A program made the translations under genes and the position numbers. Positions 1 to 64,000 of a DNA stretch of 64,000 bases are shown in pieces. The notes under the pieces were generated by a model, which made no database searches, was not told the DNA's origin, and worked only from the letters and a program-made list of their open reading frames with translations. Source of the stretch: Anarhynchus alexandrinus (Eukaryota > Chordata > Aves > Charadriiformes > Charadriidae); the NCBI GenBank assembly GCA_008711295.1, contig VUYV01000120.1, positions 1,191,468 to 1,255,467 on the forward strand, written 5' to 3'. The first letter of the stretch is position 1, and each line of letters begins with the position of its first letter.

Positions 1-888
1 TTCTTGTGGCATTTCTCTTTGAAGCTGCTCTGGCTCCGTGCCAGTGAGCGGTCACAGACTGATCTGCAGCCGCCGTACATGCTCGCCACGTTGCTGGACC
101 CCATCTGCTAACAGACACGACTGGACTCGATGCCAAAATTTGCATCAGTGTCCTCCTCTCTTTCCTGCTTCTATGATCGGTATGGCATTTTGCAGACCCA
201 AAAGGATTTTATCTTTTTTTTTTTTTAATTCTATTTCTTGCTTTCCAGAAAATGCAAATTGTTGCTGTTTTAAGTGCAACAGGTGAGACTGCATTGAGAG
301 AGCTGCAGTTCAGCACCAAGGGATATTGTGTGTCTGTGAGGGGAAAGCCACCTTCTGGCATCTTGTCCAGCAGCAGTCCTACATCTTGTCCTCAGAGCTT
401 GCTCTCTCTAGCTAATAGTTTGTCCTGGTTTTGATAGCCATCTGCCTCCTGTTTTGTGCAGGTTATCCAAGGATACGAAGCAGGAGGACTTATCTTAAGT
501 GCTGGTAGCGTCAAAGACATGTGGGTTATCATCTGAGGCATGAGTTGTGAGCATGAGAAACGGTTGGTTTAAATCAGACACGCAAAACTGTTGAGAAATG
601 TGGTAAGCCCCTGTGAAGCCTTGCCTCCTCCTCGTCCTCCCACATCCCAGTGCATGCAGGCCCTGTCTCCGTTGCAAAATTGTACAAATAGCCAGGAACC
701 CAGCTGAAGTGAGGGAGGGGAGAGGGTGAGTCCGCAAGAACATGAAGAAGAAAATGAGGAGGAGTTGATTTTTCTTGACGTCTTCCACAGGCTGACCTTT
801 GTCTTCAGCTTCTGTGGAGAGATGATCTTATTTATCAGCTCCTTGCAGATTCCTTGTGAGATGCACGCAGAATGGATCCCAAGACTCA

Positions 889-948
889 GATGGATGGATA
901 GAGGGATGGATGGATAGATGGAAGGATGGATGGACAGATGGACAGACA
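889..948. repeat. (TGGA/GGAT)n microsatellite
   Basis: Imperfect tetranucleotide tract of TGGA units interrupted by TAGA and CAGA variants. It produces artefactual repetitive open frames on both strands that should not be taken as genes. Confidence 0.9.
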
Positions 949-3900
949 CAACTAGACACACAACATATCCTCTCCTCTCTGTTCTCCCACTTCTCCAATT
1001 TTTCTATACAAATATGCATGCCCTGTCATTTATCACTTCCTTCAGTCCTGACAGCTGATGAGAAAGTGTTGTTTAGGACTCAAGGTCTTTCTTTAGTTTT
1101 CTAATCAAATAATTTACATGTATGAGTTGACACAATAGATGAAGAGCCATAAGTCCCACTGCTTTCTATTATGTGTGATTCTCCTTTGAGTAAATATATA
1201 ATCACAGCCCTAAGTTGTAATAATTATGTAATATTTCTTGATAGGAGCAATTGGAATCTATTGTGTAGGGAAGTAATTACAGCCTACTTTAGTTCCTTTG
1301 TTTCTGAGTGGGTGGCATTTATGGGCAAAAAATTATGCATGCTCAAAAATCTTTATAAAATGTTAGGTTCTCAGGAAGTCTTGGACCTCCTCAGATGTAT
1401 GGGATTTTTAAGGGATAAAAACTTGTCTTTATTTTCTGCAATTCAAAAATGTGTATTCAATTAACCAAGAAACATTTAGTTCTAAGGATGATAGAACATC
1501 AAGGCAAAGGTTTTCCTTGCAAAAAAGGGAAAGTTTATACATTTACACATTCAAATAGGCTTGATGGTTGTGTGCATGTCCCCCCTCACACACACACAAG
1601 ATATGAGCTGCTTTTAAACTGACACCTTAAATATTGATTTTTATCCTGTAGCAACTTCATGTTGGAGGGTTCTTTTTTGTAATTAAATTGTCGACAAAAC
1701 TTTCACACTAGTGACAGTGCAAAAATTGGCTTAAAGGAATAAATTAACAGTAATAGCACAAAAGAAGGAATGTTAAGCAAACTGCTACAACACTGTCTAA
1801 TTCGCTTTTCCGATCGCATCAGTGAAGGTCTGGAAATAACCAGACGCCTTAACATTTATCTAGAAATGATAAAAATTACCATCCTGTCAGATATTCAGTG
1901 GATTTATTAATTACCAACAGAAACTTGAGATGGATGTGTGTTGGTTCAACTACTTAACTGCTCACTGGAGAATGTTTTTAAAGGGATTTCCTGTAGAGGA
2001 ATAAGAGAAGTTTGGGAAATATTTTTGAAGCTTGAAAACAAAAATGTTAAGTTTCAATTCCTGCCACGATCTTTAGAAGTCTTTCATCAAGGGTTTAGGG
2101 GACTGGTAAAGGGTGTAGGAAGTGGGCTGAAGAGGAGAAAAGATCATAAAAACACAAATACTTGTTCTGGAGGCATGAGGTGGCTTTTTATACGTAGCAA
2201 GCTAAGGGGCTCCTCTTATAGCATGGTGTACTCAATCAATCCTGCACCCGTGACGGTCATGTTGGGTGCAAAATTAGTGTTGAGGAAGCTGGAACTGGTG
2301 TTTTCCATGTCAGAGGTGGCACTTGCATCATCTTCAGCCCCGACAGTGTCTTTTCTCAGTAAAACTTAGTGTTGACTCTGGAGATTAGATGAGACATCTC
2401 CCAGCCCGAGGCATGTCTGGTGACAGACATTTCTTCGGGTCTGTGCTTTCTGTCTGGATTTCATTCGCTCAAATAAAAAAGCCCATATTTTGCGTTTTCC
2501 TAAATGTTACCTTGCTTCTTTTTTCTGAGATATTACCCTTCTAAAGGATGCTTTTCCCCAGATCTGCCCCAGTATACCTTTCTGAAGCAAATTGCATTTC
2601 TTGGGGTTTGGTGCATGCAGGAAGATGTATTTGGGGGCCCACGGTGGCAGCTCCTCCGTCTCTATGCCCATTGCTGGGGTCAAAGCGAGAAGAGGCTGGT
2701 GAGACACCAGTGGACAGTGTCTTGTGTCCCTCTCTCTGCCACCCTGTGGTCTGAATCAAGGGCAGTCTTGCCGAAAACATTTTCCAGAGGTTTGGGGGGG
2801 CATCACCTCAGAAAAGGGATTATTTGGTGCTAATCATCAATTCCTACCCTCAATTTCAGTGACAGTAAAGCACAAGAACCCAGCTGAGAGTCTCTGTTGC
2901 CCCTAATACTTAGTCACCACACCAGCTGAGAAACTGGCCCATGGCTTTATTTTCTCCTGGCTGACACAGAGGCTTAAAAACATCAGCTGTAAAGACACCT
3001 TCAGAGCCATCATTCGACTGATAGCACTAAGAATTTCCTCCACTTAGATTTCATCTGTCTGCTTCCTATGGAAAGCTTTGCAAGTGGCTTCCTACGATGA
3101 AAAAATGGTGTCATTTTCCTCCCATTGCACGTGGACTTTTGTTCCTTTTGACCCATTTCCCTGCTTTCCAATCAACTGGCCAATATTTTAGCCAGTGACC
3201 CTTTCTAAAATGTTCTCTCAGCCTCCAGAGATTCTCTAATTTACCCTAACAATTGTCCTGGTAAGAGTAGAAATAGGCAGCATGGTCCCAGCCCCATGCA
3301 GTACAGACGCACAGGCTATAACTCTGTGTTCACATCTGGGTGAAGCTTTGGTGGATGCTGCAAGCCCCCAAAGTGGAAACCTTTTCTCTGTGACTGAGTT
3401 GCACTTAAGACTTTTGCATGTGTAAATTTTATTTTGGATGTCTGCTGCTTAAAAAAGTGATGGCATGATAGCAAAGCCCACCCTCTCCCACATATTTTGA
3501 CTAATTGCCTCAAAACATCCTGTATTAGATTCAGGCTGTGTTTTACACCCACGTCATCACCATTTTTGTGTACATTTTATTTCACTGGCTTTCTGAAGCA
3601 AGGCTGTGAGCTGCCAAACTCCTCAGAGATAAATTAGAGGTCAGAGTCTGCACTGCTGCTCCCGAGTGGCGTGGACAAGGAGAAAGCCCCAACTGTTCCT
3701 TGTCCTATGGGACAGCTCCTGCGTAGCAATTAAAAACTTCATTTGCCAAGAGGATAAAGAAACTTCATACTGAATTTGATGGGAAACATAACTGATCAGT
3801 GTGGGAGGTAGTTGAAAATCCCCCCCTAGAGCTTTTCGTACAGTGTGTTTGGAGAGGCAGATGCTGTTGGGTGCTGTCCTGCTCTTCCCTGGCCACGAAG

Positions 3901-6900
3901 CCTGGTTTTTCCCCAGACATGAGTCTCACTTGAGGGGAGACCTTCAGGAACCGACACTTCATGGATGTGCCAACTACATAGCTGCTGCTTAGCTTATTGA
4001 TGCTTCGTATTGAGATTCAAATTCTTTTTGAAAGATTGCAATTTAAGCATCAGTTTTATTGTAGCTGCAGAGATTTCTTAATAACTTCCTGTCAAGTACA
4101 AAATGCAAGTTAATTTCTGATCCCAAAGAAGTGCTGTGACAAAGGCAGTTTTAATGACAATGTTTGGCACAGCCAAGCCCCAAACCAGTCTGCTCCTGCA
4201 GGTCAGTATGTACAGCTCATGCTCCCATAACTGCTGCCCTGATGTCCTTCATGCCCTAAAAGCAGCACTGTAATTCCCACTTGATTGGGAAAAGTCAAGC
4301 CAAGTTAAGAAAGAATTAGTTTTCACCCGAATCTTAGAGTGATAGATTTGGCCTACTGGTTTCAGAAAGTGAAAATGTGATCCTGCCCCAGGCGACAGTT
4401 TTTAGGAATATGCCTGATAGCTCCATGGTGTGACTTGCTTCAGCAACCTGCGCTTCTCCACGTGCGCACTTGTCTCTGCATGCTGCGGTATTAATAAATA
4501 ACACCTTAGTTTTCACGGTGCGTACGCCAAGATGGCAAGACGTTGTCCCAGAAGCCAAACATCTCTTATGATTCATAAAAGAGTTAACAGGCAATCCTGC
4601 ACCTCACAGGGAGACCTTTGCTACACATTTTTAATGGCCTGGGTTCTTGGTAGGTGAAAGGAAAGTTCCAAGCAATAATTAAGGTTTAAAATACTGTCTC
4701 AGTGCCAAGTAATCAAACTAGTTTTAAGTGAAGCAATTAGCAAGCATTAGAAAGGCAGCTATTTCCTGCTCGAAGGTGGTAAACTCTGTGTCTCTTATTA
4801 TGATTTCTCTGGGGATGTGAGTAATGGGCTATGGTGTTGTTTTTGGGGGGTGGTGGTTTTTTTTTTTGCATGTGTGGAAATACTGGCAATGTCCTAACTC
4901 TTTGCCAATTTACTAGATACGAATGACGATGAAGGTGGAACAAAGCCCTTACTCTTTTCTGGTGGCTTGAGCAATATGTGTGCCAAAGCCAAAGAGGTGC
5001 TTTTCTCATTGGTTGCTTAAATACAGGTTTGTCTTTGTTGGTTCAGGCTCATGGCCTCACCAGAACACCATCACTGGGACCAGGCTAGCACTGGCAGCTG
5101 GAATGACCAGATTGGGCAAAACCTGGTCATTCTGCTGCATTTGCTAGGTTTTCTTGGGGGCGGGGGGAGGGGTGTTGCTGAAACACAGGTAGGGACCACA
5201 TCTCTCTGAAAGAGAGGTTTCCCTTTGAAACCAGCTTGATTTTCTGCCCAGAGGCCTGCTTTTCCAAGGTTGGCAGCAGTGAGGCGGTTCCCCGTGGGTG
5301 CACCTACATCAGCAGTCTGTTTTCACCTAAGCGGGTGCTTCCGGAGCTGATCTGCCACTTGTCCTAATTTGCTGCACTTTGCTTTGTACCAGAGAGCCAC
5401 CCTTGAGAGCTGGACCAGGTCTCTCCCCCATCTCCCTTTCTGCCTCTCTCCTCCACCACAGCTTTATAAACTGGCATCGACATCTAAGGCTCCCTGGATT
5501 TATAAGAAATTCCCCTGTTGGCTCTGTTGGGCTTTGAAAAAGGCCTCGGGGGCTCCAACCGAATGGACGAGCAGCCAAATAAAGGCGAGAAGCAAGGCTC
5601 ACACCTTGCAAAAATGCATGAGGTGCAGGAACATGTCCCCAGAGGCTCAGCATCGCATAGGGGCAAACCGCTGCCCAAAAGGGAAGCCTCTGGGGGAAAC
5701 GTGAGGTCCAGAAACAGACACTCCATGATTTATTGTAATTTATTCTTCTTGTTTTGATTTTGGGGAAAAACTTCACCTTTTCTAAGTGAAAAATGTGAAT
5801 CTTAGGAGATATTAAAACTAGTTTGATTTCTATCATTTATGTTCCTTCCCCACCAAATTCAGGCAGGATGGCAACAGACTGGAAAGCCTGAAAACCAAAT
5901 TCTTCAACAGCATTTCCGATTTGTGCAAGCACGTGCCCTTATCTAGTACTGAGCCTGATGAGACTAGTTTTATTTTAACAAGCCTGGATCATAAATTTGA
6001 TCAGATGGCAGCTTGTGCTAGCACCAATTGAAGCCTGTACTGGTAGAATTATTGCTGTGTATAAGCCAAAAAGAAAAGCACACCAAAAAAGCTGGAATCT
6101 TACCTAAGCTTAAAGACACAATGGGAAGTTTGGCAGAAAATGTGGAATTATGTCCTTTTTTAAAATTGTTGGATTTTCAGGACCACAGGAAGCAGAGGGG
6201 GAGGGTTCCCCTCCCATCCTCTGGATTTTCAATCAATTTGTTCTTAATTTTTTCTCTGAACATAAAGGACAGCTCAGGCTTTTCTGACAGGGTGTTTAGA
6301 TACTGAAGATAACCCCAACTGTGCTTAAACTAATGGATTTTCTGTCTGAATGTTGCGATAAAGAACAGAGAAGAGGAAGAAACAGTGTCCCCAACGTGTA
6401 GGACCTCAACCCAGATAGGTATTGGCAAAAGAAACTCCTGTTTTGGTAAAAGAGGGAAGCTAACTATCTCCTTTCCAGCTGACAACTCAGCTGATGAGTC
6501 TATCAGCTCATCGAAAAGCCTCTCGCCTGCTCTTTATTTATTATTATCACAGCATCTCTGCAAAATTTGGTGTTTGTCACAGCTTTGGGTTTTGCACCCT
6601 ATTTTTTCTGGTGGAGGCATGAACGCCTTTACAGCAATCTAAGCACCTTCCTAGTAGGCTTGAATTCATAGAGAAACAGGCCACAGGTTGAAAACTGTTA
6701 GACCACAGCCGATAGCTAGATGTGTTATTTTCCATCAGAAGACACAACATTCGGATTTTTTAGAGCTTTTCCAGCCCAGCTTGCTTCAGATGGGAATTTT
6801 GCTGGGTGTCTCTGGTCAGGTCAGACTCCTCAGAGATGGGCACTAATTACATGCTGCTGGTCGCTTCAGTCCTCAGCTTGCAGCCTCCTTCTTCCAGACA

Positions 6901-7406
6901 CGAGGGTGAAGCTCTCATGATTGCAGACGCAGTCAAAGGGGACCTGTACTGTGACCAAGTAAAGTGCTATGGAAATAAGTACTCTGAAAAATCAAGCCTT
7001 GTGCTTTCTCAAATTAGCAGATGCTTTTAACAATGTTGACCTTCCTATCTCTGCAATTCCATTCCCCGTCTCTGAAAATGGGGATAATAATAATATCATT
7101 TTGTGTCACAGGGCTCTGCTGAAGATACCTCCATTAGTGCTGGTGAGTTTTTCAGTCTCAAAGAGAGAGCACTTCATAGGAAAGCTCAGCCCGGGGTTTG
7201 AAAAATATGCAAGTGAATGAGGACGAGAGGCTGTGGGATGAACAGGGAGAGAAACACACAACAACTGCCTCGTCTGGGGATGTGGATCTTTATGTGTGGA
7301 GCAAGGCAGGGTCTGATGGAGGGCAGAGGAATAGGTCTGTGATCATGTCTTTCTAGACCACACTATAACATATGCAGAGGAGACTAAATCAAAGTGGATG
7401 GCACTA

Positions 7407-7455
7407 TGTGTATGCATATGTGTGTGTGCGCGCACTCATGCATGTACACGTACAG
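7407..7455. repeat. Alternating purine/pyrimidine (TG/CG/CA) tract
   Basis: Nearly uninterrupted alternation of TG, TATG, GCGC and CATG steps with a central TGTGTGTGCGCGCA. Such tracts can adopt left-handed DNA; here it is simply a low-complexity repeat in gene-free sequence. Confidence 0.7.
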
Positions 7456-10400
7456 GATCTAATCTGAAATTAACAGCTAGGGTGAGGCCACCATTTTTAA
7501 CGGTGAGATTCACAGGAATAAGTGTGAAGTTGAGGGTGACTGTGAAATGTATATTTATCAAAAAAGAAATTAAAAAATTAAAATAAAATAAAATAGTTTT
7601 CTAATCCTGCTACAGAAAGATCCTTTGCTGCCCTGAAAGCCATCAGAACAGCAAAAAAATAACCCATGGTAGCAACAACATCTTAGGACGTCACATTGTG
7701 GCGCAGGGCAGACTCCCAGGCATATCAGGATGACAATAGCCAGGGCTACTAAGGCAGACCTCAAAGGCTCAGGACTTTACCAGGCACCAAGATCCTGCCA
7801 GGGTGTCCACCCGCTTGTCTGGGCCAGGAGACCCTCCTGCGCCGGCTGTGCACTGCTGTTTGCCTGTGTCTGGGGTCTCCACCGCTTCCTGCTGGCATCT
7901 GCCCCTGCCTGGTCAATGGCCACCTGGCTGCCTTTTAGCCAGGACCTGCTCAATGCTAAGGTGGTAGTAGCTGTTCCTGCAGCCAGATCTCTTCAGGGCT
8001 GCGATGTGAAAGGCAGAGAAATGGCTGTGCTGTGGCGCTGGTGGGGTGGTAACCTCTGGCTGGCGGCCGAGGCAGCTGCGGCTGAGAGAGGGTTATAAAC
8101 CTTTGATCGGGGGGAATGGTCACTGCAGGAGTCGGGAGGTGTAATGTGGCGGCTCCTGCAATATCTAATTGCTTCTGCATTAGACTTCAGAGGTGGAACA
8201 GCAAGATTTACTTCTCACAGCTTACGTCTTGCTAGCAACACTCTCCAAACTCTCCTCCCCACCCCTCCTGATATAAATGTCTATATGTATTTTGTTTCCA
8301 ATCTGAGCATCTAAACTTCTTTGAATATCCTGCTTGAAGATTGAATCCTCTCTATCCTCTATTTACTCCATTTCCTTTCAGGCAGGCCTGATGGCTGCTT
8401 GAAATATTCCCGTTACCTCCAACTGATAAAGATTTCTCACAGTGGAGCACAGTGCGTTCGCCCAGAGTGTATCCACCTGACTTCAGCAGTGCTGCATTAT
8501 TAGCTTGGGAAGCTATGACCTTGAAGGCTTTCTATTTAATTTGTTTCAACATTCCAGCCATAGAGATATTTGCTCTGATTAGACCCAGTAAATTACCCTC
8601 TGCAGATGAATTATCAGGGGATTTTCTTCTATTTTTTTCTGCCCATTCTCAAACTACACAGAATGAGCCCGGGTACATAGCTGTGTGTGTCTGGATAGCT
8701 TAAATGACTTCCTTTCCATAGCAGAGGTCTCTAAACAATTTACAGTAAGTTTTTCTGAATGACTGCTCATCATGTACGTGCCATTTATGGTGTCACCCAG
8801 TGGCTAATTTGATTATCAAAACTTTTCAATGATTAAATAAATCACAAATTATTTGTAGTTTTGGTCAGTGATTAGCAAATACATAGCAGATCCATGGGGA
8901 TATCCATACCTGCACCCCAAGTAAGGCATAAGCAGCCATTTTCTTGGCATTCTGGGAAGGAGAGGATCTTTCTTACCTATTTAGGAAAGGAGACATACAA
9001 ATATTGAAAGAACAAGAAAAGGTTTGAAAGAAAGTCTATAAATGCTGGCTTTCTAGAATTAAGTATCTTGATTTATATTGTCTTCTATTGCAGTGACCGT
9101 GACTTCTCTAGATGAGTAACGTTGCTTGCAGAGATGTTCAGCATTCTGGTAATAGAAAAGTGGGAATGTGGTCTTGGTGTGTGAACTTCAAACACGCTGA
9201 CCAGCAAGGAGGAGAGCTGAGCCAAATCTTTAACATTTTCTGGTTCCATATGAGCAAGAGGTCCACTTTTTCTGCAACATTTTTCCACCAGCGATACAGC
9301 AAGTCCTTGCAAGCAATTGAGTTACGGGAACTTAATTCTTTATCGCTTTTGGCCCAGCAAGAAGCCTTGTGCAACTCTGAGCCAAATGCAAATGCGAAGT
9401 GGATTAGCTCCAGTCACCCTGCAGGGACATTTTGGTTTGCATTTGCAGGAGGCTGAAAGTCTGCACGTGGGTAGTCACCCTAGGTTACTTTGTTAGCAGT
9501 AACTTTTGCTGAGCTTCCCTAAATTTGTCACCTGCACCTACATGAATATATCCCTAGGGAAGAGATGGTTATATCAGCATTTAGAAAAGGGCTTTTTCCA
9601 GAATGACTCATCTTAAATAGTAAAAATAAGGATAGATGCACACTTCTGAAGGTGTTTTTTTCTCCTTGGGGGACATCTTTTCTTTGAGCAGGAGCTGTAG
9701 CATGTGCAGTGTGCTCATGATTCCCAGCAGAGCAGTCAAAAAGCCTGTTAGGACAAGAGTTCACTCTGCAAGACCCAGGGCCATGATACCTTACCTATCA
9801 CCGGCCAAGCTTCCTGCGGGCAACTCAGCTCCACCTCACGTCTGGAACAGTGATGAATATTGCCTGCTTCCCTGCACCTCTGTCCTGGTGTGCTTCCAGT
9901 GCTGAGCTGGGGGACTGTATGATTCTCTGATTCCATCAGGAGCTTATGGCATTCGCAGAACAAGCTATCATTACAAGAAGCACTGTTGGCCATTATCTCT
10001 GCAGCTCCATGAGAAGGTTTTCCCCCACAAACTCATTTTTTTAGTTTGGATGAGGCTGGAAATGATGGGAACTGGTGGCTCCGGGTACCCTGACATTTTT
10101 TTTCCTTGCAGTGATTCGGATAACACTTCTCAACTCTGGGGGAAGGAGGGATGGTTTTTCTGCTTTTATACAGAGGACTGGAAATTGTGATTTAATCCTT
10201 GAACTGTGTAAATAAAATCCTAAATGCAGAATTACTGGAAAAGGCACAGGGGCTACTTCAGCCAGGAAATAACTTCATCAAATGTTTTTTGGATCAGAAC
10301 TGCTCAAAGTGTATTTTACACTTTTCATATCAAAAAAAAGTGTTGCAATAAATGAGGATACATGGTTATTTGAACTCTAGCATAAAATGCTAACATAACA

Positions 10401-11135
10401 TTCTCTTGCACCATTAGCTCTGTTTCTTTGGGGTATGTATAGCTACAGGCAATTCAGAGCTTTGGCAGGTCAGGGTAACATTTGCTTAAAACATGTTTAA
10501 GCCTGGGCTCCAGTGACCTCACTAACCAAATAGATGAAGCTAAAAATAAATGTGAGATGTTGTAGACACACAGGAGCCCCTGTTCCCCCAACTGTTTGCA
10601 AAAGGAAGAGACTGATTCTCCTGGTTTCAGTTTGACGTTGGAGATAAGAACTCACATCAGACAGTTTGGGTGGGGGGTCCTTTAGTCTCATTTTCTCAGA
10701 CAGCAAATACTGCATAGAGATCCTCCAGAAATCCCTCCTGCACTCTGCATTCCCATTCCCCAAATACTTCAGGTCCTTACATTTTTATGGCTAGATAATG
10801 AGGCCAAACCAAATCTGTCATTTGATCTCTCTGCTAATGTAGCAGACACAGTTTTCCAATCCCAGCTTAAGCCGATTTTACTTAACTGTGACCTCTGCAG
10901 CTGATGAGAGCTGAAACAAAACTTCTTCAGTTCAGGTCCTGGGTTTTGGACAATGTATGACTGCTACTGTCTACAAGTCCATTTGAAAATCCATATAACT
11001 AGCAAGTCAAGACGCTGAGTTCAGAGCAACAATAAATTTTCTTAACCAAATAATTAGCCTCAATTGCAGAGGTGGAATTTCACATTCATGAACGATTTGA
11101 GAAGTAAATGGAGCTGGTACAGAAAGATTACAGTA

Positions 11136-11152
11136 GACAACAATTAGTTGTC
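11136..11152. repeat. Short perfect inverted repeat (GACAAC-5-GTTGTC)
   Basis: GACAAC, a 5-base AATTA spacer, then GTTGTC. The arms contain ACAA cores in opposed orientation, the arrangement bound by some SOX dimers, but no function is demonstrated. Confidence 0.45.
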
Positions 11153-12670
11153 AATTTTCCCATGTAACGTGGACACAAAATGGTTTAAACAAAGGTTGGA
11201 TGCACTGTGCTATGGGATATGAAGATGGTCCTCCATGGATCTGCATAATCTGATTCCTCTGAAGCTACAGGAAGCAGAATTAGGTGATGATGGCTGGTCG
11301 TGAAGGTGAGAAACCTTCGTGTTGACATGGCTGTGATTGCCAGAGTTGACTCCTTTTGTCTTCACCCCAAGGTGAGACTGTGAGGCACATTTTTGTAGGC
11401 AAATGGAGCACTGGGAGACTTTAGACTGGCTGGTACAGGCAGATCAAGGCCATCCGCAGCACCGAAGGTGTAACTGGAACACCTAAACAGAGTAGTTTCC
11501 CCTAAGGAAGTCTCATACGCAACTGGCCACACCGCAACAGTTAACGTTGGCGTGGGTCTCCACAGACGTGACGATCTCTGCAATGTGTGGTGTTGCGGGA
11601 AGAGGATGTACCCATTGTTCCTTCCCCTCTTAATTAGACATGGCCTTCTAATAACGAGGCTGGCAGAGGCAAAAGGATCTGGGTCCCGTGGGCTGGGCAG
11701 GGAGATTGCCCATCCCCGCTGCAGTGCCGTTCCCCAGATTGAGGCGATTTCCTCCTTTTCGTATTTGGCAGCGGGATTGGGGGGAGGAGGGGAGCGGGAG
11801 TTCTTTAGGGGATATTTTAAATGATTTTTCCTGCTGGCAGAAGGGGAGCAAAGGCTTTCAGAATGAGACCTGACCTTTTGTGTGCCATGGCACCAGCTCC
11901 CAGCGAGGCCCGTCAAATTCCTCCCTAATGAGGAAGTTTGTTTTTGCTCTGCGGCCGAGTTCACCAAGAATAGCCCCGTTTTCCTGCCAATCAGCTGGAA
12001 AACTTCCTCTCTCAGGGCTCGCATGAGGTCCTCTGGCCAACAGCTCATCCCGTCCCTCCATGTGCGGGGAGCCACCACACGCCAGCCTACGGGACTTTCT
12101 GCCCAGGAGTGGCTTGGTCTCTTCAGCACTTCTTCCCTGGGTGACCCCAAGGTCCTCCGCAGCCGGCAGTCAATTTGAGGAGGTCCAGAAGCTCTGACTA
12201 AACCCCCAAACTCCTGGGTAAATCTGCTCTGCCTCTAGTATTTCTTAAAAGAACCTCACAGCCCCAGCTAGACCCAGTGGAGGGAGAGTTTGGGATGTGT
12301 AGAGAGCCCTTTTCCTGCAGAAAGGCAGCAATGTCTCCTCCATGGCTTGTTCCCTGCCCTGTGCCCCAGTCCCCCCCCTTTATATAGTCAACTCCCTTTG
12401 CTCTCCACTGTACCCTCATCCCTTCATCCCTCTTTCCTTGCCCTGAAGCTGGTAGCTGTTGAGGAAGATGAAGGAAAACTGCACGTTGCAGACGAAGGGA
12501 TAAACACGGTTTCCCTTCCTTGCTCCACGCTGAAATGCAGCTTTGCTGATTTTGACCCTCTGCTCTCCTGTGATCATCTCTGATGAACTTTACAGGCTAA
12601 CCCCAGTGTCAGCTCAGCTCTGTGCAAATTTGTAATACATGTATGTAAAGAAAACCCCCAAACATATCCC

Positions 12671-12698
12671 TTTTTTTAAAAAAAAAAAAAAAAAAAAA
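12671..12698. repeat. T7A21 homopolymer
   Basis: Seven T followed by twenty-one A. No LINE or processed-gene body is recognisable on either side, so it is recorded as a simple repeat rather than a retroposition tail. Confidence 0.9.
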
Positions 12699-15600
12699 GA
12701 AAAAGACTAGTAGGAATGTGTCAGCTGCAACAAGGGGAAGGGCAAACAGCTGGAGCTGGGGTGTGAAGGATGAAGAGTTTCCACCAGGGATACCCTGGGA
12801 TGCAAGGAAGATGAAAAGGGAGAGGAAAGGACTGGGGACACTTGACAAAAGGGAGGTGGGAGAGGGGGTTCAGTCTCCCATTTGCCGCCTGCTGGTGGGG
12901 CTCACCAAGGACGGGCTGGAGCTTGAGATTGGCTCTTAAAACTTTGCTTCCTTGGCCTTAAGTCCGATTTCAGCTTTTGGCTAAATCACTGACCCTGGCT
13001 GCATCTCATCTGCAAGAGAGTATTCGCTGCATGGATTGCATGCAAATAACTGCACTTCACAGCCCTGGAAGGCTTGAGCACAGCATCACCAGGGATGGTG
13101 CGCATAGCTGAGATCCACCACATACCCTTTTCTTTGCCCTGCTCACGGAACACAAGGGTGAACCCTGTTTGCTGTATCGCAGCACCTCTGAGGGGGCTGA
13201 CACGTTTCACCAAGCAGGTACAAATAATTGCTTTACGCTGCACAAAGGCAGCCGAGGGCTAGAGACTGGCTGTTAAAATGTTTGCGGTGACACTGTGCCA
13301 GGCTCTGTGATGGGAGTTCACCTTCGTGTAATTAATTCTGAGGCTCTGTCACTGCGTCTAGTTCTCCTCAGATAAAGCCAGTGTTAAATAGGCTCAAAAA
13401 CTTGCCGTGTCAGTCCGCTTTGTACTTGAGAGGAGACATGTACCTCGGGGTAGGGGGAAGGGAGGGAAGGCAAATATGCTGATGACTGAGAGACATTAAG
13501 ATATGCTGGTAATGGGGCCAGCCAAAAGCCAGAGAGAGAATAAATAAACATAATTTGGTAGTGACAGTCTGTCTGGCATTGTACTGCAGTCTGCGAAGTT
13601 TTCTTTTTTTAAAGGATGCAGTAATTTAGTGAAAGCAATATGGTGAAAGGGCTCTGGTATTATCGATTAGCTTTGATCCATAAATTGCTGCTGAGCTCCT
13701 TGAAAATGCATGAGATAAGGGCAGCCACGCAGGATAGACTGGGGCTAGATCTGCACTGATACACGGGTCTGAGTGGTGCTAGCACCACAAAATGTGACCT
13801 TAAAGCCAACTTGAGTGGGAATGAAAGGGTTTTTACTAGTCTGTGGTGAGTCTTGGCTGGGTATAAAGCTAATGATAGATCCTCCTATAGTTTAGGGAGA
13901 CTGTGTTGGGTCACAGGGACAGGGAAACCTGTTTGAAGGTTTCTCAGGATGTGTGTGAAATAAGCCTGTGGAGATGGCTTGCCAAGCTGGGAGATGGAAA
14001 GAAAGAGACAACCCAGACTGGTGGCTAGCACAGCATGATGCAACATGTCCTATCATGAACCATCATGAGTGCTGGGCTCCACCACTCTCCTAATGCACCC
14101 TTTCTATAACACATTTGCTCTTGGTTTTAGGTGAGTTGCCACATACACAAATGGGTTGCGACCCCTTGGGCTATGGGAAATAACATGAGTTGAAACCTTG
14201 TCCCTTAAGATGGTGAAGAAACCTCTATGGGAGGTTTCTTTGCAAGCTTAAGTTGGGCAGTGTTATCAGAAATGCTTATTCCCATGGACAAATTTGAGCA
14301 TCTGAGCCCTGTTTGGAGGAAATTTGACGAGATTCCTTTCTGAGCAGTGGAACAGCTACATTTCATAGGGCCCTAGCCCCTAAGTGATGTTAAAACATTC
14401 ATCTCCTCTGTGCGATGCTTGCTGGCCTGACTTCCCAAAACGTTGTTATGTCTCAGCATTGCAAGGATTATTGCATGTCTCTGAATACACAGCTTAGATC
14501 CCTCAGACACAGATTTCCTATAGCTGTTACATCACTCGCACCATGAGCAGGACTGGTAGCAAAGAGTGGACTCATGCAAAGGTGTTTTTGTGTAGGGTCA
14601 GGCTTCTGCAGAGCCTGGAACTGGCAAATGCCTTGCAAGTTGCCAGCAAGTCTTTGCTGCCTTTGCGTGATGATCCTCCAGACAAGCACATTCTCAGCCT
14701 CTGGTGATTCAAGGCCGACATTTTATTGAATCAGGGATCAGCTGTGGTCAGATTTGGCAAAGCCAATGATGTCTTGCCAGCTGTCAGATGTGTACTCTAA
14801 GGCTGGAGCATCTTCAAAGAAGCTGTGTAAGGGACAGAGTATTCCCTTCTCATGGTTTGATTGTGGAAGGGAAGCAGCTTATTTTAAGCATCTGGTCTTG
14901 CAATGATATCCAGAGTGCTGCAAGGCTGATCAGGGAAGTCATGGGCTTTTCTTTGGACCATCACTGCTTCCTTGTGGGTCTTTATGGATAGCACACTTGC
15001 TAAGCTCTTTCTTACAGCACCAGGTCCTTTTGCAGATGGTATTGGAGCTCTCTTGACTCATTGTCCCACTGAAGACTGTACCCACCTGGCTCCAAGTCAG
15101 TGACATGTTGCCCATCCAAACTGCCACTGTTTCTTCAGGATCAGGCCATGTGTGCTGGTCTTCAAGGGCTTGGATCCAAACCCTAGAAGTGTCCATGGAG
15201 AAATTCCTGTTTGTTTCAGCTTTGGACCTGGTGCCAATTTCTCAGCACTGTGCTGAGTATGAGCCAGGATCCTGCTGGAGGCAATATCTGATGCAGCACC
15301 ATGTCACCACTTTGGATTTCCTGTCTTCAGCTTTTAAAACCCAGAGTATTTCACTCATCTCCCTATGGTTATTCAGGAACACAAGAGGGGAAGACACTTC
15401 CTTAAATCATCAAGGCTAATCCCCTGCTCCCTCTGGCAACCATGCCACTCAAATCCTTGCATAAACCCTAGGTTTGGCAGCAATTAAACTGTTTGTCCCT
15501 TTAAACCATGGCTAGTCTCTCATGCATGTTGCATCCTTTTTCTGCCCAATATGCAAGTGTGTCGTAGAGTCTTTTCTAGCAGAGCTTGGCTGCTGTCATT

Positions 15601-17141
15601 ATCAGCTCACACCTTCTACTCCCACCCCATCTGTGCCTGGCGTTATTTTCATGCATAATACATCGATCATCTGCAGCCTGGTGGGGGGGAAATCATCACT
15701 TCAAGTCACTTGTCTGAATTCAAGCCACATCTGAGCTGTATCCTTTGCTGAATCCTATATCTATAGTCTGATAAAGGTGGGGGGAGGGAAACCAGCAAGA
15801 AGATCTCAGGCTCCTCCTGTCTGCAAGGTCTCCAAAGCAACTATTGCTTGCATTTATAAGCCTTTGGGGGCCACAGACAAATCCCTGCAGGTCTGGTGCA
15901 CCTTTGCAGCGATGCCAGCTGACACTAGGCAAAGGATAAGGGCTGCGTGTGTTTGTGTATCTTGGCTTTCTGCAATGCAAAGGATGGGCCTCTCCTCTTT
16001 TGCAGGTTGTCTGCGACCCCAGGGATGTTTACTGATTTTCAAGCATGCTACTCTTGATTTACACCAGCATTGCTGGGAAGAGCACTGGTGTTTCATTCTG
16101 GAAGACGGATCTTCAAAGAATACACTTAACAAACTTGATTTTGAAGTCTCTCAGGAAGGCTTTGAAAACAAAAGCTCAAATTCCAGAGTAAGTAGAAAGT
16201 CCTTGGTTCCTAGTGGTGAAAGCTTCCTACCAGAATTATTCCCAGAGGCAGTATAGACTTTGCATTTTGCCTCATCTAAATGCATTAGGAGGAGTATTAA
16301 ATTTCACATGTGCTGCATGTTGATGTAATTCTCCTGACATGTCTGTTTGCACCATTATGAAATAAGGGATTTCCTTTCCCTTTCTTTCCACATTTGCCCT
16401 GCTCTCTAGGGATCTCAAGGATATGATCCATTGGCATACGAGGATTATGCCTTTTACACAGAGGACTTAAAAAAAGCTTCGTCATTGTGCTAACAGAGGT
16501 TTCGGGACAACATCCCGCATTAGCAGTGCTTGACTTAACTGACAACCTATGGCTGGAAAAGATCCATTAATCTTCTGTGTCACGATCCCTCCAGGCACTC
16601 CCGGCCCTGCTCAAACTTTGCGATGCGCAGCTCTGCGCTTAGGATGAACATTTCGGTGCAGGAGGTTCTTGAGGGTCTTTTCATGTAAAAACGACACCTC
16701 TGTGCCCTACAAGAGTTGGGGGATCTGGCATCTCCTTCATAAACTGTTTTTTTTATCTGGTGTTAAGGGGGAGTATGTGTTTAAATAAGCAGCCCCTGAA
16801 TCTCCCCCCCAGTTATCTGCAGGTGCAAGGTTAGGCTGGAGGATGCTGTCTGCCACCCTGAGCACCCCTCCGCAGCCTGTGGAGGGGTGATCAGCAGTCT
16901 CCCTTGGGCCTCATACCTTTGCTGCCTAAACGCTTGGTGTCAGGGGCCTTGCTGCTGTACTTGTGACTTTATTCTGTGTCACAGCTCCACACTGTGACAG
17001 GGATAATGTAAATGCCTGCTTTGAGCAGAATTTGGGGCCTTTTCCTGTCCCAATAAATTTTGAATGCATTTAAATCTCACGGGCTGTAAGGAGAAGGCAG
17101 ATTTAAGGGGGAGAAGAGGCAGAGATGGGATTTTTTAAAGC

Positions 17142-17155
17142 TTTTTTTTTTTTTT
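17142..17155. repeat. T14 homopolymer
   Basis: Run of fourteen T after AAAGC, in sequence with no recognisable gene. Confidence 0.85.
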
Positions 17156-17515
17156 CTCCTAAGAGGCAAATTTACATTGCTAAAAGAGTGGCATAAAATG
17201 AACTTAACAGGCCAAGGGGAATAGAGAAGACAGCCAATTTCTTGATCATTTAACATCGACTCTAATACATAGACTTGAAGGCACGCTGCCTTATGTCACT
17301 GGGGGATCCAACCCATGCTTATGTTCTCAGATCCTTTATCCAGGGCTGATTGCTGTGTTTCTCAGCTCATCAGCTGCAGGAAGCACAGGAATGTGTACTG
17401 AAGAGATGAATATACATATGGTTAGAAAAATTACTGGAAGACATGCCTTGCTTTCGCCTTCATGTAAAGCTGTTGGCAAAGAGCGTCTTATTCTTAACAC
17501 CAAACGTTCTGCCTG

Positions 17516-17541
17516 TCTATCTATCTATCTATCTATCTATC
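17516..17541. repeat. (CTAT)6 microsatellite
   Basis: Six uninterrupted CTAT units; likely polymorphic. Confidence 0.95.
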
Positions 17542-17703
17542 ACATATATGTATAGGTGATGAGCACCTACACGCACAGAAGCACCATGTGGTCTACATCA
17601 GTATAACATGCACGTAAAACGCTTGCATGCATGGCTACAAACTACATCCCTTGGTTTTGTCTGTGAACCGAGCACTTTTTCCAGGTGAATTGGAAACCCT
17701 CCT

Positions 17704-17723
17704 GTTTGTCTGTCTGTCTGTCC
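17704..17723. repeat. (TGTC)n microsatellite
   Basis: About four TGTC units preceded by TTTGTC, about 160 bases after the CTAT tract. Confidence 0.85.
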
Positions 17724-18368
17724 CAGGCGATGGAGCAGGGACTGCAGGAGAGTGTTTCTGGACGGCATGGCCTGCAAGGGGGGTTCTTCTACACCGGTCG
17801 GGCTGTGCCTGTCTCTTGCTTGGGTTGATGCTGACATCTGGCGGCTGTGCCGGGCAGTGTGTGCGCACAGTTCTTGCTCCATGGCTTTCTGCTCATCTTC
17901 AAGCTTGCATTTTGTAAGAAGCACCTTTTGGCCGTCGTGCTATGCCAGGGTGGTTTGACCCTCGGGCATGCCTAATTGCCTGGATATATTTGCTGAAATC
18001 CCGTTGCTGATTTGGGTGGCATTTAGCACGTTTGCTCTGGTTCCCTCTGTTAGTGACAACTGCTCATGACGTGATGAGCAGACATGAGCCCAAACTCGAA
18101 TAAGGCAGGTCTGAACACAAGACAAGCCATGGTCTGACCACGTTTTAAAGTCTGAGTTAAGCTTTCAGATAATGGAAAATGGATTTACAGTCTCAGCTGG
18201 TGGACATCTGGAGCATCTTCGATGTTAAGAAGGGGGATTCACCTACAATGCAGGCTGTCTTACACTGCTGACCCCAAAAATGAGCCTCTATCCGTAATCC
18301 CATAGGGAAGAGTGCTCTGCCTGTCCTCCTTCTCTACACCACCTCTCCTTGCCATGCTGTATGATGGA

Positions 18369-18376
18369 TGACGTCA
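18369..18376. promoter_or_regulatory. Full CRE palindrome TGACGTCA
   Basis: A perfect consensus CREB/ATF site set between two copies of GTATGATGGATG (about 18,358 and 18,386). There is no gene nearby on either strand, so regulatory use is uncertain; a match of this length occurs by chance about once per 65 kb. Confidence 0.25.
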
Positions 18377-19150
18377 TACATCAATGTATGATGGATGGCC
18401 GTGAGGGTGGAGTGACAACGTTTCTGTACCTCACTTCTCTGCTTTTGGGCATCTATGAGGTAACTAAGTGCTTTGGGGCTTTTAGCATGAGGTTGCCATT
18501 CTCTGCTTTTGCCCATGAGCCATAGTAACTGAGAAAACTGTGCCAAAGCAAGGCTCTTTGTATGGAAATTTCCAGTCATTCTTTTAACTTCCCAGAAGTG
18601 TAGCTGTAAGGCACCCTGGCCGCTACACCAAAGACCTACCTGTTTTGGTATGGTTTATTACTGTTTATTACTACAAATACCAGTATGCAAATTGTCGTGC
18701 ACCAGAAATTGTGCTTCTCCCTTAACATTTGCATCCTAAGAGGATGCTTTCCACTGGTCGGTTTGCCAAGGCAGACTAAGCCCCCACAGAGGGCTGCAGG
18801 ATGATGACTGGGAAGAGTCATTACCAAAGCCTAGCCCTACAAATGAGCCACGTTTGAGCAAAGAGCCTGGGCAGCTTGTATTCAGGCTTTTACTCAGAGA
18901 CCTACTGCCAGCAAGGAATAGACTTTTACAACCACTGCTGGGAATTCCTCTTTTTGGTTTCCTCCTGGCAATTTTTGGCTATTTGGCATCACCAAATTGT
19001 GCTACCACTGCTGCTATTACACTGAACTTTTAAGCACTTTGTAGATGTTGCTGCTGGGCCATGTTTCTCTAGGAGGTGCCCAAGCGTTTCTGGGACTGTA
19101 GTGAGCTCTGCTGCATCCATTCTTCATCTCATCACCAACTTGAGGGCTGT

Positions 19151-19193
19151 AAGAGAGAAAGAAATAAGGAAGGAAAGGAAGAAAGGAAAAAAA
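19151..19193. repeat. Purine-rich GGAA/GAAA tract
   Basis: Strand-asymmetric run of AGAGAG, GAAA and GGAA units, low complexity. Confidence 0.75.
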
Positions 19194-22100
19194 TCTATTA
19201 AAAAAACATTTATGTATTGGAATTTTATACTGGCAATTGGGAAACTGGCCAAAGCTCTGCAGAGATGTGCATTTAATCTCTATATGATTTCTATCTCCTT
19301 TTGGGCAATATACATGCCCTGACTCCATCATTTCTGTTGCAACAGACTTGCACAATAAAGGTGCTGAATAGCTCCTGCCTGTTCTGTGAAGAGGCAGACT
19401 GCTTCAATAGGGAGAATTGTTGTCTAACAATTGGAAGGTGCCCATACTGGGCTTCTTGCATCTTTCCTGTTCTGAGCCAGTGTGTATTATGTTTTCAGAT
19501 GAATGCCTGGATTTTTCTGAGTTGAGAATAGACAGATCTCTGCTTGGGTTTCATCCTTGGTTTCTAGTAAATGTCTAAAGGCATTTTAAATTTAAGACCT
19601 TAACCTTGTTTTCAGAGCACTCAATGAGTCATTTAAATGAACGGAACTCTGAATTCTGGGGGATTTTCAGCAAAATTTCTGATTCTTGTTATTTTCTGGT
19701 CTTGATGCATGATTTTCTTCATGCCTTGCTATGATGTACAGTCATATTTTACTTTGAGAAGCTGGATTCACCTCAAGCCACATTTGTTCTTTGAGAATAT
19801 CAGCATCTTTCTGGCTAATCCCTCTCAAGGAAGCCATTAACTTAAATTGTAAGTTGTACCTCCATTTTTTAATGACGCATGCTTCTTATTATTAACGATC
19901 ATCTTATCAGTGTATCTGTCTTTCTGGGGATATATTATTTCATGCTTCGGCATCTCACCACAAAAGTACAGCTATGGTTTCCAAACACATATGTGAGAAT
20001 AATTGAAAGAAAAATTTTGGAAGTCTTTATTCAGGAGACACGTCTCCTAAATCATGTTGAACTGGTAATTAAATGGATTCAGTAATTGCCCTTACTTTAA
20101 CTTAGCAAAATGAGCCTTTCCAAACCTCAGGTAGAGAATTACCCTAATCAAGTCCAGAACCCCTTGTGATAGGAAATGCTGAATTTTCTAAGCAGATTTG
20201 GAGCTGTTTGAGTTCATATCCTGAGGTGGAAGTGAGGCTGGCTGCTGGGATGCAAGAGCATGGACAACGTTCTTTGGAGCACAGCATTTTTGCTTCCCCC
20301 CAACTTTTTAGCCCCAGAATAGCTAAATATTGACTTTGCTAGCATGGAACCAGCAATGTTGCCCCAGGCCGGTCCTCAGCCACACATGCCAGGGATCCCC
20401 GGGATCCCCTTTCCTCACAGTGTGAGATCTGGTGTAAAACCTCGCAGGAAATTTTCAAGACCACTTTGAATCCTGCTGGAATGCTACAAGGGGACTTGGC
20501 TCTGATTTTTTTTTGTTTCTTCAGATTAGATCGTGAGGGTTGGAGAACAGGCCTTTGGAGAGTGATTGATTAGTTATGTTTGTTAAACCAGTTCTGAGCT
20601 GGATCCAGTGCCTTTTGGTCACGAGTCAGGCGAGAAAGCACATGTCCAAGTGTGACAGAGTGGAAAATAGCGTGTGTGGCCCATGTTTAGTAATTTCTTT
20701 AAAAAAAATTATCCCACTGGCTATATGATGTTACGTTAGCCAAGCTGTTCCACTGCTTTGAGTAGTGTCTCTGCTTCCAGAAAAAAAACCCTAATGTCTC
20801 CAAATGAACTGGCTATTAATTGAAGGAGACCTCAAAAGATCCCTAAACAATCCCATACACTAATTAAAGACAGATCAAAGTGAGTTTCTCCTATTCTCTC
20901 TGGAGGCAGTTGAATTTCTGAGGGGCTTCTTTCAGAGGGAAAGATAATTCCTCATGGCATTTCCTTGGTTTCAAGTGCAGAAATGCACACTGTTTGCTAG
21001 CTCGCAGCAAAGACGTGGGTGATGTATGAGGAGCAGCCCAGACTGAATGCAGGAACATGCTGCTGCCATTTAATCCAAGATAATATATTTCATGATCTTA
21101 CTGCTGGAGTTTTTCAGCAACTGGTTTCATGTATGGGAAAGTATTTGGCTTGCCTTGGAAACATTTCCCATTTGAAAACAAGCTGCAGTGGGAGAGCTGG
21201 CAGCTTCACAGGAGGCTGCTCTGTGAAAATTGGATTTCCCTGAGCGGCGCGGTGGGGCTGGGTCATAGCGAAGGCTGTTGAACAGCTCCCGGGAAAGGCT
21301 CCAGGCTGTGCGGATCTGCCGATGGAGAGCCCCACCGCCTGGTCTCTGGAGGATTGCTGCCGCCTCGCCGCTTGGCAGAACAGGGATTTCGGAATGGATT
21401 TTATTCCTGTTTTCTGTCCCTTGGGCAAAGGGAACGTGCAGAAGAAGAGCTGGAGCTTGGCTTACACTCATGAATTAAAAGTCTTGGGACCATTTTAAGT
21501 CTCCAGCTGCGGAGGAGAAGCTCTGTTCTAACTTTGCTCTCAATTCAAGATTATTTTTCTTAAGCTCAGCAAATACAGAACTACTAGCTGGGTCTAATTT
21601 ATCTGTAAGCAATACCAGGACACCTAGTCCTGGTTGAGAAAGCACCAGACCAGGTGTTTGCCAAAGGTCTCATGCGTGAGCTCAGGTGATACACTTAATT
21701 TTCTCTGTGGGGCTCCTACTATCTGCACAGAAAGCAACAGCTCCCCCTGTCAGGGGTGATACGAGGACAAGACCTGCTGTGGTTGTGTGGTGCTCAGAGT
21801 ATGATAATGCTGGAAGAGGCTGCTTGCTCCAGCCCTGGAGAGATTTGTTGCTGTGCCTAAGCCCTTCTGGAGACAGCTTTATTGTTCAGCGTAAGCATGA
21901 GGAACAATATCGCATCCAAAAAAGTTCCTCTCCCACCCTGGCTTGCAGCTTTCCTGGGCTTTTCCCTTGCCTTTCCCAGCAGAGAGGACCACACACCCTT
22001 TGGTGCTGGTTCTTTCTTCCACATATTTGCAGCTTCTACCTCCACCCCTTCTGCCACATGAGGCACTGCCTACCCTCAAGGCTGCTGCAGAGTGGGCCTG

Positions 22101-25100
22101 ATCACCCTGGCTCCAAAGTCTGCACCCAAACCTGCCATTTTGCAGGTATTTTCTGGACCAATCCCTTTCCCCGTGGGATGGAGGGTGTGAATGTGTGCCT
22201 CGGTCCTGCAGCAGATGTTATGCAGGGGAAGCTGGTGCACGGGGCATGTGGTAGGAGCGAACCCCATCTTCAGCACCATGTATGCTGCTAGTGAGGATCC
22301 TTCACATGACGGTTTGCTGACAGAAAGCAGTCGCATCCTCAGGTGACCTCCACAAAACTGTTTCAGTGTGGGTACCAGGCAGGGTCCCCGGCTGGACCAG
22401 TTTGGAGTGCCCATCCCCATGTCTTTCTTAAGAATGAGGCATGTTTTAGCCCTTAGCGAGCTCGTATGAACTAATTCCTCTGGTTCACACTGACAAAGCT
22501 GTTTCCCCAGGACTTGCACTGGCCAGGGCTGTACCAGCTACATCAGCTGAACGGCACAGTAGGAGGTAGAGTAAAACTGCCTGAACATGGCAGAAGTGCA
22601 AAGGGAGGGGGCCTGCTGCACACGCAGCCATGAGACAGCATGAGAAGCAAAGCTGAGACCCTTCTTCAAAAGGCCTCCCTGCGGGTATCAGGATTCACAA
22701 ATGTCTAGTCTTCTTTCTTAGGGTAGTTATCTGAATTTCTCCTGAGAGTTCTTATGGTTTTTATGCTTGTGAATGTGTCTTCTGTGTTCCCAGGCTGGCA
22801 TCTACATCTGAAGAGACACCTCAGTTCTTGGTGCCTGAAGGAGGACATCCTCATGATGGCCATTCCTGGCTCATGTTTCCTGTATCCCCTAGCCCTGGGT
22901 AAGTTGTTCAGTCCCTCTGTGCCTTGTCTGGAGGGGCACATCCTTACCCAGGGAGCGTGGTGAGAGGGGATGACTTAAAAGGTAGATTGCCTGTACCCTA
23001 TGACAATAGCTGCACAGGGCAGAGTGACTTTTGGAAATGGGAAGTGTTTGGTTTTCATGGGTCGTTGTTAAACACCCACCAGTGTGAAGGAAGGAGAATT
23101 TGTCCTATTCTGCTCAAAAAACCACTGCCTGGCTCTGTGCTTGCTGTTTATGGTCAGAGTCCATGGGTCATCTCTCTTGCCCTTCCTGAAATGTCTAAAC
23201 AAGCATCCTCAATTGCTCTGTGTTGCAATGGGACATCATCAGCTTGTATCAGGGCTGGGCTGTGTTATTCGTCATGACACGGAGTAAGTGGAGCAGTGGG
23301 AACAAGTTGAAGAAACCCCTTCAAGGGTGTGTTGACTTCAAGATGTTCCTTGGAGGCTCTTCTTTCTCCCCAGCAATAAAGACAGCAAATAGAAGTGTGT
23401 TGTGCTGGCCCAGAGGTCCTTCCTGCCACCTTGGGGCTGGGGAGCATCAAACACCAGGAACTGACTTGGAAGGAACTGTGAAAGGCTGTGCAAAATGGCC
23501 ACTGCACCCCAAGGCAGGACCACCTCTCCCTAAACCAGCCCTGACAGTACCTCTGTTAGGTTGGGGATGAGGTTAATGGTCGTTGTAGGAAGGGCTGGGA
23601 AAAGACAGAAGAGAAAAAATGATGCCTGTGAGTCAATGCTTGGTGAGAGGGGAACACAGAGAGGTGAAGAGATTCCTGCCTAGGAGCATCCAGCTGCTTT
23701 CTCTGCCTGGTTGGTGTGTCACCTTGTGATAGCAATAGGATCATGGCTTGCACGAGGACCACTGCATCCTATGATGCCCTTGCCACCTTGCCCTGATTTC
23801 AGTCAGTTCTTGTTCCTGCTGCCTCACAAACTTTTACTGAGAGTGAGACATATTAGGTGAGAAGTCAGCCTTGAGGACAACACTGGAAAATAATTTGGGG
23901 AGGGAAAGAAAGTACATATTTGGTCAGGTCTACATGCCAGGTCTTGAACTAGCAGAGCTGTTTTGGCAAGAAGTGTGGTTTTGTTTGACTGAAATAGTTA
24001 CGAATTCAACTTCAAGGCTGATTGCATCTTTATGGCCTAAAATTGCTTTATAGCTGTAATTTATTCTCCCTTTCATACAGGAATAGCTCTGGCAAGGGCT
24101 GGTCTTGCTGTAACTAATACCTGGAGGGTGAGCCGAGAACAATTATTCACTGTCTGACAAAATGGGAACTTGAGGATATCATGAAAACCTATCAAGTGAC
24201 ACGTTCAGCACCATCAAAGGGAGGCACCTCATGTACTGAACCTACGGACTGCAGTGGATGGGTCCTGCGGGTGGTGATGTGAGTTCAGCATTTGGGCAAG
24301 TTCATGGACTTTGAAGTACAGAGACCCCACCTCTTGCCTGGGCAGTCTTTGAGCCACCAGCTACTGGAAGAGGGATTGCACCCCAGTGGGGGCAATGGCA
24401 GAGCTCACTCATTCTTAGGCTATTTGGAGGCGTATGCTTGTAGGCAGGGTCAGAGACAGACTATTGGACGAGACTGACTTTTAGTGTAATCATATATACG
24501 CATGGGACTTTTCACCTCTACGACTGTGTATCACAGCTGCTTTGCCAGCACTTCAGGGTAGGGTTTTCATGCACTCTTGACACACACGAGGCACCTGACA
24601 TGTATATCGAGTCCTTAAAGGCCAGGGTCTTCATGCAGGGATAGCCTGTATGCCAGGTGGTACATCTGAAACACCATGCTCAGATTTGACATCGTTTTTT
24701 AACCTGGTTGAAGGTAAGGCTGCACTGTTTAGACAACACTCACACTTGGAAAGCTACCTTAGCATAGCACAATAGAATAATTTTAAATTACTTTATAGCT
24801 CCTATGGAATACAAACGTAGCAGCAAGGTTCCGATGCAGTGAGGGCTCCTCCATTCAAACCGGTCTCTGTTCCTATAAAATGCTTATAGAATAAAATTAT
24901 AACATTTGAATTAAAGGCATGGGTTTATATGTCCTTTATTAACAGCACCAGAAAGGTTTTTCAAAGCCACAGGGATAAAAGGTGAAATTGCTTTTATTCA
25001 TCTTAGTATAAAACAGGAAGAGGTAGAATTACTCATTTCTAACACACTAAGCTTTTTCAAATCCCGTCCATTAGATGCTTCCAGTGTCTCTGAGCCCAGG

Positions 25101-25464
25101 TTTTGTCTGTTAAACATGTCTTTCAGATCATAATAACTTATCCAATCTGATGGCTCAAATCAGGCGTCTGTTAAGTTATATACCCTTATTTCTTCTTCCA
25201 AAGATGCTACACAATGTGTCAGAAAAGCTTGTGCATGTCCATTCCTGGAAGAGACATGATTTCTCGCAAGCAGCAAAATCCCAATAGAACCAGCAAGTTC
25301 TACCATGCCCCTCCTCTGCATTTTTGTGGAAGCAAAACAAGTGCACTTCTCAGGTTGTTAGCACAAATTGAGGAGCAAATTTCTTACAATTAACATTTGG
25401 GCTTTGTGTAATTGTAAGTCTTGAGTTCTGAAAGGTTTTATCTCAGAAAAAAGGTAGGAGAAAT

Positions 25465-25470
25465 TTTATT
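25465..25470 (-). promoter_or_regulatory. Candidate KCNK16 polyadenylation signal (AATAAA)
   Basis: TTTATT on the plus strand reads AATAAA on the coding strand, about 50 bases after the KCNK16 stop. Further AATAAA matches at 24,993-24,998 and 24,935-24,940 would give longer 3' untranslated regions; sequence alone does not decide between them. Confidence 0.45.
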
Positions 25471-25521
25471 TCCATGGGAATTTCTTTAGAAGAATTTGCT
25501 AGTGAATCTCCAATGAAGAAT

Positions 25522-25880
25522 TCAATCCTCACATGTTATGGCAATAGTTTTGCTATAAGAAAAAACATTTTTTTCATTTTTAATGTGTTCAGAATCTGCT
25601 GCTAATGACTCCATTTTCTGTGTATCCCTTCCAGCACGTGGTGGTTGCAATTCTTCTTCTGGAATAAACTGAGCAGGCCAGCATCTTCTTTGTTGGCTTG
25701 CTTCATTGTCCTTACTCACCTTTGCAATTTGATAGAGATCCTTGACAATTATTTTCTCAGTATCTTCTAGTAATGTTGTCAATAAATTAAATAGGAGAGC
25801 AATCCAGGCAAGACCAAAAAGAATCCAAATGGCCACCAGCATTCGGTAGTAGGAAAAGTAATTCCTGCCCGGCTGTTTAC
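25522..25880 (-). CDS. KCNK16: KCNK16 exon 5 (TM4, C-terminal tail, stop)
   Basis: Begins after TCTGCAG and completes the split Gly218 codon. It codes the YYR motif (R230, putative extracellular pH sensor), TM4 (WILFGLAWIALLFN) and a charged cytosolic tail ending at the stop at 25,522. The tail shows no recognisable interaction motif. Confidence 0.88.
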
Positions 25881-28800
25881 CTGCAGATAAGGGGAGAGAA
25901 AGAAGAAGAAAATTAACAAGTTAAAATTGCTTTGGCTGTTTAAAGTCAGCCAGCATAATGGATGCATCAATGTATTTTGCGTTGTGTACTTTAAGGTGAC
26001 TTTTTTATTATAGTGGAGTGTCTCATCTCCCCAGCATTAGGTTAACGCTGGGTACGTCTCTTGCTGTTGCTGATATATGCTGGCACAAACATGCTGGCCT
26101 CTCAAAAAGATATACCAGAATTGAGGTGAATTAGCAGCAGAACAGGATATTTTTTTTCCCCTTTAGGATACCAATCCCAATTCAACCTCTGCAGGTAAAT
26201 GCAATGATGTGGGAAGTAGTGTAAAATTGTATTGTATGATCTTGAAAATATTCCCAAACTCCCAAAGCACAAAAAGCAGAGTACAGTGGGCCACTATAAC
26301 CACACAACTGTTACTACCTAGGTTATTGTAATTCTGTGTATTCCTATAAAGTGTGATTATAACCTATATAAATATTTGCTTTAAATTACAGGTAGCCTTG
26401 ATCATTAAAAGAGAATAGTTGCATTTCCTACTTTACTTTTGAATGGCTTCAGGAGCTTTCTCCATTAAAAATCTAGGTGACTAATGAGAACCCACCGATA
26501 CATGCCAAGAAGACAACTTCCTGTGTTAGAAACCAGTGGACCAAAGCTTATTTCATGCAGTCCAAACCTCTTAGCATCGGCCAGGATAGCACACCCGCTT
26601 TTCTGCATGGGTCATTTCTTTTCTTTCTTCAGACATCAGCAACCCACCAGCAACATACAGAGAGTATTTGATCCTACTGCACTTAGTCCCACATGAAGTT
26701 ATCATCAGGATACAGCTGATATGGCTCTGGCATTGGCAGGAAAACTTGGTGATATTGCTTATTGAGTGTTATAAGTCACTGTCAAGGGTGACTCCACATA
26801 GTAGATAACACAGCAATGTGCATGGACACGGAGATCACCACAAACCTGGTGGATCATTTCCCATTGGGAAACTGCCCAGAAGGAGCCAGAATGCTGGAAA
26901 CTCTTTCCAAGTCCTGCAGTGCTCTGTATTGCACAGATCAATGCACAGGATTTCTGTACTTCATCATGCGAGAGCTCTGGAAATGAGGCAGGAGTTGGCT
27001 GGTTTGTCCTCATGGATAGATATCCAACAGCTGTTTTTTTCTTCTACTGGGGTTGAGTAGGCAGAGGGGATGCCAGCCTTGCTACAAAGCATCTCCTTTT
27101 GTGCTCTTATCTGAAGTTCATGATGTGGCGTTAGCAAAGCAACCAGTAATATCTCTGTAATACTAACTCAAAACTGGACTTCAGCAGGGCATAAATTCGG
27201 TTTACAGCCAAAGGGGAGTTTCACCCTAGAAGTATCAACTATGTGTAAATGTATTACAAACAGTTAAATCCAGACTGCCCCCTTCCTAGGATGTCTCCCT
27301 ATCCAAAACAGGCTTTATTTCATGCTTGAAGTGTAACGGCTACAAACCAGTTCTGAATTACTAAAATGCAAATAAACTCAAACCTGTTCTGTTCCACCTG
27401 GCCAGTGCAAATCCATTTGTCATCTGTAATCAATTCTAAATGCATAATACTCAGAGCAGTCGTTGATTCTCCCTGTTTCGTTGTGAAGGTGTGAGGAATT
27501 AAACTCATCATCCTTTTATCACTGTTGTTTAAGGCAAATTGAGATAAGGACTGCAGGGAAAAATATTTCAGCTCCAGTTAAGTCATCCTAATAAAGATGA
27601 AATCACAGAGCCAGGAGGCCTATCTAATTGTTATTTTTTAACTGTATTTGTAAGATAACATGGCTGCAGAGGAGGAAAGTGCTGGTAGTGGAGGTCGTGG
27701 TTTTCAGGCTGTGACTTGCTGTCATTATTTTAAAACACACTTGTAATTTGCACAAAGGAAGACAATGCACCAGTTTGATGTCCACTTTTTCTCCTGCATG
27801 GCGCCAGCAGCTCTCCACCTTCCTATATTCCACGTCACTGAAGTTCGAGGTGCGCAGTATCACACAGGCCGGGGTTATCAGTCCTACAGATGGTTAGGAA
27901 AGAAACGCCTGTGCCCTATTGTCCTCCACTGCAGTGACAAAGCTTGGCCCTTGGAAAAAACAATAAGCAAAGAGCCCACTCTTGCGTGATACAGATTCCT
28001 TGCTGATACCCGAGTTCTTTGTCATGTTCATGGCAATATGGCTTAACTACTGTTGGAGACGAAGAATCTTTCTCTGGATTATGTGAAAAGGGGAATTTCA
28101 GGGGACACTGGTTTCCTGTGCTTTGCAACAAGAGGGAGCAGTAAGCTGGCTGGGATCACTTGGGGAAATGTGGCCTAATCAACTCATTGCCATTGCATGA
28201 ATTAACCGTCAGCCAGGCAACAAGATCACTAAACGCATGCAAACAAGCAAGATACCAACTGGATACTCAAAGCACCTCCCAGCCTCTTTAGCAGACTCAG
28301 AGAAATTAAGGTCAGCAGGGAACATCAGACAATTTCTGGAAAACCTTGTTGGCTCCCTCTGCCAAAGACCTCAGCCTAATGTAAGAAATCTTTCAAACAC
28401 ATGGCAAGGCTGCCAGCCAGTCTCCAAGGCCCCTCTTGCATCCCTTTAGGGCTTGAAAGCCTAGGGTTTGTTGAGTGGTGGATGTCTGTCCATCAGAAAG
28501 GGATATGAGGCTTCCAGATTCTCTGTAGGGACAGCACTGCTGCTCAACTGTTAGCTTCAGAACTTCCTTCTCATATCCCCACTGAAGAGAAGTTCAGGCT
28601 GGCAAGATGCTGGCAGGGCAGGTTGTTGTGGAGAAATCTTTGATTCTCCATGGAGTCCAGGTGTTTGATTGCTTCTTCTGTGGATACTGATTTGGCTCAT
28701 GGTAATCATTTTGGAGTTCGTCTGGAAGCTTTTTACATGGAGAGTGTATTTTGGTCAGCAGATCCCGGGAAGTGTTTCAAGATGCACTCCAGCATGCAGG

Positions 28801-31800
28801 AGTGTAGCTTCAACAGTTTGTCTTCAGGGAAAATCCTAAGCTCCGGCTTGTGAAGACAAAGAGCCTCAAGTGATGCATAGGAGACTAAAGAAGGCCACTT
28901 TCACAGTGATATATGTGTTTAAGCTCCACTTCTCATAGAGTGAGTAGATTTCCCCACTTTACCATGACTGGGATTTCCATCTCTCAGTCTGTTGTGTAAA
29001 CTCATGTCTTCCAAAACACGGCCACTTATTTCTTTACTCCACACTTTGAAACATAAGTCTTAGATGGCTAAAGCAGGCATACATGCCTTACTACTGTGTG
29101 ACTGTCGCAAACTGTTCCCTTTTGGTATATGCAAATTCCTAGGCTCCTTGAATTCTCGCCCTACATTTCCCCTTCCCTCCCCAAAATACTTGGCTTCTTT
29201 GCACCCCAAAGCACCACATTTCATTACATTTAGACATCATTGTGCTTTTGTCAGCACATGCAATCCCAGATAAATGAATATTTCCCCCAGAACTGTACAA
29301 GGCAAAGACTAGTCAAAGACTCAGACAGAAGATTTTTTCTCTACAGTACATTGGTGGCCTGTGCAGTCAACCCATGGTAATTACAGTCATAAACCTGGCA
29401 CTTTGCCACGTCTCCTCTCTGAAACCAACCTTACCTACTACATAGTCTCCAAAGCCAATGGTGCTGAGGGTGATAAATGCAAAGTAAATTCCTTCACTGT
29501 AGGACCAGCCCTCTGTTATCTGGAAGAAAACTGATGGCAAGCACAGAAAAACTAGGATCCCCGTTGCCAGGAAGAACAAAAGGGTCAGAAATTTTATCTT
29601 CTTCTGAAAAAGAAACAAATTCAATTATAATAATGATTTGACACACTAACAGGCCATACATAATGATGGCAATTCAAAATGGGTGGCTATCTAGGAATAG
29701 CTACTCAGACCACAGGAACTGAAGGATTTGTATTAAGTGCTCTTCCTCTGAAATTGCCCTAGCCTTGCTCTGAAGCAGGGGGAAGCTATGTATTATGGGT
29801 GTTGCATGTCCACAGTAGCCCTGGGAGATGTAGTCTTTTATCTGATTGTATCAACCTTCAATGACCATGAGTATAGGAGGAATTCCTATGCAATGACTTT
29901 TACTGGAGTCAGACTATTTCCACTTTTCACCAGACCACTTTTAATTTTTAGGTATTCAGGTATGGCACCTAAAAAACATTCAAATTTGCCTGGGAAAATA
30001 GACTTTTTAAGAAAATATTTACACCATTTCTGACAGCACTATCTTCAAGAGTTTTGATTGTTGACTTAATTTCTCATTGCATTGGTGCCATAACTTGGCT
30101 CCAGTGGATACCTCATTACAAGAAGACCTTTAACAAATGATCTGATGAAGAAGTGCCTGGACAGTGACTCTTGAACCATCCTACTTCCCAGCAGTTGTGA
30201 AGAAGCCTTGACTGGAGAAAAAGACTCGTTATAAACTAAGATTTATCAGCCAGATGCACATATAGTTTATGTATAGAATTTTATAAGTCCAGATTGTCTG
30301 GAAATTAATGGTAACTGTTGGATAATTTTTCATGCCTTCATGCATTATGCATGTTCTTGAGTCTATATCTGATCAAGCCTTATGCTCTATTTGAGTTTGG
30401 CAGACACGGGGAGAAATTTAGCAATTTGAACAGGGTTCTCTGTAGCATTCATACCTTGTCCTGATAAAGAATTACAGTAGGAGACACAGAAAAGTTATTC
30501 TGATTTCCACAGTAGTGGTGAGAGGAGGGGAGGAGCTGCAAATAACTTGGGGCATTACCAGGCAAGACACATCCTGTCTCTAGCCCTTTATAGGTGTCTC
30601 CTCATCTTTCAGCAACTGGGCTCAAATGGACAACTTCAGCCTGAATTTCCTTTCTGTCAGTCAAGGGAGGAGAGGGATTAAAGGACTGCATAATGAACAA
30701 GGAGAGGTGATACACTAGTTATTGAGTCAATATCCATTGAAACCCCTACAGCTCACCTACTTTTTACAGCTTTTACAGCTCACCTGCTTTTTGCTGCCTC
30801 AAGATGAGACGCTTAATGATCTCTCTCTTTACTGGCTATAAAGGAAGACAGGTACTTCCCTAGAGTGTTAGCTCCTGAGATAAGTGCCTAGAGAAGTGGG
30901 ATGATGCGCCCACTCTCTCCATTGATGGCTGAAGGGGACTGGATGTCTGCCATTTAGAGCGGTAGACAAAATGCATCCGTTTCTCTGAATATCTCCTCTA
31001 TGGTTGCCTTGTCTGTTTAGCTCTGCAAGTGAAGAATGTCTCTTTCCCTCTCCTAACACAGCATTAGAACAAATATAAGAGAGCATAATGCCAGCATATA
31101 TCTTGAGAAAAAAGCTAGAAATGAGCATATAAATGTGCCTGAGTAAGTAAAACCAAGTACCTTTCTCATTCCTTTCTCGTGCAGGAATTTCCCCAGCTTT
31201 TTACACAGCAGTGAGAGCATCTTACCGACACGGTGCAGAAAAACAATATTCAGAGGGATCCCAAACAGAGCAAAAAAGACACAGAAGATCTGGCCCCCAG
31301 CAGTTTTAGGACGTAGCGTGCCATAGCCTATGGAAAAAGATGGTTCAGAGGAGATATTCTGGAGATCTGGAGCAGTCCACAGTCACATTCACACCTACAC
31401 CAACCTGGCCTGCCTTTGACCCCCAAAGATGTGGCTAGCACTTCTCAGTCCACATGCACTCTTTTTTTTCCCTGAAAAAGGCAGTAAGCAGATTAAGTGA
31501 TTCACCCTGCATGTTTTGAGGGATGCGGAGAGCACTGTGTGCTCCCAGCCCAGCCTTAGTGGGAATGAAAGCACAATCTAAAAGCAGTTATGGAAAACAT
31601 CCTCTGTCCTGTGACAAATTCATGGAAAGACAGAAACCAGAAGTCTGGGGACCTGGAAGACATCAAGGCTGGAGTCCCAGACTGTTTGCCATGTCAGAAT
31701 CACATATAGCCATCTCTAGCTTCTTGTTGATCTGCCTGTGTGTTAGTGAGCTCCCAGGCTAAATGCCAGTAAGTTGGTATGTCCAGATACTGGCTCCAGT

Positions 31801-34800
31801 CCTGGAAGCAGTGCAGTATGCAGTAGAATAGACGATGCTAATTAGTCCAGATGTTACTGGTGGCTGATTTATTTATGCCAGAGATATTTGTCTTTAAGTC
31901 CTACTAAAAGAGGATTTATCTAAGTAGTGGAACAACGGCTGCAGAACTCCAAATGTGTCCTTTAATGGACTGGAGATTTTGTTCCTCTTAGACCCCATGA
32001 GGTACATCCCTAAGTGCAAGAGTCCTGTATTTTGTGTATGTCCTTACTCTATCAGTGACCCTGAGAAAAGGCACTTTCCCAAGCACAGTTCATTTCAAGG
32101 CATCCATTACTTGGAAAATGCAATGTTTTCTTTGGGGGAAAAGACAAACAAAACAACTGAGTGATTTATTGGCTACTAGGTCCCCAAATGCTTGAACTGT
32201 CTTGTGCTCCCTGTTGCAGAAATATTCCATTTTCATTACAAAACCTGATGAAGATGAGTGGAAGTACCTGATGTACCTTCACAACAGACCTCTGTGGCAA
32301 AGGTGCAGAGAAACAGGCGAAGTTGCACTTTTCCTGGGACAGCCTGTCTGCCTCACTAGGGAAACAAATTTGATGGGAAGCGACTGATTTGTTTGGCAGA
32401 GAAGTGCTGTAATGAAAAAGCACAATAATACAGGTGGTGGCAAGGAATGGATGGGCCGGTAGCAGGGTGCTGACAAACTTGGGAAGTTTTATTGATATGC
32501 AAATGTTGTAACCATGGAACATTTGTCATTGATGTGATGGGTCAGAAGCCTTTCTTCTGCAGCAGAAGGTCTCCACATGGGTTCATGCAACACCTACACA
32601 CCTGACATGATGCTGGGACACCACTGGGGCCCTTGTGACATGTCACACTCACAGACAAGTGGAGCAGCTGTGCCGAGGGTGTAGTGGGAGTGAGGCCTCA
32701 GCTTCACTCTGCAAAAACATAGATTTGACTTTCACTGCATAAGAGTGTGAAGCAGGAGCTAACAGTGCGGATTTTATGCTTAAATTTGGCAGGCTTTCAC
32801 TTTTTGGGATGCATCTTTGAGAGAAAGGGAGAGGTAGGCAGTGGCAGGCAACCCGTGAAAAGGTCAGAACAGCTTGAAGCAGGAGTGTAAAAGTCTCGGT
32901 GTTTACCTTGCCCCCTTCCCATTTTTTCTTCCTGGCATACTACTAATTCAATATGTGCACTAACAGCTTAACACAGGTTATTGAGACAGTGTCCATGCCC
33001 CAGCAGAGTTCAGTTCTTTCCTAACATTCCTTTATGCTTTACAGCACTCTCTATTTGATGCTAGAATAAAGACCAAAAAAGTGAAGTTTATTTCCCACCC
33101 ACAACTGGCAGCAGAGGGAACATTTTAACAGATTGCTGAAGAAGATGAAACAAGTGGGAAATAATATGAAAGGCCACTGGTATTTCACAAGCTAAAATAA
33201 TGCACAAAGAGCTGTGCAGTGGTGAGGCCTCAGGACCAAGTCTGTTGCTGCTTACCATCCATGACAATGAAGGACTGGAGTTTTTGTGCTTGAAAGTATT
33301 ATCCATTCAGGTTCTAATAACAGACATAATAAGCATCGTGCACACACAAACACACATACATGGAAAGCATTAGACCTACCTATTGTGGAGACAACCGTGC
33401 CTGCAAAGAAGAAGGAGTTACTGAAATCCCAGTTGCTGTCTTCAATCTGTGATTCGTTTCCAACAGGGTATACTCCGTTCTGAATGGCTTCAGTCAGGTT
33501 CTGGGAGAGAAAGCAAAATTTGGTATCAACATGGCTGCTTTTCTCAAGTGCTTGCTGCAAGGCTACTACAGATTTAGAGAACTACTGCTCTTTTCCTGTG
33601 AATACTACTCACTTGTCCTCAGCAATACTCTGACATTATTCATACCTTTACCTCTAAGGCTGGGTAGCAGCCAGCTGGTGGTTTCAAGTGCTAGTCTTTT
33701 GCCCTGTTTATACTGACTACTCTAGTGGATGTCAGGAGAACTTGTTTCTTTCAGCATGATGAAGGACCTCAATTCTTTTAGTCTAAGTACTTTGAAAAAA
33801 TGATCCTATAGATGACAGGACGTGGCAGAGAAAGCCTGTTGGCTTAAGTGATGCAGTGGCTGGTTGCTGGTTTTGAGTTTGCCCTTGAGATGGCAATGGT
33901 GGATCCAGGATCTAAGCACTCACCTGTATGCAAGTGTACTGAGCAGTGACTCTGATCCCTCCCAGGAGGGCATCAGTGGTTATAGCAGGGTACACATGAC
34001 ATAAGCAGAGAATTTCATTTTAAGGCTGTATTCTGATAAGTGTCACAGATTTAAATTCAGAGAAAGCCCATTGATTTGCAAAGTTTTACTCTTGGTGCAA
34101 CCACAATCAGTATTCAGCCTGACATGTATATACACTCTTCTCCAAACTGCATGCATGAACACACATGCACATATTTACAATGTGACCTTTGAGATGAATT
34201 TAGATGAACATCTACCAGAGATGGTTTGGTTTGAGTTGAGACTGCCCTGCCACAGGGGGTCTGACTAGATGTTTCTCCCAAACCCCTCCAGCCCTATCAT
34301 CAATCATGTTATGCATTTTCAGACTCTTCCCTTCTTTCTTGGTTTTAATTCTAAGGGCTGTTAATTTTTTTTAAGTTAAAATAATAATAATTAAAAAAAC
34401 CCCAAACAATATCCAGCTGTCCCTCCCTTTAGCAAACAGAGAACATTGGATGGGAAATCTGGAAAGGCAGGCTGGCTTCTGCAGAAACAGCCTAGATAAA
34501 ATCCAGGGTTGAGCCCTGCCAGAGGCAAGACACAAGCTGCAATAAAATGCATCAGNCCTTGCACGAAGATTTCATTGTCTTGAAAAGTTCCCCTATTTTT
34601 GTCCTCTCTTACTTGCAAAAAAAAATCCAAATCCAAGGTGAAGAGGGTGCATGCATATGTGAACTGGGGGCTGGATCGCTGGTTGTGTTATTAGAAATAC
34701 CAGCTTTCCCCTCCTTTCATTATCCTGCAAACTGGCCCATTAAGAGCTCCATTAGTTTCCCATGCGGAAATGTTTACAGCAAGGCTATTTGCACTCCCCA

Positions 34801-35636
34801 TTTTCTTCTGCATTGTAGCAGATAGAGCTAGGAAATACCAAAGATGAAGAGACAACCGTATTCATTCTCAGCTTCCTGTGCCGTGACCAGAAACCCCTTT
34901 CCCTTGGCCAGGCTACCTGTTTCAGTTCTGCAGCATCTTCAAAAAGTAAACCCTGACTATGCTACCTGCCTTGTAGTGATTTGGGCTGCTTTTTTTTTTC
35001 TCACCCAACAGATTATTTCAGACCTTGCTGTATTGTTCCATTCTGCTGTGGCACTGTTGTAAGTGGCAACTACACCCATTCGTTTCAGATAGACTCATTT
35101 TTCCTGCCATGCCACCCATTGTAGATGAGCACAGCCTCACCGAAAGCCGAATGAACAGGAGGCAAAACCCTGAAGATTCGGGACATCGCGGGATGGGGGA
35201 TGTTAATAGCTAACACACAAAGTTCTGTCACAAGAACAAAGTTCTGTACACAAGCTGTATTTGCCAGCAGTGTGACCCATGTGCTCAGACTGGAGAATAG
35301 GCTAGGAGGTTGCTAAAATCATCCAAATGACCACATCAGTAGGAATGCAGTGGAAGGTATCGGTGTAGCAAGGCTGAGTAGGAAACAACATCTGATGGGG
35401 AAAAAAGAGGGAGAAAGGGCTTCTGCAGGGCTGGCACTTACCTTCATAAACTGCTCCATCTCTGCCACCGTGAGGTGGGTGAAGTTCTGCAGAAAAGCCT
35501 CCTTCATCTGGGCAGCTGCCATTTTCTCCTGCTTCTCAGCGGTCCTCTCCAGCACCTGGAACACGGCAGCACCCACGAGCAGGTAGACAAAGTAGCCGGC
35601 CACCAGCAAGCCTGTCTGCAGCTTGCTACTGCACAT
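25522..35636 (-). CDS. KCNK16: TALK-type two-pore-domain potassium channel, complete 5-exon gene
   Basis: This is a pH-sensitive background K+ channel of the plasma membrane. Coding exons run 35442-35636, 33380-33500, 31161-31327, 29435-29603 and 25522-25880; every junction is GT/AG, phases agree, and the total is 1,011 bases (336 residues plus stop), near the family length of about 310-335. Seen in the product: TM1 about residues 8-28; extracellular cap with N-glycosylation sequons at 51, 66 and 80; first filter TIGYG at 104-108; TM2 with GIPLN at 128-132; TM3 about 166-186; second filter TIGFGD at 209-214; TM4 about 231-251; hydrophilic tail of about 85 residues. Arg230, just before TM4, sits where TASK-2/TALK channels carry their basic extracellular pH sensor. 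The NWDF..SFFFAGTVV stretch and MEQF in exon 1 favour KCNK16 over KCNK17, although the end of TM4 is somewhat KCNK17-like. Introns hold little beyond one old CR1 piece. No promoter motif was recognised. Confidence 0.85.
29435..29603 (-). CDS. KCNK16: KCNK16 exon 4 (TM3 and second filter)
   Basis: Begins after TTTTTCAG and ends before GTAAGG in phase 1. It codes TM3, the EGWSYSEG entry to pore helix 2 and the second selectivity filter TIGFGDYVVG, the strongest single family signature in the window. Confidence 0.92.
31161..31327 (-). CDS. KCNK16: KCNK16 exon 3 (first filter to TM2 and cytosolic loop)
   Basis: Begins after CCATAG with GCTATGGC, completing the first GYG filter, and ends in phase 0 before GTACTT. 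It codes TM2 (GIPLN motif) and a basic cytosolic loop joining TM2 and TM3. Confidence 0.88.
33380..33500 (-). CDS. KCNK16: KCNK16 exon 2 (cap and first pore helix)
   Basis: Begins after a pyrimidine-rich CCCAG acceptor and ends before GTAGGT, splitting the first glycine codon of the first filter (phase 1). That split position is typical of KCNK genes. It contains sequons at residues 66 and 80 and pore helix 1. Confidence 0.88.
34196..34305 (+). repeat. Old CR1 3' fragment in KCNK16 intron 1
   Basis: GATGAACATCTACCAGAG, then GGGGGTCTGACTAGATG and CCTCCAGCCCTATCATC follow the order of the 3' end of an old CR1 subfamily. It is diverged and lacks the terminal octamer repeats. Confidence 0.5.
35442..35636 (-). 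CDS. KCNK16: KCNK16 exon 1 (start codon, TM1, cap helix)
   Basis: Codes residues 1-65, starting at the ATG at 35,634-35,636 and ending in phase 0 before GTAAGT. It carries TM1 and the start of the extracellular cap, including sequon N51-F-T. The upstream in-frame sequence offers no better family-like N-terminus, and the distance from Met to TM1 suits the family. Confidence 0.85.
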
Positions 35637-35838
35637 GGCCTTTGGTGGGACACAGCAAGGGACAGGGAGTGAAAGGTGGCGATTGGTAAAGCCCTCACGC
35701 TACTGGGAAGCCTCCCCCAGGCAGGAAGAGCCCTCCCAGCTCCGGTTTCCTCTGGGATCCTGTGCTGAAAGGGACAGTGAGCTGTCAAATACATTAATGG
35801 TGAAGTTGGGAAAAAAAAACACAAAACAACAAACCCAG

Positions 35839-35860
35839 CCCCCCCCCCCCAAAAAAAAAA
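35839..35860. repeat. C12A10 homopolymer upstream of KCNK16
   Basis: Twelve C followed by ten A, about 200 bases upstream of the KCNK16 start codon. Length is likely variable and error-prone in assembly. Confidence 0.9.
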
Positions 35861-36417
35861 CCAACCAACTTTCCATTCTCTGGGCTGCATGCTGTTTAGG
35901 GATTTCCGCTTGTCTGTGAAACTCTGCCTTGCTGAGTTCTCAGGAAAAGTGGGTCAGGATGTGAGGAGCTGGCAGGTGGCCATCTCCTGATCAAGAGGCT
36001 CTGGGGACAGGTGAGGATAGCCTGCAAAGAGCCCACAGGGGACCTTGCTTGGAAAATATTATTTCCCTCCTCTGCCTCCTGCTAACTCCAAGAACTGGAC
36101 TCCAGGGCAAGGCCCGATAGCCCCAGAAGCCCCTTCTTGCCCGGTGTTCTGGGGCAGCTTCAGGGAAATGCAGCTGGGCTGCTCTCCTGGGCTTCATTTG
36201 TCCACTTGCAGTGCAGGGCAGGGCCGTGCAGCCTTGCACCTCCACAACAGCTCACAGCAAAACCTTGGACATAGAGGCAAATGGCTGCAGATTGTATATG
36301 TGCCAGGCCTGGACAGGTTCTTCTGCCAACATTTCCTATGCAGTGTATACAAGGGAGGACATTACAGTGTCGCTGGCTGCACAATTAGATGGATAAAAAA
36401 ATGATTATGCCATCAGA
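35861..36417. other. Presumed KCNK16 upstream region
   Basis: Unique-looking, moderately GC-rich sequence between KCNK16 exon 1 and the first CR1. I see no TATA box in the expected orientation and no CpG island, so the promoter is not located. Confidence 0.35.
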
Positions 36418-37300
36418 TTCATAGAGTCATAGAATCATAGAATTGTTTAGGTTGGAAAAGACCTTTAAGATCATCAAGTCCAGCCGTTAACCTAACACTG
36501 TCAACTCCACCACTAAACCATATCCCTAAGCACCATGTCTACACATCTTTTAAATAGCTCCAGGCATGGTGACTCAACCACTTTCCTGGGCAGCCTGTGA
36601 AGAAGGTTTTCCTAAGATCCAATCTAAACATCCCCTGGTGCAACTTGAGGCCATTTCCTCTTGTCCTGTCTCTTGATACCTGAGAGAAGAGAGTGACCCT
36701 CGTCTTGCCACAACCTTCTTTCTGGTAGTAGTAGAGAGCGATGAGGTCTCCCCTCAGCCTCCTCTTCTCCAGGCTAAAAAACCCTAGTTCCCCCAGCCGC
36801 TCTTCAGAAGACTTGTTCTCTAGACCCTTCACCAAATTTGTTGCTCTTCTCTGGACACGCTCCAGCACTTCGATGTCTGTCTTGTAGTGAGAGGTACAAT
36901 CACTTTCCTAGTCCTGCTGGCCACACTATTTCAGATACAAGCCAGGATGCTTTTGGCCTTCTTGGCCACCTGGGCACACTGCTGGTTCATATCCAGCTGG
37001 CTGTCGACCAACACCCCCAGGTCCTTTTTCATCAGGCAGCTTTCCAGCCATTCCTCCACAAGCCTGTAGCATTGCATGGGGTTGTTGTTACTCAAGTGCA
37101 GGAGCTGGCACTTGGCCTTGTTGAATCTCATACCATTGGCCTCGGCCCATTGATCCAGCCTGTCCAGATCCCTCTGTACAGCTTTTCTACCCTCAAGCAA
37201 ATCAACACTCCCATCCATCTTGGTGTTGTCTGCAAACTTCCTGGCATGCACTCAACCCCCCTGTCCAGATCACTGATAAAAATATTAAAGATATTCCGAG
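36418..37300 (-). mobile_element. CR1 LINE, 5'-truncated (copy A)
   Basis: The 3' terminus appears on the plus strand as TCATAGAATCATAGAAT at 36,423 onward. ORF2 reverse-transcriptase C-terminal pieces read on the minus strand at 36,539-36,868 and 36,931-37,251 ([16 protein letters not shown] and [15 protein letters not shown]). The copy is broken by frameshifts and lacks about 57 bases near 36,893 relative to copies at 39.3 and 44.6 kb. It lies about 800 bases upstream of KCNK16. Its 5' half is almost identical to the CR1 at 39.6-40.0 kb, its 3' half is not. Confidence 0.9.
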
Positions 37301-37317
37301 GTTAATGGTTAATGGGT

Positions 37318-37808
37318 CGTACTTTGCCTAGTGCAGTGGAGTACCACAGGGGTCTGTCCTGAGGTCTATCCTATTAAACACCTTTATCAGTGACCTAGAA
37401 GAGGTGATGGAATGCACTCCCATCAAGTTTGCAGGTAATGGCAAATTGAGAGGACCAGGTGATGCGCTTGCGGGCAGGGCTGTCATCTTCTAAGACTAAA
37501 GGAATGGGCAACAGGAACTTCATGAAATTCAACAAGGACCAATGCAGAGTCATGCCCCTGGCCAAGCAGAACAGCTTGCCAAGGGTACAGGCTGAGGACT
37601 GACTAACTGAGGATCAGGTCTGGGGAAAAGAATCTGAGGGTCTGAGAGGCTGCGCAATTCCCGTCCTTGGAGATTTTCTAACACCCAGCTGGATAAAACC
37701 CGGAGCAACCTGGTCTGACCTCAGAGTTGATGTTGCTTTGAGCAGGAATTTGGACTAGAAACCTCCTGAGGTCTCTTCCCACCTAAGTTATCCTGTGATC
37801 CTGTGATG
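37318..37808 (+). mobile_element. Older CR1 LINE fragment
   Basis: Reverse-transcriptase-derived sequence (CCACAGGGGTCTGTCCTGAG, then a FISDLEE-like stretch) runs to a diverged 3' end ATCCTGTGATCCTGTGATG at 37,790-37,808. It has more changes than the neighbouring CR1 copies and abuts copy A in the opposite orientation. Confidence 0.75.
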
Positions 37809-38016
37809 TCATGAAAAACTTCATTATAGAGAAATCCCATTGGAATCAGTACACAGATGCTTTGTTTGCTGGGGCCCAGATCCATGCAAAACCCCCATGA
37901 ATTTTAGAGGCATGTCAGCTTGTACATCCTTTAGGATCAAACCTATAGGTTTTGAGGATATTTTCACATTTTTAGGGCTTACCAAGAGGTTGGCACAGAG
38001 TTGTAATCTTACATGA

Positions 38017-38610
38017 TGTACCGGGTCTGGCTAGGATAGAGTTAATTTTCTTCATAGCAACTCATACACTGCTGTGTTTTAGGTTTTTGACCAAAACAGT
38101 ACTGATAACACATGAATATTCTAACTTTTTCTGAACAGTGTTTGCAGAGCATGGTGGCTTTCTCTGTTCCCCACTGTGCCCCCTAGTGAATAGATCGGGA
38201 GGTGCACAATATCTTGGGAGGGGACACAAGCCTGCAGATTATCTGAACTAACCAAAGACATATTCCATATCATATAACATCATGCTCAGCAATAAAAAGG
38301 GAAAGAGGGGGCTTTAGGGGGACTCGCCATCTTTTTCTTGGGAACTGGCTGGGCATTGGTTTACCCATGGGAAGTGGTGAGTGATTACTTTTGCATCACT
38401 TGTTTCATTTTGTTTTCTTCCCTCTCCTTCCACTTATCCTCCACTTACTAAACAATTTCCTTGTTTGTTTGTTTGTCTGTTTTATCTTGACCCACAAGTT
38501 TTTATTCTTGTTTTTATCCATCCTTTCCTCTTCCCCTGTCCCACTGGGGGTGGGGGGAGAAGTGAATGACTGTGTGGTGCTTATCTGCTCACTGAGGTTA
38601 AACCACAACA
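38017..38610 (+). mobile_element. Solo LTR of an avian endogenous retrovirus-like family
   Basis: Starts TGTACCGGGTCTGGCTAGGATAG and ends GGTTAAACCACAACA, matching the terminal motifs of a widespread avian LTR family. No internal retroviral genes flank it, so it is a solo LTR. Flanking bases CATGA (38,012-38,016) and CATGC (38,611-38,615) look like an imperfect 5-base target duplication. A second member lies at 59.4 kb in the same orientation. Confidence 0.7.
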
Positions 38611-38699
38611 CATGCCCTGCCTGTTTGTCTCTCTGTGGCAGGAATAGTGGATGACCCCAAGGGTCTTCATGTCTTAACGAATTCCTAGGGTCTATTTTT

Positions 38700-39010
38700 T
38701 TCTGACATGACCAGATGATGGGTATATAAGAACGCCTGCAGACAGTCACTAATGTTTCTGATTCTGAGTCTGCCTAGATTGGTTCCGTAATCATTCCCTG
38801 GAGCATTTCCCATGAAACTCTTGGCTCCCTTAGGAGAGGACTCCACTCAGTGGCTAAAAATCTCTGTGCCTTTCCAAGAGTTTGATGACTCATTCTCCCC
38901 AAGAATGAATATATCAACAGACCCACTCAAAAGCACATACGCATGGGTCCCGGCTTGGAGCATGACCACGCCCTCCTTTGTCATCGTATTTGTCAGGACT
39001 TCTTAGTTAA
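38700..39010 (+). other. Unidentified repeat-like sequence with TATA motif
   Basis: GGGTATATAAGAACGCC at about 38,720, followed by TCTGAGTCTGCCTAGATTGG, resembles the U3/R layout of an LTR. I cannot identify both ends or a family, so it is only a possible LTR piece. Confidence 0.25.
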
Positions 39011-39314
39011 GTCATGGCTTCTATGAGGTATTGATATATATCCTATGTGGTGAGCACACAGCTGTGCCTTCATCTCCCCACTAACCTGTGAGATCTCTAA
39101 TGAACTCTAATAGTCCCTCTGTGTGCTGCTTACTGGCCTCAGGCCTCCTTATATGGGGATCCTCATATCAGGGTCCTTCAGGCAGCCTGGGGTCCCTGGT
39201 TTAAGAACAATGAGAAGCCCATGGCTTCCTCTGTTTCAGAGAATATCATGTAAGATGGACTTAGCTTTTAATGAAGAAATACTTGGCCTTATCACTGTAT
39301 GTTACTAACCTGTT

Positions 39315-40519
39315 TGACTAACCTGAACCCATTCTGTGACAAGGTGACCTGCTTAGTGGATGAGGGAAAAACTGTGGATGTTGTCTGCCTTTGGCACCAT
39401 TTTCCACAGCTTTCTCCTCGAGAAACTGGCTGCTCATGGCTTGGACAGGTGCACTCTTCGCTGGGTAAAAAAATGGTTGGATGGCTGGGCCCAAAGAGTG
39501 GTGGTGAATGGCGTTAAATTCATTTGGCAGGTGGTCACAAGTGGTGTTCCCCAGGGCTCAGTATTGGGGCTGGTATTTTTGTTTAGTATTTTTGTCAATG
39601 ATCTGGACGAGGGGACTGAGTGCATGCCAGGAAGTTTGCAGACAACACCAAGATGGGTGGGAGTGTTGATCTGCTTGAGGGTAGAAAAGCTGTACAGAGG
39701 GATCTGGACAGGCTGGATCAATGGGCCGAGGCCAATGGTATGAGATTCAACAAGGCCAAGTGCCAGCTCCTGCACTTGAGTAACAACAACCCCATGCAAT
39801 GCTACAGGCTTGTGGAGGAATGGCTGGAAAGCTGCCTGATGAAAAAGGACCTGGGGGTGTTGGTCGACAGCCAGCTGGATATGAACCAGCAGTGTGCCCA
39901 GGTGGCCAAGAAGGCCAAAAGCATCCTGGCTTGTATCTGAAATAGTGTGGCCAGCAGGACTAGGAAAGTGATTGTACCTCTGTACTCAGCACTGGTGAGG
40001 CTGCACCTCAAATAATGTATTCAGTTTGGGGCTCCTCACTACAAGACAGACATTGAAGTGCTGGAGCATGTCCAGAGAAGGCCAATGAAGCTGGCAAGGG
40101 GTCTAGAGAACAAGTCTTATGAGGAGAAGCTGAGGGAACTGGGGTTGTTTAGCCTGGAGAAAAGGAGGCTGAGGGGAGACTTTATCGCTCTCTACAGCCC
40201 CCTAAAAGGAGGTTGTGGCGAGGTGGGGGTCAGTCTCTTCTCCCAAGCAACAAGTGACAGGAAATGGCCTCAGGTTTCACAAGGGGAGGTTTAGATTGGA
40301 TATTAGGAAAAATTTCTTCCCCAAAAGGGTTGTCAAACATTGGAACAAGCTGCCCAGGGAAGTGGTAGAGTCACCATGCCTGAAGGTATTTAAGAGATAT
40401 GTACACGTGGTGGTTAGGGACACGGTTTAGTGGTGGAGTTGTCAGTATTAGGTTAATGGCTGGACTCAATGATCTTAAAGGTCTTTTGCAACCTAAGTGA
40501 TTCTATGATTCTATGATTT
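39315..40519 (+). mobile_element. CR1 LINE, 5'-truncated (copy B)
   Basis: The longest CR1 in this cluster. It retains ORF2 reverse-transcriptase sequence with the [10 protein letters not shown] motif (about 39,540), a degraded FADNTKMGG box (39,620-39,940 frame), and the C-terminal [15 protein letters not shown] piece at 40,058-40,294. It ends TTCTATGATTCTATGATTT. Frameshifts make it inactive. Parts are near identical to copy A (36.9-37.25 kb) and to copy C (44.6-45.4 kb), which is inverted relative to it. Confidence 0.92.
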
Positions 40520-43500
40520 ACCTACAGTAATCGAACCTCTACTGATTTCAGAAGGATGGTTCCCAAGTAAGTGTCAGAGCTTGTTCCCATCAGCTTCAAT
40601 GAGAATTTGGCTGCCATTGAGAAGAATTTGTAGGGTGGGAGAGCAAAGTCCTTGAATTAGGATATTGACTTTGGAGCAGATACTAGACAGATATGAGCTT
40701 GGCTGTACCATGGACATTCTTAACACTCAGATTAACTTGGTTGACCTTAGATTTTCCAGCATTTTCATTTGCTTTGTGCGCAGTTTCTTTGTTATTTCAG
40801 TAGATGCCCTGCTTTAATCATGAGAAAACACTGAAGGAAATCAGCCTTTGCAGAAGCATTTAAAATGCACCATTTATTCTGTTCTTCAAGGCTTTGTGTT
40901 TTTATTGAGTTTTAAAATGCAAGAAAAGGCAGTAAAACTGGTGTAAACAAGCAGTGGCAGATGGATTCACTCTGTCAAGTGCGGATTGTCCTTTCACACA
41001 TAAATCTGTTTAACCTCAAAGGAAAACAGGAAAACTATGAATGAAGGTAACTAGCTTTGCAAACCCTTAAAAGTTTAAAGATTTTCTTGAGAGTTACTGG
41101 AAAAATGTTCATAGAAACAGGATGTGTCATGTTTCCTTTCACTTCTTTTGAAGCTACAGGGTGTCGAAGGTGTGTTTCTTCCTCAGATTTAAAGTATTTC
41201 TATACAAATAATGGCACCTATATCTTCACCCTTTTGTGTCTCTCAGACTCCCAGCCCTGTGAGACAAGAGATATCCCTTTACTTATTCAAATGCAGCATT
41301 TCCTTGTCTGCACAGCAGACATGAACATAATACAGGTGGATTCTTTCCTCAGTACATCTGAGGGGAAAATGGGTGGAAAAAACCATGAAACTCACGGAAG
41401 ATGGTGAGAACTTTGATACTGACTTCAGTTACAGTGGTTGGATTAAGGTGAGTAAGGTGCCAGGAAACCTCATCTTTCTCATGCTGTCTGAAGTGTATAT
41501 ATACTAAGCTGGGTTTCCCTCTAGCCCCATCTCCAAGATAGCAGGTTTGCAATTTGTGCATGCAATCTCCAGAAGCCCTTGACTGCAAGGAAGCATTCAG
41601 AATATTGGTGACCTTTGTTTTCATCTAGCTCTGGAACAGGGAATACACATAATCTTTTCTCAGTCTGTTTCTTCATACCTGCCTGTGAATCTTTAATAAC
41701 CACTACAGATTGTTCTGACATGAAAGGAGTGTCCATCACAAAGTATCTTGTTCATACTTGGGTTGACACTTGCAGAGGGAAAGAGAGAAAGCACGGTATC
41801 TGTTCACTATTGCGATCTTCACAAATAAGTTGCTTTGGGGAAGAAAGGAAGGTGGAACCCATATTCTCTCAGTGGACTGCTCTGCTTGAAACCATTCCTC
41901 ATAACAGTCCTCATAATTTCAATTACCCGGGACTGTGCTCCTCTCCATATTTTGCCTAGATTAAAAGATGCAAAACACGCACTTGGTGGAGGTTGGTAGA
42001 GCTGTGCCACCTGTTGTAGCTACTGAGTGAGAGTCACTGAGAGAAGGGAGATCTGGGCTAAGCCAAAGCATCATCATTGACTCCTTCCCATCCCAGAGGT
42101 CTGGACACTGGGCAAGCCTAACACCACTCACCCCAGTCATGAAAACAGAGCACTTTGTAACTGGTGGTAGCTGCTGTAGGTACAAGATCCTCATCCAAGG
42201 GTTGATGCTGGCACCTTACACCTGCTTCATAACCAGAGTGATAACCTGTCTAGATAGCTGGGAAGCTAAAGGGGACAGTCTATCTGATGAACCATCTACC
42301 ATTATCCTGTGCACTGGGAGATCATGAATGCATCCTGCCTAGATGCAAGTTAATACAACACTCCTAGATGCTAGTTAATCAGAACAAATTGTTGGTGAGG
42401 GCAGCTCTTCTCTCATGTTCCCCAAGACCTTGGGCCAGCTGGACTGACAGACCTATTCAATGCCACTCAAGGAGGAGCTGAAGAAGCGGACGTAAGGCCT
42501 CATCACTGTAATTTTCATTTGTGGGAAACCAACAGATCCAGCTATCAAGCAGTAACACTTCTCCACAACTCATATATTGACAGACGGACTTCTGTTGCCC
42601 CAGTTCAACCTTCGCTTGGGACTTCCCCACTGCCATCTAATCTGTAGCTTGCAGTTACAGCAACAACAGGATCTATTAGAGTGCTGTGGGTGGATTGGGG
42701 TGTAGTTTCCTGGCAAGGACTTGCAGCAGAACCTAGGTATCATGGCATGGCGGACACTTGTGCTAACTCCAAGGCCTGTCCCACTGCCCCTATTCAGGGA
42801 GCAGGGCAGGCCTGGAGACCCTCAGCAGATTCAGTCACACCTGCAGACCATCAAGCAGGTTCATGGTGACAAGACAGGAGGAGCTCAAGCCAGGAAGTCA
42901 ATCTGCAGCTCAGAGTCATGGCCAGGCATGGCTGGGATGTTGACCTACTGGTGGGCCTGGCTTCACAGAGGCCATGGCCCAGGCCGGGCAAAGCTGGGGG
43001 AATCTGGAAACTGACAACCTGCAGTGTCACTGGAACAGGGACTGACAAGCCTGGTTTGGGCTGGAGGGGGATCCTGGGCTATGGACAGGGTGGAAGGAAG
43101 CCCTGGGGGACTGGTCAGGGGCCTGGCAATCATGGAGGCAGTGTGTCTGGTAAGGCAATTAATACTTTTTGTTCCTAAGCTAGGAGAGACCCATGACGCA
43201 GTTATGGGACCAGGGAAAGAGAAGCGATGCAGATTTCTCGCACCTGCATTATTTACCCAGTCCATTGCAGGGAAACCCACGTAGTGAGATCCGGTGGTAA
43301 TGGAGGGCAGGGAGCATTTCCTGCCCGTGACACGACGTGCTGGGACAGGGTTTTCTTACGCCAAGTCCCGCTCTTGCTTCTCCCCACTCCCATCATAACC
43401 ACAGTTCAGCCATTTTCCTTTTCTACATGTGGCATTAGCTATCTTGCTGCATCCTTATGCGTTCTGTGTCCTTAGGCAGATTATAGCCTGAAATTAACTC

Positions 43501-44337
43501 CAGCTTAATGGAAAGTGTTATCAGTTGCCATGGAAATGCCTTACCATGTGTTTGTGGTTGTACTTCCTGTTGTTCTTACGGCTAAAACCATTACATGACC
43601 CTCATTTTACACTTTCTTACAGTTCTCTTATAAATATCTGTTACTCATAACTGTGGTCAGAACATTCAGTCTTCTAACATGGGTCATTTTGCGTTTTATG
43701 CTGTGATCTTATGCCAGGCTATCAAACACTTATGCTAAAGCTTTCTTCAACAAAGATCCTCAGACTTCCTGGTTTGTTATTTAAGATCTGCAAAGCCAAA
43801 TTCCTGTGGATAACTATCAACTGTCAAGGAAATGGGCTGATTTCCATGAGCGAAGAAAACGCTGAAGCTGGTCACTTGCCTTTGCTAGCTGGCTGATACT
43901 GAGATAAGAGCTCTAGTATGAAGGAGGTAAGGGCTGCTGTGACAGGCAGCCAAGCATGGAAAACTGCCCAAGTGCTGTGTGACTCCTGGCCACAGTGTTG
44001 ACAACTGTAAACAGCACCTCCTTTTGCTCAGTGATACCTCTGCCATCATTAGCAGCTCATTTGGGGATCTGTGCTGGCTCTTTCTTTGTTCATCATATAC
44101 ATTAGGGATTCAAGAAATACAGTTTTGTACAAGCTCATCAATGCTGTTGTCATCATCAAACAAAAGACTGCCCTCACCATCAGCAGTGCCCCCTCCAACA
44201 GTCTTTGGACAATGCTTTTGTTACTGGTAGCTCCACCTGAATGCCTCCAGAGCAATGGAAACACCTGTGCTATGAAGTCTTTCCCACTCACAACAAGGTC
44301 ATGAGGGCCATTTGATCCTCATTGTCACAAGCAGAGT
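40520..44337. other. Sequence between inverted CR1 copies, no gene seen
   Basis: Open frames here are all short and without recognisable domains. A moderately GC-rich stretch near 42.7-43.3 kb produces overlapping frames on both strands, the pattern of noncoding sequence. No LTR or CR1 ends are recognised. Confidence 0.5.
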
Positions 44338-44615
44338 AACATAGAAAACCTGGGTTGGGAGACATATCTGGAGGTTTTTAGGCCAGCCCCCTACTTAAAA
44401 CACAGCTAACACCAAAGTTAGGACATGTCACTCAGAGTCTTGTCCAGCTGAAATTTTGATGTTGCCAAAGAAGGAGATTCCCCACCTTCTATGACTGCCT
44501 CTTCCAGGGCCTATCTACTCTCATGGCATACTTCCCTCGGTGCAGTGTGTGACCATTGCCTTACATTCTCTCACTGTGCACCTCTGACAAAAGACAAGCT
44601 CTGTGTAGTGGAAGA
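44338..44615 (-). mobile_element. Older CR1 fragment
   Basis: ACATAGAAAACCTGGGTTGG, then CCAACACCAAAGTTAG-like and GTCCAGCTGAAATTTTGATG stretches follow the reverse complement of a CR1 3' region. It is clearly more diverged than the CR1 beginning ten bases further right. Confidence 0.65.
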
Positions 44616-44625
44616 CAGTAATTAG

Positions 44626-45380
44626 AATCATAGAATCATTTTGGTTGGAGAAGACCTTCAAGTCCAACTGTTAACCTAACACTGCCAAGTTACCACTAAA
44701 CCGTGTCCCTAACCACCACGTGTACATATCTTTTAAATACCTCCAGTCATGGTGACTCTACCACTTCCCTGGACAGCTTGTTCCAATGTTTGACAACCCT
44801 TTTGGGGAAGAAATTTTTCCTAATATCCAATCTAAACCTCCCCTTGTGAAACCTGAGGCCATTTCCTGTCACTTGTTGCTTGGGAGAAGAGACTGACCCC
44901 CACCTCGCCACAACCTCCTTTTAGGGGGCTGTAGAGAGCGATAAAGTCTCCCCTCAGCCTCCTTTTCTCCAGGCTAAACAACCCCAGTTCCCTCAGCTTC
45001 TCCTCATAAGACTTGTTCTCTAGACCCCTTGCCAGCTTCATTGGCCTTCTCTGGACATGCTCCAGCACTTCAATGTCTGTCTTGTAGTGAGGAGCCCCAA
45101 ACTGAATACATTATTTGAGGTGCAGCCTCACCAGTGCTGAGTACAGAGGTACAATCACTTTCCTAGTCCTGCTGGCCACACTATTTCAGATACAAGCCAG
45201 GATGCTTTTGGCCTTCTTGGCCACCTGGGCACACTGCTGGTTCATATCCAGCTGGCTGTCGACCAACACCCCCAGGCCCTTTTTCATCAGGCAGCTTTCC
45301 AGCCATTCCTCCACAAGCCTGTAGCATTGCATGGGGTTGTTGTTACTCAAGTGCAGGAGCTGGCACTTGGCCTTGTTAAG
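44626..45380 (-). mobile_element. CR1 LINE, truncated (copy C)
   Basis: The 3' end appears as AGAATCATAGAATCATTTTGG. The minus-strand frame at 44,832-45,068 encodes the same 78 residues as copy B at 40,058-40,294, and the 45,115-45,380 part also matches copy B with one change. The element stops at 45,380 inside ORF2, where unrelated sequence begins. With copy B it forms an inverted repeat separated by about 4.1 kb. Confidence 0.92.
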
Positions 45381-47400
45381 ATCTCCCTCAGCCATCCTTC
45401 TTGGAGGGACATGGTCTTGGAGACCTGTGGTGTGGTGCAGTGTATGGGTGTGTCATCCTGCTATCTGTCGAGAGCTGCAGCATCAGCCTGTCGCCAAGCC
45501 AGATCACCCATCTCTTGAAACCAACTGCTCCTAGAGAAGCTTCTGCACACAGACTGGGGCAGTATAACCTATGGCATCCTCTCTACACATTGTGCTGTCC
45601 TTAACTATCCCTGCACCTCAGCACGCCTCTTGGCATGCTTAGTCAGGGCCACTGGCATGGTGTGCAGGCCCACAAGCAACTGTGACCTTGGTATTACTCA
45701 GTGAATAGTGTCAGGCATGGATGAATCTATGTACTGTCTAAAGCACTTTCATTGAGAGCATTTGTTACTATTGGAAGCTTGCAATATGAGCAGCCCTCGT
45801 GCCTACAGATTCTTGGCATTTAAACATCCTCACAGTTGCACAGGAAACCAGACAACCACCTTCCTTCTTATGCAGCCTGCTCCTGACAGCCCTCCTTCTT
45901 TGGCATCATGGGACTCACAGGAACTAGCCCCAGACTGTACTAATTCCCTTCTTGAGAGAATTCATGTCTCTATAGCATGACAGCTAAGGGACTCAGGGAA
46001 AGGTGACAATTGGTAGCAAGCTGGCAGTGCTGCCAGGCAGACCCCAAGAGACAGCTGCTGGCTAGGGCACTGCTGGGACCCAGGGGCTGTACAGTGGGTG
46101 TTTAGTTGTGCCTGAACACAACTGGAATGGAGGTCCTGCAGCATCTGGCTATCTGTGCCAGTTATCCTCTGGGAGTCAGAAAACAGACTGGCCAAGAAAA
46201 GCTTTAAATAATGCTGCTGTGACCAGAATTGCCAGTGGCTCAGGATTTTTACAGAATACAAAAAAGAAAATACAATCCAGGATACCCCTATCGAAGAAGA
46301 AACTGCAGAAGGGTAAGCAACTCTGGGGAAGTGACAAGAAATTGTCAAAGAGCCTGGAAAACCTGGAACGTTTTGGAAGGAACCAGTTAATGTGATGAAA
46401 GTGCTTTGGCCTGGGGCACTGGCAAGCCTGACTCTGTGATAACAATCTGTTGGGATGCAGAGGGCTAAGCAGATTGCATTGTCTTCTTGGTCTAAATCAG
46501 TGCTTGTCATTCTTTGTCCCCCAGATTCTCAGCCTTGTCCTTGATCAAAAGAACTTGGTGAGATGAACCTGCTAGGTAAGCATTTTCGTTGGCTCAAAAG
46601 CTCAAAGGGACACAAGAGGGAAACAAAGCCTCAAGAAAGAAGCAACAGGTTCAAGAGATCAGTAAATCATCATTAACTGCAGCTCAGAGCTTGCTCTTTG
46701 AAGCTGGTCGGGTGCAAAGCACTAAATAAGAGTATCATGGATGTATTCAATTGAAAAAAATCACATGGGAGATCATACTCAAATAACATGTTTCTCTTCT
46801 TGGCTTCATATATCGAAACTAAAATGTGCTTTATCTCTTTAAACCAGCAAAGATGCATGGCAAACACAGTGTTGTTATGGCCATTTGGGGGGGGTCAGGA
46901 CACAGAGTGAAAACCACTGGTGTGAAAGCTGCAGGGACAACATCTCATCTCAATTTTAACTTCATTTTCCAAAGATCCATCATTAGGCAAGGAAGGTTCT
47001 GGTAGCTTTGTGCATCATGGAGGAACTGGCCATGATCTGCACTGTCTAACTGAAAACGAGGAGAAGCCTGGGCTTCTCTAGAACTCAGACTCTAGACTCA
47101 GTTCTTTTGATGTGACAATTATCATAGATCTTGCAAATTTTCACCCATATACTGTCATTGGATTTCCCTTGGAGGTGTCCCAAATACAGGTATGAGTGCA
47201 CCTCTTCTGCCACACAGCTGCCGTCTGGCCACTGCTTCTCATAAACATGGCACAGGCTGTACAAGTACATGCCTTGAATTGGAGACATCTCAAAAGCTTT
47301 CTTTAACCTTGCTGCACGTGTTAAGTCTGCCGTGTTAAGGTGGTGGGAACCTGAGCTTCCAGGTCACAAGAGGGAATGTAGAACGAATCTCTTGCTCGTA
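45381..47400. other. Unannotated sequence left of the ITPRIPL1-like cluster
   Basis: No recognisable gene or repeat. One minus-strand frame at 47,085-47,288 has a protein-like composition (MYLYSLCHVYEKQWPDGSC) but I cannot place it in a family, and no splice or promoter context supports it. Confidence 0.4.
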
Positions 47401-47436
47401 CAGGAGCCAGAGCAGTCAGAGCCCCACTCCTCAGTC

Positions 47437-47528
47437 ATGTCGTCTGTGCAAAGGGCTCACCACTTGAACAGCCACCTCAGTGGGGACACCCAAGGGCAAT
47501 GCTGTGGGGCTCCCAGGGCTTGGTTTGC
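47437..47528 (+). repeat. Direct repeat flanking the minus-strand ITPRIPL1-like copy (left member)
   Basis: TCTGTGCAAAGGGCTC ... CTCCCAGGGCTTGGTTTGC recurs in the same orientation at 50,868-50,962, with substitutions and small indels between. The two members bracket the minus-strand ITPRIPL1-like copy about 3.4 kb apart, as expected of an old tandem duplication unit. Confidence 0.65.
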
Positions 47529-47804
47529 ATATGGCTCCCAAGGAAGACACTGCAGGCTCCCTCCAGCACACAGGTAATGTACACAGCTGTGAAGGGTGAC
47601 AAATTATTTCCGTTGCGCCAACACAGGAGCCAGGACAGGTGGGAGAGCCTTAGTTACAGCATCACTGAAGCCAGGGCCTGCTGCATCAGCTCTTCACCAA
47701 AATGCTCCCCGACACTGTAGCAGCCGAGCAGTCAGAACTCTATGCCCGTGTTCCCCAAAAATGCGATGCGCAGACACAGATGCAGCATTTGTTAAAACAC
47801 AGCA

Positions 47805-47810
47805 TTTATT
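47805..47810 (-). promoter_or_regulatory. Polyadenylation signal of minus-strand ITPRIPL1-like copy
   Basis: AATAAA on the coding strand, in the same relative place as the signals at 55,031 and 58,651 in the plus-strand copies. The 3' untranslated region from about 48,080 down to here is homologous to theirs. Confidence 0.7.
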
Positions 47811-48348
47811 GAAATCTTTGCACAGATTAAAGCTCCCATAAAGAATGCACTCTCTCCAAGAGGGAAGATGGTCGCTGTCCAGGTGGTAACGGGAGGCTCT
47901 GTTGCAAGGCTCCTTGCAGCGGTCTCTTCAGCTGCATCAGGTCCCGCTCTGCAGAGCGTGCTTTTGCTGCGGAGGAAAGGTGCGGCAACAGTTCCCACTG
48001 CCGACGGAGCAGCGTGTTCTCCGTGTCCAGCGGTCTCAGTTCCGTGGCACCAGCTCCCCAGGGAGTGTCTAGGACGGGCAGATTCTCCACTTGGACCCCA
48101 GTGAACACACAGAGGTGCCTCTCACTTGGTCCCTGCCCAGCCAGAGCTGCCGGCAAGAATTTCTGGGCCCACGTGTAGTTGTCACTGTGGCCATGACAGT
48201 GTGAGCAGAAAGCAGGATGAAACTCATCTTTGTTGCCACCATCGTCATCAACGGCTGCTGCACTGGGAAGACCATTGAGAGGAGAACGCTGCTGCTCTTG
48301 GCAGAGGGCTGCTGCACAGGATTTTCCCTTCCCCTTCCCTTCCCTCCC
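47811..48348 (-). other. 3' untranslated region of minus-strand ITPRIPL1-like copy
   Basis: Positions 47,811-48,085 are homologous to the 3' untranslated regions of both plus-strand copies (shared GACACTCCCTGGGG, CTGCTCCGTCGGCAGTGGGA and CAGAGCCTCCCGTTACCACC segments on the coding strand). The stretch 48,086-48,348 has no counterpart there, because the plus copies carry a deletion. Long open frames here on either strand reflect GC-rich noncoding sequence. Confidence 0.6.
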
Positions 48349-48690
48349 TGGTGGCCAAGAAGGCAAATGGCATCCTGGGGTTCATGAAGAAGAGTGTGGC
48401 CAGCAGGTCGAGGGAGGTCATCCTTCCCCTCTACTCTGCCCTGGTGAGGCCACATCTGGAGTATTGTGTCCAGTTCTGGGCTCCCCAGTTCAAGAAGGAC
48501 AGGGAACTACTGGAGAGGGTCCAGCAAAGGGCTATGAAGATGATTAGGGAATTAGAACATCTCTCTTATGAGGAAAGACTGAGGGACTTGGGTCTTTTTA
48601 GTCTAGAGAAAAGAAGACTGAGGGGAGATCTTATTAATGCTTATAAATACTTAAAGGGAGGGTGCCAGGGGGATGGGAACAGCCCTGTGC
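48349..48690 (+). mobile_element. CR1 fragment inserted after the minus-strand ITPRIPL1-like coding region
   Basis: ORF2 C-terminal sequence on the plus strand ([20 protein letters not shown], then [19 protein letters not shown] and [20 protein letters not shown]). It lacks the CR1 3' terminus and sits antisense in the 3' untranslated region, just 13 bases beyond the ITPRIPL1-like terminal stop. Confidence 0.88.
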
Positions 48691-48703
48691 ATGAAGACCT
48701 CTT

Positions 48704-50212
48704 TCAGTGTCCACACAACAGCAGTCTTACAAGCTGACATTTCAGCTCATTGAACTCATGCAGTGCCTTGGCATGGGCGTCCGGATCCTGCACCAGGTGC
48801 TGGAAGAGGTTGCGTGGCTTGGCTGTCTGTAAGGCTGGGGGCAAGATTATCTCCTCAGGCATGTTCTCATTGCCAAAGAAGAAGTGATTGAGGCGTTTCT
48901 CCTCCAGGCAGGCACACAGGTACTCCATGATATCCTGCAGACGCTTCACAGCTCCCCTTTTGCTCCAGCTTGACAGGGGTAGGGTGTTCAGGAGGTGCAT
49001 CACAACTGTCTTCAGGGTATAGGTGGAAAAGTCTATGCCCACCAAGACGTGGGCACAGACCTGCAGACAATGGAGGTGGAAGCTGTTATGCAGAGCCTAC
49101 CTGGCCACATGCCTGAAGAACTTCACCTCTGCCACAGCGTAGCTCTCCGGCCACATGGTGCTTGGGGTGAAGATAGCGTCTGAACTCTGGCTGGTCACAA
49201 AGATGTCCGAGTCGACTTGCTGCACCCCAGACAAAATCTCAATGATGATTCTTTCCTGACTGGGTTTTGTCACCTGGAATTTGCAGGAGCGGCTGCAGGA
49301 CAGCATCTTTAGACGGCAACTGGACGCCTGAGGCAAAAGCACCCAGGCTGATCTCACCAATTGATGGAACCAGCGGGCAGTTTTCTGCGCATCTAGGTAG
49401 AAGCCTGTGCAGAGGGTGTTTAGGAGACTGTGTTTCTCATTCCTCTTCGGCTCCTTCTCAGGGTGGTGGAGGAAGCATGGCACGTCCCCCAGCAGACGCT
49501 CCCTCATGCAGGTGCACCGTGGCTCCACGCAGATGCGGAAGTTCCTTGCCATCGTCTCCCCAGCATCGCACAGCTCCAGGTGGAAGTTATACCAACGGGG
49601 AGGCTTCATGGGCACGAGCACATGGTAGATGACATCTTCACAGGGACTCCAACCTTCGAATACCCTGCCCACCCCGATGACTGATTGCAGCTCTGGGAAT
49701 AAACTATTTAACAAGAGCGATCTGAAGACAAGGATGAAGTTGTCCATCAGGTCCTTCACAGTCACGCACTCTCTGGCTGGGTTCTGAACTGGCCAACAGA
49801 ATTGTGTACTAAAAGACAATTCAAAGTCAAATTCATAATCACTGTTTTCTTTCCCCTCGTCCTCCAGCTGCTCGCTGGCGCTGCTGGAGCTCTCCTCGTC
49901 ACTGCTGTTGTCTGGCTGATGGCTCCTTTTCCTCAGCCACCAGTAGAGCCCAAAGAGCAGGACCGCGACTCCAGCAATGGCCCAGAACTGCCACTGCTGC
50001 AAGGCAGAGAAGAGCAGGGCTCCCCAGGCACAGAGGTTCTGCTGCTGGCTCCTCCGCTCCATCACCTGCCGCAACCGAGTCATCTCCCAGCTCAGCTGCT
50101 GCTCACGCTGCTTCATGCGCTTGAGCGTGGCCTCATCCAGCTCATCACCCACCAGGTGCGGGAGAAGGATGATGCTTTGCAAGAGCAAGACGAAGAATTT
50201 GATTACATCCAT
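48704..50212 (-). pseudogene. ITPRIPL1: ITPRIPL1-like gene copy with one in-frame stop and lost promoter/exon 1
   Basis: ITPRIPL1 belongs to the Mab-21/nucleotidyltransferase-fold family of membrane-anchored proteins related to the IP3-receptor-interacting protein. From the ATG at 50,212 the frame gives a hydrophobic N-terminus (KFFVLLLQSIILLPHLVG), a coiled coil (about residues 25-55), a TM segment (QFWAIAGVAVLLFGLYWWL), an acidic Ser/Glu linker and the family core: VEPRCTCMRERLLGD, LCTGFYLDAQKTARWF, SCKF, MWPESYAVAE. Codon 372 (49,097-49,099) is TAG. The same frame then stays open to 48,704 with family-typical C-terminal sequence (LKTVVMHLL, RLQDIMEYL, NLFQHLVQDPDAHA), giving 502 codon positions, close to family length (about 555). 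Only that stop breaks it. Upstream, the segment holding the TATA box, exon 1 and intron in the 57.3 kb copy is missing. It may be a young pseudogene, a polymorphic null, or an assembly error at one base. Confidence 0.8.
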
Positions 50213-50400
50213 GGCCTGCAGGAGGAGAGAAGGGGTTCTCAATGCCCCCACCGTGACACATCCCCTGTGATGTCACAGGTGCCAGACCACATCACAGGCA
50301 CGCCTGCCAACCAGCCCCGCCCTTCGGCCCCACTCCAGCTCAGCCACTCACAGCTGCCCAGGGCAGCCAAACCCCAACCCCACAAACCATAGACCTTCTG
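50213..50400 (-). promoter_or_regulatory. Promoter remnant of minus-strand ITPRIPL1-like copy
   Basis: Reading toward the gene, this segment matches 56,805-56,920 upstream of the plus-strand gene: GGGCAGCTGTGAGTGGCTGA, a GC box (GGGCGGGGC) and the CCTGTGA-TG-TCACAGG palindrome at 50,264-50,279. It then jumps directly to the equivalent of the intron's 3' end (CTCTCCTCCTGCAG) before ATG. The TATA box, first exon and about 260 bases of intron are absent. Confidence 0.65.
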
Positions 50401-50539
50401 GGCAGGACTGGGCTCCCAGGGGCTCCCTTAACAACGCAGACAGAAGCCCCCTCAAACCCTTACCAGACATAAATGGGGGTGATGTGACCAGTGGATGCTT
50501 TGCTCCTTGAGATTCTGTCCCGTGAGGTGGAGTGGGCTC

Positions 50540-50785
50540 CCTTGGTGCTGCCTCTGAGCTTGTGGTCGTGGGTGTACTCTTGGTGCCTTCATGACACCAC
50601 TGGGTGGGTGGTGCGATGGGGCCTGTCCATGGCAGGATCTCTGTTCCTGCTGTGCCACTGTGAGAGGACGTTGCTTCCAAAGAGGTGTTTCCCAAGGGTC
50701 ATGAGGGAGGGGAGACACCCGGTGCTTGCTGGGCCCACATTCCTTCTGCGACACCCTTAGCTGTGTCTCCAGCTCTCAGAGCCAC
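50540..50785. repeat. Inverted repeat arm, left (upstream flank of ITPRIPL1-like copy)
   Basis: Its reverse complement aligns with 53,490-53,725: shared segments include CTCTTTGGAAGCAA, GTGGCACAGCAGGA, AGAGATCCTGCCATGGAC and GTCATGAAGGCACCAAGAG. Small indels separate the arms. It shows that the minus-strand and first plus-strand ITPRIPL1-like copies are halves of an inverted duplication. Confidence 0.75.
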
Positions 50786-50867
50786 TGCTCTCCATTAGCT
50801 TGGCCCGAGCCTCCTGCTGCGGCTTCAGCAAGAGCAGCCAGACCCACTCTGTCCTCATGGTACTTTT

Positions 50868-50962
50868 CCTCTGTGCAAAGGGCTCCCTCCTCCAAGAGCC
50901 TGATATCCATCTCACTAGGGTCACCAAGGAAAATGCTGTCAGGCTCCCAGGGCTTGGTTTGC
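50868..50962 (+). repeat. Direct repeat flanking the minus-strand ITPRIPL1-like copy (right member)
   Basis: Partner of 47,437-47,528: TCTGTGCAAAGGGCTC at the left and GGCTCCCAGGGCTTGGTTTG at the right, same orientation. Confidence 0.65.
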
Positions 50963-51106
50963 CTTGAGATCTGTGGGCGTCCACTTCAGCCTCCCTATGG
51001 CACTGCGGGAAAATAATGGCAGATTGGTGAGGAGGATTGTAAACAAGCTCAAATGACTCGCACCTGAGGTGCTGGACAACACATATATCACACTAATTGT
51101 TGTTCA

Positions 51107-51485
51107 GCCTTGTGTGCTCACAAGTAGAATATCCGCACTTAGATAACGTAAGCCTGGGATGGACTCAGGGACACCTTATACAGCATACATGAGATCAGTG
51201 CCTTGTTGTTGAAGAAGATCAAAGCACAGTGGAAAACTACGCCTGCTCGAACCCTTGAAAAGCAGACAAGAACCGCAAGTCAGAGCTCACACGCTCCTGC
51301 TAACAAGGACTTTCTCCCTCTCTGCGGTGCCTGTGTCCCCTGCTTGTGTCCCTCTGCCCGGGCATAGGTGTGGAGACTCCCCGATTCGCGAGGTATTGAG
51401 ATTAAGTTTGTTCTTTGTCTTTCATCCACGGTCTTGTGGTCGTTCCTGCATCCTGCCCAAGTCAGCTTACGCAGGCACCTAAGAA
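51107..51485 (+). mobile_element. LTR-like segment
   Basis: GTGTGGAGACTCCCCGATTC followed by a TTGAGATTAAGTTTG near-polyadenylation signal and a T-rich TTCTTTGTCTTTCATCC stretch resembles an R-U5 region of an endogenous retrovirus LTR. No gag, pol or env sequence is adjacent and the ends are not defined, so it would be a solo or partial LTR. Confidence 0.4.
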
Positions 51486-51944
51486 ACATGCAAAAACATG
51501 GAGGGTCATGAATTAGTTCAACTACCCCAAAACAGGAGCATGGTCAGGCAGGGGAACCTTCCTTACTCTGAATTGGCACTGACTCTGTGGCAGCTGAGTA
51601 GTGTATTTGGTTTGTTTCACAAGGTTTGTGGTACCTGGGGGGCTACAGAGGTGGCTTCTGTAAGAAGCTGCCAGAAGCTTCCCCCATGTCCGATAGAGCC
51701 AGTGCCAAACAGCTTGAAGACAGCCCTGTGGCAGCAACAACAGTTGTGCTTGTGATAATATATTTAAGAAGGGGGAAAAAAATGGTGCCCAACAGCAGCT
51801 GGGGCAGAGGACTGAGAATATGTGAGAAAAACAACTCTGCAGACACCAACGTCAGTGAAGAAGGGGGGGGAGGAGGTGCTGCAGGTGCTCCAGGTGCCAG
51901 ACCAGAGATTCCTCTGCAGCTCATGGTGAAGACCATGGTCCCCC

Positions 51945-52365
51945 TGCAGCTCATGGAGGTTAACAGTGGAGCAGATATCCACCTGCAGCCCAAGAAGCAT
52001 CTGATGCTGGAGAAGGTGGATGCGCCTGAACACATTTGGGGGCTTCTCCAGGGGTTGCTGCTAAGAAATTTCCCTTTGTGGTGGACATCACCAGAGTGTT
52101 TAACTTGCTCTACCTCTACATGGACCTTGTAGAGCACCACCTTGTTGGAGACTTCACAGTTCCATTACTGCACTGCATTCCAACCACTGGGAACAAAAAT
52201 GACACCGTTATGGTGACATATGCTAAGCCTCACGACATGCTAGTAAACAACCCGCACACTGGAACGATCAGCAATGAAATAAAGACTGACCAGAACGAGC
52301 ATGTCTCATTTTGCCATAGGCAGGGAAGGTGGTTGTAAAGCTGCATCTTCAGCCTCCAGAAGCCT
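51945..52365 (+). pseudogene. Maverick/Polinton-type structural protein remnant (C-terminal part)
   Basis: The plus-strand frame from about 52,036 to 52,335 reads FPFVVDITRV, then LYLYMDLVEHHLVGD and FTVPLLHC, PHDMLVNN and ISNEIKTDQNEHV. This spacing of aromatic/acidic (LYxYxDxVE), VGD..VPLL, xxPHxxxV, IxxxIxxDxxxxV and a final GKVxVKLH block is what I know from the C-terminus of one conserved structural protein of Maverick/Polinton and adintovirus-like elements. The last block (GKVVVKLHLQ, about 52,323) is in another frame, so at least one frameshift is present. A weaker stretch in a third frame (GADIHLQPKKHLMLE, about 51,970) may belong to the same protein. The role would have been capsid assembly; here it is a decayed fossil. 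Recognition is from memory of family patterns, not a search. Confidence 0.6.
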
Positions 52366-52472
52366 CTGCCAGTTTAAGAAATGATGACAAAATGGTAGCA
52401 GTAAAAAATTGTGGAGACCTGTCCTCGTACATGAATGACTGAGCCCAACCGGGTTTTCAAGGCTTTGCTGCC

Positions 52473-52718
52473 ATGTCTGACAAGAGTGTTGGAGGTATAT
52501 TTGGCAGCTTCTTAGAAAGGCTCTCTCACATTTGAAAAGGGTGTTAGAAATTGTTACACCCCACATTAAAAGCACCACTCAAGTTATTGCAAAAAAATAT
52601 GTTTGCACATGTTGCCAATGTTGTCGTGGACAAGTTGGAAATGCTGGCAAGTCAGGAGGGCTCAGGACTTGCTTATAGTCAAAGAAAAATAGTTAAAAGA
52701 AAGACTGCTATGTCATGA
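52473..52718 (+). pseudogene. Maverick/Polinton-type short core-like protein remnant
   Basis: An ATG at 52,473 opens MSDKSVGGIFGSFLERLSHI before a stop. The following sequence continues in two other frames with amphipathic residues (LEIVTPHIKSTTQVIA, then MFAHVANVVVDKLEMLAS) and a basic end with QEGSGLA and RKIVKRK before TGA at 52,716. A small Gly-rich-start, amphipathic, basic-ended protein is typically encoded between the two jelly-roll-type structural genes of Maverick/Polinton elements. At least two frameshifts make it non-functional. On its own this would be weak; its position between the two neighbouring blocks is the argument. Confidence 0.5.
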
Positions 52719-52905
52719 CCCCAGAGGGAAAGGCCTCCCAAGCCCTTGAAAGAAAAAGGGAGAAGGGTGCCAGATAACAGTCTGACCAGGACAAGAGAAG
52801 AAAAAGAACAAGAAACCAGACTGAACGGTGCAAAAAGAAACAGAAAACCCACAGAAAGAGTTCCTGTTCTACTGCTGGAACGGAAATACATTTGCAAAGG
52901 GATGG

Positions 52906-52992
52906 CAGCTTCATGGCAGCTCAGAAGGCTGCACCAAATCCCAGCCGGACTTGTTTGAAGTGTCCCTGGCACAGCCCAGTGCTGAGAAATGC
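52906..52992 (+). pseudogene. Maverick/Polinton-type second structural protein remnant (N-terminus only)
   Basis: The frame reads HGSSEGCTKSQPDLFEV and then AQPSAEK. The pattern of His-x-x-SE-x-C-x-KS-x-x-DLF followed by a short Thr/Pro/Gln-rich stretch is the N-terminal signature of the other, larger structural protein (the F54H12.2-like family) of these elements. A plausible ATG lies a few bases upstream at 52,902 but out of frame by one base. The match stops near 52,992, where GC-rich unrelated sequence begins, so only about 30 codons of a protein usually above 400 residues remain. Confidence 0.55.
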
Positions 52993-53039
52993 CCCGCTAC
53001 CACAGCCCACCCTGCACCATCCCGCCGTCCCTTGCCCAC

Positions 53040-53170
53040 CAATGCCTGGCTGCACCCAGCCGTGCCCCCCAGCCTGTGCTGCAACCCTGGCCCGCGCCGC
53101 CGCTGGCAGCAGCGGGGCAGCTGCAGGTGCTCCACAGGGTCGCTGCAGGTGCCGCAAGTGACACCCCTTC
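53040..53170. other. GC-rich low-complexity stretch
   Basis: Very GC-rich sequence (CCGCGCCGCCGCTGGCAGCAG and similar) with open frames on both strands and no recognisable product. It truncates the Maverick-like remnant. Confidence 0.5.
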
Positions 53171-53489
53171 CCTACCTACCAGGGACCTGACCAGGACCTG
53201 GAACCCCCCCAGCCAAGGGGCAACTGAGGAGGGCTGTGTGTGCANCCCCAAACCCCTGCACAGCAAAGTGGCCACTAGTATGGAAATTTATTTCTTCAGC
53301 TTGTAGCCAGGGTCACAGCTGGGATGCCAGTGCCTCAGCTCTTGCCAGGAATACCAGCAGGTTCATCTAGTCAGGCACCATTAACCAAGCAGCGGTCCCC
53401 TTGAAGGCCTGCTCTGGAGATCTGGAGAAGAGAGAACAAAAGCAGGTGCGGATCAGCTCACAGGACTTGACCAGAGACAATGCAGACGA

Positions 53490-53725
53490 GTGGGTCTGAG
53501 AGACAGAGGAGCAGCTAAGGCTGGGTGAGAGGAATGAGTGTGCGGCAGGCACCGGGCACATCTCCTGCTGCACCCCCTCATCACATCTCTTTGGAAGCAA
53601 TGTCCTCTTGCAGTGGCACAGCAGGAGCAGAGATCCTGCCATGGACTGGCCCCATCCCACCACCAGGGTATACACCACCACCCACCCATCAATGTCATGA
53701 AGGCACCAAGAGCACACCAATGTCC
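53490..53725. repeat. Inverted repeat arm, right
   Basis: Reverse-complement partner of 50,540-50,785. Between the arms lie about 2.7 kb containing the LTR-like segment and the Maverick-like remnants. Confidence 0.75.
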
Positions 53726-53751
53726 GAGAGGACTCGGCCATCTTTATGAGG

Positions 53752-53836
53752 GTCTGGCGGGTCTTGAAAATCTCCAGAGAAGGGGACTCCACAACCTCCC
53801 CTCTGTGTGTTCCAAGCGGAGAAATGCCTGTCCTCT
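53752..53836 (-). mobile_element. Short CR1 fragment
   Basis: GGTCTTGAAAATCTCCAGAGAAGGGGACTCCACAACC-type sequence (seen in pieces at 53,760-53,795) is the reverse complement of a conserved CR1 ORF2-end region. It is fused directly to ITPRIPL1-like sequence at 53,841 and supplies that copy's apparent start codon. Confidence 0.7.
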
Positions 53837-53840
53837 GGAG

Positions 53841-54681
53841 GACCCAGCAGCAGAGCCTCTTTGCCTGGGGAGCCCTACTCTCCTCTGCCTTGCAGCAGTG
53901 GCAGTTCTGGGCCATTGCTGGAGTCGCGGTCCTGCCCTTTGGGCTCTGCTGGTGGCTGAGGAAAAGGAGCCGTCAGCCAGCCAGCAGCAGCGAGGAGGGC
54001 AGTTCCAGAAAGAAGGACAAGCAGGAAAAGAATGATGTTGCATTGGAAGTGCGCAGAGTTTCAACCAAGCCCCTCCAGGATCTGTCAGAAGCGTTCCCAA
54101 TGGTGGAAAAGCTGGTGGATGAACTTCTCTGCATGTGCCGAAAACTTTCCGGGAATAGTTTTGTGCCGCAAGTGCAGCCAGCCGTGGGGTTGGGCTGCTT
54201 CTTCGAAGGGTTGAGTTCCCATGGGCTTCATGCTGTCCACCACCTGCTCGTGCCCCTGAAGCCCCCCCGTGGGCACGCGTTCCACCTGGAGCTGGGCAAC
54301 ATGGGGGAGATGTCAACAACTGACTCCTGCCTCCGCGTGGAACTGGAGTGCACCTGCATGAGGGAGCAGCTCAGGGAGGACATGCTGTGCTTCCTACACC
54401 ACCCCAAGGAGGAGCTGAGGAGAAATCAGGGTGCCAGCCTCCTAGGCACCCTCTGCACTGGCCCCTACCTGGACATAGAGAAAACCACCCGCTGGTTCCA
54501 GATATTGGTAAGAGCAGCCTGGGTGATGTTGCCTCAGTCGAGACACTGCCGTCTGACAGTGCTGCCCTCCAGATGCTCCTGCAAGCTCCGGCTGATGGAT
54601 GCTTCCGATAATACCGTCCTGATTCGGATGAAGTTTGGGGTGCAGCAAGGTGACTTTGAGACCTTCCTGACCATCGAGTAG
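53841..54681 (+). pseudogene. 5'-truncated ITPRIPL1-like copy with CR1-derived start
   Basis: From GACCCAGCAGCAGAGCC onward this is almost base-for-base the same as 57,461-58,301 (constant offset 3,620), covering the TM segment and the Mab-21-type core to the same stop (FETFLTIE). I count three substitutions up to the stop, including Glu/Lys at the residue equivalent to 210 and Cys/Arg at 299. The signal-anchor, coiled coil, promoter and intron are absent. An ATG at 53,746 inside antisense CR1 sequence opens a 311-residue chimeric frame whose first 32 residues are CR1-derived. A pseudogene is likeliest; a chimeric transcript is possible but no promoter is visible. Confidence 0.75.
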
Positions 54682-55030
54682 GCAGCGGCCAGTGTTCCCA
54701 GCAGCAGGACGTGGCCAGAGAGCTGCGCTGCGGCAAAGGGGCCGTTCTCCCAGCACAGGGGCAGGCCTGAAGACACTCCCTGGGGAACTGGTGCCACGGA
54801 ACTGAACCCGCTGGACACAGAGAACACGCTGCTCCGTCGGCAGTGGGAACTGTTGCCGCACCTTTCCTCCGCAGCAAAAGCACGCTCTGCAGAGCAGGAC
54901 CCGATGCAGCTGAAGAGACCGCTGCAAGGAGCCTTGCAATAGAGCCTCCCGTTACCACCTGGACAGTCACCGCCCTCCCTCTTGGAGAACGTCCCTTCCC
55001 TCTGGGAGCTTTCCCCTGTACAAAGATGTC

Positions 55031-55036
55031 AATAAA
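55031..55036 (+). promoter_or_regulatory. Polyadenylation signal of first plus-strand copy
   Basis: AATAAA at the same relative position as 58,651 in the paralogous copy, at the end of a duplicated 3' untranslated region. Confidence 0.65.
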
Positions 55037-55376
55037 TCACTTGTTTGAACAAAGGCTGTGTCTGTGAGTGGCCGTGCATCGCTTTGTTGGGGAAGGCGGG
55101 CACAGGGTGGCGGCTGCTCGGCTGCCCCAGAGTCCAGGAGTGTTTTGCAGAAGCGCTGGTGCAGGGGGCTCTGGCCTCATGATTCACTGGGCTTTGGCTT
55201 CCCAGGCGTTGTAGGTTAATCCCTGTAGGCAGCTTGGCATCACACAGCCCCCAGTGGGACGGTGGAGAGAATGTGAAGGGCACAAGTGGGAAAACTCTTG
55301 GGTTGAGAGCGGACACTTTAGTGGGTGAAACAAAAGCTACAGGCCAGGCAAAGCAAAATAAAGAATTCATTCCCTG

Positions 55377-55553
55377 GAGCGTGTCCAGAGAAGAGCAACA
55401 AAGCTGGCGAGGGGTCTAGAGAACAAGTCTTATGAGGAGAAGCTGAGGGAACTGGGGTTGTTTAGTTTAGNTTGTTTAGCCTGGAGAAAAGGAGGCTGAG
55501 GGGAGACGTTACCGCTCTCTATGACTACCGGAAAGAAGGTTGTGGCGAGGCGG
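55377..55553 (+). mobile_element. CR1 LINE, left half (split by an LTR)
   Basis: GAGCGTGTCCAGAGAAGAGC, then a GAACAAGTCTTATGAGGAGA stretch and CTGGAGAAAAGGAGGCTGAG follow CR1 ORF2-end sequence up to GGTTGTGGCGAGGCGG. The element resumes at 56,313. A single N at 55,471 sits inside an apparent local duplication (TTGTTTAG before and after it). Confidence 0.85.
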
Positions 55554-56312
55554 TGTAGCAGATGGAGTGAATGCACTTCACTCGTGGAGAGAAGCAGTGA
55601 TACATTTATTGATACAAAACAACGATTTAATGAAGTTTGATAGTAAATGCAACAGTTTAAACAAGATTTGATGACAAGGCACACTTAGTTATTTACTGCA
55701 GGGAGGACAGGGTCAGACAGAACTGTCACGGAGACCCTCCTGTTGAGTTGAGGTTCAGAAAAGATCCCCTTGCTTTCTAAACTCCTTCTCAGAGAAGACT
55801 CTAGGTGTGGCTGGATCCAATCCTAGTCCCAGACTTGGTCAACGTTTTATGTCTAAAGGATTATATATGTGCAATCAATCCTTTATATCTCTTAGCTAAG
55901 ATTTCAATGTTAACATGCTATTAGTCACTTACCGAGGATCTATCGTGGCAAGAAATCTCTGAATGTCAAGAAGTAACCTTGAGAGGCCTCCCTACTCAAG
56001 GGGAGATCCTGGCGTGCAGCCCACTGCCATGCAGGAGAGCTCAAAGGGCTCTTGGGCTGTTCACTATTTATGGGGGTAAGATGGTTGACTTATAGTCATA
56101 TATCATATCGAATTCAGTACCAGCATTGTGGTTAGGTGGACACATTGCTTATGTTAGTCCTCAGTTACTGTGGTGGTGTCTGTCTCCCTGAAACCATGTT
56201 GAGTGCCGGATGCCATCATCATGACTAGATGCACCCATTATGACCACCTGCTTGGGCAGGGTTACAGGAGATAGAGGTCAGGTTGGCACCTGGGGGTGAA
56301 CATGCCATCACA
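55554..56312 (-). mobile_element. Solo LTR inserted in a CR1
   Basis: The 759-base insert is bounded by TGTAGCAGATGG and CATGCCATCACA (TG...CA) and interrupts one CR1 exactly between GGCGAGG and GTGTCAG. On the minus strand it has a TATA-like ATATAAAGG near 55,885 followed about 280 bases later by AATAAA near 55,601, which suggests that orientation. The flanks AGGCGG and AGTAGG may be a decayed target duplication. No retroviral coding sequence is present. Confidence 0.65.
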
Positions 56313-56612
56313 AGTAGGTGTCAGTTCCTTTTCCCAGGTAACAAGCAATAGCATGAGAGGAAACAGCCTCAAGTTTCACCAGGGGACTTTTAGATTGGAT
56401 ATTAGGAAAATTTCTTCACCAAAAGGGTTGTCAAGCATTGGAACAGGCTGCCTAGGAAGGTGGTTGAGGCACCATGCCTGGAGGGATTTAAAAGATATGT
56501 AGACATGGTGCTTATGGACATGGTTTAGTGGTGGAATTGGCAATGTTATATTGATGGTTGGACTCTATCTTAAAAGTCTTTTCCAAACTAAACAATTCTA
56601 TGATTCTATGAT
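56313..56612 (+). mobile_element. CR1 LINE, right half with 3' terminus
   Basis: Continues the CR1 at 55,377-55,553 from GGTGTCAGTTCCTTTTCCC through TTTAGATTGGATATTAGG to the terminal AATTCTATGATTCTATGATT. Together the halves make one 5'-truncated CR1 of about 480 bases. Confidence 0.88.
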
Positions 56613-56629
56613 TTATGTTTAAGGATGTC

Positions 56630-56699
56630 AGGTGCGGAGTCAGGGGTTGGACCTGATGGTCGCCCTGCGTCCCATCCAACTCAGGATTTTCTATGATTA
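56630..56699 (+). mobile_element. CR1 3'-end fragment
   Basis: GCGGAGTCAGGGGTTGGACC, then TGATGGTCGCCCTGCG and TTTTCTATGATTAG correspond to a CR1 3' end of a different subfamily from the preceding copy. Confidence 0.6.
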
Positions 56700-56804
56700 G
56701 GACATTGCCATTGGCAGGCAGGTGAGAAGAAACCCAAACTGTAGCACCACGCAAGCTCCTGTGAAGAAAATTAACCGTAGCCCAGCCTCAACCAGCACAC
56801 CAGG

Positions 56805-57000
56805 GCAGCTGTGAGTGGCTGAGCTGGAGTGGGGCCGGAGGGCGGGGCTGGTTGGCGGGCGTGCCTGTGATGCGCTCTGGCGCCTGTGACATCACAGGGG
56901 ACGCGTCACAATGGGGGCAGCTATNGGGGGACGCGTCAAATGGGGGCAGCTATAAAAGGGGCCATCAGGCAGCGCTGCCCCAGTACGGCCTGGGAGAGTG
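56805..57000 (+). promoter_or_regulatory. Promoter and noncoding exon 1 of the plus-strand ITPRIPL1-like gene
   Basis: Contains a GC box (56,840-56,848), a near-perfect palindrome CCTGTGA-CA-TCACAGG (56,883-56,898), a repeated GGGGACGCGTCA element, and TATAAAA at 56,951-56,957. A start near 56,982 would give a short noncoding exon ending at 57,000 before a GTGAGTGCG donor; the intron runs 57,001-57,296 with a pyrimidine-rich CTCCTGCAG acceptor three bases before the ATG at 57,300. The N at 56,925 separates two copies of a 27-28 base unit, so the spacing here may be an assembly artefact. Confidence 0.65.
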
Positions 57001-57299
57001 GTGAGTGCGCAGGCGGGGGGAGGCTGGGCTGGACTAGGGCCGGGGCAGGATCGCGGGCCCCCGGGGGGGTGGGTTCTCAGCCAGCATCGAGGGCCCTGCC
57101 GCTGGCGGCAGCCCCTTGGGCCGGGCATGGTGCTGCTGCCGCCGGGTCTGGGCACAGGCCTTGCTGCCCCCAGGCTGCCTCGGCCCCTCTCCTACCTGCC
57201 CCCAGCTCCCTGCGGCTCCCGGCCCCGCTGTCTCCACCGCCAGCTCCCTCCCTCCCTCCCAGCCCCACTGAACCCCTTCTCTCTCTCCTCCTGCAGGCC

Positions 57300-58301
57300 A
57301 TGGATGCAATCAAATTCTTCGTCTTGCTCTTGGAAAGCCTCATCCTTCTCCCGCACCTGGTGGGTGATGAGCTGGATGAGGCCACGCTCAAGCGCATGAA
57401 GCAGCGTGAGCAGCAGCTGAGCTGGGAGATGACTCAGCTGCGGCAGGTGATGGAGGGGAAGACCCAGCAGCAGAGCCTCTTTGCCTGGGGAGCCCTACTC
57501 TCCTCTGCCTTGCAGCAGTGGCAGTTCTGGGCCATTGCTGGAGTCGCGGTCCTGCCCTTTGGGCTCTGCTGGTGGCTGAGGAAAAGGAGCCGTCAGCCAG
57601 CCAGCAGCAGCGAGGAGGGCAGTTCCAGAAAGAAGGACAAGCAGGAAAAGAATGATGTTGCATTGGAAGTGCGCAGAGTTTCAACCAAGCCCCTCCAGGA
57701 TCTGTCAGAAGCGTTCCCAATGGTGGAAAAGCTGGTGGATGAACTTCTCTGCATGTGCCGAAAACTTTCCGGGAATAGTTTTGTGCCGCAAGTGCAGCCA
57801 GCCGTGGGGTTGGGCTGCTTCTTCGAAGGGTTGAGTTCCCATGGGCTTCATGCTGTCCACCACCTGCTCGTGCCCCTGAAGCCCCCCCGTGGGCACGCGT
57901 TCCACCTGGAGCTGGGCAACATGGGGAAGATGTCAACAACTGACTCCTGCCTCCGCGTGGAACTGGAGTGCACCTGCATGAGGGAGCAGCTCAGGGAGGA
58001 CATGCTGTGCTTCCTACACCACCCCAAGGAGGAGCTGAGGAGAAATCAGGGTGCCAGCCTCCTAGGCACCCTCTGCACTGGCCCCTACCTGGACATAGAG
58101 AAAACCACCCGCTGGTTCCAGATATTGGTAAGAGCAGCCTGGGTGATGTTGCCTCAGTCGAGACACTGCCGTCTGACAGTGCTGCCCTCCAGACGCTCTT
58201 GCAAGCTCCGGCTGATGGATGCTTCCGATAATACCGTCCTGATTCGGATGAAGTTTGGGGTGCAGCAAGGTGACTTTGAGACCTTCCTGACCATCGAGTA
58301 G
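57300..58301 (+). CDS. ITPRIPL1: ITPRIPL1-like protein, C-terminally truncated (333 aa)
   Basis: Membrane-anchored member of the ITPRIP/Mab-21-fold family. The ATG at 57,300 lies three bases after a good splice acceptor and matches the start of the minus-strand copy. Residues 4-22 are hydrophobic (signal or anchor), 25-55 form a heptad-like charged coiled coil, 74-92 a TM segment (FWAIAGVAVLPFGLCWWL), 95-125 a basic/Ser-rich linker, and 130-333 the first part of the Mab-21-type fold (ELECTCMREQLRED, LCTGPYLDIEKTTRWF, SCKLRL). It ends at TAG before the WPES motif; the C-terminal helical half seen in the minus-strand copy and in human ITPRIPL1 (about 555 aa) is missing through an internal deletion. 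Acidic residues near HGLHAVHHLLVPLKPP are replaced by His relative to the minus copy (CEDVIYHVLV). Promoter, intron and polyadenylation signal are intact, so expression is plausible; a recently disabled gene is the alternative. Confidence 0.75.
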   Translation: MDAIKFFVLLLESLILLPHLVGDELDEATLKRMKQREQQLSWEMTQLRQVMEGKTQQQSLFAWGALLSSALQQWQFWAIAGVAVLPFGLCWWLRKRSRQPASSSEEGSSRKKDKQEKNDVALEVRRVSTKPLQDLSEAFPMVEKLVDELLCMCRKLSGNSFVPQVQPAVGLGCFFEGLSSHGLHAVHHLLVPLKPPRGHAFHLELGNMGKMSTTDSCLRVELECTCMREQLREDMLCFLHHPKEELRRNQGASLLGTLCTGPYLDIEKTTRWFQILVRAAWVMLPQSRHCRLTVLPSRRSCKLRLMDASDNTVLIRMKFGVQQGDFETFLTIE

Positions 58302-58650
58302 GCAGCGGCCAGTGTTCCCAGCAGCAGGACGTGGCCAGAGAGCTGCGCTGCGGCAAAGGGGCCGTTCTCCCAGCACAGGGGCAGGCCTGAAGACACTCCC
58401 TGGGGAACTGGTGCCACGGAACTGAACCCGCTGGACACAGAGAACACGCTGCTCCGTCGGCAGTGGGAACTGTTGCCGCACCTTTCCTCCGCAGCAAAAG
58501 CACGCTCTGCAGAGCAGGACCCGATGCAGCTGAAGAGACCGCTGCAAGGAGCCTTGCAACAGAGCCTCCCGTTACCACCTGGACAGTCACCGCCCTCCCT
58601 CTTGGAGAACGTCCCTTCCCTCTGGGAGCTTTCCCCTGTACAAAGATGTC
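58302..58650 (+). other. 3' untranslated region with a long open frame
   Basis: After the TAG the same frame is open for 117 more codons, to a TAA that overlaps the AATAAA signal. The first part retains WPES, a remnant of the ancestral coding region; the rest, from GACACTCCCTGGGG, is homologous to sequence that is 3' untranslated in the minus-strand copy. Copy 53.8 kb has an extra TAG in this frame. It is treated as noncoding. Confidence 0.55.
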
Positions 58651-58656
58651 AATAAA
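58651..58656 (+). promoter_or_regulatory. Polyadenylation signal of the 57.3 kb ITPRIPL1-like gene
   Basis: AATAAATCACTTG, followed by a G/T-rich downstream stretch (GGCTGTGTCTGTGAGTGG), the usual context for cleavage. Confidence 0.7.
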
Positions 58657-58989
58657 TCACTTGTTTGAACAAAGGCTGTGTCTGTGAGTGGCCGTGCATC
58701 GCTTTGTTGGGGAAGGCGGGCACAGGGTGGCGGCTGCTCGGCTGCCCCAGAGTCCAGGAGCGTTTTGCAGAAGCGCTGGTGCAGAGGGCTCTGGCTTCAT
58801 GATTCACTTTAGTGGGTGAAACAAAAGCTACAGGCCAGGCAAAGCAAAATAAAGAATTCATTCCCTGCTCCCCTGGTTTGCTGAGCAGACCTGCCTTTTT
58901 GGGAAGCCTTCTGCCTTCCTCGGGCTCAGCTTGAATGCATCACCAAGAAACTTCCTAGCCTTGTGCTGCCCTCAGAGTATTAGCCACTC

Positions 58990-59335
58990 TTGTTTTTTCA
59001 TGACGGTACCAATGAAGTTGTGTTGGTTAGCCCAAGGGTGGTCAAAAGAGGCTTCAGGGCCTCAGGGGGATTGGTAAAAGGATCAGGAGGGCAGGTAGTA
59101 TTGTCCTCTGTCCTCCCAGTTGTACGGAATGATGTGGAAAGAAACAGGCATACGCAACTTATCAATACCTGGCTCTGAGGCTAGCGTCACTGGTTGATTA
59201 TGGGGTTTTTGAATCATGGGATGGCCTACGTGACACCAGGCCTGTGGGGGCCTGATGAAATTAACCATCCTCAATGGGCGAAAAGTATTTTTGCTCATGA
59301 GCTAGCGGGGCTGATTGAAAGAGCTTTAAAGTAGG
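58990..59335 (+). mobile_element. CR1-type LINE ORF1 C-terminal fragment
   Basis: Frames read HDGTNEV, SGGQVVLSSVLPVVRNDVER, NRHTQLINTWL and, after a stop, WAKSIFAHELAGLIERALK. This order matches the SGNH-esterase-like C-terminus of CR1-family ORF1. Stops and frameshifts show decay. Confidence 0.6.
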
Positions 59336-59413
59336 TTTGGTGGGGAAGGGATAAAATCAGGCTTACTACTGATAAGCTATGGGATGGCATGACAATGTTT
59401 GAGGGACAGTGAG

Positions 59414-59956
59414 TGTCATGGTTTCAGCTGGGTTAGAGTTAGCTGGTATAGTGCTATGTTTTAGATTTGGGACAAGAATAACGTTGATAATGGTTTTAGT
59501 TGTCACGAAGTAGTCAAGGCCTTTTCTGCTCCTCAGTCCACCTTGCCAGCGAGTAGGCAAAATCTGGGAGGGGACACAGTGGGGAGAGCGGACTCCAATT
59601 GTCCAAAGGGATGTTCTGTACCATATGATGTTATGCTCAGCATATCAAGCTGGGGGAAGAAGAAGGAAGCAGGGGATGTTTGGAGTTATGGCATTTGTCT
59701 TCCCAAGTAACTATGACGCGTGATGGAGCCCTGCTTTTCTGGAGACTGCTGAACATCTGCCTGCCGATGGGAAGCAGTGAATGAAGTTGTTGTTTTGCTT
59801 TGCCTGCATGCGTGACTTTTGCTTTAGTTATTCAACTCTTTATTTCAACCCATGAGTTTTCTCACTTTTACTCTTCTGATTCTCTCTCCCATCACACTGG
59901 GGGGTAGTCAGTGAGTGGCTGCATGGTCCCTGTCTGGCTGGGGTTAGGCCATGACA
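59414..59956 (+). mobile_element. Solo LTR, same family as 38.0 kb
   Basis: Begins TGTCATGGTTTCAGCTGGG and ends GGGGTTAGGCCATGACA, with internal segments shared with the 38,017-38,610 element (GGGAGGGGACACA, CATCATGCTCAGCA-like, GATGGGAAGCAGTGA-like). No internal viral genes flank it. A clear target duplication was not found. Confidence 0.7.
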
Positions 59957-60164
59957 CTGTGCTAGTGAGAGCTTTCACTCTGCTCCATGATGTACTGAGT
60001 ACACTGGAGTGCATTTGAAATGTTTGTACACTAATGTATGCACTGTGAGGACCCGACAGGAAGAACTGGAGGCGTTGTCTCAGTCCCAGAGTTACAACGT
60101 GGTGGACCATGCCCATGGCAGGTGGGTTGAACTAGATGATCTTTAAGGTCCCTTCCAAAGGGAC

Positions 60165-61213
60165 TGCTCAAAGGGATTGCTCAAAGTCCCATCCAACCTG
60201 GTCTTGAACACTTCCAGGGATGGGGCATCCACAATTTCTCTGGCCAACCTGTTCCAATGTCTCACCACACCCAGAGTAAAGAATTTCTTCCTAATATCTA
60301 ATCCAAATCTACCCTACTTTAGTTTAAAACTGTTACCCCTTGTCCTACCAGTACAGTCCCTGATGAAGAGTCCCTTCCCATCTTTCCCATAAGCCCCCTT
60401 TAGGTGCTGGAAGGCCACTACAAGGTCTCCCTGGAGCGTTCTCCAGGCTGAACAACCCCAACTCTCTCAGCCTGTCTTCATAGGAAAGGTGCTCCAGTCC
60501 TCTGATCATCTTTGTGGCCCTCCTCTGGACTTGCTTGAACAGGTCCATGTCCTTCTTATGTTGAGGACACAGAATTCCAGGTGGGGTCTCACAAGAGTGG
60601 AGTAGGGGGGCAGAATCACCTTCCTTGACCTGCTGGCCATGCTTCTTTTGATGAAGCCCAGGATATAGTCAGCTTTCTAAGCTGCAAGTGCACATTGTCA
60701 GGTCATGTTGAGTTTCTCATCAACCAATACCCCCAAGTCCATCTCCTCATGGCTGCCTTCGAACCATTCTCTGCCCAGCCTGTATTTGTGCCTGGATTGC
60801 CCTGACCCACATGCAGGACCTTGCACTTGGCCTTGTTGAACTTCATGAGGTTTGCACAGGCCCACCTCTCCAGCCTGTCCAGGTCCCTCTAGATGGCTTC
60901 CCTTCCCTCCAGCATGTTAAACACACCACACAGCTTGGTGGTGTTGGCAAACTTGCTGAGGGTGCACTCAATCCCAACATCCCAACATCCATATTGCCAA
61001 CAATGTTAAACTGCACCAGTCTCAGTACCAGCCCTGAGGAACACCACTCGTCACTGGTCTCCACTTGGACATTGAGCCATTGACCGCAACCCTTTGAGTG
61101 CAGCCATCCAGCCAAGTCCTTATCCACCAAGCGATCCATGGGTCAAACCCATGTCTCTCCAATTTTGAGACAAGGATGTCATGTGGGACAGTGTCAAATG
61201 CTTTGCCCAAGTC
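60165..61213 (-). mobile_element. CR1 LINE, truncated (second subfamily)
   Basis: Minus-strand pieces include [20 protein letters not shown] (60,345-60,548) and the reverse-transcriptase stretch [19 protein letters not shown] with TSGVPQG (61,022-61,210). A short CR1-like 3' end in plus orientation (60,115-60,160) precedes it. The element stops at 61,213, where ITPRIPL1-like sequence begins. Confidence 0.88.
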
Positions 61214-61218
61214 CAGTT

Positions 61219-61640
61219 AGATGTCTTCTTGAATAGTTTCTTCCTGGTGCTGCAGCCAGACGTTGGGGTTGGCAGCACCCCTGAAGGCTGGAGTCCTCAT
61301 GAAGATGATGCTGTCTACCGCCTGTTTGTGTCCCTGCATCGTCTCCTTGGGCGTGCCTTCCACTTTCATCTGGGCACCATGAAGGAGATGACGGAGAGAC
61401 TCCTGCATCTGTGTGGAGCTGGAGTGTACCTGCATGAAGGAGCAGCTGGTGGAGAACATGCTGTGCTTCCTCCACCATCCTGAGGATGTATTACTCCCCT
61501 ATCAGGTAATGGTGCTGCCCTCCTCCCACTACTGCAAACTCCAGCTAGCTGACACCTTCAAAAGGACTGTTTTCATTGTGTTGATGTTTGGCAAGGACAA
61601 AGGCAACTCAGACATTTTCCTTAATGTTTGGTCTGTCACT
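61219..61640 (+). pseudogene. Degenerate ITPRIPL1-like fragment
   Basis: Frames read VFLNSFFLVLQPDVGVG and TPEGWSPHED, then after a shift MELECTCMKEQLVENMLCFL and HHPED, then YCKLQLADTFKRTVFIVLMF and NSDIFL. These align in order with the core of the other copies but lack the LCTG...WVMLP segment of about 45 residues and carry frame changes. It is the oldest copy in the cluster and is fused at its left edge to a CR1. Confidence 0.75.
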
Positions 61641-61699
61641 GAGGGGAGCTGCTCCAGAGCTTGACCCACAGCAGAGCAGCAGATCTGAGCACAGGGGGG

Positions 61700-62944
61700 C
61701 TGTTCCTGAGGCAAGGAAACAGCAGGGCAGCAGAGAGACCTGCCAGGAGGCAGCAGCTCTCACAGGAGATGCTGAGAAGGCCTGGGCCTTGCCAGAGCCA
61801 CCACAACCATCCCCACGCCTATAAAAAGCAGCCTGGGGACTGCTAGCGGCCAGGACTTCTGTGTCCAGAGCGTGCAAACAGAGCGTGGCACATCAGTTTG
61901 CATGGCAGTTTGTGTGGAAGGGTGCGCAGGAAGAGTGTAGTCACCCTAACAGCTCAAGAGGTGTCTTCCATGATGGTGGGCACTTGCCTCAGAGTTAAAA
62001 ACAGTGTTTCTACAGAGGAAGCCCCCGAGATGTCTGATGCTTCCACCCAGATGGAACTGGTAAGAAGGAGACTTCAGTACAGAAGGTAGATTGCAATGAG
62101 TGCCCAGACCCTTCTCCCGGAGAAGATAAATACCTGCAAAAGATGTGCAGAGGTTGATGATCTGTTGCGTCAGGTGGCTGAGTTGCAGGAAACAGTTAAA
62201 AGGCTGAGCAGTATTAGAGGGACTGAGATGGACATAGATAAGAGGTTTCAGAACCGTGCTCCTGTGGCAAATACCACTGAGAATGAGGCACATTGGACCC
62301 TGGTGACTCACAAAAGCAGGGCTTTGCTTCAGTCCCCATCCTCCAGCATTACAAACAAAAACAGATATGAAGCTTTAACAGCTGTAGACACCCACAAACA
62401 AGGTCTCCAAAGAGAAACTGTACCAGCAGCACACAGTGGATACTACAAAAAGAAATGATGAGCGCTTGTGGCGGGTGACTGTCTGTTAAGGGGCACCAAG
62501 ACACCCGTCTGCCAGCCTGACAGGGCGTCACAGGAGGTATACTGCCTTCCAGGAGCTAAGGTCCGAGATGTTGCCGAGAGGGTCCTACCACTTGCCAAGA
62601 GCACAGACTTCTACTACAGGCTACTCTTTTCATGTGGGCACGAATGACACCGCAAGCCAGAACCTGGGCAGAATCAAGGAAGACTACAAAGCCCTGGGGG
62701 TGCAAGCAAAAAGTATTGATGCCCCAGTTATCTTTTCCTCCATGTTACCAAACAGAGGAAAGTGTGCAACCAGGAATAGACACATAATGCAAATCAACTT
62801 CTGGTTTCATGACTGGTGCCATCGGGAGGGTTTTGGCTTTTATGACAATGGGACATTCTTCAACAACCACAGCCTGCTAGGGAGGGATGGGATCCACTTG
62901 TCTAGATGAGGCAAGGGAATATTTGGCAGCAGGCTGGCCATCTT
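61700..62944 (+). mobile_element. CR1 LINE 5' portion with ORF1
   Basis: A 5' untranslated-like region with CCTATAAAAAGCAGCCTGGG (about 61,818) and CCAGGACTTCTGTGTCCAGA leads to ORF1 remnants: a Cys-containing, coiled-coil-like part (NTCKRCAEVDDLLRQVAELQ, 62,096-62,458) and an esterase-like part (HVGTNDTASQNLGRIKEDYK, then FYDNGTFF and GRDGIHLS, 62,568-62,909). 5' CR1 sequence is rare because most copies are truncated. ORF2 is missing: an oppositely oriented CR1 begins at 62,945. The left limit is approximate. Confidence 0.8.
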
Positions 62945-63605
62945 AGAATCATAGAATCATAGAATGGTTTAGGTTGGAAAGGACCTTGAAGATCATTGAG
63001 TTCCAACCCCCCTGCCATAGGTAGGGACACCACCCACTAGACCAGGTTGCCCAAGGCCACGTCCAGCCTGGCCTTGAACACCTCCAGGGATGGGGCCTCA
63101 ACAACCTCTCTGGGCAACCTGTTCCAGTGCCTTACCAACCGTAAATTGAAAAACTTCTTCCTGGTGTTCAACCTAAACTTGCCCTCTTCCAGTTTGAAGC
63201 CATTCCCCCTCGTCCTATCACTACATGCCCTAGTAAAAAGTCCTTCCCCAGCTCTCCTGTAGGCCCCCTTTAGGTACTGGAAGGACGCAATAAGATCTCC
63301 CCGGAGCCTTCTCTTCTCCAGGCTGAACAGCCCCAACTCTTTCAGCCTCTCCTCATAGGAGAGGTGCTCCAGCCCTCGGATCATCCTCCTGGCTCTCCTC
63401 TGGACATGCTCCAGCAGGTCCATGTCCTTCTTATGTTGGGGTCTCCAGAGCTGGATGCAGTACTCCAGGTGGGGTCTCACGAGAGTGGAGTAGAGGGGCA
63501 GAATCACCTCCCTCGCCCTGCTGGCCACACTTCTTTTGATGCAGCCCAGGATGCGGTTGGCCTTCTGGGCTGCGATCGCACATTGCTGGCTCATGTTGAG
63601 CTTCT
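62945..63605 (-). mobile_element. CR1 LINE 3' portion
   Basis: Plus-strand TTAGAATCATAGAATCATAGAATGG marks the 3' terminus in pieces at 62,944-62,968. A minus-strand frame at 63,037-63,594 encodes 185 uninterrupted residues of the ORF2 C-terminus ([40 protein letters not shown]). It is the least decayed CR1 reading frame in the window and runs into the assembly gap. Confidence 0.92.
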
Positions 63606-63957
63606 NNNNNNNNNNNNNNNNNNNNNNNNNNNNNNNNNNNNNNNNNNNNNNNNNNNNNNNNNNNNNNNNNNNNNNNNNNNNNNNNNNNNNNNNNNNNNNN
63701 NNNNNNNNNNNNNNNNNNNNNNNNNNNNNNNNNNNNNNNNNNNNNNNNNNNNNNNNNNNNNNNNNNNNNNNNNNNNNNNNNNNNNNNNNNNNNNNNNNNN
63801 NNNNNNNNNNNNNNNNNNNNNNNNNNNNNNNNNNNNNNNNNNNNNNNNNNNNNNNNNNNNNNNNNNNNNNNNNNNNNNNNNNNNNNNNNNNNNNNNNNNN
63901 NNNNNNNNNNNNNNNNNNNNNNNNNNNNNNNNNNNNNNNNNNNNNNNNNNNNNNNNN
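63606..63957. other. Assembly gap (352 N)
   Basis: Unresolved bases. Both edges are CR1 ORF2 sequence in minus orientation, so the gap probably lies within or between CR1 copies. Confidence 0.99.
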
Positions 63958-64000
63958 CTCAGCAGAGTTTCCAGGAGGATCTGCTCCATGATCTTGCCAG
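63958..64000 (-). mobile_element. CR1 ORF2 fragment beyond the gap
   Basis: On the minus strand this reads KIMEQILLETLL, a conserved stretch before the CR1 reverse-transcriptase core. Confidence 0.65.

Follow-up and report, generated by a model that had tools for sequence, protein, structure and literature searches.

Are the short peptide motifs scattered over about one kilobase of the genome of the bird Anarhynchus alexandrinus the remains of a Maverick/Polinton capsid gene block, and how much of the element is left around them? A sequence-only reading of the window, that is, of the whole 64,000-nt stretch analysed here, had proposed three decayed blocks on one strand: the C-terminus of one structural protein, a short Gly-rich and basic protein, and the N-terminus of a second structural protein. 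Vertebrate Mavericks are described as having int - mcp - pw - Mcp - pro, in this order, along a single strand (PMC8097293), and Krupovic et al describe PY as the double-jelly-roll major capsid protein and PX as the penton (PMC4028283). In this paper we compare the locus with two distant relatives of its capsid module and conclude, with a probability of about 0.93, that it is a non-functional remnant of a Maverick/Polinton once integrated here, of which some 0.9 kb of capsid module is left (Table 1).

Table 1. Features of the window, with positions counted from its first base, and the two relatives used for comparison
Feature	Position	Strand	Remarks
Surveyed stretch, Anarhynchus alexandrinus contig VUYV01000120.1	64,000 nt	+ (capsid block)	capsid block within 51945..52992
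Left arm, Mab-21/ITPRIP-like gene region	49117..50796	-	blastn self-comparison, inverted repeats
Minor capsid (penton, PX-type), C-terminal half	52075..52311	+	single frame, no stop; tblastn, blastp
Minor capsid, last conserved strand, GKVVVKLH	52323..52352	+	different frame, after one frameshift
PW slot	52353..52908	+	broken frames; identity from position only
Major capsid (PY-type, double jelly-roll), N-terminus, 24 codons	52909..52980	+	identity to L037/L036
Right arm, copy of the same Mab-21/ITPRIP-like gene region	53479..55188	+	blastn self-comparison, inverted repeats
L036, capsid module of Maverick type	1-2801		MAG contig titled Breoghania
L037, capsid module of Maverick type	1-2149		MAG contig titled Bathymodiolus symbiont

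Six pieces of the window were searched against Pfam and PHROGs and returned nothing meaningful; the lowest PHROGs E-value, 0.015, was for 17 residues, of unknown function, that lie beyond the part showing homology. Neither a piece of the window nor profiles of the relatives matched anything in PDB sequence searches. IMG/VR scans found no relative, and the frames at the IMG/VR matches, in sets of 15 and 20 loci, were inspected by eye and all rejected. Capsid homology came instead from relatives retrieved with a degenerate DNA pattern fitted to positions 52930-52976, the choice of loosened columns being partly guided by sequences of the family. This pattern occurs once in the window, as expected by construction, and in 0 of 100 shuffles. 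Over 84,980 bacterial and archaeal species genomes it matched three stretches: L036, L037 and a third, L038 (Amycolatopsis), which was judged to be chance. Because Pfam holds no model matching even the capsid proteins of L036 and L037, these relatives were used in place of library profiles; they are two only, both distant, and both were retrieved by a pattern fitted to the third block.

L036 and L037 each carry an open major-capsid-type protein that begins with the motif of the third block, and these proteins are 55% identical to each other. Immediately upstream on the same strand lies a protein with a motif resembling the first block of the window, cut off by the contig end in L037; the upstream and downstream proteins read, in our view, like Polinton PX and PY proteins. 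Between them is a short protein, Gly-rich and then basic, which occupies a single frame in L036 and several in L037, where the end of the major capsid also takes up more than one frame. Besides the capsid frames, no frame longer than 186 residues was found in 8000 bases of each contig (of 8358 and 31929, respectively), and therefore both contigs are probably eukaryotic (host) contamination of bacterial MAG assemblies or reference genomes.

The structure model of the L037 major capsid is of low confidence (mean pLDDT 42.1), as is the second model (41.7). In the PDB ranking the L037 model places double-jelly-roll capsids first (Sputnik virophage, grouper iridovirus and vaccinia D13, with PBCV-1 and mavirus lower), at a best E of 5.3e-3, with none reaching 0.001, TM-scores below 0.3 and some unrelated beta proteins listed as well. 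Across the lists, TM-scores of the model matches are 0.36 or less on the query. Fold matches of the minor-capsid model were weak and are not relied on, the best being a Catovirus putative minor capsid protein (E 2.6e-3, probability 0.60). In the viral library the best match of the L037 model is a bracovirus protein of Cotesia sesamiae Mombasa (36% identity, E 2.9e-13); adomavirus LO7 comes next, and virophage and Megaviridae capsid proteins stand lower in the list. In the Mombasa strain a viral segment is situated inside a Maverick (PMC3573978), and we infer that the matched protein belongs to that wasp's Maverick.

In the first block, LYLYMDLVEHHLVGD begins at 52108 (+) and GKVVVKLH at 52323 in another frame; the main frame is open from 52030 to 52338, and the homology alignment runs from 52075 to 52311. 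When the relatives' minor capsid proteins were searched against both strands of the 64-kb window by tblastn, 52075-52352 was matched at E 1.2e-10 with L036 (36% identity) and 9e-8 with L037 (29%), and for either protein the next-best match in the window had an E above 1. In a single blastp comparison with L036, 28 of 78 residues are identical (E 3e-13). Frameshift-tolerant scores are 137 (L036) and 107 (L037), whereas the highest among 82 background segments are 45 and 42, respectively, and the score of 137 was reached by none of 300 dinucleotide shuffles, the highest of which scored 72. The alignment crosses the frame break into GKVVVKLH; with L036 it runs as far as residue 246 (35/91 identical) and with L037 as far as residue 122 (31/91). 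Since the minor capsid of L036 and L037 played no part in finding them, this match is an independent confirmation, and the window does contain a minor capsid (PX) homolog. The N-terminal half was not detected: when minor-capsid residues 1-156 were aligned to 50963-52077, 95 of 111 background segments did at least as well. The left end of the proposed block, some 130 bases at 51945-52074, likewise has no detectable homology.

The third block contains HGSSEGCTKSQPDLFEV, within 52909-52980 (+), and is identical to L037 at 13 of its 24 codons and to L036 at 11. Position-restricted scores over the first 40 residues, 57 (L037) and 50 (L036), were each reached by 0 of 165 background segments, and by 0 and 1 of 300 shuffles, respectively. 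These scores are partly circular, because the search pattern was fitted to this block. In the 14 columns free of the pattern, seven residues are identical to L037 and five to L036, with binomial probabilities of 6.6e-6 and 9.8e-4 at p = 0.06, or 4.3e-5 and 3.5e-3 at p = 0.08. Window-wide tblastn is weaker (E 0.069 and 0.38), and with the whole L037 major capsid 1 of 82 background segments, near 20 kb, outscores the block with 62. The assignment of 52909-52980 as a major capsid N-terminus is supported by these comparisons; the homology to a double-jelly-roll (PY) major capsid covers the N-terminal 24 codons only, and the fold is the one suggested by the low-confidence model of L037. No continuation is claimed: downstream of the block, 70 of 255 background segments match the L037 major capsid equally well. 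A borderline downstream alignment to L036 (9/255 background segments, 14/300 shuffles), which ends near 53447 and is out of line, was set aside.

Elsewhere in the window, 39 residues at 19957-20073 (+) are identical at 15 positions to the interior of the L037 major capsid (tblastn E 0.018) and at only nine to L036. This stretch is possibly a second Maverick scrap and possibly a chance match.

The middle block is a different case. VGGIFGSF is found at 52488-52511 and the basic RKIVKRK at 52683-52703 (+ strand), so that every peptide quoted by the sequence-only reading lies on the plus strand in the order claimed. As a sequence match, the middle protein scores at chance level. Among the background segments, 40 of 226 equalled or bettered its score against the L036 small protein, as did 47 of 300 shuffles, and 31 of 82 background segments scored as high in the larger-segment test; blastp of 52548-52718 gave E 4.8. 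With a cheaper frameshift penalty, 13/226 background segments and 20/300 shuffles were as good; for residues 30-85 alone these counts were 38/226 and 24/300. A 27-residue piece of the L037 small protein found its best placement at 52453-52485, away from the VGGIFGSF site. The block is assigned to PW solely from its slot and from distances similar to those of the relatives. From first to last, the landmarks cover 822 nt in the window, compared with 752 for L036 and 704 for L037, and the successive intervals are 215, 165, 195 and 247 nt in the window, 210, 178, 225 and 139 in L036, and 210, 160, 231 and 103 in L037, the last being longer in the window than in either relative. The order mcp - pw - Mcp is thus present on one strand, its pw member by position alone.

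What surrounds the fragment bears on its classification. Six frames of 40703-63600 gave no Pfam match at E up to 1 for integrase or polymerase-B, and for this reason the locus is filed as a Maverick-derived fragment rather than as a Maverick element. In 40703-63600 there was also no Pfam match for packaging ATPase or adenovirus-type protease, a search that decayed or poorly modelled genes would escape. Duplicated gene regions make up the inverted repeats at 49.1-55.2 kb, and the capsid fragment sits in the spacer between their arms. Mab-21_C was found (Pfam 2.1e-07) in an adjoining minus-strand frame at about 48860-49030, and we take this flanking gene region to be ITPRIPL1-like, a family that is expanded in birds. 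The segment 53837-55188 recurs in tandem at 57457-58808 (+), the 1352 bases being 99.4% identical by blastn, and the inverted copy at 49117-50238 is more diverged than the tandem pair; the whole is a recent local expansion of a Mab-21/ITPRIP-like gene family. blastn found no second copy of the capsid fragment in the window. To the left of the fragment, 51060-51480 resembles a candidate solo LTR by eye. Further out are reverse-transcriptase fragments at 39357-39740 (+; Pfam RVT_1 4.3e-07) and at about 61028-61222 (-; 5.8e-08), probably of CR1 type, and minus-strand frames at 25525-25920 and 35322-35699 which look to us like two-pore potassium channel exons, in which Pfam matched no channel domain.

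Could the resemblance have arisen by chance in GC-rich intergenic DNA? Taken by itself, the middle block does not rise above chance, and the third, just 24 codons long, reaches no better than E 0.069 in window-wide tblastn. For the first block, however, chance is refuted by an E of 1.2e-10 in the whole window and by a score that no background segment (0/82) or shuffle (0/300) reached, and a pattern made from the third block retrieved contigs whose neighbouring gene matches the first. We therefore regard accidental motif resemblance as very unlikely. Of the three blocks of the sequence-only reading, two are above chance against background segments and shuffles, the minor capsid and the major capsid N-terminus. 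By the criterion that this reading set itself, a match for at least two of the three segments, it stands, although scored against relatives and not against curated profiles. The comparisons support the decayed capsid genes of a Maverick/Polinton, in which minor capsid, PW slot and major capsid follow one another on a single strand with a spacing similar to that of the two relatives; the proposed middle protein is not significant by sequence.

A rival source of the fragment is a different double-jelly-roll virus in which the penton and major capsid genes lie side by side, such as a virophage, a polinton-like virus, an adomavirus or a relative of adenoviruses. The L037 major capsid model is indeed similar to virophage and adomavirus capsid proteins as well. 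Those capsid matches, however, have about 7-16% identity among the rows listed, whereas the protein filed under the bracovirus of the Maverick-carrying wasp strain has 36%; 78 residues of the fossil minor capsid align to L036 at 36% identity, and the gene order published for vertebrate Mavericks (PMC8097293) is the same as here. Such an origin seems quite unlikely. Even smaller is the prospect that the minor-capsid core, as exapted DNA or as a peptide, has been maintained by selection instead of drifting. The first block does keep 78 codons in one frame without a stop; yet its last strand is severed by a frameshift, no N-terminal half is detectable upstream, and the following stretch likewise has 40 open codons in the frame to which it has shifted, which makes the open frame weak evidence. 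A broader version, in which this core is host-constrained and is part of a class of capsid-only Maverick relics that integrase and polymerase surveys miss and that has gone uncounted, is hardly probable either; were it true, 19957-20073 would be another such scrap.

We thus favour a Maverick/Polinton that would have inserted once, long ago, and then decayed neutrally. Frameshifts, stops and small indels have disrupted the capsid genes. The minor capsid gene survives as its C-terminal half, the small PW gene as a slot and the major capsid gene as its first ~24 codons, while integrase, polymerase, ATPase, protease and terminal repeats would be gone or beyond recognition. The fragment is presumably not expressed and may simply be carried along as spacer DNA between the inverted Mab-21/ITPRIP-like gene copies. 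On its own, the locus is a modest candidate addition to the Maverick fossil record. It shows that capsid-only scraps can be recognised even without integrase and polymerase, the usual search baits, and if such scraps are common, Maverick copy numbers and ages in birds and other amniotes are underestimated.

In L036 and L037 the minor capsid, the small Gly-rich/basic protein and the major capsid are adjacent on one strand, the two capsid genes being placed as in the window on either side of the PW slot; the frames are much longer in these relatives, though also broken in places. Adintoviruses have been proposed as animal viruses within the broad group to which Mavericks belong, and are distinguished from Mavericks by polymerase and accessory genes; Pfam found no polymerase-B remnant at this locus. 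The Mavericks described from vertebrates (PMC8097293) share with it the one-strand order of minor capsid, then PW slot, then major capsid, but here only ~0.9 kb of the capsid module is present. Barreat and Katzourakis (2021) called 96% of vertebrate Maverick copies defective, counted bird copies among the fossils and reported Mavericks in other bird lineages (PMC8097293), and bird Mavericks are elsewhere described as all seemingly degraded (PMC9683012). Because candidates in the 2021 survey were defined by co-located integrase and pPolB hits (PMC8097293), a capsid-only scrap may be absent from it. Guizard et al (2016) reported Polinton remnants on chicken chromosomes 2 and Z, and in turkey (PMC4992247). 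The chicken remnants likewise consist of broken genes in a bird genome, with a major capsid gene on chromosome 2, but keep integrase and/or polymerase frames, for which this locus has no match. With bird Mavericks already in print in these accounts (PMC8097293, PMC4992247), the locus is one more fossil of a known type.
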